Of a DNA stretch of 64,000 nucleotides, positions 1-64,000 are shown piece after piece. The stretch's first letter is position 1, and every line of letters starts with the position of its first letter. The notes below the pieces were generated by a model, which was given only the letters and a program-made list of their open reading frames with translations, searched no databases and had not been told where the DNA came from. Origin of the DNA: Paenibacillus sp. FSL H8-0048 (GTDB lineage Bacteria; Bacillota; Bacilli; Paenibacillales; Paenibacillaceae); NCBI RefSeq assembly GCF_038002825.1, contig NZ_JBBODF010000001.1:7006001-7070000 (forward strand). Direction: 5' to 3'. The position numbers and the translations under genes were made by a program.

Positions 1-1004
1 AGGCGATGAGGGAGCCGTGGGAGGAGCTGGAGCTGAAGGCACGGATGCGGCGGATTACAGAGACGCTGGGCAGCTGCCTGCCCCCGGCCTATGAGGAAGC
101 GCTGAAGATATTGTATGCGATAGATAAGGACTGTGTCGGCTTCCCGTATCTGATCTTCCCGGATTTCGTGGAGGTGTATGGCGGAAGTGAGGAGCACTGG
201 GAGCTGTCGATGGAGGCGCTGGAGCGGTTCACCCCGGGGTCCTCGGCCGAATTCGCCGTCAGGCCGTTCCTGCTGCGTGATCCGCAGCGGATGATGGAGC
301 AGATGCTGATCTGGGCGGAGCATCCGGGGGAGCATGTGCGGCGGCTCGCCAGCGAGGGAAGCCGTCCCCGTCTGCCCTGGGGCCAGGCGCTGCCGGTGTT
401 CAAGCGTGACCCGTCTCCGCTATTGCCGCTGCTGGAGAAGCTGAAGGCTGACCCGTCACTCTATGTGCGCAAAAGTGTAGCCAACAGCCTGAACGATATC
501 GCAAAGGATCACCCCGATATCGTCATAGCCACCGCCCGCCGCTGGTTGGGCAGTGACGCGAATACGAACTGGATTGTGCGGCATGGCTGCCGCTCACTGA
601 TCCGCAAGGCCGATCCCGAGATCATGGAGCTGTTCGGATATGCACCGGAGGAGAGCGGCGCCCCGCTGGTCAGCACGGCTGTGTTGGCGGCTGAGCCGCC
701 CGTACTGCGGATCGGGGAACAGTGTGAGCTGCAATACGCTCTGATGATCCGGGAGGGCGGTCCGGTACGCATCCGTATTGAATACGGAATCGACTTCGTC
801 AAGGCCGGCGGCAAGACCTCTCGCAAGCTGTTTCTGTTATCCGACAAAACCGTGCCCGGCGGCACCAGACTCTCCGGTACCCGGACCCACCGCTGGGCCA
901 ACCTGACTACACGCAAGCACTATCCCGGTGCGCATACGATTGTGCTGCTTGTGAATGGGCGGGCTGTTGCCGATACCCTACTACTGCTTGAGCCTGAGTT
1001 ATAA
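1..1004 (+). CDS. DNA alkylation repair protein (AlkD-like HEAT-repeat), 5' end outside window
   Basis: The visible part is about 333 residues of a helical-repeat protein of the AlkD/DNA alkylation repair family, which removes alkylated bases without base flipping. The segment ELKARMRRI near the N-terminus and YVRKSVANSLNDIAKDHP in the middle are characteristic of the HEAT repeats. The C-terminal 100 residues form a beta-rich extension seen in the larger Bacillota members. The frame is open to the left edge and the family normally has about 35 more residues before ELKARMRRI, so the ATG at 6 is probably internal and the true start lies upstream. A hairpin follows at 1038. Confidence 0.85.
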   Translation, partial: AMREPWEELELKARMRRITETLGSCLPPAYEEALKILYAIDKDCVGFPYLIFPDFVEVYGGSEEHWELSMEALERFTPGSSAEFAVRPFLLRDPQRMMEQMLIWAEHPGEHVRRLASEGSRPRLPWGQALPVFKRDPSPLLPLLEKLKADPSLYVRKSVANSLNDIAKDHPDIVIATARRWLGSDANTNWIVRHGCRSLIRKADPEIMELFGYAPEESGAPLVSTAVLAAEPPVLRIGEQCELQYALMIREGGPVRIRIEYGIDFVKAGGKTSRKLFLLSDKTVPGGTRLSGTRTHRWANLTTRKHYPGAHTIVLLVNGRAVADTLLLLEPEL

Positions 1005-1037
1005 GGCGGAGATCGTACAAGTATTCATACCCAAACA

Positions 1038-1084
1038 AAGCGGATGTTCCGGCAGCCAGTTCATGGCTTTCGGGACATCCGCTT
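1038..1084 (+). terminator. Rho-independent terminator after the alkylation repair gene
   Basis: AAGCGGATGT pairs with ACATCCGCTT around an inner stem, followed by a T-rich tail (TCTTCTT). It sits between convergent genes and may serve both strands. Confidence 0.7.
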
Positions 1085-1124
1085 CTTCTTGGGTGCTATT
1101 ATTCGCTAGGCTTGGCTCCGGCTG

Positions 1125-1264
1125 CTAGTCATTAATATTCCCGGCCATTTTCAGCCGTTTGGCAATCTCCTTGAATTCCTCGGCAGAGATGCCCGGTGCG
1201 AATTCTTCCTTCACTTCCGGGGCTTCGGGGATAGGGAAGCCTTTCGGTACACCCTGAATGACCT
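1125..1264 (-). pseudogene. Displaced C-terminal tail of the manganese catalase (out of frame)
   Basis: Read in another frame of the minus strand, this stretch encodes about 45 residues containing EVIQGVPKGFPIPEAPEV and ending GNIND before a TAG at 1125-1127. This is the usual C-terminal tail of Bacillota Mn-catalases. It is separated from the main reading frame by what looks like one missing base near 1265-1275, where GGCTTCCACTAGAG would read on as G-F-P-L-E if one more C were present. Confidence 0.75.
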
Positions 1265-2023
1265 CTAGTGGAAGCCCTCAGGATGGGTACCCTTCCAGAT
1301 CTGGTCAATGGAGCTGAAATCCTTATCGCTCCATGTGTAGAGCTTCGTATGGACGCCCTTTTCCTCATACTTCCTGGCTTCATTGAACGCTTTGTTGTCC
1401 AGGGAAGGAATCGGCACGAGCTTGGTAACATTGACGCCTGTGGCAATCTCCAGCGCCTTGGCGTAAGCGACGACGTGAACGCCCCCGCGGACAAGCAGGA
1501 AGCCGACTACCGCCCGGGCAGCAGGATGGTCGGTCATTTCATAGACCTTCATTTTGTGGGTTCTGGCCCCGCACTCCAGGAAGAAGTTGTGCAGCAAATC
1601 CTCCACCAGGTTGCCGCTGTTGAACACATTGGCTCCGGTCCACGGATTGCCCATCGAATCGAATGGCATGGCCCCCTGTGCGCCTGCCAGGAAATGATAA
1701 GACAGCCGTGCGTCTTTGACATCCCCCAGGGGCGTGGAATCGGGTTTCTTATAGGCCGTGGAACCTCTAAGACATTTGTTCACGGCGTGGGAGACCAGCT
1801 CAACATGGCCCAGCTCCTCGGCGGTAATACTCATCACCAGGTCGTAGAAGGGCTTCAGCTTGTCCTTGGAGCGGAAGTTGAAGGACTGGTACAAGTAGTT
1901 ATTGAGCGTTGACATTTCACCGAATTTGCCCCCGAGCAGCTCCTGTACAGCTGCTGCGGCATTAGGATCTGGTTTCTCGACGTCCGGGATTTCTATCATA
2001 ATCTCGTCCATACGTGTGAACAT
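1265..2023 (-). CDS. Manganese catalase, C-terminally truncated by a frameshift
   Basis: Non-haem di-manganese catalase (2 H2O2 to 2 H2O + O2), related to the spore-coat CotJC and YdbD proteins. Glutamates and histidines expected to hold the dimanganese site are visible in GKFGEMSTLNNYLYQ, TAEELGHVELV, FLECGARTHK and RGGVHVVAYAKALE. The ATG at 2023 is preferred because AGGAGATGAT lies about 8 bases upstream; a longer frame reaching 2059 has no ribosome site. The frame stops after ...THPEGFH, about 45 residues early; the missing tail continues in another frame (1125-1264). The metal site is complete, so activity is possible, but the tail normally contributes to subunit packing. Confidence 0.85.
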   Translation of the reverse strand: MFTRMDEIMIEIPDVEKPDPNAAAAVQELLGGKFGEMSTLNNYLYQSFNFRSKDKLKPFYDLVMSITAEELGHVELVSHAVNKCLRGSTAYKKPDSTPLGDVKDARLSYHFLAGAQGAMPFDSMGNPWTGANVFNSGNLVEDLLHNFFLECGARTHKMKVYEMTDHPAARAVVGFLLVRGGVHVVAYAKALEIATGVNVTKLVPIPSLDNKAFNEARKYEEKGVHTKLYTWSDKDFSSIDQIWKGTHPEGFH

Positions 2024-2097
2024 GGTGATTATCATCTCCTCAGCAATAGGTGTAAGCATACTTGTCTATCTTACACCTATTTCCAGTTCTTCAAACA

Positions 2098-3459
2098 TCA
2101 CCGCTGAGGAAGCTGAACATGCAGTTCATGATTGTTCTTCGGCTGCTGCGAGGCCATTTTCAAGACATAGCTTCTCATTCCGCCCGCCGGAGCATCCTGC
2201 CAGAGCCGGTAGCCTTCTGCAGCGGTCACGGCAGCATTGCCCGTACTGGCAGAGCCTGCGAAGTAATTCTCGTTCAGCCTTCCGACAACGTCAGCCATTT
2301 GCTTCAGCTCAGTCTCGGTATAACTGGCGTAAGCGGGATCTTCAGCCAGACGGGAATAACTCCGGGTGGCAGACCGCTTACGGAAATTGGCTTCACTGTA
2401 AGCCCTGAAGCCCAGCAGGTTCGGATCGGTATTGCCTGTGGCTGCGGCCCATTGCTCCATCCCTAATCTTGCAGTGCTGTAATCCAGAGTCTGACGGGCG
2501 GAGGAATAGGTTAAGAGCCCGTATTGATGGGGGAAAACAGACAAAGCATTGCTGGCAATGTCATAGATGCGCTCCCCGTCATGACTGTATTCACTGATAT
2601 CCTGAATGTGTATATGCCCGCTGAGAGCGGTCCGCACACCGTTCTTCATCAAGGCATCTGTAACCTTGACATGGTCCTCTACAGTGAAGCCCTCCTGAAT
2701 GAATTCACTGTGATTCAGCAGGCTGTGATGCATGACCGTCACGAGCTGCGCGCCTGCGGCAGCGGCCTTCGCGCCGCAGGTGGCGATCCACTCCAGGGTC
2801 CGGTCACTGAACCGCCCCTCCAGCTGGGGATGGCCCAGCGCTTTATTGTCTCCGTACTGTGCAGTATCCAGCATGAGCAGCCACAGCTGCTCCGACGGGG
2901 CAGCCAGATAGCTTAGCGAATCCTCGTCTCTCAGCAGGGCTTCATCATAGCCGAAGCCGCCATAGATTTTGCTGAAGGCCTTGGCGCTCACGGAATCTGC
3001 GGCGTATTGGCGCTTATCGCGGAAGCTCCGGGCCCAGGGATTCTGGATATCATGATTGCCCGGGATCACATAGATCCGGGTTCCGGTGTCTTGCTCGATG
3101 CGCTTCAGATGTCCGGCCAGCTCCTTATGGCTGGCTTCTTCCCCGTTGTTGCTGAGGTCCCCGCTGATAATCACCACATCCGGCTTGCGGATTCCGATAT
3201 CATAGCCCAGCGCCTCCATCATCTCCTTGCTGTAGCCAAGCTGCTTGCCGTCACCGGCAGCCAGAAACTGCTGGAAGGCAGGACCGAGATCCCTAAGCTC
3301 CTGCGCTAAATAATGGGTATCACTCGTTGTCAGAATACTGAGATCATGACCGGACTGAATCCGGTATTGCGGCTCCGTCTGCGCCGCATCCTGTCCGTTA
3401 CAGGAGGAGAGCATCAGGAGCAGAAGAGGAAGGATAGCATACTTACGGATGAACTTCAT
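2098..3459 (-). CDS. Secreted lipoprotein metallophosphoesterase (calcineurin-like)
   Basis: About 453 residues. The N-terminus MKFIRKYAILPLLLLMLSSC is a lipoprotein signal with the modified Cys at about residue 20, so it should be anchored outside the membrane. The metallophosphoesterase signature motifs occur in order: SDTH, GDLSNNG, GNHD, MHHS and SGHIHIQ, giving a two-metal active site. The substrate cannot be told from sequence. The start at 3459 follows AGAGGTG; an upstream in-frame ATG at 3480 lacks a ribosome site. It lies 93 bases after another lipoprotein gene on the same strand, with a hairpin between. Confidence 0.85.
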   Translation of the reverse strand: MKFIRKYAILPLLLLMLSSCNGQDAAQTEPQYRIQSGHDLSILTTSDTHYLAQELRDLGPAFQQFLAAGDGKQLGYSKEMMEALGYDIGIRKPDVVIISGDLSNNGEEASHKELAGHLKRIEQDTGTRIYVIPGNHDIQNPWARSFRDKRQYAADSVSAKAFSKIYGGFGYDEALLRDEDSLSYLAAPSEQLWLLMLDTAQYGDNKALGHPQLEGRFSDRTLEWIATCGAKAAAAGAQLVTVMHHSLLNHSEFIQEGFTVEDHVKVTDALMKNGVRTALSGHIHIQDISEYSHDGERIYDIASNALSVFPHQYGLLTYSSARQTLDYSTARLGMEQWAAATGNTDPNLLGFRAYSEANFRKRSATRSYSRLAEDPAYASYTETELKQMADVVGRLNENYFAGSASTGNAAVTAAEGYRLWQDAPAGGMRSYVLKMASQQPKNNHELHVQLPQR

Positions 3460-3499
3460 CAGGTCAGCACCTCTTTTCATGGGTAACAATGTACAAATA

Positions 3500-3538
3500 G
3501 GGTGTTCTCCCCGGCCGCTTGCCCGAAGAGGAACACCC
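3500..3538 (-). terminator. Hairpin between the two lipoprotein genes
   Basis: GGGTGTTC at 3500-3507 pairs with GAACACCC at 3531-3538. On the minus strand it is followed by a weak TATTTG tail, so it may be a leaky terminator lowering expression of the phosphoesterase. Confidence 0.45.
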
Positions 3539-3552
3539 CGCACCCTGCTGCA

Positions 3553-4107
3553 TTATTTTTTCACTTCAGTGACGCCGGTTACCTTACCCTGGTCTGCTGC
3601 GGAATAGGTAGCCTGGTATTTGTCATCTGAGAAATAGACATTGCCTTCAATGGTGGCATTCACGACGGCGAAGCCGTTAGCCTCCACATAGACATCACCC
3701 ACAAAGGTCCCTCCCTGAATCCGGGCATTCTCACTGCGGACCGTCAATTTCGGGGCGGTGAGCTTGAAGGAGTTCGTGATGTTGTGATCGGCATCCTGGG
3801 TATAGAGCGCGATTTTGCGGGCAGGCTCTTCCTTATGGATGAATTGTCCGTCGAGCACAAGCTCCTCGGAGAAGCTCAGGTCCTTCAGCGTAGCTGCAAT
3901 CCAGGTGCCGTCTTTGCTGATCGCCTTCTTGAAGGCTTCCCCGTTATCGACTACCGAAGCCGAAGTGACTGCATCCGGTGCAGCGGTAGCCGCCGTATTG
4001 CTCGTGTTCGCTGCTGTGCCAGTGTTGCCTGCATTTTTGTTTGCGTTGCCGCAGCCGATGAGCAGGGTCAGGGTGAATGCCGCAAGTATTACTGCGATTT
4101 TTCTCAT
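3553..4107 (-). CDS. Hypothetical lipoprotein, possible polymer-forming fold
   Basis: 184 residues. MRKIAVILAAFTLTLLIGC is a clear lipoprotein signal; an Asn/Thr/Ala-rich linker follows to about residue 50. The C-terminal half (KLTVRSENARIQGGTFVGD, VYVEANGFAVVNATIEGNVY) has the short repeated beta-strand rhythm of right-handed beta-helix or bactofilin-like domains. This is inference from pattern, not a family match. Start supported by GGAGGTTATTAC upstream. It faces the TetR gene across a region with two matching operator-like sites, so TetR may control it. Confidence 0.6.
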   Translation of the reverse strand: MRKIAVILAAFTLTLLIGCGNANKNAGNTGTAANTSNTAATAAPDAVTSASVVDNGEAFKKAISKDGTWIAATLKDLSFSEELVLDGQFIHKEEPARKIALYTQDADHNITNSFKLTAPKLTVRSENARIQGGTFVGDVYVEANGFAVVNATIEGNVYFSDDKYQATYSAADQGKVTGVTEVKK

Positions 4108-4159
4108 GTAATAACCTCCTTGGGGTGTGTAATGCTGATGGTATTTTCCTTAAAATTAA

Positions 4160-4232
4160 TATAGAATGATTGGTGCGGAATTGATGTGATCTAGTTAACA
4201 TGGCTACAATAATATTTACCGATCGTTCTATA
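4160..4232. promoter_or_regulatory. Pair of inverted TetR-operator-like sites in a divergent intergenic region
   Basis: TATAGAATGATTGGT at 4160-4174 and, inverted, ACCGATCGTTCTATA at 4218-4232 (reverse complement TATAGAACGATCGGT) match at 13 of 15 positions. The second also sits inside TTTACC...GGTAAA. They lie between the divergent lipoprotein and TetR genes, one near each promoter. Confidence 0.5.
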
Positions 4233-4265
4233 AATGGTAAAATAGACCGCGAAAGGAGCATGATC

Positions 4266-4841
4266 ATGGCGCGAAGCAAAGAGTTTGACATTGATGATGT
4301 ATTGCTCAAGGCAATGACGATTTTCTGGCAGCAGGGCTATGAGAAGACCTCCATGCAGGATCTTGTAACCGGTATGGGAATTCATAAGCGAAGCATGTAT
4401 GACACCTTTGGAGACAAGCATACCTTATATATAAAAGCGCTGGAGCGCTTTGCATCCCTTCAAAGCTCCCGGATGGAGAGCCGGATCGAGGGCATCACCT
4501 CCGCCAAGGCAGCTATCCGCCTATTATTCGAAGCCACAATTCACAGAAGTGAAGAGGAGCCGAAGGGCTGTATGCTGGTGAATACGGCAGTGGAACTGTC
4601 GGGTCATGATCCGGAGGCTGCCGGCCGGGCGAATGAGGCTTTTCTGAATACAGAGAGTTTAATTGAGCGGCTGATCCTGCACGGACAGGAGACCGGAGAA
4701 CTCTCCTCCCGGCATCCGGCTCCGGCACTGGCTGCTTATCTGCATAATGCCCTGGTAGGTCTGCGGGTTATGGTCAAGGCAACACAGGATACGGGCAAGC
4801 TCCAGACCATTGCCGATACGACACTTGCTGTGCTGGACTAA
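4266..4841 (+). CDS. TetR/AcrR family transcriptional regulator
   Basis: 191 residues. The N-terminal helix-turn-helix is visible at about residues 8-50 (DIDDVLLKAMTIFWQQGYEKTS, then GIHKRSMYDTFGDK). The remainder is the helical ligand-binding domain, including the GCMLVNTAVEL segment typical of TetR_C subfamilies that sense small reactive or aromatic compounds. ATG 4266 is chosen because AAGGAG at 4253-4258 is 7 bases upstream; the ATG at 4260 is too close and 4200 has no ribosome site. Operator-like repeats in the leader suggest autoregulation. The effector is unknown. Confidence 0.85.
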   Translation: MARSKEFDIDDVLLKAMTIFWQQGYEKTSMQDLVTGMGIHKRSMYDTFGDKHTLYIKALERFASLQSSRMESRIEGITSAKAAIRLLFEATIHRSEEEPKGCMLVNTAVELSGHDPEAAGRANEAFLNTESLIERLILHGQETGELSSRHPAPALAAYLHNALVGLRVMVKATQDTGKLQTIADTTLAVLD

Positions 4842-4997
4842 GCTGCCGTATTAGTATGAACGCGCCTGCCGGTAATTATCCAATAGATATTCGGGCTGGC
4901 AGCAGGCGTGCGAGTGTATTCAGGCTTCAATATGAACGCGGTAGGCATTACAATATTATTCTGGTTGAGGTGACACCGGCAGGAGGTAGCAAGAGGA

Positions 4998-5663
4998 ATG
5001 GCGAAGCAGAAATACTACGTAGTATGGGAAGGTAAGAAGCCCGGAGTCTACACTACATGGGCGGAATGCCAGGCGCAGACCGATCATTATACCGGAGCGA
5101 AATATAAGTCCTATGAGAGCAAGGCGGCTGCTGAGACAGCCTTCAAGGCAGGCTGGAAGGGCAACTGGGGAACGGGTTCGGCAGCTTCAGGGGCATCCGG
5201 CACAAGTAAGTCAGGCAAGTCCTGGAGCCGCAGTGCCGGAGTGGAGACGTCTGAGGAGATCGATTATGACAGCATCTCCGTGGATGTAGGCACCCGTGGA
5301 AATCCCGGACCCGTCGAATACAAAGGCGTGGATACCCAGACCGGGGATGTGATTTTCTCCTGCGGTCCGATCCGTAAAGGGACCAATAACCTCGGAGAGT
5401 TCCTGGCGATTGTGCATGCGCTGGCTCATCTTAAGCAGGAGGGCAGCAGCAAGACGGTGTATAGTGATTCTGTTAATGCAATGAAATGGGTCAAGCAGAA
5501 AAAGGTGGCCACGACCTTGCCCCGGGATGCCTCTACGGAGGAGATCTGGCAACTGATTGACCGGGCGGAGAGCTGGCTGCGGAACCACACTTATGACAAC
5601 AAGGTGCTGAAATGGCAGACGAAGTCATGGGGCGAGATCAAAGCGGACTATGGCCGCAAATAA
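4998..5663 (+). CDS. rnhA: Ribonuclease H1 with N-terminal hybrid-binding domain
   Basis: 221 residues. Residues 1-55 form the RNase H1 hybrid-binding (caulimovirus viroplasmin-like) domain: KYYVVWEGKKPGVYTTW and a central GAKYKSYESKAAAETAF. A Gly/Ser linker follows, then the catalytic fold with the acidic residues in SVDVGTRGNPGP, NNLGEFLAI, VYSDSVNA and IKADYGRK (D-E-D-D). It cleaves RNA in RNA-DNA hybrids. AGGAGGT lies 17 bases before the ATG and AAGAGG nearer. The uracil-DNA glycosylase gene follows. Confidence 0.88.
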   Translation: MAKQKYYVVWEGKKPGVYTTWAECQAQTDHYTGAKYKSYESKAAAETAFKAGWKGNWGTGSAASGASGTSKSGKSWSRSAGVETSEEIDYDSISVDVGTRGNPGPVEYKGVDTQTGDVIFSCGPIRKGTNNLGEFLAIVHALAHLKQEGSSKTVYSDSVNAMKWVKQKKVATTLPRDASTEEIWQLIDRAESWLRNHTYDNKVLKWQTKSWGEIKADYGRK

Positions 5664-5734
5664 GTTCCTTTTATTCTGGTTAATAACGGGTAATGAAACA
5701 ATACTACTATCAAGGCAATTGGGAGGAGAACAGG

Positions 5735-6403
5735 ATGTTTGGCAATGATTGGGATGAAGTGCTTCAGGAAGAGACACAGAAGCCTTACTTCGAGGAATTA
5801 CGCTATGCACTGGCACGCGAGTACAAGCAGTATACAGTCTATCCCCCGAAGGACAAGCTGTTCTCGGCGCTGAAGCTGACGCCTTACAGTAAGACCCGGG
5901 TAGTCATTCTTGGACAGGACCCGTATCACGGCGCAGGACAGGCCCATGGCCTTAGCTTCTCGGTAGAGCCGGGCGTAAGGATTCCGCCGTCACTCCGCAA
6001 TATCTATGCGGAGCTGCATAGTGATCTCGGTGTGGAGGTGCCGGGTCACGGATCGCTGCTGCACTGGGCGGAAGAAGGTGTGCTGATGCTTAACGCAGTG
6101 CTGACAGTACGCGAGGGCCAGCCGAATTCGCATAAAGGTCTGGGCTGGGAGACCTTTACGGATGCCATTATGGAGAAGCTGAACGAGCGGACAGAACCGA
6201 TGGTCTTCATCCTGTGGGGCAGTCATGCCCAGCTCAAAGGCGCGGTAGTGGACCGCAGCAGACATAAGGTGATCCAGTCTCCGCATCCGAGCCCGTTCTC
6301 TGCACACCGCGGATTTCTCGGCAGCCGCCCGTTCTCTCAGGCCAACCAGTATCTGGAGCAGCATGGGCTTAAGGGTATAGACTGGTCCATACCAAAGGTA
6401 TAA
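5735..6403 (+). CDS. ung: Uracil-DNA glycosylase, family 1
   Basis: 222 residues, normal for the family. It removes uracil from DNA to start base-excision repair. Motifs: GQDPYHGAGQAHGLSFSV (water-activating Asp and uracil-pocket Tyr), LMLNAVLTV, and HPSPFSAHRGF (DNA-intercalating loop with the catalytic His). The ATG at 5735 follows GGGAGGAG by 6 bases; a longer frame from 5693 has no such site. The RNase H gene is just upstream. Confidence 0.93.
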   Translation: MFGNDWDEVLQEETQKPYFEELRYALAREYKQYTVYPPKDKLFSALKLTPYSKTRVVILGQDPYHGAGQAHGLSFSVEPGVRIPPSLRNIYAELHSDLGVEVPGHGSLLHWAEEGVLMLNAVLTVREGQPNSHKGLGWETFTDAIMEKLNERTEPMVFILWGSHAQLKGAVVDRSRHKVIQSPHPSPFSAHRGFLGSRPFSQANQYLEQHGLKGIDWSIPKV

Positions 6404-6434
6404 GTAGTTCAGGCACAGGGAAGGGCGTGGAGCC

Positions 6435-6839
6435 ATGAAGCATTGGGTTGGCAGACCGGTCATTATGTACTGCGGCGAGCAGCCATATACGATCATGAAA
6501 GGCGTTCTGCGCAGATGGGATCTTGCAGCTTCGGTAGCCGTCATCGGGCATCAGGAGATTGCCGTCCCTTTCCGCGATATTGTGTACATCAAAGCCTTGG
6601 CTCCCAAAGAGAGGGCATTGCCCCCGGTTCTCCATTCGGTCGGCTATATCATGACAGAACGTCTGCAGTTTGATAATGCCGTGTATTTCAAATCAGCGGT
6701 TACTGTCTGGAAGGGGGACCAGCTGGTGGCGTTCAATGCGACGATCATCGCACATACCAAAGGCTCCGTGACACTGCGTGACGGGCAGAACCTGCCTAAG
6801 GGCAACCACATCTTCGTGGTCCGTTCGCTGCGCGGCTGA
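6435..6839 (+). CDS. Conserved hypothetical protein
   Basis: 134 residues, no recognised domain, signal peptide or membrane segment. The sequence looks like a small all-beta protein (alternating strands such as IMYCGEQPYTIMKGVL and IAVPFRDIVYIKAL). It follows ung by 31 bases and ends before a strong terminator, so the two may be co-transcribed. No function can be given. Confidence 0.6.
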   Translation: MKHWVGRPVIMYCGEQPYTIMKGVLRRWDLAASVAVIGHQEIAVPFRDIVYIKALAPKERALPPVLHSVGYIMTERLQFDNAVYFKSAVTVWKGDQLVAFNATIIAHTKGSVTLRDGQNLPKGNHIFVVRSLRG

Positions 6840-6870
6840 GGTCTGGATACGTCCAAGCATGTACATGACA

Positions 6871-6907
6871 AGCCCTCCGGCGCTAAGATGCGCCGGAGGG
6901 CTTTTTG
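6871..6907. terminator. Bidirectional terminator
   Basis: AGCCCTCCGGCG at 6871-6882 pairs perfectly with CGCCGGAGGGCT at 6891-6902, followed by T5. It lies between convergent genes. Confidence 0.9.
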
Positions 6908-6914
6908 TTAACTA

Positions 6915-8051
6915 TTATAGCTTATCGTCCTTGACGATCTCAATCTCAATCCCGGGCGGAGCACCGGGCTCAGGGACGGGTTGATCCACCCGTTCGGCGA
7001 CAATGATCTCGTAAATGCGCAGGAAAATGATTTTGATAATCATATAGACCGGAAGCGCAATGAGGACGCCGATCAGGCCGTAGAAGTCGCCACCCACGAG
7101 TACAAGCAGCACTGTGGTCAGCGGATGCACATCCAGCGACTTGCCGTAGATGACCGGGGACAGCACGTTATCCTGAATCTGCTGCGCGATCAGAATGACG
7201 ACGGCTGACCATATAGCCATAGAAGGTGATTCAATGAACCCCACGATAATCACCGGAACCGCCGCCAGCAGCGAGCCTACATAAGGAATGAAATTCAGCG
7301 GGATGGAAATCAAGGCGAGCAGCAGGGAATAAGGCAGACCGATCAGCAAAAAGCCGATATACAGCAAGATGCCCAGCACCACATTAAGCAGGACGCGTGT
7401 AACGATGAAGCCGCTGAGTGCAGAGTCAATATCCTTGAACATCTCCTGGCCTTCCTTGCGGTACTTTCTCGGGATCAGTCCCTGAAGAATCGGAGACAGC
7501 TTGTGGCCGTCCTTCAGCATATAGTAAAGAATAATCGGCAGCGTGGCGATTACCACGACAATACTGGAGATCACTGCGATCAGATTGGACATCGAATTAG
7601 TTACCCAGGTAATGACATTGTTCAAATACTCCGTCAGGCGTGTGGTCACATCCGTATCACCCTTGAAGAAGCGGGAGAGCGACGGATCATTCTGGAGCTT
7701 GTTGAACTGATTCTGTATACCCTCGACCAGATAGGGCGTATTGTCGATGAAGTTCTGGATCTGCTCGCGCAGTGTAGGCCAGACCAGTACCCAGAATAGG
7801 ACGAACAGTCCGGCGAACACAAGATAGATCAGCAGCACGGACAGCCCGCGGTTTACATTTTTGGTACCCAGATAGTTGACGATCGGCCGCAGCAGATAAT
7901 ACATGAAGCCCGACAGCATCATCGGTACGAGCAGCAATTGAATAATAGATACCAGCGGTGTGAACAGAAAAATGACCTTCGACCCCAGGTACAGAATCGT
8001 CAAAAAGGCGATAATGGCCAGGCAAGTCCGGAAATACTTGCTTTGAAGCAC
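6915..8051 (-). CDS. AI-2E family transporter (PerM/YtvI-like membrane protein)
   Basis: 378 residues with about eight hydrophobic segments and the family pattern: paired N-terminal helices, a long soluble loop (about 95-145), and the conserved LISIPLNFIPYVGSLLAAVPV and DNVLSPVIYGKSLDVHPL segments near the C-terminus. Members include the AI-2 exporter TqsA and Na+/H+ antiporter-like proteins; the substrate here is unknown. It is a single-gene unit converging on the terminator at 6871. Confidence 0.85.
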   Translation of the reverse strand: MLQSKYFRTCLAIIAFLTILYLGSKVIFLFTPLVSIIQLLLVPMMLSGFMYYLLRPIVNYLGTKNVNRGLSVLLIYLVFAGLFVLFWVLVWPTLREQIQNFIDNTPYLVEGIQNQFNKLQNDPSLSRFFKGDTDVTTRLTEYLNNVITWVTNSMSNLIAVISSIVVVIATLPIILYYMLKDGHKLSPILQGLIPRKYRKEGQEMFKDIDSALSGFIVTRVLLNVVLGILLYIGFLLIGLPYSLLLALISIPLNFIPYVGSLLAAVPVIIVGFIESPSMAIWSAVVILIAQQIQDNVLSPVIYGKSLDVHPLTTVLLVLVGGDFYGLIGVLIALPVYMIIKIIFLRIYEIIVAERVDQPVPEPGAPPGIEIEIVKDDKL

Positions 8052-8223
8052 AGGCAGCCCCCCTATCTCTTAAGTTATGTTTATATTTATGTATACGTAT
8101 CTTTATAACCGAATTAGAAGAGATTGATTCACGACCGGCAGGAGCCGCTGCTGTTAGCAAGATTCAAGGCAGGTTCAATCCCCAGGCAGAGTGGTAATAT
8201 CGCAGTAACAGGAGGGATGCGGC

Positions 8224-8691
8224 ATGCCAACATTGATATTGGGGATTTTTGGACACCGGAGTGATGCGGTGCTGGCGATCGGGGAATTGAAGGAGAACGG
8301 GATCAAGGCGAAGCATATCTCAGCTGTCACGAAGCAGAAGAACACGCTTGAGATCATCAGCCAGGATGCCGGAATCGGGGATGTGGAGACAGGGCAGGGG
8401 AATAAGGGCTTGTTCGGCACAGCACGCGGGCTCGGGGTAGGTCTGGACATGGTGGCCGATTCAGCGGTCGCAGCAGGTCCGGCAGCCCGCAAGCTGGCGG
8501 GAGCGGATCTTGAGACAGACGGGCTTGCAGTCAGCCTGATCGGGATGGGAATTCCGCAAGAGGATGCGCAGGCTTATGCGAAGCATGCCGATCTGGAGCA
8601 TATTATTGTCATTGTCCTTCTGCCCGAAGAGGAGCTGCGGGAGAAGGTGCAGGCCATATTTGCAAAGCACGAGGTCATACCTTTGAAGTAA
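8224..8691 (+). CDS. YflT-like general stress domain protein (hypothetical)
   Basis: 155 residues. The N-terminus (LILGIFGHRSDAVLAIGELKENGIKAKHISAV) has the alpha/beta start of heat-induced stress proteins of the YflT/17M type. A glycine-rich middle (LFGTARGLGVGLDMVADSAVAAGPAA) and an acidic C-terminal helix follow. GGAGGGATG precedes the ATG. The product is likely cytoplasmic and its role unknown. Confidence 0.55.
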   Translation: MPTLILGIFGHRSDAVLAIGELKENGIKAKHISAVTKQKNTLEIISQDAGIGDVETGQGNKGLFGTARGLGVGLDMVADSAVAAGPAARKLAGADLETDGLAVSLIGMGIPQEDAQAYAKHADLEHIIVIVLLPEEELREKVQAIFAKHEVIPLK

Positions 8692-8717
8692 GTGAAGGGT
8701 TCAGACAAAATAAACGT

Positions 8718-9035
8718 TCAACGCAGCCGGCGGGACTTTCGTCTGGCTGCTTTTTTTTTGCGGTTCTGCACGAACAGCACCGGGTCGATGTCTGTAGCTA
8801 CCTTCCCGCCCGTTTCCTTGGTCACCTGCTTGGCTTTTACCAGAGAGAAAAAAGCAAACAGTTCCCCGAGTACACCGAAGCCGGCAGCAATAATCGCATA
8901 ATCCTCTGCACTTAGTTCCTCGGTTTCTACAGGGCCGTCACTGCCGCCTCCTCCGTGGCCGTTAATGCCGCTGCTGCTGCCATTGCCGCCGTTACCGCCC
9001 GCGCTGCCATATCCGTTGTTATTGTAATAGGCCAT
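8718..9035 (-). CDS. Hypothetical Gly/Asn-rich single-pass membrane protein
   Basis: About 105 residues. The N-terminal 45 residues are Gly/Asn/Ser-rich (MAYYNNNGYGSAGG...), followed by a hydrophobic segment (IIAAGFGVLGELFAFFSLV) and a highly basic C-terminus (NRKKKAARRKSRRLR). The basic tail is encoded by the antisense of the terminator of the upstream plus-strand gene. The ATG at 9035 is chosen because the composition becomes natural there; GGGTGAACAGGAG stands upstream. No family recognised. Confidence 0.5.
   Translation of the reverse strand: MAYYNNNGYGSAGGNGGNGSSSGINGHGGGGSDGPVETEELSAEDYAIIAAGFGVLGELFAFFSLVKAKQVTKETGGKVATDIDPVLFVQNRKKKAARRKSRRLR
8723..8759 (+). terminator. Terminator of the YflT-like gene, overlapping the opposing gene's 3' end
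   Basis: GCAGCC at 8723-8728 and GGCTGC at 8745-8750 flank a loop and are followed by nine T. The same bases encode the end of the minus-strand gene. Confidence 0.75.
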
Positions 9036-9147
9036 CTCCTGTTCACCCGCTTTTCCCCATATGTAATATAAATATGTCGCTCGCTGCCATTGTGAAATAG
9101 GCAATCGGGAGGTAATTTGCCGCGCATGCTGATACAGTGACAGGCTG

Positions 9148-9167
9148 AAATGAGCATAAATGAGCAA
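9148..9167 (+). promoter_or_regulatory. Tandem 10-nt repeat, distal FruR operator candidate
   Basis: AAATGAGCAT and AAATGAGCAA lie head to tail, one helical turn apart, as expected for a DeoR-family operator. A second pair occurs at 9294. The region 9036-9422 between the divergent genes holds these and a cre site. Confidence 0.5.
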
Positions 9168-9272
9168 GTGATGATCCAATTCTTACAGCAACAGTGAATA
9201 CGGCTGGAATAGCAGGTTTAAATTCATGATTTTTTGGCGGAAAATAAGCAGAGAAAGCCTCTTTACAGTTCA

Positions 9273-9286
9273 TGAAAACGCTGTTA
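9273..9286 (+). promoter_or_regulatory. CcpA catabolite-response element (cre) candidate before fruR
   Basis: TGAAAACGCTGTTA fits the cre consensus TGWAANCGNTNWCA at 13 of 14 positions. It would give glucose repression of the fructose operon. Confidence 0.55.
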
Positions 9287-9293
9287 CAATCAT

Positions 9294-9313
9294 AAATGAG
9301 CACAAATGGTCAA
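9294..9313 (+). promoter_or_regulatory. Tandem 10-nt repeat, proximal FruR operator candidate
   Basis: AAATGAGCAC and AAATGGTCAA form a direct repeat with 10-nt spacing, matching the pair at 9148. It lies about 110 bases before the fruR start. Confidence 0.5.
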
Positions 9314-9422
9314 TATCAATCACAAGTGATTTGAATCCAGTCATCTTATCTTTAAATTCAGTAGTTACTGTATATATAGGAATCCGGCAGCGGGTAGCTG
9401 CACATCCTAAGGAGTGAGCTGC

Positions 9423-10184
9423 ATGTTTGAAGAAGAACGCAAACGGATGATTCTGCTGTTTGTCGAGAAGCATACAAGAGCCTCGGTTCAGGAGCTGGGC
9501 CAGGAGCTGTCCGTCTCGGAATCCACGATCCGCCGGGACCTCAAGGAGCTGGAGGAAGCACGGCTGCTAAAGCGTACGCATGGCGGTGCGGTGTCCCTGC
9601 AGAGTGTGAACTTTGAAGCCGCGGTTCCGGACAAGGAAGACCGGTTCCTGGAGGAGAAGCTGCGGATTGCCGGGAAGGCTGTGGAGATGATTGAGGATGG
9701 CGATGCCATTCTCCTTGACGGGGGTACTACCACCCTGCAGATTGCCCGGGCGCTGAAATCGTTCCGCAATCTCAAGGTGATCACCAACTCGATCATGGCG
9801 CTGAATGAGCTGAAGGATTGCCGCCATATTGAGGTGTCCATTACAGGCGGGATGCTACGGCCGGACACCATGGCTTTTGTCGGGCCGATGACCGAACGCT
9901 CGCTGGACATGGTGCGGGTGGATAAGGCCTTCCTCGGCACCAACGGGCTGGATATCCGCGAAGGGATTACGACGCCGAATATGCTGGAAGCGGCCACGAA
10001 GCGCAAAATGATCGCTGTAGCGAAGCAGACGATCCTGCTGGCCGACCATAGCAAGATCGGGCAGATCTCCTTCTGCAAGGTTGCAGATTTGCAGGAGATG
10101 GACCACTGCATTCTGGATACCGGGATACCGGATAGCTTCCGGAGGCAGCTTGAGAAGCTGGATGTGGATTATACACTGGTGTGA
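9423..10184 (+). CDS. fruR: DeoR family transcriptional regulator of the fructose operon
   Basis: 253 residues. N-terminal DeoR helix-turn-helix: RKRMILLFVEKHTRASVQEL and VSESTIRRDLKELE, then the conserved RTHGGAV. The C-terminal DeoRC sugar-phosphate sensor has DGGTTTLQIAR, ITNS and FLGTNGLD, ending in LLADHSKIG. It probably senses fructose-1-phosphate and represses its own operon. The ATG at 9423 follows AAGGAG by 8 bases; a GTG at 9414 overlaps that site. First gene of a three-gene operon with fruK and fruA. Confidence 0.88.
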   Translation: MFEEERKRMILLFVEKHTRASVQELGQELSVSESTIRRDLKELEEARLLKRTHGGAVSLQSVNFEAAVPDKEDRFLEEKLRIAGKAVEMIEDGDAILLDGGTTTLQIARALKSFRNLKVITNSIMALNELKDCRHIEVSITGGMLRPDTMAFVGPMTERSLDMVRVDKAFLGTNGLDIREGITTPNMLEAATKRKMIAVAKQTILLADHSKIGQISFCKVADLQEMDHCILDTGIPDSFRRQLEKLDVDYTLV

Positions 10185-10223
10185 TGGGATGGGAAGACAA
10201 ACATTATAAATGAGGGATGAATG

Positions 10224-11135
10224 ATGATCTATACGGTGACACTCAATCCTTCCGTCGATTATATCGTGGAGGTAGAAGAGTTAACATTAGGCGGACTCAA
10301 CCGGATGAAGCGGGATATGAAGCTGCCCGGCGGGAAGGGCATTAACGTATCCCGTGTTCTGAAGCAGCTTGGCGTAGAGAATACAGCCACTGGATTTCTA
10401 GGCGGCTTCACCGGCGGCTATATTGACACCTGGCTGGGCCAGGAGGGAATAGCCTGCGACTTTGTTCATATTGCGGACGATACCCGGATCAATATCAAGC
10501 TTAAGGCCGGCCAGGAGACGGAGATTAACGGGGCGGGGCCAGTCATTACGGAGACCGAGACGGCTTCGCTGCTGCAGAAGCTGGAATCCTTGGAGCCGGG
10601 TGACATAGTGATCCTCTCAGGAAGCACGCCACCTTCGCTGGGCGGAGATTTCTACAGCAGGCTGATTGCAGTATGCAAGCAGAAGGGCGCGGAGTTTGTT
10701 ATTGATACAACCGGGCAGGCCTTGCAGGATGCCTTATCCCAGGGACCGCTGCTGGTCAAGCCGAATCACCATGAGCTGGCAGAGCTGTTCGGTGTTCAGA
10801 TCAGCACCCGGGAAGAGATTATCACTTACGGACGCAAGCTGCTTATGGGCGGCGCCAAGCATGTGCTGGTCTCGATGGCTGGAGAAGGCGCACTGTTCAT
10901 TACAGGGCAAGAGGTCTATCATGCCAGCGCTCCTAAGGGCCAGGTGAGGAATTCAGTAGGTGCGGGAGATTCGATGATTGCCGGATTCGTGGGCACGTTG
11001 TCGCAGACAGGGAATGAGCTGGAAGCCTTCCGTGCCGGTGTGGCATCGGGAAGTGCCACAGCATTCTCCGACGATCTGGCAGACAAGACATTGATTGAAG
11101 AGCTTCGTCCGCTTATTGCCATATCCCAGCTATGA
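10224..11135 (+). CDS. fruK: 1-phosphofructokinase
   Basis: 303 residues, PfkB/ribokinase fold. It phosphorylates fructose-1-phosphate to fructose-1,6-bisphosphate. Visible are the N-terminal TVTLNPSVDYIV, the sugar-binding KLPGGKGINVSRVL, and the C-terminal VGAGDSMIAGFVG, which carries the anion hole and catalytic Asp. ATG 10221 or 10224 are both possible; GAGGGATG fits 10224 slightly better. It sits 39 bases after fruR and 46 before fruA. Confidence 0.92.
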   Translation: MIYTVTLNPSVDYIVEVEELTLGGLNRMKRDMKLPGGKGINVSRVLKQLGVENTATGFLGGFTGGYIDTWLGQEGIACDFVHIADDTRINIKLKAGQETEINGAGPVITETETASLLQKLESLEPGDIVILSGSTPPSLGGDFYSRLIAVCKQKGAEFVIDTTGQALQDALSQGPLLVKPNHHELAELFGVQISTREEIITYGRKLLMGGAKHVLVSMAGEGALFITGQEVYHASAPKGQVRNSVGAGDSMIAGFVGTLSQTGNELEAFRAGVASGSATAFSDDLADKTLIEELRPLIAISQL

Positions 11136-11181
11136 ATAACAGAAGTAAGAGGTTCAAGTACATTCGGGGAGTTGAGTCTTG

Positions 11182-13131
11182 ATGAAGATTACAGATTTGA
11201 TGATACAGGAAACAATGATTATGGAGCTCCAGGCTACCACGAAGGAAGGGGTCATTGACGAGCTGATTGCCAGTCTCGCAGCCAGTGGACGCATCACGGA
11301 TGCGAAGCTGTTCAAGGAGAAGATTCTGGAGCGTGAAGCCCAGTCCAGCACGGGCATCGGCGGAGGCATTGCCATGCCACATGCCAAGACGAAGGCCGTC
11401 AAGGAAGCAACGGTGGTATTTGCCAAGAGCAGTGCCGGAATTGATTTTGCCTCCCTGGATGAAGCGCCCGCCCATATATTCTTCATGATCGCCGCGCCGG
11501 ACGGAGCTGGAAATATGCACCTGCGAACACTCGCTGCACTGTCCAGGCTGCTCATTGAAAGCGAATTCATCGAACAGCTTATGGGTGCGAAGACACCTGC
11601 CGAGGTGTCCGCCTTATTTGATGCCAAGCAAGCTGAGACTGAGGCCCGGGCAGAAGCGGAAGCCAAGGCAGCGGAAGTGAAGGCTGCTCCGAAGGCAGCC
11701 GTACCGCAAGCTGAACCGGCACGGATCATTACCGGGAACCCGGATTCACAGAGCTTCGTAGTTGCTGTAACCGCCTGTCCTACTGGAATCGCCCATACCT
11801 TCATGGCGGAGGATGCCCTCAAGAAGAAGGCCAAGGAGATGGGCGTCAATATCCGTGTCGAAACCAACGGCTCGGAGGGTGCGCAGAATGTGCTGACACC
11901 GGAAGAAATCGCCCGGGCCAGCGGGGTCATTATTGCCGCTGACAAGAACGTGGAGATGGAGCGCTTCAGCGGCAAGCCTGTGCTCCAGCGTCCGGTTAGC
12001 GACGGTATCCGCAAGTCAGAGGAGCTGATCCGGATCGCAGTAGCAGGAGATGCACCTATCTACCGCAGCTCTGGACGCAGTGAAGAAGGTTCCACGCCTG
12101 TGAAGTCCGGTTCTATTGGAAGCAAAATCTACAAAGACCTGATGAACGGCATCTCGCATATGCTGCCGTTCGTAGTCGGTGGAGGAATTCTGCTGGCGAT
12201 CTCGTTCCTGATTGAACAGGTGGCCAGCCCCGACAATCCGCTGGTTAAGCTGCTGCAGAGCATCGGCGGCGGTGACGGAGCCTTCCACTTCCTGATTCCT
12301 ATCCTGGCCGGATTTATCGCGATGAGCATCGGCGACCGTCCTGCGCTGATGCCGGGTATGGTCGGCGGTCTGATGGCTCTTAACTCCAATTCAGGCTTCC
12401 TCGGCGGTCTGGCTGCCGGATTCCTGGCCGGTTATGTTGTGGTAATGCTCCGCAGAGCCTTCTCGGGCCTGCCGCGCACACTGGACGGACTGAAGCCGAT
12501 TCTGCTCTATCCTGTATTCAGCCTGCTGATTACCGGCACGATTATGTTCTTCCTGTTCGATCCGTTATTCAGCTGGATCAATGGGGGACTGACCGATGTG
12601 CTTAATAATCTGGGCACCGGCAATAAGATTCTGCTGGGCTTGGTGCTTGGCGGGATGATGGCCATTGATATGGGCGGCCCGTTCAACAAAGCTGCTTATA
12701 CCTTTGCCATCGGCGTGTTTACATCCAGCGGCAACACGAACGGAATGATGATGGCCGCAGTCATGGCCGGAGGGATGGTACCTCCGCTGGCGATTGCCCT
12801 GGCCACCTCGTTCTTCAAGAATAAATTCACGGAGACCGAACGTAAATCCGGTGTAACCAACTATGTGCTGGGCTTGTCGTTCATCACCGAAGGAGCCATT
12901 CCGTTCGCTGCGGCTGATCCGCTGCGGGTGCTTACCTCCTGTATCCTGGGCTCTGCCGTAGCCGGCGGACTTACCCAGCTGTGGAACCTCAACGTTCCCG
13001 CACCGCATGGCGGTGTGTTTGTAGCCTTCCTGTCCAGCAATGCCGCGCTGTTCCTGTTATCTGTGCTGATCGGCTCCGTGATTTCCGGGCTGATCCTGGG
13101 GCTCTGGAAGAAGCCGGTTGAAGCGAAATAA
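11182..13131 (+). CDS. fruA: Fructose-specific PTS enzyme IIABC
   Basis: 649 residues. Domain order: IIA at about 1-145 with the phosphorylated His in AMPHAKTKAV; an Ala/Glu-rich linker; IIB at about 190-285 with the phospho-Cys in TACPTGIAHTFMA; then IIC with about ten membrane helices from 310, including FVVGGGILLAISFLI and AIDMGGPFNKAAY. It imports fructose as fructose-1-phosphate, the FruK substrate. The ATG at 11182 is preferred to the TTG at 11179; GGGGAGTTGAG is upstream. Last gene of the operon. Confidence 0.93.
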   Translation: MKITDLMIQETMIMELQATTKEGVIDELIASLAASGRITDAKLFKEKILEREAQSSTGIGGGIAMPHAKTKAVKEATVVFAKSSAGIDFASLDEAPAHIFFMIAAPDGAGNMHLRTLAALSRLLIESEFIEQLMGAKTPAEVSALFDAKQAETEARAEAEAKAAEVKAAPKAAVPQAEPARIITGNPDSQSFVVAVTACPTGIAHTFMAEDALKKKAKEMGVNIRVETNGSEGAQNVLTPEEIARASGVIIAADKNVEMERFSGKPVLQRPVSDGIRKSEELIRIAVAGDAPIYRSSGRSEEGSTPVKSGSIGSKIYKDLMNGISHMLPFVVGGGILLAISFLIEQVASPDNPLVKLLQSIGGGDGAFHFLIPILAGFIAMSIGDRPALMPGMVGGLMALNSNSGFLGGLAAGFLAGYVVVMLRRAFSGLPRTLDGLKPILLYPVFSLLITGTIMFFLFDPLFSWINGGLTDVLNNLGTGNKILLGLVLGGMMAIDMGGPFNKAAYTFAIGVFTSSGNTNGMMMAAVMAGGMVPPLAIALATSFFKNKFTETERKSGVTNYVLGLSFITEGAIPFAAADPLRVLTSCILGSAVAGGLTQLWNLNVPAPHGGVFVAFLSSNAALFLLSVLIGSVISGLILGLWKKPVEAK

Positions 13132-13149
13132 CCTATCTTGCCTTTCCCT

Positions 13150-13192
13150 GAAACCGCTTGGGAGCAGAGACCCTTCTCTGCCCAGGCGGTTT
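13150..13192 (+). terminator. Terminator of the fru operon
   Basis: GAAACCGC...TGGGCAGAGA-type arms (GCAGAGA with TCTGC, AAACCGC with GCGGTTT) form a long stem ending in T-rich sequence. Confidence 0.8.
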
Positions 13193-13305
13193 CTTTGTCT
13201 TTGAACTCATGAATAATGGCTGTTTTACGCTTGCCCCTCCATTTTGGTGTCTTATTTCGGTATAATTAAAAATATATATACAGAGAAGGCAAAGGAGAAT
13301 GCGAA

Positions 13306-13806
13306 ATGATTCTGCACAGAGGTGAGGTCTTATTCCGCCAGGGAGACGGCGGCCAGAACCTGTTCAAGGTGAAGAGCGGACTGTTCAAGGTCACGAGACT
13401 GCATGAGAACGGGAACATGGTGCTGTTCAACCTGTTATATCCGGGTGAGACTGTTCCGCATCATTCCCTCATTTCGCCGAAGGAGGCGCATGGAACCGCA
13501 GTGGCGATGATGAAAAGTGAGGTCGAGCTGATTCCGGCTGCAGAATGGTACCGGGAGCTGAGGGAGAAGCCTGAGAAGGTGATGGAGATCGCCCTTTTGC
13601 TTCAGGAAAAGGTGCGGTTCATGCAGACGAGGCTCGATCATCTCACCGTTGGAACGCCGGGGGAGCGTATGGCCCTGCTGACCCGCTGGCTGACCGAATA
13701 TTCTCATGGCGCACAGCTTACAGACCTGCTGACACAGGAAGAAATCGGACAATTGATCGGCGTCCGCCGCGAGACGGTCAACCGTCTGCTGAGAAATCAG
13801 GGCTGA
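13306..13806 (+). CDS. Crp/Fnr family regulator, short form
   Basis: 166 residues, shorter than the usual 220-240 because the first strands of the cyclic-nucleotide-binding-like domain are missing: the sequence opens directly at ILHRGEVLFRQGDGG. The C-terminal winged helix is clear (LTQEEIGQLIGVRRETVNRLL). No cysteine cluster, so it is not an oxygen sensor of the Fnr kind. The -10-like TATAAT at 13261 and AAAGGAG give a credible start. Target unknown. Confidence 0.8.
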   Translation: MILHRGEVLFRQGDGGQNLFKVKSGLFKVTRLHENGNMVLFNLLYPGETVPHHSLISPKEAHGTAVAMMKSEVELIPAAEWYRELREKPEKVMEIALLLQEKVRFMQTRLDHLTVGTPGERMALLTRWLTEYSHGAQLTDLLTQEEIGQLIGVRRETVNRLLRNQG

Positions 13807-14126
13807 TTGCTTATTTTTGATGGAAACTGTTTAGAGTGGCCCTTCCGCGTGGTATAATCTATTCAGAACATATCAAACTAAAGAAAGGATCAGGATACCA
13901 TGTGTCCCCGAAGGACGATTCCCCAAAGGACGATTTGGAAACGTTATGATCTGTCTTATACTTAGCTTCCCTGTAGAATGTGCGCGAACCGTTGTTCATT
14001 GACGAAGCCGCTTCTGCGAAGGGAAGGGAGTATTGTATGCGAAGGAGCAACATCTCCTCAGGTACCCCCCTCGTAGAGGCTGGCACGAACGTCTAGCCGC
14101 CATATACGATAAGGGGAGACCGAGTA
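13807..14126 (+). promoter_or_regulatory. Long structured leader of the yitT-like gene
   Basis: The region has a -10-like GGTATAAT near 13850, a 21-codon ORF, a near-repeat (CCCGAAGGACGATT and CCCCAAAGGACGATT at 13907-13935), and pairings such as CTTCCCT (13969-13975) with AGGGAAG near 14020. I could not match it to a known riboswitch. Confidence 0.4.
13900..13965 (+). CDS. Putative 21-residue leader peptide
   Basis: ATG at 13900, 10 bases after AAAGGA, opens a frame starting MCPRRTIPQRTIWKR and stopping at TAG 13963. It is Arg-rich (5 of 21) and precedes a membrane-protein gene by 160 bases. It could be a translation-sensing leader peptide or chance. Confidence 0.3.
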   Translation: MCPRRTIPQRTIWKRYDLSYT

Positions 14127-14813
14127 ATGAGGAAACAAGACAGTGGCATGAGTTTGCCGCTCCGGTTAGCGATTATTTTGACCGGAACACTATTGCTTGC
14201 ATTTACGTATTATCACATTAATTATCAGAACCACTTGACCGAAGGCGGATTCGTGGGATTGTCGCTGCTCGGCAAGTATGTACTGGGGATTTCACCATCA
14301 CTAAGCATCCTGATTTTGGACATTCCGGTACTCATCATCGCAATCATTTTCAAAGGAAAATCATTCGTAGTGAACACCTTCATATCCGTAGTGGCCTTCA
14401 CGGTATTCTACGGGCTGATGGAACGCTATTCCGGCTGGGTTATTGACCTGCAGGATAACTTGCCGGTTGCGGCGCTGTTGTCCGGGGTATTGACAGGTCT
14501 GGGCGCAGGAATGGTCCTGCTGGGCGGCGGGGCGAGCGGCGGGGACGATATTTTGTCCGTGCTGATCAGTGAATGGAAAGGTATTAAGGTAGGAACCGTA
14601 TTTATCCTGATGGATGTAATCGTTCTGGCTTTCTCCCTCTTCTATATGCCGTTAAGAGAAACGCTGTATACGGTGATGGCTGTAGTTGTAGCCGGTTATG
14701 TAATCACTTTTACAACCTCTCTGGGCAGACGGAAGCTGGTTCAGGCACCTAAGATTCCGTCCGCACTTGCCAAGACTCAGGAAGGCACAGTGAATGTGAA
14801 TAATGCAATGTGA
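14127..14813 (+). CDS. YitT/DUF161 family membrane protein
   Basis: 228 residues with about five hydrophobic helices and the family signatures LTEGGFVGLSLLGKYVLGISP, a glycine-rich GLGAGMVLLGGGASGGDDI, and VFILMDVIVLAFSLFYMPL. The usual C-terminal DUF2179 ligand-binding domain is absent. Role unknown; some relatives are linked to spore or metal physiology. The ATG follows GGGGAGACCGAGT. The long leader suggests regulation after initiation. Confidence 0.8.
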   Translation: MRKQDSGMSLPLRLAIILTGTLLLAFTYYHINYQNHLTEGGFVGLSLLGKYVLGISPSLSILILDIPVLIIAIIFKGKSFVVNTFISVVAFTVFYGLMERYSGWVIDLQDNLPVAALLSGVLTGLGAGMVLLGGGASGGDDILSVLISEWKGIKVGTVFILMDVIVLAFSLFYMPLRETLYTVMAVVVAGYVITFTTSLGRRKLVQAPKIPSALAKTQEGTVNVNNAM

Positions 14814-14837
14814 ACTCCGTGAACCACGGGGATGATA

Positions 14838-14876
14838 AAAGGTCAGCGGACTACCGTCCGGCTGGTCTTTTTTTTA
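14838..14876 (+). terminator. Terminator of the yitT-like gene
   Basis: GGTCAGCGGAC pairs imperfectly with GTCCGGCTGGTC across TACC, followed by eight T. Confidence 0.75.
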
Positions 14877-14897
14877 TTTATAATTGCCTGGTACACC

Positions 14898-15155
14898 GGC
14901 ATATGGACCAAAATGTGTGTTAAAAACAATATACTTTGTGCTCGCAATCAGGCACACGGACCAAACGTATGTGAAAAACAGCATACATCGTGCTCGCAAG
15001 CAGACATACGGTCTGAATGTATGTGAAAAACAGTATACATCCTGCTCGCAAGCAGGCAGACGGATCAAATGTATGTGAAAAACAGCATATATTGTGCTTG
15101 CAAGCAGGCAGATGGACCAATGTATGTGAAAAACAGCATACATTGTACTCGTGCT
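14898..15155. repeat. Five tandem 52-nt repeats, each holding a hairpin
   Basis: Units start at about 14898, 14951, 15003, 15055 and 15107 with a 52-53 nt period. Each contains the core ATGTATG-TGAAAAACAG-CATACAT, an inverted repeat with a conserved A-rich loop, joined by GTGCTCGCAAGCAGGCA-type linkers. The outer copies are more diverged. A dispersed copy is at 23517. It is not CRISPR-like, because the spacers are conserved too. It lies between convergent genes. Confidence 0.85.
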
Positions 15156-15216
15156 AAGGTAATCTTATTTCTGCGTTAGGATGGTTTTGTTCTGTTATTT
15201 ATGAAATAAGATCCGG

Positions 15217-15954
15217 CTATTCCTGCTTCACCGCTGACAACAGCAGGAACATCGGGCGCCGCATCTCCTCCTGCCAGGCCGGATTCTTCTCCAGCATCTC
15301 AGGAGTCGGCTGCAGCTCAGACAGCTGCTTCAGGACGAAGCCGGATTCGAGCAGCGTACTCAGGTAGGTGGCGGTGGTCCGGTGGTATTTTGCAACCTTG
15401 TGTTCGAGAAAATCAGCCTGCCGCACGCCTTCCAGATGATAGTTGTCAACGGGCCAATGCTGCTTCTCCCCATCAGGACTGTAATGCCAATCCTGTGCAG
15501 CAAGCGAGGTGAAGATCGGATGCTCTACAGAGAAGACGAAGGCTCCCCCTGGCTTGAGACAATGCCGGACCTGGCGGCAGAGGCTGCCGAAATCTTCAAT
15601 ATAGTGGATCGCCAGCGAGCTGATAACGGTATCAAATTGCTCTGCCCCGAATGCGGCATCTTCAATTGCGAGCTGGAGATACTCAATCTTCGGGTCGTCC
15701 GTCATCGCCCGGGCACGCTCCAGCATATTGGAGGAGAGATCTATGCCTACGACGGAAGCCGCCCCCTGCTCACGGGCATACCGGCAGTGCCAGCCGAACC
15801 CGCACCCCAGATCAAGCACCCGCTGGCCCGTCAGATCAGGCAGCAGGGTACGGAAGACCTCCCATTCTCCGGCAGCCTCCAGTCCGCCCGTAGAGCGGGG
15901 CATCTGGCTGTAATTCGCAAAAAAAACCGCGTCATCATACTTATTTTGCTTCAT
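15217..15954 (-). CDS. Class I SAM-dependent methyltransferase
   Basis: 245 residues. The Rossmann-like SAM site is visible: VLDLGCGFGWHCRYA (motif I), VVGIDLSSNML, the acidic FDTVISSLAIHYIED and the post-motif LKPGGAFVFSVEHPIF. This is a Methyltransf_11/25 protein with a small-molecule or unknown substrate. GGAGG lies near -8. Single gene, converging on the repeat array. Confidence 0.85.
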   Translation of the reverse strand: MKQNKYDDAVFFANYSQMPRSTGGLEAAGEWEVFRTLLPDLTGQRVLDLGCGFGWHCRYAREQGAASVVGIDLSSNMLERARAMTDDPKIEYLQLAIEDAAFGAEQFDTVISSLAIHYIEDFGSLCRQVRHCLKPGGAFVFSVEHPIFTSLAAQDWHYSPDGEKQHWPVDNYHLEGVRQADFLEHKVAKYHRTTATYLSTLLESGFVLKQLSELQPTPEMLEKNPAWQEEMRRPMFLLLSAVKQE

Positions 15955-16019
15955 TCACTGAACCTCCTGCATCCTTTTGTTACAGAAAGTATAACGCAGA
16001 TTGGACAGAGGTGCAGCCT

Positions 16020-16301
16020 TTAGAAACCGTTACCCTTGTGGCGGTAGCGGATAATTAGCAGGACAACCGTTGTTACAACCGCCAGCGACAAGGAATTGGT
16101 GATCAGAAAAGCCAGCCCGACCCCCAGCGCCGCCAGGTTAACCGCATAAGCCTCCATAAGAAGGATGCCAAGCAGCATCAGCAGATAAGCTTTCAGACTG
16201 AGATCTGCAACAGAACGGGTCCTGAGAATCTGCACAATCTGTGGAATCCAGCCTACAGAGAGAATAAGGCCGCCAACCAGCTGCATAACAGTGAATACCA
16301 T
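16020..16301 (-). CDS. SemiSWEET/PQ-loop family small membrane protein
   Basis: 93 residues with three membrane helices and the PQ-loop signature GWIPQIVQILRTRSVADLS in the first. Bacterial SemiSWEETs are half-size sugar uniporters working as dimers. Length and topology match; the substrate is not evident. Confidence 0.75.
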   Translation of the reverse strand: MVFTVMQLVGGLILSVGWIPQIVQILRTRSVADLSLKAYLLMLLGILLMEAYAVNLAALGVGLAFLITNSLSLAVVTTVVLLIIRYRHKGNGF

Positions 16302-16372
16302 TCGTACACCCCGCTTTTCTTAATTACGTATTAGTATGATGTATGCTCAGGGAGAGAGGGAGGTTCAGATAA

Positions 16373-16406
16373 AAACCCGCCGCCCCTCGGGAGGGACGGC
16401 GGGTTT
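16373..16406. terminator. Bidirectional terminator
   Basis: AAACCCGCCG pairs with CGGCGGGTTT around CCCCTCGGGAGGGA. It ends the marR-type gene on the minus strand. Confidence 0.8.
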
Positions 16407-16429
16407 ACCCGGCAGGCAGCTGCCCGGGT

Positions 16430-16864
16430 CTAGGATTGCTTCAGCTGGATAAGCTGCTCCAGCAGCTCCTGCGTGTCGGCTACAGGAAAGGCTTCCTGCA
16501 GCACTTCATTAACGGTCTGCTTCGCCCGGTCAACTTTGTCTTGCCCGATAGCAGTCAGGGACGTATAGATGCTTCTGCGGTCCGCCTCACAGGACTTGCG
16601 CTCCAGCGCTCCGCAGCCCTTGGCCTCGAAGCGGCTGACCAGCCGGGACACAGCACTCTGGCTAAGCCCGACCATCGATTCCAGCTGCTGAAGCTTCAGC
16701 TTTTGCTCAGGGGCTTCGGACAGAAACAGCAATACGTAGAATTCCTTAAGCGATAACTCATAGTTCTCGGTCAGCCTCGCTTCAAGGACTGCGGCCACCT
16801 TCATCTGTATCAGAGAGAGTGATAACCAGCTGTTAATCAGATCATTCGAAGGGGGGTTAGTCAT
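16430..16864 (-). CDS. MarR family transcriptional regulator
   Basis: 144 residues. The winged helix is seen in LKLQQLESMVGLSQSAVSRLVSRFEAKG, followed by the wing with CEADRRSIYTSLTAIG. The ATG at 16864 is 9 bases from GGGAGG; the ATG at 16873 touches that site. It lies 89 bases after namA on the same strand and may share its transcript, suggesting it controls the flavoenzyme. Two cysteines (CGALERKSC) could allow redox or electrophile sensing, which is inference. Confidence 0.85.
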   Translation of the reverse strand: MTNPPSNDLINSWLSLSLIQMKVAAVLEARLTENYELSLKEFYVLLFLSEAPEQKLKLQQLESMVGLSQSAVSRLVSRFEAKGCGALERKSCEADRRSIYTSLTAIGQDKVDRAKQTVNEVLQEAFPVADTQELLEQLIQLKQS

Positions 16865-16953
16865 GTCTTCCATCCTCCCGGTGTGTACCTGTAATGAATA
16901 GTAGCTGTTATACAGTATACCATCACCATAGGCCAGCTGCTGACGAATTGTCC

Positions 16954-17985
16954 TTAACGCGGGAATCCCAATGCATACTGCTTAGGGATATCTGCGTCTT
17001 TGCGCAGCGTCACACCGGCTTCCAGCGTCCAGTAAGGATTACGGAGCATTCCCCGGCCCACCGCCACGAGGTCAGCTTCTTCATTGCCAATGACGGCATT
17101 GGCAAGAACCGCTTCATCCAAGCGGCCGACAGCAATCACCGGCACGTTCAGCTCCTGGCGGATGGTTCTGGCCAGCGGTAACTGATAGGCTGCATGGTTG
17201 CCCGGTCCATTCTCTGTATCAACTGCTCCCTCACCGCCTGAACTGATATGGAAAATATCGGCCCCGGCTTCCTTATAAGCTCTGCTGATCTCCAGACCCT
17301 CTTGGAGGCCGTAGCCGCCTTCCACATATTCTCTGGCGGAAATCCGCATGATCAGCGGCATATCCTCAGGCATCACGCTCTTAGCGGCAGCGATAACCTC
17401 CCGGCCGAACAAGGTCAGATCCTGTCCGTACTCATCAGTCCGCTGGTTAGTCAGCGGCGAGTGGAACTGGTGAATCAGATAGCCGTGGGCACCGTGCAGC
17501 TCAATAGTGTCGAACCCGGCCTGAACCGCACGCGCTACGCCCAGTTTGAATTTCTGGACCATTTCTTTAACTTCTTCTGTTGTCAGGGCATGAGGAGTCT
17601 TGGACTTGCTGTCAAAAGGAATAGCTGAAGAGGAGACAGGAACCTTGGCATCCTCCGCCTTGCGCCCGGCATGGGCCACCTGAATTCCGATTTTGGCTCC
17701 ATGGGCATGGCTGGCTTCCACAATCCGCGCCAGCGCAGGAATCTGCTCATCCGACCAGAGGCCCAGATCATAATCGGTAATCCGGCCGTCCGGGTCCACA
17801 TCAGCCATCTCGACAATGATCAGCCCGGTGCCGCCGACAGCACGGCTTACATAGTGGTTGTAATGCCAGTCATTAGCGATTCCATCCTTATTGGTCACTG
17901 AATATTGGCACATGGGCGGCATCACCACCCGGTTCTTCAGTTTTAAGCTTTTATATTCATAGGGGGTGAACAGATCTTTCGTCAT
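16954..17985 (-). CDS. namA: NADPH dehydrogenase, old yellow enzyme (YqjM/NamA-like)
   Basis: 343 residues, the usual size. FMN-dependent ene-reductase of the thermophilic-like OYE class. Key features: redox-tuning Cys in VVMPPMCQYSV, substrate-binding His pair in ELHGAHGYLIHQF, MRISAREYVEGG, and the phosphate-binding VAVGRGMLRNPYW. It reduces activated alkenes and quinones or nitro compounds, often in electrophile stress. GGAGCG precedes the ATG. A 16-bp palindrome lies just upstream and the MarR gene downstream. Confidence 0.9.
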   Translation of the reverse strand: MTKDLFTPYEYKSLKLKNRVVMPPMCQYSVTNKDGIANDWHYNHYVSRAVGGTGLIIVEMADVDPDGRITDYDLGLWSDEQIPALARIVEASHAHGAKIGIQVAHAGRKAEDAKVPVSSSAIPFDSKSKTPHALTTEEVKEMVQKFKLGVARAVQAGFDTIELHGAHGYLIHQFHSPLTNQRTDEYGQDLTLFGREVIAAAKSVMPEDMPLIMRISAREYVEGGYGLQEGLEISRAYKEAGADIFHISSGGEGAVDTENGPGNHAAYQLPLARTIRQELNVPVIAVGRLDEAVLANAVIGNEEADLVAVGRGMLRNPYWTLEAGVTLRKDADIPKQYALGFPR

Positions 17986-18027
17986 GGGTTTCGCTCCTTC
18001 GTTCTATATGGAATGGATAAACAATAA

Positions 18028-18043
18028 ATGCATGCGCATGCAT
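18028..18043. promoter_or_regulatory. 16-bp perfect palindrome upstream of namA
   Basis: ATGCATGCGCATGCAT is a complete palindrome about 43 bases before the namA start, beside the -10-like TATA of that gene. It is a plausible MarR-type operator. Confidence 0.45.
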
Positions 18044-18183
18044 ATAAATATAAAGTGTAGACTCCTGCCTGTCAAGTGACCGTTATGGACTAAATTTTGC
18101 AATAGTGCAAGAGGGTTGTAAGTTTCAGAAATAGCTGTGTGAGTTTACAATTATTATATTGAAAACAATAAAGGGGGATCGCC

Positions 18184-19044
18184 ATGGAGCTGCTGACCAT
18201 TGTCAAAGCAATCATCCTGGGAATTGTGGAAGGGCTGACCGAATTTGCTCCGGTATCCTCGACAGGCCATATGATCATCGTTGATGATATGTGGCTTAAA
18301 TCGCAGGAATTCCTGGGGAAGTACACGGCCAACTCCTTCAAGGTAGTAATTCAATTAGGCTCTATTCTAGCGGTCGTTATTATTTTCCGTAACCGGTTCA
18401 TTGATCTGCTGGGCCTCGGGAAGCTCAGCCGCAAGGATTTGGCCGTAGTGCCGGAAGGGCAGCGGCAGGCCCCCGCGGAAGGGCGGCTGAAGCTGACACA
18501 TATCCTTGTCGGACTGCTACCGGCCGGAATTTTCGGATTTCTGCTGGAGGACTACATTGATGAGCATCTGTTCTCTACCTTTACTGTATTGATTGGACTT
18601 GTGGTTGGAGCATTGTTCATGATCTGTGCCGACCGTTTTGCGCCTGCGAATGCCCGGACTGAGAGTGTGGACCAAATTACATATAGGCAGGCGCTATCAG
18701 TCGGATTGATCCAATGTATCTCCCTGTGGCCGGGCTTCTCGCGGTCGGGCTCGACGATATCCGGCGGGGTTCTGCTGGGCATGAGCCACCGTGCGGCAGC
18801 CGATTTCACCTTCATCATGGCGGTGCCGATTATGGCCGGGGCGAGCCTGATTTCACTGCTGAAGAACTGGCAGTATTTCACGCTGGATGCCTTGCCGTTC
18901 TTCATTGCCGGGTTCATCAGCGCCTTCGTATTCGCACTGGTATCAATGCGTTTCTTCCTGAAGCTGATTAACCGGATCAAGCTACTGCCCTTCGCGATCT
19001 ACCGGATTGTACTTGCGGGTGTGGTTTATCTGATCTGGTTCTGA
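18184..19044 (+). CDS. uppP: Undecaprenyl-diphosphatase
   Basis: 286 residues, a polytopic BacA/UppP protein. It recycles undecaprenyl pyrophosphate for wall synthesis and can give bacitracin tolerance. Signatures: EGLTEFAPVSSTGHMII and LWPGFSRSGSTISGG, which hold the catalytic Glu, Ser and Arg residues. AAGGGGG stands 8 bases before the ATG. Single gene. Confidence 0.93.
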   Translation: MELLTIVKAIILGIVEGLTEFAPVSSTGHMIIVDDMWLKSQEFLGKYTANSFKVVIQLGSILAVVIIFRNRFIDLLGLGKLSRKDLAVVPEGQRQAPAEGRLKLTHILVGLLPAGIFGFLLEDYIDEHLFSTFTVLIGLVVGALFMICADRFAPANARTESVDQITYRQALSVGLIQCISLWPGFSRSGSTISGGVLLGMSHRAAADFTFIMAVPIMAGASLISLLKNWQYFTLDALPFFIAGFISAFVFALVSMRFFLKLINRIKLLPFAIYRIVLAGVVYLIWF

Positions 19045-19062
19045 TTTCGCCGGGCTTCAGAG

Positions 19063-19100
19063 TCTTAGCTGCTCCTCCTTCATGGGGGTGCGGCTTTTTT
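19063..19100 (+). terminator. Terminator of uppP
   Basis: AGCTGCTCCTCC pairs with mismatches to GGGGGTGCGGCT, followed by seven T. Confidence 0.6.
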
Positions 19101-19238
19101 TGGCGTTCTGCTATAGGGAATCTGTATAGCCGGATTGCGTGGAATCTGTTGCGGGGCGCGGGAGGCGTGCAGTAAGATGGCATCAGATTAAGGCTTGCAG
19201 GCATAAGGGCAGACCATTATACAGAGGAGTGGACAGCT

Positions 19239-21539
19239 ATGAGTAAAGGAATCAAGACAAGCAGCCTCGGTTATCCGAGAATCGGAAAGAACCGTGAATG
19301 GAAGAAATTACTTGAGGCATATTGGGCCGGGAAAATCGATGAGCAGAACTTCCGCTCGCAGATGGAGGATATCCAGCTTCAGCATTTGCAGACCCAGCAG
19401 CAGGCCGGAGTTGATCTGATTCCGGTGGGCGATTTCACCTTCTATGACCATGTGTTGGATACCGCCGCTATGTTCGGGATCGTACCTGCGCGTTACGGAT
19501 ATAAGGGCGGAGAGATTCCGCTGGATCTGTATTTTGCCATGGCGCGCGGCAATGCAGGGGCCCCGGCCTGCGAGATGACCAAATGGTTCAATACGAACTA
19601 CCATTACATTGTGCCTGAGATCGGGAGTCTGACTCCGGTATTGACAACGAATAAACCGCTGGCCGCCTACCGCTTCGCCAAGGAGCGGGCAGGTATTGAG
19701 GGCAAGCCGGTTATAGTCGGGCTGTATACCTTCCTGAAGCTGTCCAAGGGCTTCCCGGCAGCCGGCATCGCCGCCGTTGCCGCGCGCTTCCTCCCGCTGT
19801 ATGTACAGCTGCTACAAGAGCTGCAGGCCGAAGGAGTAACCTGGGTACAGATCGATGAACCGGCAATTGTTACAGGCTTAACAGCTGAGGATACCGCACT
19901 GCTCCAGAACATTTACAGTGAGATTGCTGCTGCCGTACCTGGTCTGAACCTGATGCTGCAGACGTACTTCGAAGCTGCGGAGCCGCTTGAAGCATTGCTG
20001 GCGCTGCCCGTGCAGGGTCTGGGTCTTGACTTCGTCCATGACGGCGGCAAGAATCTGGAGTCGGTTGCACGCCTGGGCTGGCCGCAGGATAAGACACTAG
20101 GTGCCGGTATCCTTGACGGACGCAACATCTGGCGCGCCGATACCGATGCTAAGCTGGAGCTGGTAGCGAAGCTGCTGACCTATGTGCCTCAGGAGCAGTT
20201 GATTCTTCAGCCTGCCTCAAGCCTGCTGCATGTGCCTGTAACGGTTGAGGGCGAGGTCAAGCTGAAGGCTGCGGTCAAGAACGCCTTGGCGTTCGCCAAT
20301 GAGAAGCTGGCTGAGCTGGTTCTGATTGCGGCAGCCACGAACGAAGGAAAAGAGCGTTATGCCGCTGAGCTGGAGCGCAGCCGTGAGGTGCTGGCCGTAT
20401 TCCGTGCCCTGCCTGAGCGCGGGCGTGCGGATGTAGCCGAGCAGGTGCGTGCCCTTGCCCAGCTGCCGGACCACCGCAGCCTTCCGTTCGCCGAGCGTGT
20501 GAAGGTCCAGCAGGAGAAGTGGCGTCTGCCGCTGCTGCCGACCACGACCATCGGCAGCTTCCCGCAGACGGCTGAAGTCCGCCAGGCCCGTCTGAAATGG
20601 CGCAAGGGAGTCTGGAACCAGGAGCGTTATGACTTGTTCATCAAGCGGCAGATCGCTGAAGCGATTACGCTTCAGGAGGAGCTTGGTCTGGATGTGCTGG
20701 TGCACGGGGAATTCGAGCGTACGGATATGGTGGAGTTCTTCGGGGAGAAGCTGGCCGGCTATCTGTTCACCGCAGGCGGCTGGGTTCAGTCGTATGGCTC
20801 ACGCTGCGTGAAGCCGCCGGTAATCTATGCCGACGTTGCTTTTATAGAGCCGATGACCGTCAAGGAAAGCGTGTATGCCCAGTCACTGACGAAGCTGCCT
20901 GTGAAGGGAATGCTGACCGGACCGGTGACGATCCTGAACTGGTCCTTTGTCCGCGATGATCTCAGCCGGGAAGCGGTGGCGGGACAAATCGCCCTCGCCT
21001 TGCGGCATGAAGTATCCGCCCTTGAGGAGGCTGGTATCGAGATGATCCAGGTCGATGAGCCGGCGATCCGCGAAGGTCTGCCGCTGAAGGCGAGAGATCA
21101 TGAGTATTACCTGAATTGGGCGGTGAAATCCTTCCGGACCGCTACGAATCATGTCAAGGACACCACGCAGGTGCATACGCATATGTGCTACAGTGAATTT
21201 AATGACATGATCGCTTCAATCTCGGCGATGGATGCGGATGTCATCTCCATTGAGACCTCACGCAGCCATGGTGAGCTGATTGTCAGCTTCGAGGAGCAGG
21301 AATACGACAAGGGGATTGGACTGGGTGTGTATGATATCCACAGTCCGCGTGTACCGGTGGTAGAGGAGATGACTTCGGCCATCGAACGTGCGCTTCGCGT
21401 GCTGGATGTCCAGCAGTTCTGGATTAATCCCGACTGCGGACTGAAGACACGGGGCTGGGATGAGACCACTGGCGCACTGCGCAATATGGTGAAGGCCGCG
21501 GTCCTGGTGAGAGAGCAGCACGGCGCAGTGGCCCGTTAA
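19239..21539 (+). CDS. metE: Cobalamin-independent methionine synthase
   Basis: 766 residues, full length. It transfers a methyl group from 5-methyltetrahydropteroyltri-glutamate to homocysteine. The duplicated barrel is visible: the N-terminal half with GYPRIGKNREWKK, and the C-terminal half with TIGSFPQTAEVR, VHGEFERTDMVEFFG, and zinc ligands in VHTHMCYSEF and NPDCGLKTRG. GAGGAG precedes the ATG. The 190-base leader shows no SAM riboswitch or T-box that I can recognise. Confidence 0.95.
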   Translation: MSKGIKTSSLGYPRIGKNREWKKLLEAYWAGKIDEQNFRSQMEDIQLQHLQTQQQAGVDLIPVGDFTFYDHVLDTAAMFGIVPARYGYKGGEIPLDLYFAMARGNAGAPACEMTKWFNTNYHYIVPEIGSLTPVLTTNKPLAAYRFAKERAGIEGKPVIVGLYTFLKLSKGFPAAGIAAVAARFLPLYVQLLQELQAEGVTWVQIDEPAIVTGLTAEDTALLQNIYSEIAAAVPGLNLMLQTYFEAAEPLEALLALPVQGLGLDFVHDGGKNLESVARLGWPQDKTLGAGILDGRNIWRADTDAKLELVAKLLTYVPQEQLILQPASSLLHVPVTVEGEVKLKAAVKNALAFANEKLAELVLIAAATNEGKERYAAELERSREVLAVFRALPERGRADVAEQVRALAQLPDHRSLPFAERVKVQQEKWRLPLLPTTTIGSFPQTAEVRQARLKWRKGVWNQERYDLFIKRQIAEAITLQEELGLDVLVHGEFERTDMVEFFGEKLAGYLFTAGGWVQSYGSRCVKPPVIYADVAFIEPMTVKESVYAQSLTKLPVKGMLTGPVTILNWSFVRDDLSREAVAGQIALALRHEVSALEEAGIEMIQVDEPAIREGLPLKARDHEYYLNWAVKSFRTATNHVKDTTQVHTHMCYSEFNDMIASISAMDADVISIETSRSHGELIVSFEEQEYDKGIGLGVYDIHSPRVPVVEEMTSAIERALRVLDVQQFWINPDCGLKTRGWDETTGALRNMVKAAVLVREQHGAVAR

Positions 21540-21583
21540 CAGGGCGGAGCTGTTCCGTTTAAAATCTTCAGATTTGCACAGAA

Positions 21584-21628
21584 AAACCACTGCAAGCGGG
21601 AGCGTATATCTCCTGTTGCAGTGGTTTT
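21584..21628 (+). terminator. Terminator of metE
   Basis: AAACCACTGCAA pairs with TTGCAGTGGTTT; T-rich tail TTGTTTTTT follows. Confidence 0.85.
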
Positions 21629-21729
21629 GTTTTTTGCAGGAAACACTTGATAATAATTCTCATTCTTGATAGAATGAGAAAAGAAAGAAGGAACCTGTGG
21701 AGGGCTCCTTCATATTCTGAAATCATTCA

Positions 21730-21882
21730 TTATTTGCTTTCGAAGGTTTTGCAATCTGTTTCCTCAGATTGTGTAGGCTGCTTGGAGCTGTGGTAAGCAA
21801 CGAAGATGGATTCAGCGTTGCATTTGTTCTCTTCAGCCCAGTAGGTGCAAGAATTAACTGCGCACAATACGTCTTTTGCCAT
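21730..21882 (-). CDS. DUF1540 domain micro-protein
   Basis: 50 residues, too short for a 60-residue ORF cut-off. It begins MAKDVLCAVNSCTYW, continues EENKCNAESI and ends ETDCKTFESK. The four-cysteine spacing is that of DUF1540, a small probable metal-binding protein common in spore-formers. GAGGAGGTGA lies 7 bases before the ATG at 21882, a near-perfect ribosome site. Function unknown. Confidence 0.88.
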   Translation of the reverse strand: MAKDVLCAVNSCTYWAEENKCNAESIFVAYHSSKQPTQSEETDCKTFESK

Positions 21883-22252
21883 GAGGGTTCACCTCCTCTT
21901 GTAGTAGTAGGCAACATAAATCGGCAAGAAATCAATACAGCTGCCCGGGCAAGGTGGAGCTTGTCCGAATAGCGCCATAACCTTATTCTATGCGAATAGG
22001 GTTTTTGGTGTTTTTTTGCCGTTTTATCATCGTAATTGTAACAAATACAGAGACATTACGCAAACAAGGCTATACAGGGAAATTCATCGCTGAATGGTCT
22101 TTTTTGTTATTTTCCGTAAATGGCTGCAACCTTCCAGCTTTTGGAACGTCAAGAGGGATAAGCGCGGAACGGACCGATACAGATAACGGCCTTTCGCCGT
22201 GGAAGCTGAAGTACCGGAAGCAGAATACTATTACTTTAATGGAGGAATGAGC

Positions 22253-23392
22253 ATGCGAAAATGGGGTCTGCATTACTTATTGTATCTAGTGGTTGTAGCC
22301 ATAGTTCTGGCGGGATGCGGCGCGTCGAGTAATAATTCAGATTCGGCAGCGAATACAGACAGCGCGTTCAGAAATGAAGCAGCATCAGAAGGATCAGCGG
22401 AGAGTGCGCCTGCAGCGGTAGAGGGTAAGGAGGATAGTCTGGCTAACACGGCGATGGCTGTCAATGATCAGGCTGCAGTGAAGGGCGGCGGCGGAAATTC
22501 GGCACTCCCTGGGGCCGTTGCTGGGCAAGGAACAGATGCTTCTGCCGGATTCACCGGCACCGATGTGGTAGCAGGGCTGAACAAGAAGCTGATCTACAAG
22601 GCGAACCTCAATATGGAGGTAAGCGACTACGGGGCAGCGCAGACGGAAGTGCGGAATATGGTCACTCTGGCCGGCGGCTACATTATCGAATTCTCAGAGA
22701 ATATGTCTGAATATGAACAGGGCGGAACCTTTATCCTGAAAGTGCCTGCGGCGGGCTTCTCTCCGTTCCTGAACAATCTGGAGAAGATTAAGCATGAGAA
22801 GCTCCAGAGAAGCATCCAGGGGCAGGATGTGTCGGAGGAATATGTGGACCTGGAGTCACGCCTTAAGGCGAAGCAGATGATGGAGGCACAATATATTGAT
22901 TTTATGAAAAAAGCGACCAAACCAGCCGATCTCGTCCAGTTCGCTAACCAGCTTGGGGAAATTCAGGAGCAAATTGAACAGATTAAAGGCAGAATGCGGT
23001 ATATCGATCAGAACGTATCGTTCTCTACAGTGGAGCTCCGCCTCTACCAGACCGAGAAGAGTCTTACCCTTACGAAGAGTAATGCCCAGGGACCGCTGGG
23101 TGAACGGGCTTCGGAAGCACTCAAGAGCAGCTTGAAGGCGTTGTCTGTGATGTTCCAGTGGCTTGTTGTTGTACTGGCGGCTGCGCTCCCCGTCCTGCTG
23201 GTAGCTGGAGTGGTGGTTGCACTGGTGCTCTGGTTACGGAAAAGCTTCAAACGGCGCCAGCCCGCGCACCTTGAACAGGCGCGGCAGGGCGGCAATCGTC
23301 TGTCTGACCGGGAATCGCAGCCTCATCCTGAAGTGGCACCTGTAGTTCCGGCCGCACCGGAAGAGGAGAATACGGGTAAGCAGAACAAGTAG
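22253..23392 (+). CDS. DUF4349 domain lipoprotein
   Basis: 379 residues. Lipobox in VVVAIVLAGCG at about residue 21; a low-complexity Ala/Ser/Asp linker to about 105; then the DUF4349 region (KKLIYKANLNMEVSDYGAAQ, LAGGYIIEFSENMSEY, EYVDLESRLKAK) with a coiled coil near LGEIQEQIEQIKGRMRYID; then a C-terminal membrane helix and a basic tail. The protein is tethered at both ends, probably outside-facing. The ATG at 22253 follows GGAGGA by 6 bases. The region 21883-22252 before it shows nothing else I can support. Confidence 0.82.
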   Translation: MRKWGLHYLLYLVVVAIVLAGCGASSNNSDSAANTDSAFRNEAASEGSAESAPAAVEGKEDSLANTAMAVNDQAAVKGGGGNSALPGAVAGQGTDASAGFTGTDVVAGLNKKLIYKANLNMEVSDYGAAQTEVRNMVTLAGGYIIEFSENMSEYEQGGTFILKVPAAGFSPFLNNLEKIKHEKLQRSIQGQDVSEEYVDLESRLKAKQMMEAQYIDFMKKATKPADLVQFANQLGEIQEQIEQIKGRMRYIDQNVSFSTVELRLYQTEKSLTLTKSNAQGPLGERASEALKSSLKALSVMFQWLVVVLAAALPVLLVAGVVVALVLWLRKSFKRRQPAHLEQARQGGNRLSDRESQPHPEVAPVVPAAPEEENTGKQNK

Positions 23393-23436
23393 AACGGAAT
23401 GCACAAATAAACATAAGGATCATTTATGTAAAGAAT

Positions 23437-23476
23437 AAAGCCTCCATACCCGATGAATTCGGGCTGGAGGCTTTGT
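23437..23476 (+). terminator. Terminator of the DUF4349 gene
   Basis: AAAGCCTCCA...CCCG pairs with CGGG...TGGAGGCTTT, followed by TGTTTTGTT. Confidence 0.85.
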
Positions 23477-23516
23477 TTTGTTCGGGAATTATGATCTTCT
23501 TCTGTTGTGGGCGTGT

Positions 23517-23554
23517 GGCCCGAATGTATGTGGAAAACAGCATACATTCGGGCC
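23517..23554. repeat. Dispersed copy of the hairpin repeat, perfect 14-bp arms
   Basis: GGCCCGAATGTATG at 23517-23530 pairs perfectly with CATACATTCGGGCC at 23541-23554 around TGGAAAACAG. The core and loop match the array at 14898. Confidence 0.85.
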
Positions 23555-23631
23555 AAAGGTAAGTTATGCAATACATGAAGCTATAGCTTGAGGCTATCTA
23601 TTGGAGGGCAGGCAAGCCGGAATCTCCAGCC

Positions 23632-24618
23632 TTAAACATGCTGGAAGAGCACACGATACTCGCCGTAGCCTTCCTTCTCCAGATCCTCTTTGGGAACAAA
23701 GCGCAGGGCTGCCGAGTTGATGCAGTACCGCAGTCCGTTCGCGCCAGGGCCGTCATTGAACACATGGCCCAAGTGGGAATCCGCTGTCTTGCTGCGTACC
23801 TCAGTGCGGACCATCAGGTGGCTGAGATCGCTTTTCTCCTTGACCGCGTAGTCCCGGATCGGACGCGTGAAGCTCGGCCAGCCGCAGCCGGAATCATACT
23901 TGTCCTCTGAGCTGAACAGCGGCTCCCCGGAGACAATATCCACATAGATCCCGTCCCCATGGTGATCCCAGAATTCGTTGCGGAACGGAGATTCCGTTGC
24001 GCTGTTCTGCGTCACTTCATATTGAAGCGGAGTCAGGCGTTCCTTCAGGCTCTGCGGGTCCTCCTTATGGGTCCAGTGGGCTTCGATGAACGCTTCCCGG
24101 CCTGAACCTTTACGGTAACGCTTGTAATGGCCGGGATTCTTGTGATGATAGCCCTGATGATATTCTTCAGCGGGATAGAAGGGCTTAGCCGGAAGAATAG
24201 GCGTTACAATGGGAGCGGAGAATCGTCCGCTGGCTTGAAGAGCCGCCTTGGAAGCCTCTGCCTGCTGGCGCTGCTCCTCCGAATGGGTGAAGATGGCCGT
24301 TCCATAAGAAGTGCCGCGGTCATGGAATTGTCCTCCGGCATCGGTGGGGTCAATCTGTTGCCAGAACAGCTCAAGCAGCTTGCTATATGGGAAAATATCC
24401 GGATTGAACGTAATCTGTACCGCCTCAACATGTCCGGTCGTTTCCGAGCATACCTCTTCGTAGGTCGGATTTACAGTATGTCCGCCTGTATAGCCGGAGA
24501 TAATTTTGACAATGCCGGGAAGCTCTTCAAAAGGGGATACCATACACCAGAAGCATCCACCGGCGAAGGTGGCTTGCTCGGTCTTGAAATTTATAGAATC
24601 AGCTTGAAATTCACTCAT
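23632..24618 (-). CDS. msrAB: Bifunctional methionine sulfoxide reductase MsrA-MsrB
   Basis: 328 residues. The N-terminal MsrA domain has the catalytic Cys in [14 protein letters not shown] and [15 protein letters not shown]. The C-terminal MsrB domain has [24 protein letters not shown] and the catalytic [11 protein letters not shown]. Together they repair both epimers of methionine sulfoxide. No signal peptide, so cytoplasmic. GGAGGGATAACA precedes the ATG at 24618. Confidence 0.94.
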
Positions 24619-24716
24619 TGTTATCCCTCCATCTGTAGAATGCAATTAAATAGATCACAATTTAATTATAAATCAAATAGAGGCTTACTGCCAGCATGCC
24701 TGATATTCTTGAAGCG

Positions 24717-25328
24717 TCAGCGGCCCGCAGAAGGACGGCGGCGCATGGACAATCCGGCCACAGCCAGTACGGCAATATACACGATTATAGCTACAGCGGC
24801 ACTTCGCGGATGCTGGAACATCTGTCCTCCGAGGAAGGCGTAGAGGGCGATGCCGGGGATTTTGCCAAGTGCGGTGGCTCCAAGATAGCTCCAGAAAGGC
24901 AGTCCGGCGGCACCGGCGTAGATATTCACAGCCATCTGCGGGATAAACGGTGCCAGCCGGGCAATCACTACGGATGCAAAAGGACGCTGCTCCACAGCGG
25001 ACACAAATCTGTCCAGCGCCGAAATTCTGCTTAGATAGGCCATAGATTTGCTCCGGAACATGGATGCAACGACTCCATAGACAAGGGCTGCCGCTATTGT
25101 AGTTGCACTCCAGCAGATTAACGCTCCTGCGAAGCTTCCATAAGCATATCCGAACAGACCGATAATCAGCTTATAGGGCAGGACCGGAAACAAGGCCAGC
25201 ACTGTGGCGGCGAGCATGGACAAATACAAAGGATGATCCTCTCTAAGCCAGGCCAGAAGTTCATACCTGTAGATAAACGCGAGGATTATGCACGAAACAT
25301 ATAGAATAACCGTTAGCCATTTTCTCAT
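24717..25328 (-). CDS. TVP38/TMEM64 (DedA-like) membrane protein
   Basis: 203 residues with five to six hydrophobic helices. The VTT/SNARE-associated signature is present: FPVLPYKLIIGLFGYAYG, VIARLAPFIPQMAVNIYAGAAGLPFWSY and GKIPGIALYAFLGGQ. Family members are lipid scramblase-like. The start at 25328 (MRKWLTV) is preferred over an upstream in-frame ATG because AAGGGGC precedes it. Confidence 0.82.
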   Translation of the reverse strand: MRKWLTVILYVSCIILAFIYRYELLAWLREDHPLYLSMLAATVLALFPVLPYKLIIGLFGYAYGSFAGALICWSATTIAAALVYGVVASMFRSKSMAYLSRISALDRFVSAVEQRPFASVVIARLAPFIPQMAVNIYAGAAGLPFWSYLGATALGKIPGIALYAFLGGQMFQHPRSAAVAIIVYIAVLAVAGLSMRRRPSAGR

Positions 25329-25409
25329 TATACTATGCCCCTTCTTCACTCCATCCATTTCATCATACTGAAAAAAAAGCAATTAAAGCAATTATTGAAG
25401 CAAAGATCA

Positions 25410-25437
25410 TTGTTCCCGCAGCATGTCACGGTATAAT
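25410..25437 (+). promoter_or_regulatory. Sigma-A-like promoter of the Gfo/Idh/MocA gene
   Basis: TTGTTC (25410) and TATAAT (25432) are separated by 16 bases, about 50 bases before the start codon. Confidence 0.55.
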
Positions 25438-25488
25438 ACATCTATAAGGGAATAGAAATTCCCCCATTATGTAAGGGAGATGCTGTTA

Positions 25489-26424
25489 ATGAAACAATCT
25501 GTCCGCAAGAGAGTGGCCCTGATCGGCATTGGCGATATTGCCCGTAAAGTCTATTTGCCGCTGCTCTCCCGGCATGATCAGGCCGAGGTGGTGGGGGTGC
25601 TCAGCCATTCCTCTGCTACGGTTGAGCGGGCAGTCCAGGCTTATCGCCTTCAGCGGGGCACAACCGAGCTTACGGAGCTGCTGTCCTGGGATCTGGATGC
25701 TGTGTTCATACATAGTCCTACAACTACACATTATGAGTTGGTGACCTCTTGTCTCGCGCATGGTGTGTCCGTGTATGTGGACAAGCCGCTCTCCTATGAT
25801 CTGGAGGAATCCCGCCGGATGGCAGAGCTTGCTGAGAACAAGGGGCTGCTGCTGGGCGTGGGTTTCAACCGCCGCTATGCTCCGATGTATACCGCCGCCA
25901 AATCCTGGCTGCTTAAGGCCGGAGGCATCAGCCAATCCACCGCAGTCAAACACAGGACGAAGCTGCAGCAGGGCAGCAGCCATGAGACGGTCCATGATGA
26001 CCTGATCCATATGCTGGATCTGCTGCTCTGGCTGTCCGGCGGGGATTATGAGCTGCTGCATAGCAGCCTGAGGGCTGATGCGGAGGGCAGGCTTCTGCAG
26101 GCTTCGGGAATGCTGGGCTGGGAGAACGGCACCACCGGCCATTACAGCATGGTCCGGGATGCCGGGGCCGATCTGGAGAAGCTGGAGCTGCACGGACATG
26201 GCAGATCGGTTGAGGTGACGGACATGGAACGGGTTATATTATATGAGCAGGGGTCGTTGCCGCGCACGCAGAACTTCGGCAGCTGGGATACTGTGCTGGA
26301 GCGCAGAGGCTTCAGCGGAGCGGTCAGCCATTATCTCAGCAATATAGCGACACCGGAGCAGTGCGGCATTTCCGCTTCGGCCGTATTGCCAAGCCATGAA
26401 TTAGCAGCAAGACTAAGCCGCTGA
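25489..26424 (+). CDS. Gfo/Idh/MocA family NAD(P)-dependent oxidoreductase
   Basis: 311 residues. The N-terminal Rossmann fold starts VALIGIGDIARKVYLPLL; the catalytic loop VYVDKPLSYDLEESRRM holds the EKP-like Lys. The C-terminal domain has GVGFNRRYAPMY and HDDLIHMLDLLLWLSGG. Such enzymes act on sugars, inositols or cyclic intermediates; the substrate is unknown. The ATG at 25489 is 9 bases after AAGGGAG. Confidence 0.82.
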   Translation: MKQSVRKRVALIGIGDIARKVYLPLLSRHDQAEVVGVLSHSSATVERAVQAYRLQRGTTELTELLSWDLDAVFIHSPTTTHYELVTSCLAHGVSVYVDKPLSYDLEESRRMAELAENKGLLLGVGFNRRYAPMYTAAKSWLLKAGGISQSTAVKHRTKLQQGSSHETVHDDLIHMLDLLLWLSGGDYELLHSSLRADAEGRLLQASGMLGWENGTTGHYSMVRDAGADLEKLELHGHGRSVEVTDMERVILYEQGSLPRTQNFGSWDTVLERRGFSGAVSHYLSNIATPEQCGISASAVLPSHELAARLSR

Positions 26425-26456
26425 GCGGTCAGATTCGCAGCAGAGAGGAGAACAAC

Positions 26457-26783
26457 ATGGAGGATTATGACAACAAGTCGATGGAAGAGCGGATCATCGA
26501 GAGCTATAAGCGGGATGAGGAAATGATGATTCTCGTATTTGCCCAGTGGTGTGTGAATAACAGGCTGGACCCGCATGCCCTGTATCTGCAGGCTTATCCG
26601 CAGCAGGAGGGCAACCAGGCGCTGGCCAATGCGCTGGCCCTGACGGTACCCGCAGAGGAGGCCGGGTTCATCTCCGATGATACTGTGCTGGGGGTACTCT
26701 CTCTCTATAGTAACGATGATCTTGCCTATGTGGTTACAGAGGCCATCCAGCTAAGAAGCAAGGCAGAAGACACCAAGGATTGA
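26457..26783 (+). CDS. Conserved hypothetical protein
   Basis: 108 residues, acidic, all-helical in appearance, with MEERIIESYKRDEEMMILVF and WCVNNRLDPHALYLQAYP. It lies 32 bases after the oxidoreductase with GAGAGGAG before the ATG, so it is probably co-transcribed. No family known to me. Confidence 0.65.
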   Translation: MEDYDNKSMEERIIESYKRDEEMMILVFAQWCVNNRLDPHALYLQAYPQQEGNQALANALALTVPAEEAGFISDDTVLGVLSLYSNDDLAYVVTEAIQLRSKAEDTKD

Positions 26784-26808
26784 GAGCGGAAATATAATAA
26801 TAGTGGTT

Positions 26809-26840
26809 AATGAACTTTTTTTTGGCAAACGATGTTCATT
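26809..26840. promoter_or_regulatory. Inverted repeat upstream of the HxlR gene
   Basis: AATGAAC at 26809-26815 and GTTCATT at 26834-26840 form an inverted repeat about 70 bases before the regulator; likely its own operator. Confidence 0.4.
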
Positions 26841-26908
26841 CCAGAATAAATGTGGTAAAATTATATATACTAACTAATTGTAAGCTTCATAAGTGAGAGG
26901 TGATAACC

Positions 26909-27226
26909 ATGGAAGAACATCAATTGACGATGTGCCCGAGATTTGAGACGGCTTTCTCGTTTCTGGGCAAGCGTTGGAACGGTCTCATTATTCAGACCTT
27001 GATGAGCGGCCCCAAGCGGTTCAAGGATATTTCCGGACTGATTCCGTCAATGAGCGATAAGATGCTGTCCGAGCGCATGAAGGATCTGGAATGCGAGGGC
27101 ATTCTGGTACGGCATGTGTACCCGGAGACACCGGTGCGCATTGAGTATGAATTAACAGTGAAGGGCCGTGCGCTTGAGCCGGTCATGCAGCAAATCCAGT
27201 CCTGGGCCGAGAGCTGGGTGGAGTAG
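26909..27226 (+). CDS. HxlR family transcriptional regulator
   Basis: 105 residues. HxlR winged helix: CPRFETAFSFLGKRWNGLIIQTL, SGPKRFKDI, and the C-terminal RIEYELTVKGRALEPV. A Cys near the N-terminus (MCPRF) is in the position used for aldehyde or thiol sensing in some relatives. GAGAGGTGAT precedes the ATG at 26909. Its target is not obvious from neighbours. Confidence 0.85.
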   Translation: MEEHQLTMCPRFETAFSFLGKRWNGLIIQTLMSGPKRFKDISGLIPSMSDKMLSERMKDLECEGILVRHVYPETPVRIEYELTVKGRALEPVMQQIQSWAESWVE

Positions 27227-27249
27227 CAATACCGTAATATATATGAGAC

Positions 27250-27284
27250 AGCCTCTTGCCCGGTATCCGGGTAAGGGGCTTTTC
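27250..27284 (+). terminator. Terminator of the HxlR gene
   Basis: AGCCTCTTGCCCGG and CCGGGTAAGGGGCT form the stem around TAT, followed by TTTT. Confidence 0.8.
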
Positions 27285-27354
27285 ATATGCTGTTCTGCTT
27301 GAAATATAAGAACTTATAGGTTTCACACGATAACTTATCCTTCTATTTTTCGCT

Positions 27355-27426
27355 GAAACGGTACCATCCTTTATAAGGACGGCAAAGCCGTTTCCGCTTG
27401 TTTATGCAGGTTTTGCCCAAATAAAC
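27355..27426 (+). ncRNA. Structured non-coding element of unknown type
   Basis: GAAACGG (27355-27361) pairs with CCGTTTC (27388-27394), enclosing TCCTTTATAAGGA and the string GGCAAAGCC; then GTTTAT (27400-27405) can pair with ATAAAC (27421-27426). AGGACGGCAAAGCC resembles the GGGACGCAAAGCC core of class I cyclic-di-GMP riboswitches, but the second domain is not convincing. It lies upstream of, not within, the promoter of the next gene. Confidence 0.3.
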
Positions 27427-27427
27427 C

Positions 27428-27498
27428 TTGCACTTAAGCCCTACCTGTGTAATATAATAGAACATACTAAATATTACGGATGTGTGGAAGCGTTAACA
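27428..27498 (+). promoter_or_regulatory. Promoter with overlapping cre candidate before the unknown gene
   Basis: TTGCAC (27428) and TATAAT (27453) are 19 bases apart. TGGAAGCGTTAACA at 27485-27498 matches the cre consensus at 13 of 14 positions just downstream of the expected start, a place where CcpA would block transcription. Confidence 0.45.
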
Positions 27499-27611
27499 AA
27501 AGTAGGAAAAGCCCAGGGTTATATGTCAGGCGGATGCTTACGGGATGTGTTTTGGACGATGCTGATGGAAGGGAAGCGGAGGGCTTACACAACTTTTAGG
27601 AGGCGAGGACT

Positions 27612-28334
27612 ATGACCATCACCTTGTTTTCCCGGGAAATAACCTATGGAAAAAAGGATGTCGCCGAACTGGAGACTGCTTCGATTAAAGTGCAGCTGAT
27701 CTATGACAAGGTGTTATTCATGCTTCATAACCATCTCCCGGATTCTCTGTGGGATGCATGGATCGGTGTGCCTTATGAGATCATTTCTTCTCTATATAAA
27801 GGGGACAATGACAGCGGGAGTGTGTTTCAGAAATGGATTCAAGGCCCATCCGGCTGGAAATGCATCGGCTGTGAACGGCATTGTCTGGAGCCTGTAACGG
27901 CAAGAGGAGGGAGTGGCTCAAATGCTCAGCGCCGTTTTACTTTTCATAATGGAATTAGTCAGAGCATGGTACTTCAAGCTGTAATCTGGTCTATGTATGA
28001 GAACACCCGGCTGCTTCAGCCTTACTTGGGGGAGGAGGCTTTTCTAAGTGAGGAGGATATGGAGCTAATCTCTGTATACTTCGTGCCAACCTATCTGACT
28101 CCGGCACCGCTCATCGAATTGAACAAGCCAGCCAAAGAATATAAGGACAAGAACATCAGAGTGTATCAGGAATGGATATCTGCCCCCGATCTGGTGCTGC
28201 AGTGGAACGGCGGCCTGACCGAAGGCAGATGGATGACGGGTGTATATGTGGATCATTCACGGTTCGCCGGACTTGGCCCTTACCTGAAGGATGCGCAGGG
28301 CAAGCGGACTTATATGCAGGCGACGGTTCAATAA
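27612..28334 (+). CDS. Hypothetical protein of unknown function
   Basis: 240 residues, no signal peptide or clear membrane segment, no domain I recognise. Several Trp and Cys are present, including WKCIGCERHCLEPV, a CxxCxxxC pattern that could bind a metal. AGGAGGCGAGG stands before the ATG. A cre-like site suggests carbon-source control. Stands alone. Confidence 0.6.
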   Translation: MTITLFSREITYGKKDVAELETASIKVQLIYDKVLFMLHNHLPDSLWDAWIGVPYEIISSLYKGDNDSGSVFQKWIQGPSGWKCIGCERHCLEPVTARGGSGSNAQRRFTFHNGISQSMVLQAVIWSMYENTRLLQPYLGEEAFLSEEDMELISVYFVPTYLTPAPLIELNKPAKEYKDKNIRVYQEWISAPDLVLQWNGGLTEGRWMTGVYVDHSRFAGLGPYLKDAQGKRTYMQATVQ

Positions 28335-28441
28335 ACAAGGTAAACTCGAAAAAAGACTTGAACTTGAAGCGAGGTCGTCACTGCGGTGAACATTTGGACT
28401 TCCGGCCGCTGCCCAGTTTGGATTTCCTGATATTAACCGCT

Positions 28442-28885
28442 CTACTCCGCCCGGTTATTCCTACGCCGGATCAAGTACACAGTGCTTAAGATGACCAGTC
28501 CTGCTGTAACAGAAATGATTAGTATTACCGTCCCGTTCGCACCGCCGTTAGCTGCGGATTGGGCGGTTGGATTCACGAAGGTAACAATAAGAATACAGGC
28601 CGCCACCACAATGGCCAGTACTGCACCGGCTATGCTTTTCCCGCCTATTCCGCTCTGCCTGCCGTCAGGTCCTACATACGCACCGCTCCAGATCAGCCGT
28701 ACCAGATAGGAACCCACACCCAGCATGAAGATTGTGTAATTGCTAAGCGGATACTCCAGCCACTTCATTCCGTAGTTTTGCAGCCCCATGTCTGCCAGCA
28801 ACAAGAATGCCATCAAAAGAAATGCCTGATTCCCCGCCTTGTGACGCTTCTGCAGTTGTCTCTCATCCAGGTTCGTTCTGCTCAT
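28442..28885 (-). CDS. DUF6773-like four-helix membrane protein
   Basis: 147 residues. It begins MSRTNLDERQLQKRHKAGN, followed by about four membrane helices (AFLLMAFLLLADMGL, YTIFMLGVGSYLVRLIW, AGAVLAIVVAACILIV, VILIISVTAGLVILS). Its start overlaps the end of the XRE regulator gene by 23 bases, a common pairing in Bacillota in which the regulator controls the membrane partner. Function unknown. Confidence 0.7.
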   Translation of the reverse strand: MSRTNLDERQLQKRHKAGNQAFLLMAFLLLADMGLQNYGMKWLEYPLSNYTIFMLGVGSYLVRLIWSGAYVGPDGRQSGIGGKSIAGAVLAIVVAACILIVTFVNPTAQSAANGGANGTVILIISVTAGLVILSTVYLIRRRNNRAE

Positions 28886-29087
28886 CCTTCGTTCCCTCCC
28901 AAAATAGTTGATCCAGTGTCTTCCCAAGTGTTTCACAAATGTCAATGCACAGCCTCAGGGTGGGGTTGTAATCACCGTTCTCAATCGCGATAATCGTCTG
29001 CCTTGTGACCCCCACGGCATCTGCGAGTTGTTTTTGCGACATGTCTTTTGCCGCTCTGGAGGCTTTGAGCCTTAAGTTTTTCCCCAT
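28863..29087 (-). CDS. XRE family transcriptional regulator
   Basis: 74 residues, a single Cro/C1 helix-turn-helix: MSQKQLADAVGVTRQTIIAIENGDYNPTL-type recognition region and LCIDICETLGKTLDQLFW tail. It resembles the YozG/YvaO-like small regulators. First gene of a two-gene unit with the overlapping membrane-protein gene. Confidence 0.85.
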   Translation of the reverse strand: MGKNLRLKASRAAKDMSQKQLADAVGVTRQTIIAIENGDYNPTLRLCIDICETLGKTLDQLFWEGTKDEQNEPG

Positions 29088-29188
29088 TCCCTCACCTCAC
29101 GCATATTGTAAAATATATAAAACAAAATGTCTAGTATATTTAACATTGGGATACTGAAATTTCACGTTCATTAAAATTTGTTATATTC

Positions 29189-29204
29189 AGTGCGTACAAT
29201 CACA
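29189..29204. promoter_or_regulatory. Fnr-box-like site upstream of ric
   Basis: AGTGCGTACAATCACA reads TGTGA-N6-GCACT on the reverse strand, one base off the Bacillus Fnr consensus. It lies about 87 bases before the ric start. Confidence 0.4.
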
Positions 29205-29283
29205 AGTTTGGCCAAAGGCCAGTGATAAGGTGTAGAAGTGAAAAGCAGCACAAACCTACATCTTAACCTGAGGAGGGGCCAAC

Positions 29284-30009
29284 ATGGCGTCCAATCAATT
29301 AAACGATACAACAATTCATCCCGGGTTCACCCCGGAAGCAATGGTCAGAGATATTGTCCTGCAGTTCCCCAAAGCTGCAGATTATTTCAAAGCACAGCGG
29401 ATCGATTTCTGCTGCGGAGGTGCCAAGCCGCTGGCTGAAGCTGCGGCCGAGAAGGGTCTTGATCCGGCAGCAATGGTACAGGAGCTGAACAAGCTGCAGG
29501 AACAGCATCCGGTGCTGGAAGAGGATACCTCATGGAACGAGGCTTCGTCAGAGGAGCTGGTGGATTATATTGTGAACAAGCATCACCGTTACCTGCGTGA
29601 AGAGCTTCCGCTAATCAGCCAGAATGTAACCAAGGTGTTCCGCGTTCACGGTGAGGATTCACCGCATCTGGGAGAAATGCACCGCCTGTTCAATATGCTG
29701 CGTGAAGAGCTGCTGCAGCATACGGCGAAGGAAGAAGAGAGCGAATTCCCTAAGATGCTGGCTTACACTCAGAACCCGAGCGAAGAAGGACTTGCTGAGC
29801 TGCGCGGATTGCTGCATAATCTGGAAGCCGAGCATGACGGGGCCGGAGAGATTCTGCGTGAGCTGCGCAGAGTTACTAATGACTACACACCGCCCGCACA
29901 TGCCTGCACGACTTATCGTCTGACCTATGCCCGTCTTGAAGAGCTGGAAGGCATGACCTTTGAGCATGTGCATCTGGAGAACAACATCCTGTTCCTGCGT
30001 TATCAATAG
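29284..30009 (+). CDS. ric: Iron-sulfur cluster repair di-iron protein (Ric/ScdA/YtfE)
   Basis: 241 residues. N-terminal ScdA domain with the conserved FKAQRIDFCCGGAKPL; C-terminal hemerythrin-like domain with di-iron ligands in HHRYLREELP, ELLQHTAKEEESEFPK, LEAEHDGAGEIL and FEHVHLENNILF. It restores iron-sulfur clusters after nitric oxide or oxidative damage. AGGAGG precedes the ATG. It fits the nitrite-reducing, anaerobic context of nirBDC nearby, since nitrite reduction yields NO. Confidence 0.9.
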   Translation: MASNQLNDTTIHPGFTPEAMVRDIVLQFPKAADYFKAQRIDFCCGGAKPLAEAAAEKGLDPAAMVQELNKLQEQHPVLEEDTSWNEASSEELVDYIVNKHHRYLREELPLISQNVTKVFRVHGEDSPHLGEMHRLFNMLREELLQHTAKEEESEFPKMLAYTQNPSEEGLAELRGLLHNLEAEHDGAGEILRELRRVTNDYTPPAHACTTYRLTYARLEELEGMTFEHVHLENNILFLRYQ

Positions 30010-30024
30010 AATCTGCTGCAAGGT

Positions 30025-30047
30025 AAAAGTCCCTTCGGGGGCTTTTT
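30025..30047 (+). terminator. Terminator of ric
   Basis: AAAAGTCCC and GGGGGCTTTT around a TTCG tetraloop, then T. Confidence 0.8.
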
Positions 30048-30141
30048 ACTTTATATACCGGGAGAAATGATTTGAGAACCCTTCCTCTATGCGTTATCCT
30101 TAAAGAGTCTGGGAAAATACATATGAAGGCGGTGCCGTGGG

Positions 30142-30828
30142 ATGTCCACGAAATGGATTCGCTTAATGCTGTGCCTTCTCTTGCTGGCCGCGGCAAGCGG
30201 TTGTGGCTTGGGATCAGGGAATGGCGGCAGCAGTAACGGGGGCCAGGGATTAACCTTTTCGGTTAAGGTAGGGGACAGCGAAATGGCCGGGAGCTCGGCC
30301 AGATTGCTTAACGAAGCTTACGTACCCGGAAATTCATTAATAGAGCTGTTCAAGAAGAGCGGCGTTGTTACTTTTTCAGCGGATGGAACTAGTATTCTTG
30401 AGGTGAACAAGGTCTCCCTGGGTGAGGATATGAGCTGGGAGATTCAGGTGAACGGCAAGAAGGTTCAAGAGCTGAATACGGCCCTGGAGCCGGGTTCAGC
30501 CATTACGATGTCAGCAGGGCCTGCCGGAACCGGAAAGCTGTTTCAGCCTGTCATCATCACGGTGAACGGGGGGAGTGAGCAGCCGGAGCTGACACATTCG
30601 CATGTGCTTTCTTTCATGCAGGATATGTCCGTCAAGGGACTGCTCAAGAATAGCGGTATGGTCCGGCTTGCTGAGGATAACCGTACCGTTCTTACTGTAA
30701 TGGAATATACCCCGCTCAGCAGCGAGGAATGGAGACTGAAGGTCAACGACAAAGGGCTGCTCGGCAATGGTGTGGACATGAAGCTCAGTCCGCAGGACAA
30801 GCTGGAGATTTCTCTGGTACTGAAATAA
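30142..30828 (+). CDS. Lipoprotein with two DUF4430-like repeats
   Basis: 228 residues. Signal and lipobox at LLLAAASGC; Gly/Ser linker; then two repeats of similar outline at about 45-125 and 140-228, each with an N(S/N)LIELFKKSG- or VKGLLKNSG-type helix, a TVL/SILEVN strand and a W-x-(I/L)-x-VN-xK strand. DUF4430-type domains occur in cobalamin- or transglutaminase-linked surface proteins. The ligand here is unknown. Confidence 0.65.
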   Translation: MSTKWIRLMLCLLLLAAASGCGLGSGNGGSSNGGQGLTFSVKVGDSEMAGSSARLLNEAYVPGNSLIELFKKSGVVTFSADGTSILEVNKVSLGEDMSWEIQVNGKKVQELNTALEPGSAITMSAGPAGTGKLFQPVIITVNGGSEQPELTHSHVLSFMQDMSVKGLLKNSGMVRLAEDNRTVLTVMEYTPLSSEEWRLKVNDKGLLGNGVDMKLSPQDKLEISLVLK

Positions 30829-30866
30829 GCGAATGAAGTAAATGAGTGAGAGTGTGTACCCGATGA

Positions 30867-30906
30867 ACGGATATCTGTGCGAAACTGCATGGGTATCCGT
30901 TTTTTT
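30867..30906 (+). terminator. Terminator of the repeat lipoprotein
   Basis: ACGGATA (30867) pairs with TATCCGT (30894), followed by T6. Confidence 0.75.
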
Positions 30907-30975
30907 GAATAATAAATCTCTATGCTTCACGCCATAAGTTGTCCAGCATAAGGACTGCGAACTCGCCTCCACTTG

Positions 30976-31012
30976 TGTGAAAAAATTCACATAAGGTGTG
31001 ACTGTGGTCACA
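30976..31012. promoter_or_regulatory. Two tandem Fnr boxes upstream of nirB
   Basis: TGTGAAAAAATTCACA (30976-30991) and TGTGACTGTGGTCACA (30997-31012) both match TGTGA-N6-TCACA exactly. Their centres are 21 bases apart, that is on the same face of the helix. Confidence 0.8.
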
Positions 31013-31096
31013 CTTGCCATGGAATGGGGGACAGTATAATTTCTCTATCAGGTAAAGTTATTGAAGAAATCAGAATTTCAGAAGGAGGGTCTACCA

Positions 31097-33523
31097 GTGG
31101 CAGCGGAAAGAGAAAAGTTAGTGCTGATTGGGAATGGCATGGCGGGAGTAGGCACTATTGAGCAGATTCTGAAGCTGGGCGGCGCTTATGATATTACTGT
31201 CTTCGGCAGTGAGCCGCATCCCAACTATAACCGGATTATGTTGTCCTATGTACTTGAAGGCAGCAAAACGATTGAAGACATCATTCTCAATGATCTCGGG
31301 TGGTATGAAGATAATCATATTACACTGCATACCGGCACAACGGTTACCCGGATCGATGAACAGAACAAAGTAATATTGACCGATAATGGACTGGCGGTTC
31401 CTTACGATAAAGCAATTATTGCAACAGGCTCGAATTCTTTCATTCTACCCGTACCCGGCAGCACTAAGGATGGGGTAGTCGGCTTCCGCGATATCGCGGA
31501 CTGCGATGCGATGCTGGCAGCGGCGAAGCAGTACCGCACGGCGGCTGTTATCGGCGGAGGACTGCTGGGTCTTGAAGCGGCGAAGGGCCTGGTCAATCTG
31601 GGCATGGATGTTACCGTTGTGCATCTGCTGGAGGATCTGATGGAGCGTCAGCTGGACCGCACCGCTTCTTCAATGCTACAGGCAGAGCTTACACGACAAG
31701 GTGTGAAATTCGCCATGGGCAAGCAGACGGTTGAATTGACCGGCGAAGAACGGGTTACCGGTCTGCGCTTCAGTGACGGCAGTGTGCTGCCGGCAGAGTT
31801 TGTAGTAATGGCTGTGGGAATCAAGCCGAATGTCCAGCTTGCGAAGGACAGCGGAATCACTGTTAACCGCGGGATCGTAGTTGACGATTATATGCAGACT
31901 TCTATGGCAGATGTGTATTCTGTCGGCGAATGTACAGAGCACCGGGGAACCTGCTACGGACTCGTTGCACCGCTATTCGAGCAGGGCATGGTTCTCGCCA
32001 AGCATCTGTCAGGTGTACAGACTCCAGGTTACGAAGGATCGGTTGTAGCAACCAAGCTCAAAATTTCCGGGGTAGATGTATTCTCCGCCGGTGAATTCAC
32101 CGAAACGCCGGAGCATACCGTTATTTCTGCCAAGGATGAATGGAAGCGAACCTACAAGAAGATTTTGCTTAAGGATAATGTGATTGTCGGTGCCGTTCTG
32201 TTCGGTGATGTAACGGAATCTGCGAACCTGCAGAAGCTTGTGAAAAACAGCACAGAGATGACGAATGAAATCTATGATGAGGTTATGGGCACAAGCTGCT
32301 GCGGCGGAGGAGGAGCCAAGAAGGGGATGTCCGTTGAAGCGATGGCTGATGAAGAAATCGTCTGCGGCTGTAACGGCGTAACCAAAAAAGCGATTGTGGA
32401 TGCTGTTACGGAGAACGGCTTCACTACGGTGGATGAGATCAAAGCCTGCACGGGTGCAACCCGCTCCTGCGGCGGCTGTAAGCCGGTGGTGGAGCAGATT
32501 CTGCAATTCGTTCTCGGAGACAGCTTCCAGCAGAGCGCCAAGCAGGGAATCTGCAGCTGCACCTCGCTTAGCCGGGATGAGATCGTAGCCGAGATTACGG
32601 CAAAAGGCCTCCGGACCACCAAGGAAGTCATGCATGTCCTGGACTGGAAGCAGGCAGAAGGCTGTTCCAAATGCCGCCCGGCAGTGAACTATTATCTGGG
32701 GATGATCTACCCTGACACTCATGAGGACGAGAAGGAATCCCGGTTCGTCAATGAACGGATGAGCGCCAATATTCAGAAGGACGGAACTTATACCGTTATC
32801 CCGCGGATGTATGGCGGGGTGACCACTCCTGAGGATTTGAAGCGGATTGCCGATGTGTCCCTGAAGTATGATGTGAAGGTTGTGAAGGTAACGGGCGGAC
32901 AACGCCTTGACCTGATCGGTGTCAAAAAAGAAGATGTACCTAAGGTATGGGAGGAGCTGGATATGCCGTCCGGCTATGGTTATGCCAAGTCGTTGCGTAC
33001 GGTCAAAACTTGCGTGGGCTCGCAGTTCTGCCGCTTCGGTACACAGGATTCCATGGGCATGGGCGCTATGCTTGAGCGTAAATATGAGCGGCTGGATATG
33101 CCGGCCAAGTTCAAGATGGCGGTTAACGGTTGTCCGCGTAACTGTGCAGAATCCTGCACGAAGGATATTGGGATTGTCGGCAACGACGGCGGCTGGGAAG
33201 TGTTCATCGGCGGTAACGGCGGGATTAAGCCGCGCATCGCAGATGCCTTCTGCAAGGTGAAGACCGACGAGGAACTGGTTGAGGTCTGCTCCGCTGTCAT
33301 CCAGTACTACCGTGAGACCGGTAATTATCTGGAGAGAACCTCCGAATGGGTAGAGCGGATGGGTCTTGAGCAGATCCAGACCGTGGTTATGGGTAATGAC
33401 GACAACCGTAAAGAGCTTGCGGCACGTATTGACTTTGCTCTGGCCCAGGTGAGTGATCCTTGGCGGAAAATGCTGGATGACAAAAACACCCGCACCGCGC
33501 TGTTCGAAGAGACACAGGTATAG
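31097..33523 (+). CDS. nirB: Nitrite reductase [NAD(P)H] large subunit
   Basis: 808 residues from the GTG at 31097, which is 8 bases after AGGAGG; the ATG at 31061 has no site. It reduces nitrite to ammonium in the cytoplasm. N-terminal FAD/NAD(P)H domains (VLIGNGMAGVGT, AAVIGGGLLGLEAA); two Bfd-like Cys clusters (EIVCGCNGVTKKAI...SCGGCKP and GICSCTSLS...GCSKCRP); then the sulfite/nitrite reductase domain with sirohaem-4Fe4S Cys in TCVGSQFCRF and NGCPRNCAESC. First gene of nirBDC, under tandem Fnr boxes. Confidence 0.95.
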   Translation: MAAEREKLVLIGNGMAGVGTIEQILKLGGAYDITVFGSEPHPNYNRIMLSYVLEGSKTIEDIILNDLGWYEDNHITLHTGTTVTRIDEQNKVILTDNGLAVPYDKAIIATGSNSFILPVPGSTKDGVVGFRDIADCDAMLAAAKQYRTAAVIGGGLLGLEAAKGLVNLGMDVTVVHLLEDLMERQLDRTASSMLQAELTRQGVKFAMGKQTVELTGEERVTGLRFSDGSVLPAEFVVMAVGIKPNVQLAKDSGITVNRGIVVDDYMQTSMADVYSVGECTEHRGTCYGLVAPLFEQGMVLAKHLSGVQTPGYEGSVVATKLKISGVDVFSAGEFTETPEHTVISAKDEWKRTYKKILLKDNVIVGAVLFGDVTESANLQKLVKNSTEMTNEIYDEVMGTSCCGGGGAKKGMSVEAMADEEIVCGCNGVTKKAIVDAVTENGFTTVDEIKACTGATRSCGGCKPVVEQILQFVLGDSFQQSAKQGICSCTSLSRDEIVAEITAKGLRTTKEVMHVLDWKQAEGCSKCRPAVNYYLGMIYPDTHEDEKESRFVNERMSANIQKDGTYTVIPRMYGGVTTPEDLKRIADVSLKYDVKVVKVTGGQRLDLIGVKKEDVPKVWEELDMPSGYGYAKSLRTVKTCVGSQFCRFGTQDSMGMGAMLERKYERLDMPAKFKMAVNGCPRNCAESCTKDIGIVGNDGGWEVFIGGNGGIKPRIADAFCKVKTDEELVEVCSAVIQYYRETGNYLERTSEWVERMGLEQIQTVVMGNDDNRKELAARIDFALAQVSDPWRKMLDDKNTRTALFEETQV

Positions 33524-33548
33524 TCTAAAGGGAGAGGGAGAGAGCATA

Positions 33549-33893
33549 ATGGAACGGAGCAATCGGGAATATACGATAGGCGCAGTGGAAGATTTCATGC
33601 TGCAGATCGGCCGGGTAGTTCATGCGGGAGAGGTCGAATTAGCGATATTCCGTACATCGAACGGCGCAGTCTATGCGGTACGCAACCACAGTCCCCATCC
33701 GAAGGGCGGTCCGCTCGCAGAAGGAATCGTATCAGGCTATTATTTATATGATCCGCTGCATGACTGGAAGATCGACCTTCGCACCGGAGAGGTTCAGGCA
33801 CCGGACCGGGGGCAGGCAGAAGTCTATCCGGTTACCGTAGAGGGCGGAGTTGTTAAGGTCACTCTGCCTGCGGCAGTAACAACCCTAAATTAA
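33549..33893 (+). CDS. nirD: Nitrite reductase small subunit (Rieske-like fold)
   Basis: 114 residues. Rieske-type fold with NHSPHPKGGPLAEGIVSG and YDPLHDWKIDL, but the cluster-binding Cys residues are replaced (Ser and Asp), as is normal for NirD, which carries no 2Fe-2S cluster. The ATG at 33549 follows GGGAGAGG. Between nirB and nirC. Confidence 0.92.
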   Translation: MERSNREYTIGAVEDFMLQIGRVVHAGEVELAIFRTSNGAVYAVRNHSPHPKGGPLAEGIVSGYYLYDPLHDWKIDLRTGEVQAPDRGQAEVYPVTVEGGVVKVTLPAAVTTLN

Positions 33894-33912
33894 AGGAAGA
33901 GCAGGTGCGGAT

Positions 33913-34731
33913 ATGTTTACGCAGAGCGTAGAGAATATCGTTGAGACAGCCGTAGGGAAACGCGACAAAATGAATGAGAGCCTGCCCAAATATTTTTTGG
34001 CGGCCCTCCTGGCAGGCGCATATGTGGGTATTGGTATTATTCTGATCTTCTCACTGGGGGCACCGCTGGCGGCGATCAAGTCACCGTTCCAGCCGCTGAT
34101 TATGGGAGCATCCTTCGGGATTGCCTTGACCTTGATTGTATTCGCAGGCTCAGAGCTGTTTACAGGTAATAATATGTTCTTCACGGTAAGCACGCTTGCC
34201 GGGAGAACTACAGTCTGGGACACGGTGAAGAACTGGGTGCTGGTATTCCTCGGCAATGTGGCCGGTGCTGTGGTGCTGGCGCTGTTGATTCAGGGATCGG
34301 GCCTCTTCAAGGCAGCGCCTGCAGAGCATCTGATTTTTGCCGCCGCCGCCAAAAAGATGAGCCTGCCGTTCTCAGAGCTGTTCTTCCGAGGCATCCTCTG
34401 TAACTGGCTGGTCTGCCTGGCACTGTGGATGTCCTCCCGCGCCAAGAGTGAAACGGCGAAGCTGGTCCTAATCTGGTGGTGTCTGTTCGCCTTCATTGCG
34501 AGCGGATATGAACACAGTGTGGCGAACATGACGCTGCTCAGTGTAGCCGTGCTGCTGCCGAATCATCCAGAGACGGTGAGCATCGCCGGTTGGTTTCACA
34601 ACATGATTCCTGTTACGCTTGGCAACATTATCGGCGGCGGTGTCTTTGTCGGAATGGCTTACTGGCTGATCTCACCTGTGCGAACTCCGCGTAACGTATC
34701 TGCTCCTCCTCAGACTAAGAAAGCAAGCTAG
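33913..34731 (+). CDS. nirC: Nitrite transporter, formate/nitrite transporter family
   Basis: 272 residues with six membrane helices. FNT signatures: YFLAALLAGAYVGIGI, GSELFTGNNMFFTV, the GILCNWLVCLALWM helix, SGYEHSVANM, and LGNIIGGGVFVG. It supplies nitrite to NirBD. 19 bases after nirD, end of the operon. Confidence 0.93.
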   Translation: MFTQSVENIVETAVGKRDKMNESLPKYFLAALLAGAYVGIGIILIFSLGAPLAAIKSPFQPLIMGASFGIALTLIVFAGSELFTGNNMFFTVSTLAGRTTVWDTVKNWVLVFLGNVAGAVVLALLIQGSGLFKAAPAEHLIFAAAAKKMSLPFSELFFRGILCNWLVCLALWMSSRAKSETAKLVLIWWCLFAFIASGYEHSVANMTLLSVAVLLPNHPETVSIAGWFHNMIPVTLGNIIGGGVFVGMAYWLISPVRTPRNVSAPPQTKKAS

Positions 34732-34739
34732 ATAGGAAT

Positions 34740-34774
34740 GGCCCCGCAGCGGTTTCATGGCTGCGGGGCTTTTC
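34740..34774 (+). terminator. Terminator of nirBDC
   Basis: GCCCCGCAG and CTGCGGGGC flank CGGTTTCATGG, then TTTT. Confidence 0.85.
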
Positions 34775-34810
34775 ATGTGAGGAAGGAAATCCGCCATCTG
34801 ACAGAGTTCA

Positions 34811-35680
34811 TTAATGAATAGTCTTTTTATATTCCATGGGCGTCATTCCGATCTTTTTCTTGAATAGCTGATGAAAAAACTTCATGTCATGATATCCTAC
34901 CGCTGCAGCAATCTCAGCTATACTCTTGCTGCTTTCTGATAAGTAACGGCATGCAGCCTCCATGCGGATATTTTGCAGGTAATTTGTAAAGCTCATTCCA
35001 GTATGGCTCTGAAACAGACGACTGAAATGCCTTTGACTTAGATTTGCTTTGTCAGCAAGTTCACTAATCTTAAGCGAACCAGAGAAATTTGAATTTACAA
35101 ATACAATAGCTTCGTGGACGGCTTCCCATTGCGGCTTCTCTGTATAGACCTTATCACTTTGCAACCGGTGCCGGAATAGGCCAATTAATAATTGCACGAG
35201 CAGAGCCGAAAGGGCTGCGAGATATCCCGGCGGCTTGGCCGAGAATTCACGGTATAGCTCCCGAAACAGAAAATGATAAGTAGCATCCGAATCTTTCATG
35301 GAGAACCAGGGGATTTGTTCATTTAAGAAATATTCACAGATGTCTTTGGTTTGCGGGAAATTGGATTGAAGCTCCGACAAGTATTCTACCGGAAACAAAC
35401 AATTGAATACAACGAGAGGATCGCCATTCTTGAATGTTTTGGGCCGGTACACATGGCTTGCTCCAACCGGAATGAATACTACAGTCCCTTGCTCAATCGG
35501 AAGCGCCTCATCATTTATGTAATGTACCCCCGTACCTTCACTGATATAGGTTATTTCAATAAAATCATGTGCATGGGTGCTCAGCTCAAAGGTTTCATAT
35601 ACCCGGTTTACACTGATCGGCACACCCGGTTCAAAGCATCCGTCTCCAGACATAATAAATGCACTAGATTTAATGTCCAT
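34811..35680 (-). CDS. AraC family transcriptional regulator
   Basis: 289 residues. N-terminal cupin sensor (STHAHDFIEITYISEGTG, VVFIPVGASHVYRP) and C-terminal double helix-turn-helix (KISELADKANLSQRHFSRLF and IAEIAAAVGYHDMKFFHQLFKKK). Divergent from the MFS exporter gene with 122 bases between, so it probably activates that gene and the following hydrolase. Base composition turns AT-richer here. Confidence 0.87.
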   Translation of the reverse strand: MDIKSSAFIMSGDGCFEPGVPISVNRVYETFELSTHAHDFIEITYISEGTGVHYINDEALPIEQGTVVFIPVGASHVYRPKTFKNGDPLVVFNCLFPVEYLSELQSNFPQTKDICEYFLNEQIPWFSMKDSDATYHFLFRELYREFSAKPPGYLAALSALLVQLLIGLFRHRLQSDKVYTEKPQWEAVHEAIVFVNSNFSGSLKISELADKANLSQRHFSRLFQSHTGMSFTNYLQNIRMEAACRYLSESSKSIAEIAAAVGYHDMKFFHQLFKKKIGMTPMEYKKTIH

Positions 35681-35802
35681 GGTTATTCCCCCTTTTCTGT
35701 CCTGTTCGCCCTATAGTTATGTCTTTAACACCCCACATCTTGATCTCTCCCATACCTTACAATATATTAAGAAATTTAAATACTTGCAAAGGGAGTTAAC
35801 AG

Positions 35803-36990
35803 ATGAGGAAAAATGTATTATTAGTTATTGCCTTATTTATTGCCACATTGAATTTACGTCCAGCCATTAATTCCGTAGCTCCCCTACTGGAGGATATCAG
35901 GGTTGATCTTGGAATGAGCGCGGCATTAGCCAGCTTGCTGACTTCAATTCCTGTCCTTTGTATGGGACTATTCTCGCCATTTGCAGCGAAGGCAAGCAGC
36001 AGATGGGGGATTGAACGGATTATAGGATATTCTTTATTGATTATTGGAGTAGGGACAATCATTCGCTTATTTACTCATTCGGCTAATGTTCTTCTCTTAT
36101 CTTCATTAATTGCGGGAATAGGTATTGCCACTATAGGGCCTCTAACTTCAGGTTTTATTAAAAAACATTTCCCGTCCCACGTACCCTCCGTCATTGCTGT
36201 TTACAGCATAGCATTAACGATAGGCGCCGCTTCAAGCACGATGCTTTCAGGTCCAGTTCAGGAATACTTCCAATCATGGCAGAAGGCGATTGGATTATGG
36301 GCGATGCTTGCTTTTATTGCTGCGATGCTCTGGTGGGTATTGGTTAAACCGGGTTCTGCAAAAACGGTTAAAGCCTCAGGAGGTCCGAAAATGTCCTTGC
36401 CTTGGAATAATAGACGGGCCTGGGTGCTTACTCTTTCCTTTGGTTCGATGGCTATGTTAATGTATGCATTTACAGCCTGGCTTCCGTTAATCATACAGGA
36501 GATGGGGTATTCCAAGTCATATGCATCTCTATGCCTAACTGTATTTGTTCTCGTTCAAATCCCGGTTAGCTTTATCCTTCCTGTGATGCTGAAGAAATTC
36601 CCTTCAAGACGGCTATGGATGCTGACGGAATCCTTCATCGTGCTCGCAAGCTTGATATTATTAATTTCAGGTACATTACCGGTTGTCTCCGCTTTGCTGT
36701 TTGGGCTTGGAGCGGGAGGCTTATTTATACTGAATCTTTTATTACCCATGGATGCTACCAGCACTGCTGGCGAAGCTACCTCTTGGTCAGCCATGCAGCA
36801 GTCTGCCGGATACGTAATTGGTGCAACGGGTCCCATCCTTCTGGGCTGGATTCATGATGCATCTAATAGCTTTTCTTTTGCTTTAATAGGGATGATTCTA
36901 ATTAATATTATCATGTTCTTCATTCAAATCGCTGCAACGCAAAAGCAGGGGGCAGACCGTTCCCTTAGTGATTCCAACTTAGCGGCCTAA
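35803..36990 (+). CDS. MFS transporter, CynX/NimT family
   Basis: 395 residues, twelve membrane helices. Starts with the family hallmark FIATLNLRPAINSVAPLL; GALAS-like repeats and IGAASSTMLSGP follow. Members export or import cyanate, nitroimidazoles or other small molecules. AAAGGGAG precedes the ATG. Followed after 48 bases by an isochorismatase-like gene, so likely a small detoxification unit under AraC control. Confidence 0.85.
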   Translation: MRKNVLLVIALFIATLNLRPAINSVAPLLEDIRVDLGMSAALASLLTSIPVLCMGLFSPFAAKASSRWGIERIIGYSLLIIGVGTIIRLFTHSANVLLLSSLIAGIGIATIGPLTSGFIKKHFPSHVPSVIAVYSIALTIGAASSTMLSGPVQEYFQSWQKAIGLWAMLAFIAAMLWWVLVKPGSAKTVKASGGPKMSLPWNNRRAWVLTLSFGSMAMLMYAFTAWLPLIIQEMGYSKSYASLCLTVFVLVQIPVSFILPVMLKKFPSRRLWMLTESFIVLASLILLISGTLPVVSALLFGLGAGGLFILNLLLPMDATSTAGEATSWSAMQQSAGYVIGATGPILLGWIHDASNSFSFALIGMILINIIMFFIQIAATQKQGADRSLSDSNLAA

Positions 36991-37038
36991 CAGGAATGGT
37001 TGATACACTCCGAGAGGTTATGAAAGGATGATAATCGC

Positions 37039-37683
37039 ATGCCGCCATACACTGAACCCCATTGGAACCAATGTGCATTGGTTACGATTGATACTCAAAA
37101 TGACAATTCGTTATCCGGATCAAAAGCGGAGGTAGCAGGAACTCCAGAAATTCTGCCGGCGATGAGGCGGCTTGCGGAAGCATACCGCCAAGCACAATTG
37201 CCTATCGTACATGTCATTCGTCTGTATAAAGAGGATGGTACCAATGTTGATATCTGCCGCAGGGATGGTTTTGAAAAGGGCAGTACTTTGGTATTGCCGA
37301 ATACGGCCGGGGCAGAATTAGTGAACGAAATCAAGCCTCTACAGAGTCCGCTTCTAGACAGTGAACTGCTCCTCGAAGGGCATTTTCAACAGTTGGGACC
37401 GTATGACTGGGCAATGTATAAACCGCGGTGGGGGGCCTTTTATCAGACCCGACTTGAAGAGTTTCTCACTCAGCAGAAGGTTGATACCTTAGTTTTTGCC
37501 GGATGCAATTTTCCAAACTGCCCGCGGACAAGCATGTATGAAGCCAGTGAACGGGATCTCAGAGTGGTGATGGCCGTTGACGCCATATCCGGGGTATACG
37601 ATAAAGGGGTTGAAGAGCTAAAGAACATCGGAGTAGCGGTATTAAGCTCAGGTGATATTATCAGGCAAATAACTCATTTATAA
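37039..37683 (+). CDS. Isochorismatase-like cysteine hydrolase
   Basis: 214 residues. Catalytic triad parts: Asp in ALVTIDTQND, Lys in MYKPRWGAF and Cys in VFAGCNFPNCPRTS. Such enzymes hydrolyse amides such as nicotinamide, N-carbamoylsarcosine, ureidoacrylate or oxamate. Substrate unknown. GAGAGGTTATGAAAGGA lies upstream. Confidence 0.85.
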   Translation: MPPYTEPHWNQCALVTIDTQNDNSLSGSKAEVAGTPEILPAMRRLAEAYRQAQLPIVHVIRLYKEDGTNVDICRRDGFEKGSTLVLPNTAGAELVNEIKPLQSPLLDSELLLEGHFQQLGPYDWAMYKPRWGAFYQTRLEEFLTQQKVDTLVFAGCNFPNCPRTSMYEASERDLRVVMAVDAISGVYDKGVEELKNIGVAVLSSGDIIRQITHL

Positions 37684-37716
37684 GAATGAAGCTTTCAGCG
37701 TTGAAAAAAGAGCCAG

Positions 37717-37745
37717 AAAAGAGCCGATCAAGAATCGGCTCTTTT
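37717..37745 (+). terminator. Terminator after the hydrolase gene
   Basis: AAAAGAGCCGAT and ATCGGCTCTTTT form a perfect 12-bp stem. Confidence 0.85.
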
Positions 37746-37880
37746 CTATTACTGCGTTTCCCTGCATTACTCGAACAAGCTGCTGCCTGGCCATGGACTC
37801 GCATATCCAGTTGTAATCTGGTAACTTTGCGGCCTAAAATGAATGAGTGATAGGAGATACACTCTAGGAGGTTATTTCAT

Positions 37881-38501
37881 ATGAATATATTGGTTCTTGG
37901 TGCCACCGGCCGGGTGGGAAGCCACATTGTTACCCATGCTCTTCAGGATGGACACCATGTGACCGCGCTGGCCCGTACGCCGGAGAAGGTTCAACCTCTC
38001 CATGCCAACCTGACGATTATCGAAGGTAACGTTCTTAATCAAGATGATGTTACCCGGGCAGTGCAGGGAAATGATGTAGTGATTAGTGCATTGAACACCG
38101 ACGGGACAACCACGCTTACAGACAGTATGCCTTTTATTATCGGAGCTATGTATGAGGAAGGGATAGAGCGCTTTATTACCGTGGGAACTGCGGGCATTCT
38201 TCAAAGTGAGCTTTCCCCGGAACTCCTGCGTTACCAATCCAACGAATCTAAACGCAGGTCTACATGTGCTGCAGAAGAACATGAACGAGCCTATCGCATG
38301 CTGGAGCGATCAGCTCTGAAATGGACCATTGTGTGCCCAACCGCTCTGCTGGACGGAGAACGCATGGGGACCTATCGTGTAAGACAAGACATTCTGCCCG
38401 CAGGGGGTACTGAAATATCTGTAGCGGATACAGCGGAATTCACCTATAGTCAAATTGATGCTGGCGATTTCATCAGATCCCGTGTCGGTATAGCCTACTG
38501 A
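37881..38501 (+). CDS. NAD(P)-binding oxidoreductase, NmrA/atypical SDR type
   Basis: 206 residues. Rossmann motif VLGATGRVGSHIVTHAL, then VTALARTPEK, GNDVVISAL and the FITVGTAG strand. The family reduces or senses NAD(P)H; function unknown. AGGAGGTT precedes the ATG. Confidence 0.85.
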   Translation: MNILVLGATGRVGSHIVTHALQDGHHVTALARTPEKVQPLHANLTIIEGNVLNQDDVTRAVQGNDVVISALNTDGTTTLTDSMPFIIGAMYEEGIERFITVGTAGILQSELSPELLRYQSNESKRRSTCAAEEHERAYRMLERSALKWTIVCPTALLDGERMGTYRVRQDILPAGGTEISVADTAEFTYSQIDAGDFIRSRVGIAY

Positions 38502-38543
38502 TCAAGTAATCTATTTAGAAAATGAACGGTGGAGAGGGCTTAT

Positions 38544-38716
38544 ATGGCAAGCTTTAACCATTTTGGGGCACTATTCGAAGAACAGGATTCCCGCGGGGCG
38601 GAATGGGTGGATATCACTAGAATAACCCTCGATTTAGCTTCTCCGTTAGCCGTACATGCTGCTAAGTTCCTTAGGGTGAGGAGCTGCCTTTAACGCCAGA
38701 ATATTATGATGATTGG
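38544..38716 (+). pseudogene. Broken hypothetical gene fragment
   Basis: The frame from ATG 38544 (after GGAGAGGG) starts MASFNHFGALFEEQDSRG and stops at TAA 38691 after 49 codons. In another frame, coding-like sequence GEELPLTPEYYDDWEVKGT continues to a TAG at about 38714. This suggests one gene with a frameshift. Family not recognised. Confidence 0.4.
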
Positions 38717-38754
38717 GAAGTAAAAGGTACATAGGATGTGCTGCTAGTAGCTCA

Positions 38755-38905
38755 TCAGTCTTTAAACTGTGGATACAACCTTTTGAGTTTGACTCGTGCC
38801 TCTTCAGTAGTAAATTGCCAATCCACACCTTTTTGAGAAGCGCACTCCTTGTAATTCTTTCTGTTGCTCCGGGTTCAAACAGACCGCAAATTCACGTTGT
38901 TTCAT
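38755..38905 (-). pseudogene. IS630-like transposase remnant
   Basis: From the ATG at 38905 (after GAGGT) the frame begins MKQREFAVCLNPEQQKELQ, like an IS630-family N-terminus. It then shifts into VDWQFTTEEARVKLKRLYP, like the C-terminal end of the same family, and stops at 38755. Most of the middle is missing. It lies just before the AT-rich gene cluster. Confidence 0.55.
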
Positions 38906-38999
38906 GGTCGATACCTCTTTTTTTCTTCACTATATCATGTCTACCAAAAGTTAACTATTTTAAATCTGATAAGGTACTAGTGTGAATCTGCCTAGTAGG

Positions 39000-39024
39000 A
39001 TGTGATTGGTTGCACCAATCACAT
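39000..39024. repeat. Perfect 11-bp inverted repeat
   Basis: ATGTGATTGGT and ACCAATCACAT separated by TGC. It lies between the transposase remnant and the riboswitch. Possible operator, terminator without T-tract, or IS relic. Confidence 0.5.
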
Positions 39025-39240
39025 ATCCAGAAGACTGTTGGTATCACCTATAGGTAATAAAATATTTAGATATGCTAGATTGGCATAAAATTTGGGATAC
39101 CCAATCCCCTGAATGATTAATGGAAGCCAGTCTGTAAAGTCCATATTCTAATAGCCTTTTGCCTCCATTAAGATAATTATTGTATTAACAGATGAGTTGT
39201 GGAGAAAATTTATTCACAAATATTTATTATTTTATACTAT

Positions 39241-39271
39241 TTGAAACTATTTACTTTTAAATCAATATAAT
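39241..39271 (+). promoter_or_regulatory. Promoter candidate of the riboswitch-controlled cluster
   Basis: TTGAAA (39241) and TATAAT (39266) with a 19-base spacer, about 30 bases before the riboswitch. Confidence 0.45.
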
Positions 39272-39299
39272 GGTAGTATATTACCAATTAATTGAATAA

Positions 39300-39370
39300 C
39301 TCTCATATATACTCAGGGATATGGCCTGAACGTTTCTACCGGATAACCGTAAATTATCTGACTATGGGGG
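39300..39370 (+). ncRNA. Purine riboswitch aptamer, guanine class
   Basis: All parts of the purine aptamer are present in order: P1 CTCTCAT (39300-39306) with ATGGGGG (39364-39370); P2 TCAGG/CCTGA with loop GATATGG; the junction GTTTCTACC; P3 CGGATAA/TTATCTG with loop CCGTAAA; and CTGACTATG. The specificity base is C (39362), as in guanine rather than adenine switches. It closely follows the xpt pattern. With the terminator at 39471 it should switch the downstream cluster off when guanine or a like purine is abundant. Confidence 0.92.
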
Positions 39371-39470
39371 ATCACATCAATACGAAATCATGCTATATTT
39401 CTTCGCGAGATTTGCATCTATGTTTAATCATCATGTCCTTGTGTCTAAATGAAGTTATGTATTTTATTGA

Positions 39471-39500
39471 ACGGGATTCCTTATGGAATTCCGTTTTTTT
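39471..39500 (+). terminator. Terminator of the guanine riboswitch expression platform
   Basis: ACGGGATTCC and GGAATTCCGT around TTAT, followed by seven T. No gene ends before it, so it acts as a riboswitch-controlled attenuator ahead of the first gene. Confidence 0.85.
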
Positions 39501-39588
39501 GCGCTGTTGTCTGATAAAAAACATTAAATATCTATAGTGATTATTCTTATAACAACGAATTTAGATTAATTAGAAGGAGGTTAGCAAT

Positions 39589-40416
39589 TTGCAAATCGCT
39601 GCAGAACAAATTTTGCTCCAACCGGAGCAGATACTTAATTATTTACATGGTTTGGAACTGAATGATGGTTATGTATATGTTTCAGGTTCGTTAATGGAGG
39701 GTTTTGGAAACCAGACCTCAGATGTTGATGTGTATGTTATTTGTAATGTAATTCCTGAAGATTTTTCCATTGGTTATGATAATTCAGGTGAAAGTTATCT
39801 ATGGGAAGGAAAAACACTGGTACGTAATCTGATTCATGAGCAGGTTCGTTTTGACTTCGAATATTGGACCCTAAAAGATTTTAATAATGCCGTGCGGCAA
39901 CTGCAGGAGTTCGATATTAATAAAATTAATCATATTGAACGTATTTCAGACTCGGATATTGTTCTGCTACACCGTTTAAAGTATGCTAGGCCGCTCATAA
40001 ACATTGAAGGGTTCCTGGAATTTTACTCTACGGTTCCCTTTGAGAATCTTGGATTCTATCAGGCAGTGACCTTGTCTGAGCGGTTTACTTCATTTGTTGA
40101 AGATATTCAAGGAGCTTTATTATCTGAAGATTTTGGTTCAGCCTTTTTTATGGTCCGTAGATTGGTAGAATTGGCAACTGTTTCTCATCTGGCGATTCAC
40201 GGGGAAACGAATCCAAATCTTAAATGGATGTATAGAAAATTATTGCGTTACCAAGAGCAAAGCGAAGATCGTGATCTTTTAGAAAAATATATGTATTTCC
40301 AAACTCATTCGTTTGAACAGAGTTCAGTAAAAGTGTTTATTAAAAAAGCAATGAGATTTGCTCAGGATTTAAACTCTAGAACTCAGCTAGCTCTTCAGGT
40401 AAGACAAAGAGCTTAA
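39589..40416 (+). CDS. Nucleotidyltransferase (pol-beta superfamily)
   Basis: 275 residues from a TTG start 9 bases after AAGGAGG. The nucleotidyltransferase signature is YVYVSGSLMEGFGNQTSDVD (GS...SDVD), giving two metal-binding Asp; a third candidate is in VRFDFEYW. The C-terminal half is helical (RRLVELATVSHLAIHGE). Members adenylylate small molecules, proteins or antibiotics. Nucleotidyltransferases also occur in Paenibacillus lasso-peptide clusters, though of a different length. First gene of the riboswitch-controlled operon; it could modify the peptide or give self-protection. Confidence 0.8.
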   Translation: MQIAAEQILLQPEQILNYLHGLELNDGYVYVSGSLMEGFGNQTSDVDVYVICNVIPEDFSIGYDNSGESYLWEGKTLVRNLIHEQVRFDFEYWTLKDFNNAVRQLQEFDINKINHIERISDSDIVLLHRLKYARPLINIEGFLEFYSTVPFENLGFYQAVTLSERFTSFVEDIQGALLSEDFGSAFFMVRRLVELATVSHLAIHGETNPNLKWMYRKLLRYQEQSEDRDLLEKYMYFQTHSFEQSSVKVFIKKAMRFAQDLNSRTQLALQVRQRA

Positions 40417-40459
40417 CATACAGATTACGTGAATAGTGTATTGAAAGGAGGTGATAGCC

Positions 40460-40525
40460 ATGAAGAAATACAATGCTCCGAAGCTGAAGCAAGTGAAACT
40501 TACTCCAGGCATGATGAATTATTAA
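40460..40525 (+). CDS. Putative RiPP precursor peptide, 21 residues
   Basis: Very strong ribosome site AAAGGAGGTGAT, 4 bases before ATG 40460. The product begins MKKYNAPKLKQ and ends LTPGMMNY. YNAPKL fits YxxPxL, the motif bound by PqqD-type RRE proteins in lasso-peptide leaders. The Thr two residues before Gly fits the lasso cleavage rule, which would leave the core GMMNY. A strong hairpin follows the stop, then an RRE (PqqD-like) gene. Five residues is too short for a lasso ring and no acidic residue is present, so the product must differ. That it is a precursor is inference, but position and motif agree. Confidence 0.72.
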   Translation: MKKYNAPKLKQVKLTPGMMNY

Positions 40526-40540
40526 TGAGATCATACAGGT

Positions 40541-40572
40541 AGAGATACCGGAAATGAACTTCCGGTATCTCT
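40541..40572 (+). promoter_or_regulatory. Strong hairpin between the precursor and pqqD-like genes
   Basis: AGAGATACCGGAA and TTCCGGTATCTCT form a perfect 13-bp stem with a 6-base loop, 15 bases after the precursor stop, without a T-tract. Such hairpins stabilise precursor mRNA or reduce read-through so that peptide exceeds enzymes. Confidence 0.75.
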
Positions 40573-40598
40573 TACTTTCAGAAAGGAAAGTGATAGGG

Positions 40599-40850
40599 AT
40601 GAAGCCAACCAGGGATGTTTTTGTTCAATATAGGGTAATCAAAGGAACCAAATTCATTATGAAGAATTACCATGTATTTGAATTGGATGAAATCGGTGAA
40701 ATCGTCTGGGACGCTTTGGACGGTGAAACTACCGTACAGCAAATTGCAGAGAATATTTCAAATATTTATAATGAGCCTCTAGAAACTGTAGAGCTTGATA
40801 TAAAACAATTTATTAAAGAACTGTTAGAGAAAGAGCTTATTGAGGTTTAA
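40599..40850 (+). CDS. PqqD-family RiPP recognition element protein
   Basis: 83 residues, a single PqqD/RRE domain: YHVFELDEIGEIVWDALDG, TTVQQIAENISNIYN, LDIKQFIKELLEKELIEV. It would bind the leader peptide and hand it to modifying enzymes, like the B1 protein of split lasso systems. The start at 40599 is chosen because the longer frame from 40554 begins inside the hairpin, and GAAAGGA is upstream. No radical SAM, lasso cyclase or B2 protease is in the window, so its enzyme partner must be one of the neighbours or encoded elsewhere. Confidence 0.85.
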   Translation: MKPTRDVFVQYRVIKGTKFIMKNYHVFELDEIGEIVWDALDGETTVQQIAENISNIYNEPLETVELDIKQFIKELLEKELIEV

Positions 40851-40852
40851 TT

Positions 40853-41578
40853 ATGAACAGAACGAAATGGTGTGCGATTGGAGCTGTATATATTCTTCTT
40901 ACAGCAATACTTATTATTCATCCTAGACAAGAAACACTATATTTGTTGATTTTCACGCAAACTCAGTTATTGATTAATCTTAATGCCTACCGTATTCGTG
41001 ATTCTGCCTTTAAAGGAGCGAATTGGGTGAGGAGATCAGTCTACTTTTTTTCGTATTTGATAGCATATAGTTTTTTTTCAAGTCCTTCATTAGAGAAAGG
41101 AAATTTAATCATATCTTTTTCACTTGCTCTGCTGGCGGGATTAATATTTCTGATTCCCAGGTTTGGTGAGATTAAGCCGTTTTACAACAAAGATTTGACA
41201 CTTTTCTTCCCCCCCTTGAGTTTAAATGCAGCTTGTTTGGAGGTGTATTCATACCTCTGTTCCGCAGTCCTGCAGGAATTGTATTACAAAGCATTTGTAA
41301 TAGCTTTATTAATGCCATTGACCGGAGCTGTAGCAGCTGTAATAATCTCCGCTTTACTGTTCGTATTTGATCATCTGGTCCATGCAAGGTCATCAACTTT
41401 CAAGCTTCCTGATTATCTAGCACAATTTGTAATGGGTCTGTGTTCAGGATTGCTCTATGTATACAGTGGGTCGGTGTGGGTTGCTGTTTTGGTGCACTTT
41501 ACCTTTAATGCACCACTTGCTTTCTCCTACTTATATCGGTATGGAGTAACCATGAGAATGAATATGAAGGTGGACTAA
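40853..41578 (+). CDS. CPBP family intramembrane metalloprotease (CAAX/Abi-like)
   Basis: 241 residues, about seven hydrophobic helices. The CPBP motifs are present in weakened form: LQELYYKAF where EExxxR is usual, FVFDHLVHA, and VLVHFTFNAP (HxxxN). Abi-type members serve as bacteriocin immunity or leader-processing proteins. Two bases after the pqqD-like stop. The Glu-Glu to Gln-Glu and Arg to Lys changes make catalysis uncertain; immunity is an alternative. Confidence 0.75.
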   Translation: MNRTKWCAIGAVYILLTAILIIHPRQETLYLLIFTQTQLLINLNAYRIRDSAFKGANWVRRSVYFFSYLIAYSFFSSPSLEKGNLIISFSLALLAGLIFLIPRFGEIKPFYNKDLTLFFPPLSLNAACLEVYSYLCSAVLQELYYKAFVIALLMPLTGAVAAVIISALLFVFDHLVHARSSTFKLPDYLAQFVMGLCSGLLYVYSGSVWVAVLVHFTFNAPLAFSYLYRYGVTMRMNMKVD

Positions 41579-41582
41579 ACGA

Positions 41583-42074
41583 GTGAAGATAAAAGGGGTA
41601 ATAAAGTTAAAGTATGGTGAGAATCCTCATCAGACAGCTTCCTGGGAATGTCATCAAAACGCTATGCTGTCTGAGGGTTCAAATCTTTCGCTAAACGATA
41701 TCAATAATATCAATACAGGGTATTCGCTGCTTCAATATTTTGCACAACCAGCTGCCGTCATAATAAAACATGCGAATATTGCAGGGTTATCAGCGGGCTC
41801 ATCTTTCTCCGTACGGTGGAAGAATGCAACTGCAACCGACCATAGGGCAGCCGAAAATGGTATTTTGATGGTCAATCACCAACTGACAGCAGATCATATG
41901 CGTGAAATCGAAGCTTATCCCTTTGATGGTGTTGCAGCACCCTCCTTTGAAGAAGGAATATCTAGCAGTCTACGGTTGTTGACTATGAGAGCAAGTGTTT
42001 GTTCTAATTTAAGGCGTATTGAAGCCATTGATCTGCTTGATGGCACGAGACTTATTCAAGATACTGCGCAGTGA
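41583..42074 (+). CDS. AICAR-transformylase-like fragment, N-terminal part
   Basis: 163 residues from GTG 41583, corresponding to the start of the second domain of PurH. Recognisable are KLKYGENPHQTASW, NNINTGYSLLQYF, the catalytic Lys-His in AVIIKHANIAG and VAAPSFEEGI. The DPVSAFGG-type segment is changed to DHRAAENG, and the IMP-cyclohydrolase domain is absent. It stops before the SNAIV-type region and overlaps the next ORF by GTGA. Either a decayed purH domain or a repurposed, divergent enzyme half. It lies in a guanine-controlled operon. Confidence 0.65.
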   Translation: MKIKGVIKLKYGENPHQTASWECHQNAMLSEGSNLSLNDINNINTGYSLLQYFAQPAAVIIKHANIAGLSAGSSFSVRWKNATATDHRAAENGILMVNHQLTADHMREIEAYPFDGVAAPSFEEGISSSLRLLTMRASVCSNLRRIEAIDLLDGTRLIQDTAQ

Positions 42075-42370
42075 TCGTAAAGGGGGGGCGCACTTTGGCA
42101 GTGGCTGCCGGACATCAGTATGGAGTCACTGCAGTAGAGCATGCAATCCACAAAGCAATTTATCATGCACATACTACTGATTTTACTCATGCTGTTATAG
42201 CGGTTGATGGTAATTTTCCGCATGAAATTCCGGTTCAACAAATCATAAAAGCGAATATTTCTGCATTCAATCTTCCAGGTTATTCCTCTAATGATGAGGT
42301 GTTGCTTAACCAATTTGAAAAGACCGGTTGTACAATTCTTTTCTCAAAGGAACGGTGCTTCTTGCACTAA
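42071..42370 (+). CDS. AICAR-transformylase-like fragment, C-terminal part
   Basis: 99 residues from GTG 42071. It matches the end of PurH: VKGGRTLAVAAGHQ (usually DGMTVGVGAGQ), AVIAVDGNFPHEIP, SAFNLPGYSSNDEV (usually IIQPGGSIRDEE) and the terminal ILFSKERCFLH (usually VFTGVRHFKH). About 45 residues, including the SNAIV active-site stretch, are missing between the two fragments. Translationally coupled to the preceding ORF. Function doubtful unless both parts assemble. Confidence 0.6.
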   Translation: MIVKGGRTLAVAAGHQYGVTAVEHAIHKAIYHAHTTDFTHAVIAVDGNFPHEIPVQQIIKANISAFNLPGYSSNDEVLLNQFEKTGCTILFSKERCFLH

Positions 42371-42387
42371 AAAAAGTAGGTGAGATC

Positions 42388-43242
42388 ATGACAGACAGCA
42401 TGGAACAAGTCGAAGATATTATCAGGGAGTGCACCAAATTGGGCTATGCTCTTAAACAAGTGGCATGCCTGAATCAAAGATCATTATTTAATGTTCAAGA
42501 AGTTAACGCGTACGGTGAAAGAAGTCTGATGATTGATCTCATACTTGAAGAGCTTTGTGTAAACTTCTTTAAAGGTATTCCATCTATCCGCAATATCATT
42601 AGTGAAGAAAGCGGATATCTCGATTTCAACCGGGGCCGGTTTACTGTCATCCTTGATCCGCTTGACGGAACCAAGAATTTTACTATGGGGTTGTCCTATT
42701 ATGCTTGTTCAATAGCTATCTTAGATGAGAACGGTCATGTACGTGGATCATATGTCATTAATCTGGCTAATGGCCATGAATATACTGCTATTAAAGGAGT
42801 AGGTGCCTTTCGAAACGGACAGCCTATTCATACAATGAAACATCAGCATCTTAATCAATGCGACGGCATTTTTGTTGGATTGGCCAAGACTGAACGTGAA
42901 CTGCAAGCTATGAAAAGAGTAATTCTTCAACTGAAGAGTTACAGGGCTATGGGATGTGCGGCACTGGATCTCTGTTGTGTGGCAATTGGCGCCGCTTCTG
43001 TTTTTGTGGATATTAGTTTTACGGCAAAACTGGTTGATGTTTTGGCCTCCTCCCTGATTCTTGAGGAAGCAGGTGGTCGAGTTACCACTGAAAATGGAAT
43101 TTCCATTACGCAACTGACGGCACAGGGAAACATCAGGAGGATCACGCTTCAGCAGAAATTTTGTACCTTTGGAGCAGCTAATGCTGCTTTACAGGAGGTT
43201 TTAATGGATACATCCAGATTGCAGAGACCTATACAGCAATAA
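42388..43242 (+). CDS. Inositol-monophosphatase-like phosphatase
   Basis: 284 residues. Motifs of the Mg-dependent IMPase/FBPase superfamily: IISEES, LDPLDGTKNFTMG, GCAALDLCCV and VDVLASSLILEEAGG (Asp kept, usual Trp lost). Typical substrates are inositol phosphates, histidinol phosphate or 3'-phosphoadenosine phosphates; the real one is unknown. The start at 42388 follows GTAGGTGAG; the longer frame from 42328 overlaps the preceding ORF. In this cluster it may remove a phosphate from a nucleotide-like intermediate. Confidence 0.8.
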   Translation: MTDSMEQVEDIIRECTKLGYALKQVACLNQRSLFNVQEVNAYGERSLMIDLILEELCVNFFKGIPSIRNIISEESGYLDFNRGRFTVILDPLDGTKNFTMGLSYYACSIAILDENGHVRGSYVINLANGHEYTAIKGVGAFRNGQPIHTMKHQHLNQCDGIFVGLAKTERELQAMKRVILQLKSYRAMGCAALDLCCVAIGAASVFVDISFTAKLVDVLASSLILEEAGGRVTTENGISITQLTAQGNIRRITLQQKFCTFGAANAALQEVLMDTSRLQRPIQQ

Positions 43243-43272
43243 ATACTAATTAACGTTAGAGGAGGTCAATCT

Positions 43273-43938
43273 ATGTTTCCCGCGCTTAATCCGATTTCCA
43301 ACGATGAATATCAGGGCAGACTATTCGTATTTGATGGTGTTGACGGTGCAGGAAAGACCACAATGATCGAAATGCTTGCAGAAAAGCTCCGCAAAGAAGG
43401 CAAGCAGGTGCTATTGACTATGCAGCCAACGCCGGAAATGCGCCAGCTCCATATTTTCAGAACGTATATTTATGAACCTGAAAAACGTCATCTTGTAGAT
43501 TATAACGCCTTGCAGATGTATATGTTCGCAGATCGAAAGCAGCACTATAGAGAAATTATTGAGCCTGCCTTGCAAGAGGGGATTTACGTAATCAGTGATC
43601 GTTATATTTATACAATGCTAGCAACAATGATTGCTCGCGGACATTCCCCGGAGCCGTGGCTTATTGAGCTACTTCCATCTATTCGCCAGCCGCATGTGGC
43701 ATTTCTTATGGATGTCGATCTGGAAACGAGTGTTGAAAGAATACAACAACGCAAAAGCTTTGAAGACTCCTTTGTCGAACGGGAACATCTGTTGAAGAGT
43801 CTGACCAGCTACCGGACTGTGGGTGAACATTTTGGAATGCATATCATTTCATCAGCGAACTTAGGAATTGACGCTGCATTTGCCGAAATCGGAGCTATTG
43901 TGGATAACTTAGAGGCGGTCGATCATGGAGCGTCTTAA
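43273..43938 (+). CDS. Thymidylate-kinase-like nucleotide kinase
   Basis: 221 residues. P-loop FDGVDGAGKTTMIEML, the base-recognition region TMQPTPEMRQL in place of the usual REPGGT, YMFADRKQHYREII, SDRYIYTMLA and a LID-like RIQQRKSFED. The missing REPGG motif suggests a substrate other than dTMP. GAGGAGG precedes the ATG. It overlaps the next gene by 14 bases. Confidence 0.8.
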   Translation: MFPALNPISNDEYQGRLFVFDGVDGAGKTTMIEMLAEKLRKEGKQVLLTMQPTPEMRQLHIFRTYIYEPEKRHLVDYNALQMYMFADRKQHYREIIEPALQEGIYVISDRYIYTMLATMIARGHSPEPWLIELLPSIRQPHVAFLMDVDLETSVERIQQRKSFEDSFVEREHLLKSLTSYRTVGEHFGMHIISSANLGIDAAFAEIGAIVDNLEAVDHGAS

Positions 43939-44464
43939 AAAACTCGTTTCTCAATCTATCGTTTATGAACCCATATCCCGTCGTTCCGGAGGTAGATGTG
44001 ACGTCTACGTGGATTCTGCGCATTTACTATACCATCCAGAGGTTTTAACTCTTGCAGCCGAGAAGATGCTTAGTATTGCGTATGAACGGAGAGCCACGCA
44101 TATTGGAGGCGAAGCAACTTCTGCCTTGCCTCTTATCGGTGCAATTATGACTTTAAGTGTTTTAAGAGGACAACAATTGCATGGCTTCATGATCCGCAAG
44201 AAGCTTAAATCTTACGGAAAATCCAGCCTGATTGAGGGCGATTTGCCTTCAGGCAGCCGTGTGTTGCTGATTGACGATGTGACAGGAAGAGGTTCAGCGG
44301 CTGTAAGATGTTGCAAAATTTTGCGTGAATTAGCGGTTACGATAGTAGGGTATTCATCTATTGTTGATCGTCAAGAACAAGCGGAATTTATTTTGCATGA
44401 GCAGTTCGGAGTAGACTTACTTCCGCTTATTTTAATAGATGAATGTCAGAGGGTGCAACTATGA
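43925..44464 (+). CDS. Orotate-phosphoribosyltransferase-like protein
   Basis: 179 residues. The type I PRTase site is clear: GGEATSALPLIGAI, MIRKKLKSYGKSSLIEG (flexible Lys loop of OPRT) and VLLIDDVTGRGSAAV (PRPP-binding). It would attach a base to phosphoribose. Somewhat shorter than PyrE (about 190-210) and not beside pyrimidine genes. It overlaps both neighbours, so it is translationally coupled. Confidence 0.82.
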   Translation: MERLKKLVSQSIVYEPISRRSGGRCDVYVDSAHLLYHPEVLTLAAEKMLSIAYERRATHIGGEATSALPLIGAIMTLSVLRGQQLHGFMIRKKLKSYGKSSLIEGDLPSGSRVLLIDDVTGRGSAAVRCCKILRELAVTIVGYSSIVDRQEQAEFILHEQFGVDLLPLILIDECQRVQL

Positions 44465-44583
44465 CGGATCAGGCAGTGGGAATTATAGGTGGTAGCGGAC
44501 TTTATCAACTGCTAGAGCAGAATATGTCTTTTAAGGCAACAACATCATATGGGAAACCCTCCTCAGACATACAGTGGTATTAG
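44461..44583 (+). pseudogene. MTA-phosphorylase-like N-terminal fragment
   Basis: 40 residues: AVGIIGGSGLYQLLE and TTSYGKPSSDI match the N-terminus of 5'-methylthioadenosine/purine nucleoside phosphorylase. It stops at TAG 44581. ATGA overlap with the gene before. About 150 central residues of the family are missing. Confidence 0.7.
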
Positions 44584-44813
44584 CTCGGGAACGCGGAATG
44601 TGCTATATGTCCCTCGGAGTCGTTACAGATATGGCTTGTGTACTGAACAGCCAGGTACATCCTGAACTGCCGTCTACCCATGAAGAGGTTGTTACAAGCT
44701 TTGCAACCTCCATAGAGAGAATGATGACAGTTTTGGAAGCTGTGCTGGAAATAACGGAACCCGAACAACACAAGTGCGCTTGTGCTACTTCTTTAAAAGG
44801 AGCTCATGGCTAA
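44574..44813 (+). pseudogene. MTA-phosphorylase-like C-terminal fragment
   Basis: 79 residues from GTG 44574: LARERGMCYMSLGVVTDMA corresponds to LARE-x-G-x-CYASIAVVTDYD of MTA phosphorylase, and KCACATSL to its C-terminal CAC motif. It overlaps the N-terminal fragment out of frame, as expected of an internal deletion. Probably not active as a phosphorylase. Confidence 0.65.
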
Positions 44814-44989
44814 TGGTTAATCAATGGCTTAATGTACGTAGTATGCTTACAGAGGAGCAGCTGCATCAGATCTATAAATATGAAGAGATGGAAGAATACC
44901 TGAAATATCACCCAGCCCAGGTTGTTGAGCATGGTGTATCTAAAGAGCGATGGATCGACATTCCACAGCCGATTCTTCAAAGCTATTAA
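44813..44989 (+). pseudogene. TrpB2-like enzyme, N-terminal piece before an in-frame stop
   Basis: 58 residues: MVNQWLNVRSML...VVEHGVSKERWIDIPQP matches the N-terminus of TrpB2 (EVSxERWIxIPEEV). Starts in a TAATG overlap, 10 bases after AAGGAG. It ends at TAA 44987, directly followed in the same frame by ATG 44990 of the main part. Confidence 0.75.
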
Positions 44990-46030
44990 ATGGTTGGCCG
45001 CCAAACGCCATTGCATCGAGCATATCGCTTGGAACAAGCTTTTGAGACAACCAACAGAATCTATATCAAACGTGAAGATACACTGAGTAATGGAAGTTTC
45101 AAAATCACCTCAGCTCTACCACAGGCTTATTATGGTTCAACGGAGGGGAAAGTGTCTGTAATTACCGAAACAGGTGCGGGTCAGACAGGTGTAGCAGCAG
45201 CACTTGCTGCAAAGTTAACTGGTTTGAATTGCAAAGTCTATATGGTTCGCAGTTCTTATGAATTAAAGAAGTTGAGAAGGCTGATGATGGAAACATATGG
45301 TGCTGAAGTAGTCGCTTCTCCAAGTAGTTTAACTGGAGCAGGAAGAGCATTTATAGCAAAAGGAGAAAATAATGGATCGATTGCTTTTGCAACATCTGAG
45401 GTATTGGAGGAAATAGCACTTTCAAAAGGTAGTATGAACATTGCAGGCTCATTATTTGATTTTGTGCTTACATATAACACTGTTATTGGTTTGGAAGTGA
45501 TTGAACAACTCTCCACTAACCATATTGAACCGGATATTGTGATCGGTTGTGTGGGCGGTGGCAGTTCATTCGGAGGATTTGCTCTGCCTATTGTCGATTA
45601 TTATGGAGATCGGTTGGAACGGGTAATATGTACGGAATCCTCAGCCATACCAACGCTCACCAGGGGGGTATACGACTATGATTATGCAGATGGAGAAGGC
45701 GGAGGCAGTAAGTTGCTTATGTATTCCCTAGGTTACGATTTTAATCCGCCCTCGATGCATGCTTCTGGTTTACGGTATCATGCTGCTGCGCCGATCGTAT
45801 CCCACTTTGTCAATCAAGGCATCATTGAAGCTCAGGCCTTTGATGAGGCGGAGGCCATGGCCTCCGCAGTGGAGTTTGCAAGAATTGAAGGGATTATTGC
45901 TTCTCCAGAAAGCTCCTATACCATATATGGCATTAAGAAAATTTGCAGTCAGTATGAGAATAAAAACATAGTCGCCTTGCTTACAGGAAACGGCCAGTTG
46001 GATCTCGAATCCTACGGCGGCTTTTTATGA
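44990..46030 (+). CDS. TrpB2-like PLP-dependent enzyme (tryptophan-synthase beta family), main part
   Basis: 346 residues. Strong likeness to TrpB2: GRQTPLHRAYRLEQAF, PLP Lys in NGSFKITSALPQAYY (GSHK in TrpB), TETGAGQTGVAAALA, YMVRSSYE, IGCVGGGSSFGGFALP, PTLTRGVYDYDYADGEGGG and MHASGLRYH. The changes GSHK to GSFK and SGHGH to TGNGQ point to a different beta-substitution partner than indole. The first 58 residues are cut off by an in-frame TAA; there is no ribosome site before ATG 44990, so expression would need reinitiation or read-through. It overlaps the aminotransferase gene by ATGA. Confidence 0.8.
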   Translation: MVGRQTPLHRAYRLEQAFETTNRIYIKREDTLSNGSFKITSALPQAYYGSTEGKVSVITETGAGQTGVAAALAAKLTGLNCKVYMVRSSYELKKLRRLMMETYGAEVVASPSSLTGAGRAFIAKGENNGSIAFATSEVLEEIALSKGSMNIAGSLFDFVLTYNTVIGLEVIEQLSTNHIEPDIVIGCVGGGSSFGGFALPIVDYYGDRLERVICTESSAIPTLTRGVYDYDYADGEGGGSKLLMYSLGYDFNPPSMHASGLRYHAAAPIVSHFVNQGIIEAQAFDEAEAMASAVEFARIEGIIASPESSYTIYGIKKICSQYENKNIVALLTGNGQLDLESYGGFL

Positions 46031-46995
46031 TCCGGATGCATCTTAATGAGAACCCGTTAGTTGATCAGAGTTATTGCCGTTATCCTGATCCGGGGTATGA
46101 ACAGCTACGAAGCTTGCTTCGTTTGCAGTTTGGTCTACGCGATACGGAGGTCCTGATCGGTAACGGGTCGACGGAAATTATCTCAACTATTTTTCTATGG
46201 GCTCATTTGAATCACAAGAAAATATTGTTTCCATGGCCATCTTATATATTATACCAAGAGTTAGAGAGGGTTTACAACGCCGATGTAATCAGAATCCCAG
46301 TTGGCCTAGGAGAATGGGATGTAGATCAAATCGCTGAAGTGGTGCCGGAGAATTCGCTATTAATTTTGTGTAATCCCAATAATCCCACGGGCAGATATGT
46401 GACTAGGAAAGATATACTAAGGCTTCTCTCCAGTCTGCCGGACTCAACTACGATTCTATTGGATGAGGCCTATATTGAATATATAGATGTACGTGAAATA
46501 GGAGATGATTGTTTTACAATAGATGAGTTACTATATTCGAATTGTATTATCGTACGGACATTTTCTAAATTTTATGCTCTTGCAGGTTTACGGATTGGAT
46601 ATGCCCTGCTTCATCCTGAATTATTCAGAACTTTACGCCCTTATCTGCAATTATGGAATGTGAATATTCCGGCTATTGAAAGGGCGGTAGTTTGTCTCCA
46701 AGATAAGAATCGTTATATGGAAGGCAGGCAGCAGACTATACAATTGCGGGAGATCCTTCAAACAGCTCTTGAACAAGCAGGATTTTTCGTATTACCTTCA
46801 CAGACCAACTTTTTATGTTGTTCACATCCACAGATAGATTTGTGGACAGCAAACTGGAAAAAAGAAGGTTATTATGTTAATCAATTAATTCCATATGCTG
46901 ATTCTGAACTGAGATCCTATGTCAGGTTATCGGTAGAAGACACCAAGGTTATGAAGAGGTTTATAGAGCTTATTAAACAAGAGCGGAGGATATGA
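46027..46995 (+). CDS. HisC-like class I/II aminotransferase, compact form
   Basis: 322 residues against about 350-360 for HisC. N-terminal HLNENPLVDQSYCRYPDPG lacks the stretch after NENP and the preceding helix. PLP site: GNGSTEII, NPNNPTGRYV, LDEAYIEYID and Lys in RTFSKFYALAGLRIGYA. It interconverts amino and keto groups; together with the TrpB2-like protein it may make or modify an amino-acid unit. ATGA-coupled on both sides. Confidence 0.82.
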   Translation: MIRMHLNENPLVDQSYCRYPDPGYEQLRSLLRLQFGLRDTEVLIGNGSTEIISTIFLWAHLNHKKILFPWPSYILYQELERVYNADVIRIPVGLGEWDVDQIAEVVPENSLLILCNPNNPTGRYVTRKDILRLLSSLPDSTTILLDEAYIEYIDVREIGDDCFTIDELLYSNCIIVRTFSKFYALAGLRIGYALLHPELFRTLRPYLQLWNVNIPAIERAVVCLQDKNRYMEGRQQTIQLREILQTALEQAGFFVLPSQTNFLCCSHPQIDLWTANWKKEGYYVNQLIPYADSELRSYVRLSVEDTKVMKRFIELIKQERRI

Positions 46996-48215
46996 TGAGA
47001 AGAATCTTCAAAATACTCTCATACTATGAGGTAGCAATATGGATACGTTTTTTCGGCTCGGCTATTACATCAATTACAAATTTTATGCTTCGTCCGTTTC
47101 TCATCTTATATCTATATGACCGTTTGGAAGGAACAGTTATAGTACCGTTATTGATTGTAGGTCTCCAGCCGCTAGCCAGTATTGCAGTAAGTTTAATAGG
47201 CGGAGGAATTTCAGATCGTTTTGGGCGTAAGCCAGTGATGGTAGCTTCATTACTGGTTCAGGCTATGACGATGACCGGATTTATATTTGCGGATTCAGTT
47301 TGGGCATTTGCAATTCTCAGCTTTTTGAACGGATTTGGTGTGCCACTCTTTGTTCCTGCAGCAAATGCACAAATTGCCGATATTGTACCGCCGGATAAAA
47401 GGGCCGAGGTATTTGCCTTGCTGCATACTGCATTTAACGTAGGTCCAGCCATTGGACCTTTACTTGGATTGGCGGTATTTGCTTGGAATCAGGCTGTTGT
47501 ATTTGCAATTGCATCTGCTGCATTTGGTCTATATACTTTAATTGTATGGTGGAAAATCCCCGAGACTTTACCGCAAAGGGAAGTAATAAATATTAAACAA
47601 AAGGTTCCAAGATTGTCTTGGATAGACAATAAAAAACTTTATCTTTTTACACTTTTCGCCGTTCCCGTCGGTTTACTTTATTCGCAGGTTGAAACGACGC
47701 TTCCTCTTCACCTTAAAGATAACTTTGTAAATCATACGTCAATTCTAGCAGTGCTGTTCACCGTAAATGCTGTTCTGGTAATGAGCTCCAATATCTGGAT
47801 TGCTAAGAAATCAGAGAATAAGTCCTCTAAAAATATGATAACTATAAGCTATATTTTGTTTGCACTGGTCAGCTTTGGATATGGTTATTCACCAAGCTTT
47901 CTTACACTCATTATTGTTGAAATCATCTTCTCCTTATCTGAAATGATTGGAATTAATCACTTGCAGAAATATGTATCTTTAATGGCTCCTTTAGATAAAC
48001 GCGGACGATATTTCTCCATATTCGGAATGTATATGCAGATTCCCCGTTTGATTGGTCCCACTATTTGCGGTTTTGTTTTAGCTAAATTTGGTGGGGGAGT
48101 TATGTTCCTCCTTCTAAGCGCTTTACTCCTGCTAGGAGGTTTAATGCAGTATATACATATGGGTAAGTCTAATCAACAGGGAAATCAAGCGAGCAATATG
48201 ATAAACGTTTCGTAA
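46992..48215 (+). CDS. MFS transporter, likely product exporter
   Basis: 407 residues with twelve membrane helices; the DHA-type loop GGGISDRFGRKPVMVASLL is present, as are GVPLFVPAANAQIADIV and GPAIGPLLG. Last gene of the cluster, overlapping the aminotransferase by four bases and followed by a strong terminator. Its place suggests export of the cluster product, which is inference. Confidence 0.85.
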   Translation: MMRRIFKILSYYEVAIWIRFFGSAITSITNFMLRPFLILYLYDRLEGTVIVPLLIVGLQPLASIAVSLIGGGISDRFGRKPVMVASLLVQAMTMTGFIFADSVWAFAILSFLNGFGVPLFVPAANAQIADIVPPDKRAEVFALLHTAFNVGPAIGPLLGLAVFAWNQAVVFAIASAAFGLYTLIVWWKIPETLPQREVINIKQKVPRLSWIDNKKLYLFTLFAVPVGLLYSQVETTLPLHLKDNFVNHTSILAVLFTVNAVLVMSSNIWIAKKSENKSSKNMITISYILFALVSFGYGYSPSFLTLIIVEIIFSLSEMIGINHLQKYVSLMAPLDKRGRYFSIFGMYMQIPRLIGPTICGFVLAKFGGGVMFLLLSALLLLGGLMQYIHMGKSNQQGNQASNMINVS

Positions 48216-48226
48216 TCCGCAGAATT

Positions 48227-48279
48227 CCTCTTTTGAATTATCTGTTTTATCAGGACAGATAATTCAAAAGAGGTTTTTT
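48227..48279 (+). terminator. Terminator of the riboswitch-controlled cluster
   Basis: Perfect 19-bp arms (48227-48245 and 48255-48273, starting CCTCTTTTG), then six T. Confidence 0.93.
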
Positions 48280-48351
48280 ATGTTTTGTATTCCTAAATGA
48301 AATATCCGTCTGAAGGAATCCTATCAATGTAGATCAGTTCATCCTGGAATG

Positions 48352-48376
48352 AAAAAAAGACGCCGGACAGGCGCCT
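48352..48376 (-). terminator. Terminator of fnr
   Basis: On the minus strand AGGCGCC-TGTCC-GGCGTCT is followed by seven T. Confidence 0.75.
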
Positions 48377-48448
48377 TGACCACTCTATTAAATTTATTGG
48401 GTCAGATATGTTTCAATGAGGTGAATAGAGGGTATTATTGATAGGAAA

Positions 48449-49168
48449 TTAAATTCGGCAAATTTCATTGGGACATAATTCGCAGTGGCAGATTTCCTGC
48501 AGCATCGCCAGATCCTTGATGACAATCATGCCGTTCTCATACTCTACCGCATCTTTTTTACGCAGATCACTTAGCATCCGGTTAACGCTCTCGCGGGTAG
48601 CGCCGATCATGTTGGACAGATCTGTATGCGTGATTTTTTTGTTGATGAGAATGCTGTCGCCCGTCTTCTCACCATAGGTGTTGCCAAGACGGATCAGTGT
48701 GGAGCAGAGTGCGCCCGGTTTGCCGTACATCATCAGATCGCGGAATTTCGTCTGGGTGAGACGGTGATGAATCCCCATCCACTTCATGAAGTCGATGGCG
48801 AAGTCACAGTGCTGGCAGATCAGAATCTCCAGATCCTTCTGCTCGATCACGCCAACTTCACTCTCTTCAATGACTTCGGCTGTGAAGCTGTGCTTCGTGC
48901 TGAAGAACGGGTCAGCCTGACCGACCATGTCGCCGGCCTGATACATATACAGAATCAGTTCTTTGCCTTCGTCTGTAGATTTGGTTAATTTCACACGTCC
49001 ACGCTTGATATAAAACAGTTTATCCGAAAAATCGCCTTCCCAGAACAGGTGTGATCCTTCAGGGACTACGCGTTCCTTCATGGTGACCAGCAGGCGGTTA
49101 AAGTTCTGCTCGGAGAAACAGTTTGTATTGCCGCGGGCTTCGATAACATTATAATGTTCCTTTATCAT
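48449..49168 (-). CDS. fnr: Fnr, oxygen-sensing Crp-family regulator (Bacillus type)
   Basis: 239 residues. Cyclic-nucleotide-binding-like sensor (EGSHLFWEGDFSDKLFYIKRG), dimer helix and helix-turn-helix (HTDLSNMIGATRESVNRML). The C-terminal ICHCELCPNEICRI carries the cysteines that bind the 4Fe-4S cluster in Bacillus Fnr, unlike the N-terminal cluster of E. coli. It activates anaerobic genes through TGTGA-N6-TCACA sites. ATG 49168 is 9 bases after AAAGGGG; ATG 49177 abuts it. A matching box upstream suggests autoregulation. Sites also precede adhE, pflB and nirB. Confidence 0.92.
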   Translation of the reverse strand: MIKEHYNVIEARGNTNCFSEQNFNRLLVTMKERVVPEGSHLFWEGDFSDKLFYIKRGRVKLTKSTDEGKELILYMYQAGDMVGQADPFFSTKHSFTAEVIEESEVGVIEQKDLEILICQHCDFAIDFMKWMGIHHRLTQTKFRDLMMYGKPGALCSTLIRLGNTYGEKTGDSILINKKITHTDLSNMIGATRESVNRMLSDLRKKDAVEYENGMIVIKDLAMLQEICHCELCPNEICRI

Positions 49169-49282
49169 AATCGACATCCCCTTTATTCCCTCAGTTTTTC
49201 AGTAAATTTTAAATTAATTATACCTTGAAATTCCTCTTTATGGGTAAAAATTTTCCCTTAAAAGTGTCGAATTTTTAACATT

Positions 49283-49298
49283 GTGATAATTTTCACTT
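49283..49298. promoter_or_regulatory. Fnr box between fnr and the esterase gene
   Basis: TGTGATAATTTTCACT matches TGTGA-N6-TCACT exactly, about 115 bases before the fnr start. It may also serve a plus-strand transcript ending at 49416. Confidence 0.65.
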
Positions 49299-49331
49299 CA
49301 TTTGTGTGAGATTGCTTACGTTTTTGCCCTG

Positions 49332-49416
49332 AAAAGAGTTCCTGTTCCTGTGTTATAGGATATTATAGCAGCTCCCCCTCTGTTCTGGATAATTCTCGAG
49401 AGGGAGCTGCTTTTTT
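49332..49416 (+). ncRNA. Possible small RNA ending in an orphan terminator
   Basis: AGCAGCTCCC (49367) and GGGAGCTGCT (49402) form a terminator with six T, but no plus-strand gene ends before it. A start near 49332 would be about 41 bases from the Fnr box centre. The -10 is weak. The rest of 49169-49593 shows nothing more. Confidence 0.3.
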
Positions 49417-49593
49417 GGTTTCCCGCAGGGTAATGATGTCCGTACAAATGCCTGAAGTTCAATCCATCAGCCTTGCAGCGGATCTGGTGATATCCGGATT
49501 GCATGAATTGTAAGAGCTTGATAGAATGGCCCTTGAGGAACTTTTTCCTCTATTATCTATTCTATTTATAGAAGGAAAGCTTGAGGGATGATA

Positions 49594-50424
49594 ATGGAAA
49601 CGTTGTTGCTATGGCCTAAAGGGGTGCCAGGAGCGCTGGGAACCAGCGAAGAGGATCAGCCTGCGATTACACCTTATTTAGTGGAAGGCAAGGGGAATGC
49701 TGCTGTGCTGGTCTGTCCGGGAGGCGGGTACGCCATGCGAGCCGACCATGAAGGCGGTCCTGTTGCGGAGTGGCTGAATACGCTGGGCATCTCCGCCTTC
49801 GTACTGCGCTACCGTGTAGCGCCTTATCAATACCCGAGTGCGCTCCAGGATGCGCAACGGGCGCTGCGTACGATCCGCTTCCGCGCGGACGAATTCGGCA
49901 TTGACCCGGACCGTCTCGGCATTATGGGCTTCTCGGCAGGTGGACATCTCGCTTCTACCGCCGGGGTATCTTATGATCTGGGCAATCCTGATCACCCGGA
50001 GCCATTGGAGCGGCTATCCAGCCGTCCTGACCGCCTGATTCTATGCTACCCGGTCATCTCGATGACCGAAGGGGTTACACATCAGGGCTCGAAGGAGAAT
50101 CTGCTGGGAGCTGTTCCCGGTGCAGAGTTGTCGCTTAAGCTCAGCAGCGAGTTCCAGGTAACCCCGGACACGCCGCCAACGTTCCTCTGGCATACCTCGG
50201 ATGATGATTATGTCCCGGTAGAGAACAGCCTGTTGTTTGCTGCAGGGCTTAGCCGTCATAAGGTTCCATTCGATCTGCATATCTATGCACACGGCGTACA
50301 CGGTCTGGGCCTAGCCCCTGAAGAGCCGCACACTAAGACTTGGACGGATGCCTGTGGCTCATGGCTGCAATTGCAAGGGTATACCCGAGCCCCAGGAAAA
50401 GCGGGTACATATTATGGAGCTTAG
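49594..50424 (+). CDS. Alpha/beta hydrolase (esterase/acetylxylan-esterase-like)
   Basis: 276 residues. Oxyanion-hole region VLVCPGGGYAMRADHEG, nucleophile Ser in IMGFSAGGHLAST, Asp in HTSDDDYVPVENS and His in AHGVHGLGL. Members remove acetyl groups from xylan or act on other esters; no signal peptide, so it acts on imported material. ATG 49594 is 6 bases after GAGGG. Confidence 0.85.
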   Translation: METLLLWPKGVPGALGTSEEDQPAITPYLVEGKGNAAVLVCPGGGYAMRADHEGGPVAEWLNTLGISAFVLRYRVAPYQYPSALQDAQRALRTIRFRADEFGIDPDRLGIMGFSAGGHLASTAGVSYDLGNPDHPEPLERLSSRPDRLILCYPVISMTEGVTHQGSKENLLGAVPGAELSLKLSSEFQVTPDTPPTFLWHTSDDDYVPVENSLLFAAGLSRHKVPFDLHIYAHGVHGLGLAPEEPHTKTWTDACGSWLQLQGYTRAPGKAGTYYGA

Positions 50425-50938
50425 ATTTCTACAAGTGACTACAGCGGAAGAAACCGCTGAGGTTGCCCGATTGGCTGCAGAAATATGGCAAGAATATTAT
50501 GTCTCCATTATTACCATCGAGCAGATTGATTACATGATTGAAAAGTTCCAATCGGCTCCCGCGATAACGGATCAAATCCATCATCAGGGCTACGAATATT
50601 ACTTGATCCATAATGGCGATGGCTCTATTGCCGGATATATGTCGGCCAGAGAAGAAGATGGCAAGCTCTTTTTGAGTAAGTTCTATATCGGCAAGGAGTA
50701 CAGGGGGCGCAGCTATGCCAGTCAAGCGTTGGCCTTCCTGGAGAAGCTGTGTGAGGACCGTAATCTGACTCATATCTGGCTGACAGTCAATCGTGACAAC
50801 GAATCCAGTATTGTGGTATATAAGAAAAAAGGCTTCCGTATCCTACGGGAGCAAATGGCGGATATCGGCAATGGATTCGTCATGGATGATTTTATTATGG
50901 AGAAAGAAATTCCGGTTTTTAGAGGGATTTACAGCTAA
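50414..50938 (+). CDS. GNAT family N-acetyltransferase
   Basis: 174 residues. Acetyl-CoA site in LSKFYIGKEYRGRSYASQALAF and the motif B region LTVNRDNESSIVVYKKKGF. The ATG at 50414 overlaps the end of the esterase gene by 11 bases, so translation is coupled. Substrate unknown. Confidence 0.83.
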   Translation: MELRFLQVTTAEETAEVARLAAEIWQEYYVSIITIEQIDYMIEKFQSAPAITDQIHHQGYEYYLIHNGDGSIAGYMSAREEDGKLFLSKFYIGKEYRGRSYASQALAFLEKLCEDRNLTHIWLTVNRDNESSIVVYKKKGFRILREQMADIGNGFVMDDFIMEKEIPVFRGIYS

Positions 50939-50980
50939 TATAAGCCGTCCGGCGCAATATGCTCAGGATGAAACACTATA

Positions 50981-51020
50981 AAACCAGTCTAACGCGGGAA
51001 GTTTGTGTGGGCTGGTTTTT
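50981..51020 (+). terminator. Terminator after the acetyltransferase gene
   Basis: AAACCAG pairs with CTGGTTT across a long loop, then T5. Confidence 0.65.
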
Positions 51021-51105
51021 ATTTAGCAGAAAAAATCCATACAAATGGACATAAAGAGATTTATATTTATATTCACCCTGTCAGAGTTATTCTATAGAAG
51101 AGTGC

Positions 51106-51225
51106 CGGATGAGCCGAAGTGACGGCTTGGCATTCATGAGCAGAATTACTGAAACCCACCCGGCTTCATAAGGTTGAGATGGGTCATCAACGCTACAACT
51201 GGCCGTATTGCGTTCGCAGATTAGA
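51106..51225 (+). other. Stretch with three hairpins upstream of the adhE promoter
   Basis: TGCC...GAGCCG with CGGCTTGGCA; ACCCA with TGGGT; AACGC with GCGTT. It lies before the Fnr/cre promoter region, so it is not the adhE leader. No known RNA class recognised. Confidence 0.3.
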
Positions 51226-51281
51226 CAAATATTAATTAAATAATACATATAATATGGAAAAGATACCGGTAAATGATCGAA

Positions 51282-51295
51282 TGAAAGCGCTTTGA
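51282..51295 (+). promoter_or_regulatory. cre (CcpA) candidate before adhE
   Basis: TGAAAGCGCTTTGA agrees with the cre consensus at 13 of 14 positions. Confidence 0.6.
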
Positions 51296-51321
51296 AAACA
51301 ACTCAAAAAAAACTTTAAACT

Positions 51322-51339
51322 TTGTGAAAGATTTCACTA
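51322..51339. promoter_or_regulatory. Fnr box, also Rex-like, before adhE
   Basis: TTGTGAAAGATTTCACTA contains TGTGA-N6-TCACT (Fnr) and is also close to the Rex motif TTGTGAA-N4-TTCACAA. It lies about 85 bases before the start codon. Confidence 0.7.
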
Positions 51340-51414
51340 TACAAGGTGAAAAGGATGTGCTAAGATAAATGTATAGAAAGAAACAACCTAAAAATTGACA
51401 GGAGGACGAGGGAG

Positions 51415-54036
51415 ATGGCAGTTAAAAACGAAGTCGCCGCCCAAGTGAAACAAACCACCGCTGAAGAGTATATTCAGGTTTTGGTGGATAAAGCAAAGAA
51501 AGCCCACGAAGCGTTCATGGGCCTGGACCAAGAGCAGACAAACACAATCGTTCATGCAATGGCGCTGGCCGGACTCGACAAGCATATGTACCTGGCAAAA
51601 CTGGCAGTTGAAGAAACAGGACGCGGAGTATACGAAGACAAAATCACGAAGAACATCTTCTCCACTGAATATATCTGGCACGGAATTAAGTACGACAAGA
51701 CTGTAGGCGTTATTGAGGATAACGCTTATGACAGCTTCCAGAAGATTGCTGAACCAGTCGGAATCATTATGGGTATCACACCGGTAACCAACCCAACATC
51801 CACCACGATGTTTAAAGCTTTGATTTCCGCTAAGACACGTAACCCTATTATATTCGGTTTCCACCCGTCAGCGCAAGAGTGCAGTGCGGCAGCAGCCAAA
51901 ATTCTGCATGATGCAGGCGTAGCAGCCGGCGCACCTGAGAACTTCATCCAATGGATTGAGCTTCCTACGATGGACAAAACAAACGCATTGATGAACAATC
52001 CGGACGTTGCACTGATTCTGGCAACCGGCGGATCGGCAATGGTCAAGGCAGCTTACAGCTGCGGCAAGCCGGCACTCGGCGTAGGTCCTGGTAACGTGCC
52101 TGCCTTCATTGAGAAGAGTGCTGACATTGATCAGGCTGTAACAGACCTTATCCTGTCGAAGACTTTTGATAATGGTATGATCTGTGCTTCCGAGCAGGCA
52201 GTCATCATTGAAGAAGCCATCTTCGATCAAGTGAAGAAGAAAATGATTGCGAACGGCTGTTACTTCGTTAACAAAGAAGAAGCTGCCAAGCTGACCAGCG
52301 GCGCAATGAACGTAGAGAAATGTGCGGTTAACCCGGCTATCGTTGGCCAATCGGCTGTGAAGATCGCTGAAATGTGCGGCATTCAGGTTCCGGCCGGAAC
52401 GAAGATCCTGGTAGCTGAGCTTGAAGGCGTAGGTACTAAATATCCATTGTCTGCTGAGAAGCTGAGCCCGGTTCTGGCTTGCTACAAAGTGAAGAATGCT
52501 GACCAGGGTATCGAACGCGCAGCTCAAATCGTTGAATTTGGCGGCATGGGCCACAGCTCAGCTATCCATTCCAATAATGAAGAAGTCATCATGAAGTTCT
52601 CCAACCGTCTGCAGACCGGACGTATTCTCGTCAACTCGCCATCTACACATGGCGCAATCGGCGATATTTACAACACCAATATCCCTTCATTGACACTTGG
52701 CTGCGGATCTTACGGACGCAACTCGGTATCGCAGAACGTGACTGCCATCAATCTGATCAACGTGAAAAGGGTGAACCGTCGTACCGTGAATATGCAATGG
52801 TTTAAAGTACCTGACAAGATTTACTTCGAGAAGGGGTCCACTCAGTACCTGGCCAAAATGCCTGATATTACACGCGTAGCTATTATCACTGACCCTGTGA
52901 TGGTGAAGCTGGGATATGTAGAAAGAGTTGAGCACTATCTGCGTCAACGCCAGACTCCTGTAGCAATCGAAGTGTTCTCGGAAGTTGAACCTGATCCGTC
53001 GACTACTACAGTGGAAAAAGGTACAGCTATGATGAACAGATTCCAGCCGGACTGCATCATCGCACTCGGGGGCGGTTCCCCAATGGATGCTGCCAAGGGC
53101 ATGTGGCTGTTCTACGAACATCCGGATGCAGACTTCAATGGTCTGAAGCAGAAGTTCATGGATATCCGCAAACGGGTATACAAATTCCCTAAGCTTGGCA
53201 ACAAAGCGAAATTCGTTGCGATTCCTACAACTTCCGGTACAGGTTCCGAAGTAACCTCGTTCGCAGTTATCACAGATAAAACAACGGGGAATAATACTAA
53301 GTATCCGCTGGCTGACTATGAGCTGACTCCAGACGTAGCTATTATCGATCCTGAGTTTGTATACAGCTTGCCTAAAACCGCTGTTGCCGATACAGGTATG
53401 GACGTATTGACACATGCTATTGAAGCTTATGTATCAGTAATGGCCAGTGACTATTCCGATGGTCTGGCAATCAAAGCCATTCAACTGGTATTCCAGTGGC
53501 TGGAGAAATCCGCACTGCAAGGCGACAAGCTGGCCCGTGAGAAAATGCACAACGCATCGACACTTGCCGGTATGGCTTTTGCCAATGCATTCCTGGGGAT
53601 TAACCACAGCTTGGCGCACAAATGGGGCGGACAGTATCACACCGCACATGGCCGCACCAATGCAATCCTGATGCCGCATGTTATCCGTTACAATGCCAAG
53701 AAGCCTACGAAGTTCGCTTCGTTCCCTAAATATTCTCACTTTGTAGCTGACGAACGCTATGCTGAGATTGCCCGTATTCTGGGATTGCCTGCACGCACTA
53801 CCGAAGAAGGCGTAACAAGCCTGATCAATGCAATCCGCGATATGAACAAAAAACTCGGTATCGAAGAATCCTTCTCGGCGCTTGGCTTCGATCCTAAGGA
53901 CTTCGAATCCCGTGTAGACTATCTGGCTGACCGTGCATTTGAAGACCAATGTACAACTGCCAACCCTAAAATGCCGCTGGTATCCGAGCTTGCTGATGTA
54001 TACCGCAACGCATTCTACGGAAAATTCGATAACTAA
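51415..54036 (+). CDS. adhE: Bifunctional acetaldehyde-CoA/alcohol dehydrogenase
   Basis: 873 residues, full length. N-terminal CoA-acylating aldehyde dehydrogenase with the catalytic Cys in NGMICASEQAV and ATGGSAMVKAAY; C-terminal iron-dependent alcohol dehydrogenase with GGGSPMDAAKG and Fe ligands in DTGMDVLTHAIEAY and NHSLAHKWGGQYHTAHGR. It converts acetyl-CoA to ethanol, regenerating two NAD+ in fermentation. GGAGGACGAGGGAG precedes the ATG. Just upstream of pflBA, whose acetyl-CoA it uses. Confidence 0.96.
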   Translation: MAVKNEVAAQVKQTTAEEYIQVLVDKAKKAHEAFMGLDQEQTNTIVHAMALAGLDKHMYLAKLAVEETGRGVYEDKITKNIFSTEYIWHGIKYDKTVGVIEDNAYDSFQKIAEPVGIIMGITPVTNPTSTTMFKALISAKTRNPIIFGFHPSAQECSAAAAKILHDAGVAAGAPENFIQWIELPTMDKTNALMNNPDVALILATGGSAMVKAAYSCGKPALGVGPGNVPAFIEKSADIDQAVTDLILSKTFDNGMICASEQAVIIEEAIFDQVKKKMIANGCYFVNKEEAAKLTSGAMNVEKCAVNPAIVGQSAVKIAEMCGIQVPAGTKILVAELEGVGTKYPLSAEKLSPVLACYKVKNADQGIERAAQIVEFGGMGHSSAIHSNNEEVIMKFSNRLQTGRILVNSPSTHGAIGDIYNTNIPSLTLGCGSYGRNSVSQNVTAINLINVKRVNRRTVNMQWFKVPDKIYFEKGSTQYLAKMPDITRVAIITDPVMVKLGYVERVEHYLRQRQTPVAIEVFSEVEPDPSTTTVEKGTAMMNRFQPDCIIALGGGSPMDAAKGMWLFYEHPDADFNGLKQKFMDIRKRVYKFPKLGNKAKFVAIPTTSGTGSEVTSFAVITDKTTGNNTKYPLADYELTPDVAIIDPEFVYSLPKTAVADTGMDVLTHAIEAYVSVMASDYSDGLAIKAIQLVFQWLEKSALQGDKLAREKMHNASTLAGMAFANAFLGINHSLAHKWGGQYHTAHGRTNAILMPHVIRYNAKKPTKFASFPKYSHFVADERYAEIARILGLPARTTEEGVTSLINAIRDMNKKLGIEESFSALGFDPKDFESRVDYLADRAFEDQCTTANPKMPLVSELADVYRNAFYGKFDN

Positions 54037-54090
54037 GTAACGATTGCCTGACAAAGAATAAGGTTAAAGGTTAATATGGGACTGGATGGA

Positions 54091-54127
54091 AGTGACAAAT
54101 ATCACCGAAAGAGTGATATTTGTCACA
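54091..54127. promoter_or_regulatory. Perfect hairpin holding two Fnr boxes between adhE and pflB
   Basis: GTGACAAATATCAC (54092-54105) and GTGATATTTGTCAC (54113-54126) pair perfectly around CGAAAGA, followed by TCCTTTTT, so RNA from adhE would stop here. In DNA, AGTGACAAATATCACC and AGTGATATTTGTCACA are Fnr-type boxes with centres 21 bases apart, ahead of pflB. Confidence 0.75.
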
Positions 54128-54297
54128 GTCCTTTTTCAGAAAATAAACTAAAATGTTTATATAAACAACGGTCCCGGTTATGAAGATGCGATTGTGAATT
54201 TTATAACAACCATAGCTCATGGGATCACGAGACACGGGATCAACCTTCAAGCCCGCGATCTCTACAAATATACTAAATATAAATGGAGGGATTTAGC

Positions 54298-56559
<2,262 letters not shown>

Positions 56560-56599
56560 GATACGTTCATGTTCTGCAAGAACTGAAATGAACTAAAGA

Positions 56600-56624
56600 G
56601 CTGCCGCCCTTGCAAGAGGGCGGT
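56600..56624 (+). promoter_or_regulatory. Hairpin between pflB and pflA
   Basis: CCGCCCT and AGGGCGG around TGCAAG, without a strong T-tract. It may lower pflA expression relative to pflB. Confidence 0.5.
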
Positions 56625-56680
56625 ACACTCTTGTCTGAAAGTGGTTAAAATTTTAAGTTTTTTTGAAAGGATGACATCTC

Positions 56681-57418
56681 ATGCTTAAAGGACATATCCA
56701 CTCTTTAGAAACCTTTGGAACGGTGGATGGCCCGGGTATCCGCTTCGTGCTTTTTATGCAGGGCTGCCTGCTCAAGTGTCAGTATTGCCACAACCCGGAT
56801 ACATGGGAATTGAATGAAGGCAAGGAAATGACCGTCGAGCAAGTGCTGGCGGAAATTGAGCCTTACCTGAATTATTATAAAACGTCCGGCGGCGGTCTGA
56901 CCGTATCCGGCGGTGAACCAACTCTCCAGGCGCATTTTGTGAAGCAGCTGTTCACCGAGGTGAAGAAACGCTGGAATCTGCATACCACGCTTGATACTAA
57001 CGGCTATAATGATGGTTCGAAAATCAGCGATCTGCTGGATGTTACCGACCTGGTACTCTTAGATCTGAAGCATATTGATGACGAAGCGCACATCAAGCTA
57101 ACCGGCAAATCCAACGACCGTACCTTGAAGCTGGCCCGCTGGTTATCTGATAATAACCGTAAAATGTGGATTCGCCATGTCTATGTTCCCGGCATTCATA
57201 ATAATGAAGAGGATTTACAGAATCTCGGACGGTTCATCGGCACCTTAAAGGGTGTGGAGAAGTTCGAAATCCTGCCTTATCACGTAATGGGGATCTACAA
57301 ATGGAAAGAACTTGGCCGTCCCTATGAGCTTGAAGGGGTGGAGTCACCTTCCGATGAAGAAGTGCAGCGTGCGTACCGGCTGATTGAAGAGGGTCGTAAA
57401 GAGTCTGCATTGGTCTAA
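56681..57418 (+). CDS. pflA: Pyruvate formate-lyase activating enzyme (radical SAM)
   Basis: 245 residues. The radical-SAM Cys motif is GCLLKCQYCHNPDTW (CxxxCxxC), with GGGLTVSGGEPTLQ and the SAM-binding DLKHIDDEAHIKLTG. It generates the glycyl radical on PflB. GAAAGG precedes the ATG. Co-transcribed with pflB. Confidence 0.95.
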   Translation: MLKGHIHSLETFGTVDGPGIRFVLFMQGCLLKCQYCHNPDTWELNEGKEMTVEQVLAEIEPYLNYYKTSGGGLTVSGGEPTLQAHFVKQLFTEVKKRWNLHTTLDTNGYNDGSKISDLLDVTDLVLLDLKHIDDEAHIKLTGKSNDRTLKLARWLSDNNRKMWIRHVYVPGIHNNEEDLQNLGRFIGTLKGVEKFEILPYHVMGIYKWKELGRPYELEGVESPSDEEVQRAYRLIEEGRKESALV

Positions 57419-57436
57419 TTAAATATAGTAATTATC

Positions 57437-57475
57437 AAAAGCGGAGCTTCTATTCTGAGGAGTTTCGCTTTTTTT
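57437..57475 (+). terminator. Terminator of pflBA
   Basis: AAGCGGAGCTTC pairs imperfectly with GAGGAGTTTCGCTT, then eight T. Confidence 0.8.
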
Positions 57476-57495
57476 TGTGTGTCAGGAAACCTAAC

Positions 57496-57509
57496 TGATT
57501 TCGCTTTCA
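57496..57509 (+). promoter_or_regulatory. Weak cre-like site before the sugar transporter
   Basis: TGATTTCGCTTTCA agrees with the cre consensus at 12 of 14 positions, 110 bases before the binding-protein gene. Confidence 0.3.
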
Positions 57510-57619
57510 TTAGAGGATTTTATCCCTATTGAAGATAAATCTTAACCTTACGATTACAAATGTGATTTTCTATAATTAGAGTTGTAAGGGAAATCATTAA
57601 ATAGGGAGGGTCACCCGTA

Positions 57620-59026
57620 ATGAGAAAAAGTCTAACACTGCTGTTGTCCCTGATGTTCGTCACCTCGGCGCTGCTGACTGGCTGCGGAGGTAACAAGAAT
57701 AATGCTGCCAACAATAAAGGTGAGCCGGCGGCGACGGAAGAGGCTGCTGCTACCAATGCTGCCGCAACGGAAGAGCCTGCAAGTGCGGAGCCCTTTGAGA
57801 TGACGATCCGTCATACTCAGGTTGGGGCAGACAAACAGAAACGATTGGCTATTCTGGAGGATGTGGTGGGCAAGGTGCAGGCGGATGTGCCCGGACTGAC
57901 CTTCAAGCTTGATGGAGTAGATTCGGATGTGAACCGTAAGGAGAAGCTGCGCGGTGAAATGGCGGCCGGTAACCCTCCGGAGATCTTCGACCTGTTCGGC
58001 AGCCCGGATTCCAAGATCTATGCCAAAGAAGGCAAACTGCTGGACCTGACCCCGATCCTTGATGAATTAGGCATCAAAGACAAGTTCTCCAATCTGGACC
58101 CGTTCACCTATGAAGGTAAAATCTACGGCCTGCCGATCGGCGGCTCCGGTGAAGGCTTCTTCTATAATAAAGAATACTATACAAGCAAGGGCTGGAAGGC
58201 TCCATCGACCTTCGCCGAACTGGAGCAGCAGCTGGCCGATATTAAAGCGGATGGTAAAGTGCCAATGGCTGGTGCTTCCAAAGCAGGCTGGGTACCGCTG
58301 ATGCTGGCCAATCATCTCTGGTCCCGTTATGCCGGACCGGATGTGACTGCGAAGTTCGCTACGGGTGAAGCGAAGTGGAATGATCCTAACGTAGTTAAGG
58401 GCTTGGCAAAATACAAAGAATGGGTCGATAAGGGCTACTTCAAGAAGGGCGAGCTGGGCTTCGAATATGCCGAATACACTACCCAGTTCACCAGCGGGGA
58501 AGCGATCCTGATGTATGACGGAACCTGGAAGTCTTCCGTGTTCAAAGCCGGCCAATCCGGCGAAGGTCTAATCGGCAAGGTCGGCTTCTTCAATATTCCG
58601 GCGGTTGAAGGCGGAGTGGGGGATCAGACAGCGCTAATGCGGGATGTGAACAACGGTTATGGCTTCTCCGCTTCGGCGGGTGAAGATGAGCGGCAGCTTG
58701 CAGCAGTGAAATCCTTCATTAAGAATATGTTTAATGAAGAGATGCAACTGCGCGGTCTGGTAGAGGACGGAGTTCTGCCTGCCATGAAGATTGATCAGGC
58801 AGTGCTGAACAAGAATATTACGGATGACCTAATGAGTGAGATTGTCGCAGTATTGAACAGCTCCAAGTCGTCCTTCCCGGCCTTTGACTCACTGGTGCAG
58901 GCAGATGTTACCACCGAGATCAGTAACATCCAGATCCAGAGCCTGATCGGCGGGCAGACGACTCCTGAGAAGATGGGCGAAGCGCTTCAGAAGATTCAGG
59001 AAGAGGCTAATGCGGCCGTGGAATAA
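57620..59026 (+). CDS. ABC transporter extracellular sugar-binding lipoprotein
   Basis: 468 residues. Signal with lipobox MFVTSALLTGCGG; Ala/Thr/Glu-rich linker to about 55; then a family 1 solute-binding fold (PPEIFDLFGSPDSKIYAKEGKLLDLT, YGLPIGGSGEGFFYNKEYY, FTSGEAILMYDGTW). The ligand is probably an oligosaccharide. Followed by two permeases and a YesM/YesN-type system; no ATPase gene here, so it likely shares an MsmX-type ATPase encoded elsewhere. GGGAGG precedes the ATG. Confidence 0.9.
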   Translation: MRKSLTLLLSLMFVTSALLTGCGGNKNNAANNKGEPAATEEAAATNAAATEEPASAEPFEMTIRHTQVGADKQKRLAILEDVVGKVQADVPGLTFKLDGVDSDVNRKEKLRGEMAAGNPPEIFDLFGSPDSKIYAKEGKLLDLTPILDELGIKDKFSNLDPFTYEGKIYGLPIGGSGEGFFYNKEYYTSKGWKAPSTFAELEQQLADIKADGKVPMAGASKAGWVPLMLANHLWSRYAGPDVTAKFATGEAKWNDPNVVKGLAKYKEWVDKGYFKKGELGFEYAEYTTQFTSGEAILMYDGTWKSSVFKAGQSGEGLIGKVGFFNIPAVEGGVGDQTALMRDVNNGYGFSASAGEDERQLAAVKSFIKNMFNEEMQLRGLVEDGVLPAMKIDQAVLNKNITDDLMSEIVAVLNSSKSSFPAFDSLVQADVTTEISNIQIQSLIGGQTTPEKMGEALQKIQEEANAAVE

Positions 59027-59042
59027 GAAGCGGTGAACTATA

Positions 59043-59076
59043 TGTGCCCTGGTGCTTGCTCCAGGGTGCATTTTTC
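59043..59076 (+). promoter_or_regulatory. Hairpin between binding-protein and permease genes
   Basis: CCCTGG and CCAGGG around TGCTTGCT, followed by ATTTTT. Such leaky terminators keep binding protein in excess of permeases. Confidence 0.6.
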
Positions 59077-59102
59077 AAAAGAAAAGCAATATGGAGGTAG
59101 CT

Positions 59103-59987
59103 ATGAATAAGGCACTGAGAAATCCTCTGGTGTTCATTCTGTTCGTTATTCCGGCACTGGTGCTATTCATTATGTTCTTCATCTATCCGATCTTCAGCTC
59201 GATTTACTATAGCTTCACCAGCTGGAACGGTGTGTCCGAGACGGTCAAATATGCCGGAGTGGACAACTTCAAGAAAGCTCTGGGAGATGAACGCTTCTGG
59301 ATCTCTGTGAAAAATAACGGCTGGTTCATTCTCTTCTCCGTAGGCATACAGGTGCCGCTGATTGTGTTCTTCTCCTTACTGATTGCCAATGTGAAGAAGC
59401 TGAAGGGGCTGTATAAGACAGCGGTATTCATGCCATCCATTATGTCTACTGCAGTAATCGGCATTCTCTGGGGCTTCATTTACGAGCCGAACATTGGATT
59501 GTTCAACAAAGTACTAAGTCTGGTTGGCATTGAGCCGGTCTACTGGCTGTCGGACGAACGGTTCGCGATGCTGTCGATTCTGATTACGAATGCCTGGCAG
59601 TGGACCGGCTTCTACATTGTAATGGTGCTGGCGGCGATCCTCTCTATTCCCGGTGAGCTTGAGGAAGCAGCAGCCATCGATGGCGCTACGGGGTTCCAGC
59701 GGGCTACACGCATCACCCTGCCGCTGATCGTACCAATCATCTCGGTGGTGATTATGCTATCGATTGCCGGAGCGATGAAGGCTGCCGATATCGTTATCGT
59801 AATGACCAAGGGCGGACCGGCAGGTTCAACCGAGGTAATGGCCACCTATATGATTAAGTATGCGATTACCAACTTCAAATACGGGTACGGCAATACCATC
59901 GCCGTTCTGATCTTCTTGTTCACGCTCGTTGTAACCGCCCTCTACCAGCTGGTGTTTGCCCGCCGTACGGAAAGGATTGAATACTGA
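59103..59987 (+). CDS. Sugar ABC transporter permease (MalF/UgpA type)
   Basis: 294 residues, six membrane helices. The EAA loop that contacts the ATPase is ELEEAAAIDGATGFQRATRITLPL. The ATG at 59103 follows GGAGGT by 4 bases; a longer frame from 59052 runs through the hairpin and is not used. Its stop overlaps the second permease start. Confidence 0.92.
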   Translation: MNKALRNPLVFILFVIPALVLFIMFFIYPIFSSIYYSFTSWNGVSETVKYAGVDNFKKALGDERFWISVKNNGWFILFSVGIQVPLIVFFSLLIANVKKLKGLYKTAVFMPSIMSTAVIGILWGFIYEPNIGLFNKVLSLVGIEPVYWLSDERFAMLSILITNAWQWTGFYIVMVLAAILSIPGELEEAAAIDGATGFQRATRITLPLIVPIISVVIMLSIAGAMKAADIVIVMTKGGPAGSTEVMATYMIKYAITNFKYGYGNTIAVLIFLFTLVVTALYQLVFARRTERIEY

Positions 59988-60817
59988 TGCCGCGCCCGCT
60001 GAAAAAAAGTCTGCCGCACATTGCCCTGCTGGGTTATCTGGTAATTGTGCTGTTCCCGTTCCTCTTCGTCCTTTTCTCTTCGGTGAAGAAGGATAATAAT
60101 GCGATTGCCCTCAACCCGTTCGGCATTCCGAAGAGCTTCGAATGGTCCAATTATGTAGAAGCGTGGGTCAATGCCAAGATCAGCACTTATTTTTTCAATA
60201 GCTTATATATCTCGGTTCTGGCCTCAGTAGTGTCTATTCTGCTGGCGTCCATGTTCGCCTTCGCGGTCACGCGGATGCGCCAGGGGAAGTGGAATGCCAT
60301 TCTTTTCTCGCTGGTCCTGATCGGGATGCTGATTCCGAACAATGCGCTGATGCTGCCCATCTACACGATTGTCCGCAAGCTGCATATTCTCAATACCCAC
60401 TGGGCGCTCATTATTCCTTACATTGCGAATGCAATCCCGTTCACGATCATTATTCTGGCGGCTTTCATGCGTTCGCTGCCCAGTGAAATCGAAGAAGCGG
60501 CGGTCATGGACGGCTTGAAGGCCCCGGGTATATTTGCTAGAATTATTGTACCTTTGACAGTTCCGGCGATGGTTACGGTATTCATTGTTAATTTCCTGGG
60601 AAATTGGAATGAGTTCCTGCTGGCCAACTATTTTCTGTCTAATGACGAGCTGCGTACGCTCCCCGTAGGGATGGTCCAGTTCCGCGATCAGTACCAGATG
60701 AATTACGCACAGATGTCGGCGGGAATTGTCTACAGTGTGGTTCCGGTTATAGTGATTTATGCGGTCCTGCAGGAGAAGATTATTGAAGGCGTCACCGCAG
60801 GCAGTGTAAAAGGATAA
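59987..60817 (+). CDS. Sugar ABC transporter permease (MalG/UgpE type)
   Basis: 276 residues, six membrane helices. EAA loop EIEEAAVMDGLKAPGIFARIIVPL-type, and NWNEFLLANYF. It forms the channel together with the preceding permease. TGATG coupling to that gene. Confidence 0.92.
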   Translation: MPRPLKKSLPHIALLGYLVIVLFPFLFVLFSSVKKDNNAIALNPFGIPKSFEWSNYVEAWVNAKISTYFFNSLYISVLASVVSILLASMFAFAVTRMRQGKWNAILFSLVLIGMLIPNNALMLPIYTIVRKLHILNTHWALIIPYIANAIPFTIIILAAFMRSLPSEIEEAAVMDGLKAPGIFARIIVPLTVPAMVTVFIVNFLGNWNEFLLANYFLSNDELRTLPVGMVQFRDQYQMNYAQMSAGIVYSVVPVIVIYAVLQEKIIEGVTAGSVKG

Positions 60818-60844
60818 TATCAATCATGTCAGGAGCAACAGCCG

Positions 60845-62698
60845 ATGAATCTGCGCTACAAATTGTTTACGGCATTCTTAGGCCTGATTATCATTCCGCT
60901 GTTCATTCTTGGCATGATTATGTTCTTCGTGACTTATAATTCCATTGAGAAGAAATATAGCCAGCAGTCCGAATATTCGCTCAAAGCGATCAGCTACAGC
61001 ATTTCTAATGTGTTCAAGGATATGGACAATGTGACTGACAACGGAATTGCCACCTCGGTCTTTCATATGGCGCTTAGTGCAGATGATCCCTCCAAACAGG
61101 ATTTGACCGATGCCGAGCAGCTTAGCCTGAATGCCAGCCAGCGTAATTTCCGCAGCCTGCTCTATAATCATCCGTCGATCAGCTATGCCTTCCTGTATAA
61201 TTTCAACGGAAAAGGGAGCTCGGAGATCGTCTCGGTCTTCAACAAGGAGAATTTCCGCACCCTGCCCTATGACAAGTTCAAAGGCAGCGAGCTGTACCAG
61301 GAGGTAATGAAGCTGAACGGGGTTCCGAAATGGCTGGCCCCGCATGAGTACCCTGAGCTAACCGGAACGGAGGCTGTATTTACGCAAATCCGGCTGGTTA
61401 AGGAGCTTAGCTTCTTTCAGAATATCGGCATTCTGGTGGTGCAGATCAAGAATTGGGAGTTCGAGTCGATATTTCGCAATCTTAAGATCGGGGGTACCGA
61501 CCAGAAGGTGTCCTTCATGCTGGTTAACGATGATGGAATGATTCTGCTGGACCCGGACAGGCAGCTGGACGGGCAGGATTTCCGCAGCTTCACCACGAAG
61601 GATATTACGTTTAAGCCAGGCTTTCAGAGCTTCAAGACACAGTTCGGTGGCGAGAAAAGCATTCTGTCGGTCTACCATCTCAAGGACTATCCCTGGAGTC
61701 TGGTCTCTGTCACTTCCTGGGATACTCTGTCTCATGAGGTGACGGTGTTCGCCCGCTGGTTCGTCATAGTGATGTTCCTGTGCCTTCTGGGCGCTGTCAT
61801 CTTCAATCTGTTCTTCATGAACCGGATTACTGGCGGGATTGCTGTCATTGTACGCTTCATGCGCAGGGTAGAGGACGGAGATCTTACTACCCGTGTTGAG
61901 GAGAAGGGCAACGATGAGATGACGCTGCTGGCCAGAGGCTTCAATGATCTTATGGACAAAATCAACTCGCTGTTCAGCCGGGTTCACGTGGAGCAGCAGC
62001 GCAAGAATCAAGCGGAAATGCGTGTGCTGCAGGCCCAGATCAAGCCGCATTTTTTGTTCAATACTCTGGAATCGATCAATGTGCTGGCTGTGCAAAATGA
62101 AGGGCGCAAGGTAAGTGAGATGGTCTACCGGCTGGCAAGTATTCTGCGGATCAGCATTCAGGACAGGGATGAGATTACGCTGGAGGAAGAGGTTAAGCAT
62201 CTGCGCAATTATCTCGATATCCAGAAATTCCGGTTCGAGGACCTGTTCGATTATGAGCTTGAGATTCCGGCAGAGCTGCTGGGCTGCGGGATTCTGAAGC
62301 TTACGCTCCAGCCGCTGGTGGAGAACAGCATTCAGCATGGTTTTGAGGGGATCGGGTATAAGGGTCTGGTGAGTGTTAAGGTGTGGGAGACCCAAGGCAA
62401 TCTGGTGCTGCGGATACAGGATAACGGAATCGGGATGACCCCGTCCCAGCTGTCGATGTTTCAATACATGGTGAATGACGCGGCAGAGCAGCAGACGGAA
62501 GCTAGGCCGGAGCAGGGCATTCATCAGGAGCGGCGGGGGCTGGGTGTACGAAGTGTTGCGGACCGGATACGAATTGAATACGGCGACAGATATGGGATTT
62601 TCATATGTGCTAGTCCTGGGGAAGGAACGATCATCCAGTGCGTCATTCCGAAATACGGGCAGGGGGAAGGCCATTATGCTAAAAGTATTATTGGTTGA
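60845..62698 (+). CDS. YesM-type sensor histidine kinase
   Basis: 617 residues. Membrane helix at about 8-28, extracellular sensor region to about 295 (Cache-like), second helix near FVIVMFLCLLGAVIFNLFF, HAMP, then the His_kinase domain with the phospho-His in QIKPHFLFNTLESINVLA, and an HATPase with LQPLVENSIQHGFEG and DNGIGM. It senses an extracellular sugar or the loaded binding protein and signals to the next gene. 27 bases after the permease; overlaps the regulator. Confidence 0.92.
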   Translation: MNLRYKLFTAFLGLIIIPLFILGMIMFFVTYNSIEKKYSQQSEYSLKAISYSISNVFKDMDNVTDNGIATSVFHMALSADDPSKQDLTDAEQLSLNASQRNFRSLLYNHPSISYAFLYNFNGKGSSEIVSVFNKENFRTLPYDKFKGSELYQEVMKLNGVPKWLAPHEYPELTGTEAVFTQIRLVKELSFFQNIGILVVQIKNWEFESIFRNLKIGGTDQKVSFMLVNDDGMILLDPDRQLDGQDFRSFTTKDITFKPGFQSFKTQFGGEKSILSVYHLKDYPWSLVSVTSWDTLSHEVTVFARWFVIVMFLCLLGAVIFNLFFMNRITGGIAVIVRFMRRVEDGDLTTRVEEKGNDEMTLLARGFNDLMDKINSLFSRVHVEQQRKNQAEMRVLQAQIKPHFLFNTLESINVLAVQNEGRKVSEMVYRLASILRISIQDRDEITLEEEVKHLRNYLDIQKFRFEDLFDYELEIPAELLGCGILKLTLQPLVENSIQHGFEGIGYKGLVSVKVWETQGNLVLRIQDNGIGMTPSQLSMFQYMVNDAAEQQTEARPEQGIHQERRGLGVRSVADRIRIEYGDRYGIFICASPGEGTIIQCVIPKYGQGEGHYAKSIIG

Positions 62699-63470
62699 CG
62701 ATGAAGCGCCCATTCTGAGCAATCTCAACACTGTGCTGCCCTGGCAGGACATGGGGATGGAGGTTGCGGGGCTGGCACGAAGCGGGATGGAGGCGCTGCG
62801 CTTGGCAGAGGAAACGCCGCCTGATCTGGTGCTCTGCGATATCCGTATGCCGGTGATGGATGGGTTGACATTCATCGGCAAGCTGCGGGAGATGGGGCTT
62901 ATGAGCGAGGTACTGCTGCTCAGCGGTTACCAGGAATTCGATTATGCGCGTGAAGCGATCCGGCTCGGGGTGAAGGAGTATATCTGCAAGCCGATTCATT
63001 ACGGGGAGCTTGGCGACAAGGTACGGGAAATCGGCTCGCGGATACGCAGCAGGCAGTATAAGGACAAATTGTACAACAGCATCCCGTTGTTTCAGGAAGT
63101 GCCTGCGGCTGATGAGCCTGTCAAAAAAACACCGGAGCAGCTGATGAATCAAGCCGCACAGTTCATTACGGAGCGCCTGCACACAGATCTCGGTATTGAT
63201 GAGGTGGCGAATACGATTGGCATTAGCAGCAGTTATTTTTGCCTGCTCTTCAAGAACCGCTTCGCGGTGACCTTCGTGGAGTATGTCACCCAGCAGCGGA
63301 TTGAAGCTGCCAAGTTCATGCTCGCCAGCAGCGACAAGAGCATCACGGCCATCAGTTCGGGCGTCGGCTATCAGGAGCGGCGTTATTTCACCAAGGTGTT
63401 CCAGAAGCAGACAGGAATGACCCCGAAGGAATACCGCAGCAGGTTCGGGGCGACCGATGCCCGTACCTAG
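62676..63470 (+). CDS. YesN-type response regulator (REC + AraC DNA-binding)
   Basis: 264 residues. Receiver with VLLVDDEAP, phospho-Asp in DLVLCDIRMPVMDG and KPIHYGEL Lys; C-terminal AraC helix-turn-helix pair (GIDEVANTIGISSSYFCLLFK and ITAISSGVGYQERRYFTKVFQK). It probably activates the transporter operon. The ATG at 62676 overlaps the kinase end by 23 bases, preceded by GGGGGAAGG; longer frames are out of register with the receiver domain. Confidence 0.92.
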   Translation: MLKVLLVDDEAPILSNLNTVLPWQDMGMEVAGLARSGMEALRLAEETPPDLVLCDIRMPVMDGLTFIGKLREMGLMSEVLLLSGYQEFDYAREAIRLGVKEYICKPIHYGELGDKVREIGSRIRSRQYKDKLYNSIPLFQEVPAADEPVKKTPEQLMNQAAQFITERLHTDLGIDEVANTIGISSSYFCLLFKNRFAVTFVEYVTQQRIEAAKFMLASSDKSITAISSGVGYQERRYFTKVFQKQTGMTPKEYRSRFGATDART

Positions 63471-63483
63471 CGGGTTGCCAGCC

Positions 63484-63524
63484 ATAACGATTGCCCGGGT
63501 ACAGGGGTGGTCGTTATTTTTTGT
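63484..63524 (+). terminator. Terminator of the transporter/two-component operon
   Basis: ATAACGA and TCGTTAT flank an inner CCC/GGG stem, followed by T5. Confidence 0.75.
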
Positions 63525-63715
63525 TTTCTTTTTACACAGAATGAAACTTTTCGCTATAACATGCGTCTAATACTATGTTTTGTAAAATGAACGTGGCAAA
63601 ACATTCTTCCGTTCTCTAAGAGGGCGGTTGCAATTTTGCGGGGAATATAAGGTGGAAAGAATGCAATGAAGAGACTGCCTTATACACTACAAATGGGAGC
63701 AGAAGGAGTCGTATA

Positions 63716-64000
63716 ATGAATTTGAAAAGAACGTTCTTGGTGGCAGTATTGGTGGTATCGCAATCCGTAGCAGCGGTTCCAGCCTTCGCAGCACCAGTCA
63801 GCACTCAGACAACAATAACAGGGACTGTTGCCGCAGCGGGAAATACCGGCGCAACGCAGCTTCAGACCGAGTCGACTAATCCGCTGGCTACGGAGACGCC
63901 TGCCGGATCAGTGACACCAACATCAACACCTGTGCCTGAAGCAACACCGGCCCAGGGGATTCCGGCAGCCACAGCAACGCCAAGTCCGGCTGCAACGGCC
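63716..64000 (+). CDS. Secreted Pro/Thr-rich protein, 3' end outside window
   Basis: 95 residues visible. Signal peptide MNLKRTFLVAVLVVSQSVAA with a likely cleavage after AFA, then a Thr/Ala/Pro-rich linker (TPTSTPVPEATPAQG). AGAAGGAG is 8 bases before the ATG. Such starts are typical of multidomain exported enzymes or surface proteins; the functional domain is beyond the edge. Confidence 0.75.
   Translation, partial: MNLKRTFLVAVLVVSQSVAAVPAFAAPVSTQTTITGTVAAAGNTGATQLQTESTNPLATETPAGSVTPTSTPVPEATPAQGIPAATATPSPAATA

Follow-up and report, generated by a model that had tools for sequence, protein, structure and literature searches.

A 21-residue precursor gene of Paenibacillus within a family of probably RRE-guided tiny-peptide clusters that carry an ANT-like nucleotidyltransferase

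A tiny precursor gene in a cyclase-free operon

The micro-ORF at positions 40460-40525 of the window (the whole 64,000 nt stretch of the Paenibacillus sp. FSL H8-0048 genome analysed here) is a genuine RiPP precursor gene within a family of RRE-guided tiny-peptide clusters, and we lean towards the view that in this RiPP family a nucleotidyltransferase (NTase) puts an unusual nucleotide on the tiny peptide, in a microcin C-like manner but by another enzyme. The gene runs from ATG to TAA on the + strand, encodes 21 residues (MKKYNAPKLKQVKLTPGMMNY) and has a strong Shine-Dalgarno (SD) sequence on its 5′ side (AAAGGAGGTGA, 40444-40454, + strand). It is located 43 bp 3′ of the NTase gene (39589-40416) and 73 bp 5′ of the RRE gene (40599-40850), and folding detected a 13-bp perfect hairpin 3′ of its stop codon, between the precursor and RRE genes (40541-40572, + strand, z -4.92). 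The peptide contains T-P-G and YNAPKL, the latter corresponding to the YxxPxL motif of lasso-type leaders, a likeness that concerns the motif only. It can be divided provisionally into a leader of about MKKYNAPKLKQVKL and a core region of about TPGMMNY, with the border between both placed approximately. The first-pass annotation had called this ORF, its YNAPKL motif and the Thr before Gly correctly, if with understatement, and had noted a stand-alone RRE beside the peptide, which is the PqqD-family protein of 83 aa encoded at 40599-40850 (+ strand, Pfam PqqD, PF05402, 1e-13). The best NCBIfam match of this RRE was the lasso PqqD model, with 34.1 bits and thus below its 80-bit cut-off.

All genes from the NTase through the MFS transporter are on the + strand. 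The RRE gene is followed by genes for a CPBP/Rce1-like membrane protein (40853-41578, PF02517 1e-13), an inositol-monophosphatase-like phosphatase (42388-43242, PF00459 1e-30), a thymidylate-kinase-like nucleotide kinase (TMK; 43273-43938, PF02223 2e-26, TIGR00041 above cut-off), a PyrE-like phosphoribosyltransferase (PRT; 43925-44464, TIGR00336 6.5e-25 with 87.9 bits, below cut-off, and no Pfam match), a HisC/CobD-like PLP aminotransferase or decarboxylase (46027-46995, PF00155 3e-36, TIGR01141 1e-56 below cut-off) and an MFS transporter, the presumed exporter (46992-48215, PF07690 2e-50), with an intrinsic-terminator-like site at the operon end (48227-48273, + strand). Scans of the operon proteins with Pfam and NCBIfam returned no asparagine-synthetase-like cyclase, no transglutaminase-like B2 protease and no ThiF protein, which bears out the absence of a cyclase and a transglutaminase-like protease claimed in the first-pass annotation; its view of a lasso-like leader with an RRE partner, used outside lasso chemistry, is supported. 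The G+C content is 33-45% across 39000-48000, versus 41-55% in most flanking intervals. A flank comparison of 16 genomes, including the own genome, found the upstream flank in 4 of them and the downstream one in 14, and resolved no insertion point.

Three genes of the window operon are damaged when compared with the colinear locus of Bacillus sp. 03113 (L033, 48-73% identity), where the genes are open and family matches were obtained for the phosphorylase, PurH-domain and PLP proteins. The AICAR-formyltransferase-like gene, corresponding to the C-terminal part of PurH (41583-42370, + strand, PF01808 2e-22), is broken into two ORFs (41583-42074 and 42071-42370, the second matching NF002049 at 5e-11), with approximately 36 residues missing. 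The nucleoside-phosphorylase gene is a remnant (44461-44813, + strand; L033 homologue PF01048 2e-38) from which approximately 138 central residues are absent, and the reading frame of the TrpB2-like PLP enzyme (44813-46030, + strand; NF009057 1e-118 for 44990-46027), which shares 73% identity with its intact L033 homologue, is interrupted by a stop at 44987-44989. The NTase, micro-ORF, RRE, CPBP, kinase, phosphatase, PRT, aminotransferase and MFS genes are open. As judged from these lesions, the window copy may no longer yield the full product, or may yield a simpler one.

Distribution of the cluster and its micro-ORFs

An RRE search among 150 relatives gave matches at 31 places in 28 genomes, and at three of these, the own locus and two others (G032 with 44% and G051 with 34% identity), NTase, RRE and CPBP genes occur together. 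The remaining 28 places have 29-35% identity, and in the 27 of them that were fetched (3.2 kb, tblastn) there was no NTase homologue and no CPBP homologue; of six that were inspected, five look paeninodin-like, including L004 with a weak HPr-kinase match and a Transglut_core3 B2 protein, and one (L026) looks LPP-like. Scanning of genome contigs with the NTase alignment found five loci, two of them already known, and plasmid searches found eight records with NTase relatives and later two further Streptomyces records, while the RRE search of plasmids gave no match. The NTase profile matched 10/392 genomes of the order, 10/394 of the family and 1/398 of the phylum, with the own genome counted in and the sole match among the 398, and hence the NTase distribution is rare and patchy. 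We compared 22 loci (the window, L031-L034, L036, L038-L045, L056-L061, L070 and L071), after dropping L035 and L037 as duplicates of L031 and L032; L046-L055 and L062-L069 are short segments from loci that the count already includes.

A micro-ORF of 18-24 residues with the YxxP motif was found in 16 of the 22 NTase loci. An RRE was called in 17 loci, by HMMs built for the analysis, and 16 of these combine it with a short precursor ORF carrying the common leader motif, the exception being L043; none of the five loci lacking an RRE (L039, L042, L044, L045 and L058) has a micro-ORF in the available stretch. This association has a Fisher p of 2.3e-4 over the 22 loci, a value that is post hoc and derives from loci which are not independent. 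The distance between micro-ORF and RRE reaches approximately 8.5 kb in L041 (Nonomuraea), where the micro-ORF is also approximately 6 kb away from the NTase gene, and approximately 4.6 kb in L070. When 20 NTase loci (405,101 bp) were scanned strictly, for ORFs of 16-27 aa with an SD and an early Y..P, 14 micro-ORFs were returned, at most one per locus and always in the same orientation as the NTase gene, versus a mean of 1.05 and a maximum of 3 in 20 first-order shuffles, which is a post-hoc control, as the pattern was derived from peptides already seen. The micro-ORFs of L070 and L071 were added from a looser scan of eight loci, of which 14 other ORFs were not accepted. In L039, L042, L043, L044, L045 and L058 there was no YxxP micro-ORF with an SD, and the few chance-like ORFs lacking an SD were not accepted. 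These genes are short enough for gene finders to miss, and no micro-ORF is entered in the (incomplete) PLSDB gene tables for L038, L040, L070 and L071.

All micro-ORF peptides start with Met and 0-3 residues, followed by Y..P, and the YxxP leader motif is kept across Bacillota and Actinomycetota. Their C-terminal ends fall into groups. The GMxN group consists of the window peptide (...LTPGMMNY), L033 (...LAPGMQNA), Brevibacillus panacihumi L036 (...LLAGMENA), P. massiliensis L034 (...VSGMVNV) and P. sp. PastM-3 L031 (...VNGMENR), with the Asn always present and penultimate and the last residue being Y, A, A, V or R. The ends of the other 11 peptides differ: an ASQK group (P. tritici L032 ...TAPAASQKL, L056 ...ASPAASQKA, L057 ...AAPKASQKV), a PAAL group (L059 ...PAALTHEA, L060 ...PAALMHEQ, L061 ...PAALAVESLPY), a TVLRD type on Streptomyces plasmids (L070 ...GTVLRDNA, L071 ...GTVLRDTA), and the ungrouped ends of L038 on a Parageobacillus plasmid (...TAVIINV), L040 on a Corynebacterium plasmid (...GAIMAWPG) and L041 (...GAVIID). 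The core regions would appear to share one pattern, in which a small residue precedes, by about four places, a conserved N, K, E, W or D, after which come 0-4 variable tail residues. When the five GMxN genes are compared in their 10 pairs, differences number 54/31/88 at codon positions 1/2/3, and such an excess at third positions is that of a coding sequence.

The first-pass annotation had forecast that the YxxP leader and a C-terminal Asn-Tyr would be invariant. The leader does recur and the Asn is kept throughout the GMxN peptides, but the Tyr varies among them and the other groups end differently, and hence Asn-Tyr was rejected as an invariant. It had also named homologous loci lacking the ORF, or with random sequence in its place, as evidence against a precursor; such loci are restricted to L043 among those with an RRE, together with all five that lack an RRE.

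A hairpin 3′ of the micro-ORF (z -2.9 to -5.2) was found in 9 of 14 folded loci and was absent after the micro-ORF in L032, L056, L057, L040 and L041; in the first three of these the micro-ORF is located 3′ of the RRE gene. In the Brevibacillus locus L036 there are two NTases and three RRE genes (1299-1616, 6247-6531 and 10986-11237), as well as YxxP ORFs at 1122-1271, 7305-7418 and 10855-10914 (49, 37 and 19 aa), each within 0.8 kb of an RRE gene, which possibly represent three precursor systems side by side. On the Streptomyces plasmids, the YxxP micro-ORF (ends VLRDNA and VLRDTA) is immediately 5′ of an asnB gene (9113-11455 of L070, 6977-9302 of L071), with diiron oxygenase, MFS, RRE and NTase genes nearby, and the two loci perhaps form a distinct branch. 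Asparagine-synthase genes near the micro-ORF were also seen in L041 and L043 among the genes scanned, which covered part of some loci, and thus actinobacterial members may do other chemistry.

The nucleotidyltransferase

The NTase (39589-40416, + strand, 275 aa) matched no Pfam family at 1e-3. Its AlphaFold2 model (6 rows, mean pLDDT 88) predicts a minimal NTase domain with a helical bundle, resembling ANT enzymes; Foldseek gave kanamycin nucleotidyltransferase / ANT(4'') as best match (E 8.8e-6, TM 0.55), and VIA aligned the same structure over 229 residues with Z 12.0 and rmsd 4.7, at 7-10% identity in the top five rows, a comparison that bears on the listed structural families only. In sequence searches of the PDB only the NTase core matched (best 1ylq, 5.8e-4). 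Residues G33, D45 and D47 are conserved in 22/22 NTases, and position 89 holds an acidic residue in all of them (19 D, 3 E); by model and alignment, the enzyme has the fold and the GS...D-x-D...D active site of the ANT-fold superfamily. It shares fold and catalytic motif with ANT(4'), ANT(4'') and LinB, but has only 7-14% identity to them, and sits in a biosynthetic operon with an RRE and a precursor. ANT enzymes move the AMP of ATP onto a hydroxyl, their substrates being small molecules, and nucleotidylation is thus the natural reading for an ANT-like NTase, with an acceptor that we infer.

In 14 of the 17 RRE loci the NTase gene is immediately 5′ of the micro-ORF or the RRE gene. The NTase tree supports the ASQK (96/98), PAAL (100/99) and TVLRD (98/94) sets; within the GMxN set, the window and L033 group with support (99/98), L031 and L034 group weakly (80/66), and L036 is unplaced and apart, and hence GMxN as a single supported NTase clade was rejected. 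Since 5/22 NTase loci have neither RRE nor micro-ORF, the NTase is not restricted to clusters with this type of peptide.

Nucleotide enzymes and a proposed pathway

The genes around the NTase are rich in nucleotide enzymes, of differing kinds. A TMK-like protein was found with our own HMM in 13 of the 22 NTase loci and not in the other 9, with the caveats that the L041 protein has no Pfam match and that of L070 lies within a longer ORF. PurH-, PyrE- and PNP-like proteins occur in the window and L033, and nucleoside diphosphate kinase (NDK) was found by HMM in L058 and L059 and is annotated in L043 and L044. L036 encodes two ThyA-like proteins, NUDIX, TMK, CYTH and LysA-like proteins and a QueA-like protein (below cut-off), L034 two B12-radical SAM proteins and a third radical SAM protein, and L032 radical SAM and U32 proteins. 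In L042, which lacks an RRE, there are pyrF, tmk and nucleoside phosphorylase genes. The LarC, LarB and LarE proteins of L031 are each above their NCBIfam cut-off; their genes (2943-7400) are found with DUF362, TMK, PfkB and HAD genes, divergent from the NTase-micro-ORF-RRE operon. They are a possible source of a nickel-pincer-type nucleotide building block, or possibly an ordinary neighbouring lar operon, as it is their position, with the TMK gene within the lar operon, that points to these and other flanking genes as cluster members. In L058, where no RRE and no micro-ORF were found, the NTase gene is near genes for GTP cyclohydrolase I, PTPS/QueD-like and QueE-like proteins and NDK (7973-15015); the QueD-like and QueE-like proteins are below cut-off, and together with GTP cyclohydrolase I represent the start of 7-deazapurine synthesis.

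We propose that the RRE binds the YxxPKLKxVK leader and offers the final 5-8 residues of the peptide to the neighbouring NTase. Other cluster enzymes would make the base and sugar of an unusual NTP, and the thymidylate-kinase-like enzyme would phosphorylate them, joined in some loci by the nucleoside diphosphate kinase, after which the NTase would move the NMP part onto the peptide, most likely at or beside the residue that each group conserves (Asn in GMxN). Trimming would remove the leader and/or the variable C-terminal tail, perhaps with the CPBP protein, and the product would be exported by an MFS or ABC-2 exporter, an exporter being a frequent partner of these loci. Peptide-RRE binding, the nucleotide on the peptide, its site, the order of steps and the product's activity are what we infer from this arrangement.

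The CPBP protein was found in 14/17 RRE loci, and not in L070, L071 and L043. In 13 aligned CPBP proteins E142, F170, H174, H215 and N219 are invariant, while the first Glu of the EExxxR motif is replaced by Gln in all five GMxN loci and kept in the other eight. This Glu is presumably catalytic in Rce1, in which case the CPBP proteins of the GMxN loci, that of the window included, may be no ordinary proteases, their proteolytic function having possibly been lost or changed. A sequence search for a solved homologue gave chance matches only.

If the nucleotide reading is true, these clusters represent a second, RRE-guided peptide-nucleotide route, with a different transferase and many nucleotide gene sets, and thus a Trojan-horse-like family open to genome mining. 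The family is searchable by its signature of NTase, RRE and YxxP micro-ORF with SD, often with a hairpin. A more far-reaching version, possible though less likely than not, is a new peptide-nucleotide class in which the RRE hands 18-24 aa precursors to the ANT-like NTase, which would install cluster-specific nucleotides (PurH/PyrE-derived, ThyA-modified or even LarB/C/E nickel-pincer-like), and in which the identity of the conserved residue (N, K, E, D or W) preceding the short C-terminal tail would determine the aminoacyl-tRNA synthetase or other target that is hit.

Hints at such a target come from two relatives. The Corynebacterium glyciniphilum plasmid locus L040 (6269-8180) contains divergent trpS (TrpRS) and GNAT genes next to a micro-ORF with Trp in its core, and the pair is a candidate for self-immunity; L039, which has no RRE, encodes AlaRS, an AlaRS-related protein, an ATP-grasp protein and an S66 peptidase. 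An S66 peptidase and a GNAT confer resistance to microcin C, and both loci hint at an aminoacyl-nucleotide product. A general self-immunity by aminoacyl-tRNA synthetases was rejected: six genomes scanned for PF00152 synthetases have three each, none within 60 kb of the cluster, and three PAAL-type genomes have no PF00749 synthetase near the cluster.

Alternative explanations

A different use of the peptide is possible, if unlikely, namely as a carrier on whose C-terminal end a nucleoside-like or amino-acid-like molecule is built and then cut off, giving a product with little or no peptide, as in the pearlins, where a small molecule is built on the C-terminal end of a peptide and subsequently cut off. 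Very short ends that differ by group, each combining one conserved residue with a tail that varies, would suit such a role, and the TrpB2-like, HisC-like PLP, LysA-like and radical SAM proteins could act on a bound residue. However, there is no LanB-like peptide-aminoacyl-tRNA ligase among the scanned proteins, which represent part of the genes of the loci, and a carrier would still require the RRE and the NTase to act on the peptide.

We consider it improbable that the NTase modifies a small-molecule product, for self-protection or tailoring as in ANT resistance, with peptide and RRE serving another step. Its ANT-like model and the five NTase loci in which no RRE or micro-ORF was found, including L042 and L058 with their nucleotide enzymes, are consistent with this, whereas the position of the NTase gene directly 5′ of the micro-ORF or RRE gene and the coincidence of three core types with supported NTase clades argue for an action on the peptide.

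The preferred reading, a nucleotide on an RRE-guided peptide, also has to be weighed against a translated attenuator or signalling peptide, in which case the ORF would be no RiPP precursor. In most folded loci a strong hairpin comes after the tiny ORF, as would suit an attenuator, and CPBP proteins also process bacterial signal peptides. Conservation of YxxP across two phyla, the tie of the ORF to the RRE, and the position of the ORF after the RRE gene with no hairpin in L032, L056 and L057 make this very doubtful.

Comparison with known peptide systems

Microcin C (MccA/MccB) resembles the window locus in its tiny ribosomal peptide, nucleotidyltransferase, MFS export and, as presumed for the window, a nucleotide at or close to a conserved Asn, and S66 peptidase, aminoacyl-tRNA synthetase and GNAT genes are near some relatives of the locus. 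The differences are that the window operon is devoid of a ThiF-type MccB, has an ANT-like NTase, and uses an RRE and a leader of approximately 10-14 residues. The Asn, C-terminal in microcin C precursors, is penultimate in all five GMxN peptides and kept in some groups only, and the nucleotide genes are diverse. The microcin C kind has a ThiF-like MccB, with adenosine or cytosine nucleotides found so far (PMC9239234). Membership of the microcin C kind was rejected, as there is no ThiF in the window operon. Of the microcin C analogy drawn in the first-pass annotation, the tiny peptide with a nucleotide theme stands, and is strengthened by the neighbouring nucleotide enzymes and the ANT-like NTase gene directly upstream, neither of which was cited there; the C-terminal part of the analogy is imperfect, with a penultimate Asn, other residues kept in other groups and no ThiF-type MccB.

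The linear polyphosphorylated peptides (LPP, Popov et al. 2026) share with the window locus their occurrence in Bacillota, a discrete RRE, a YxxP leader motif, a membrane leader peptidase and an NTP transferase (PMC13381572). They are described with a SipW-like SpI, an HprK kinase and an MsbA-like exporter, as well as precursors of 35-200 aa with YxxPxVLxHQxIxFETxxS (PMC13381572). No SpI-type signal peptidase, HprK kinase or MsbA-like exporter is encoded in the window operon, whose peptide of 21 aa has YNAPKLKQVKLTPGMMNY instead. Membership was rejected, since the defining enzymes and precursor motif are absent and the transferase of the LPP-like locus L026 is NTP_transf_5 (PF14907), which gave no alignment to the window NTase. 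L026, from a genome of the same order, encodes a precursor with a YxxPxVLxHQxIxFET-like motif, an NTP_transf_5 protein and an RRE (165-1746). No description of the gene set was recognised in the open-licence PMC literature, a collection that has most subscription papers and preprints outside it.

The paeninodin and pseudomycoidin lasso peptides share the YxxPxL leader, a discrete RRE and, in some clusters, an annotated nucleotidyltransferase; in contrast, the window operon has no B2 and no macrolactam synthetase, and its core is much shorter, with no Asp/Glu at the ring position. A lasso core needs Asp/Glu at position 7-9 and sufficient length, and the predicted window core is GMMNY. A decayed or truncated lasso cluster is scarcely credible. 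In its favour are YxxPxL, the Thr at -2, the sub-threshold RRE match, the paeninodin-like locus in the own genome and the two Streptomyces relatives whose micro-ORF adjoins an asparagine-synthase gene. These points are outweighed by an operon lacking B2 and cyclase, neither of which stood out among the listed ORFs of the Bacillota loci either, by the presence of the Thr in 1/5 GMxN genes only, by the 27 other RRE places lacking an NTase or CPBP homologue within 3.2 kb and, largely, by the conservation of a cluster that has no cyclase; a lasso remnant was accordingly rejected, the micro-ORF being conserved. According to two reports, PsmN adds hexoses to a phosphoserine (PMC8498205, PMC9266682). 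The paeninodin-like lasso locus of the own genome (L030, C1:3597092-3600280) has a kinase, B1 and B2 as judged by eye, and two RRE systems thus coexist in this Paenibacillus.
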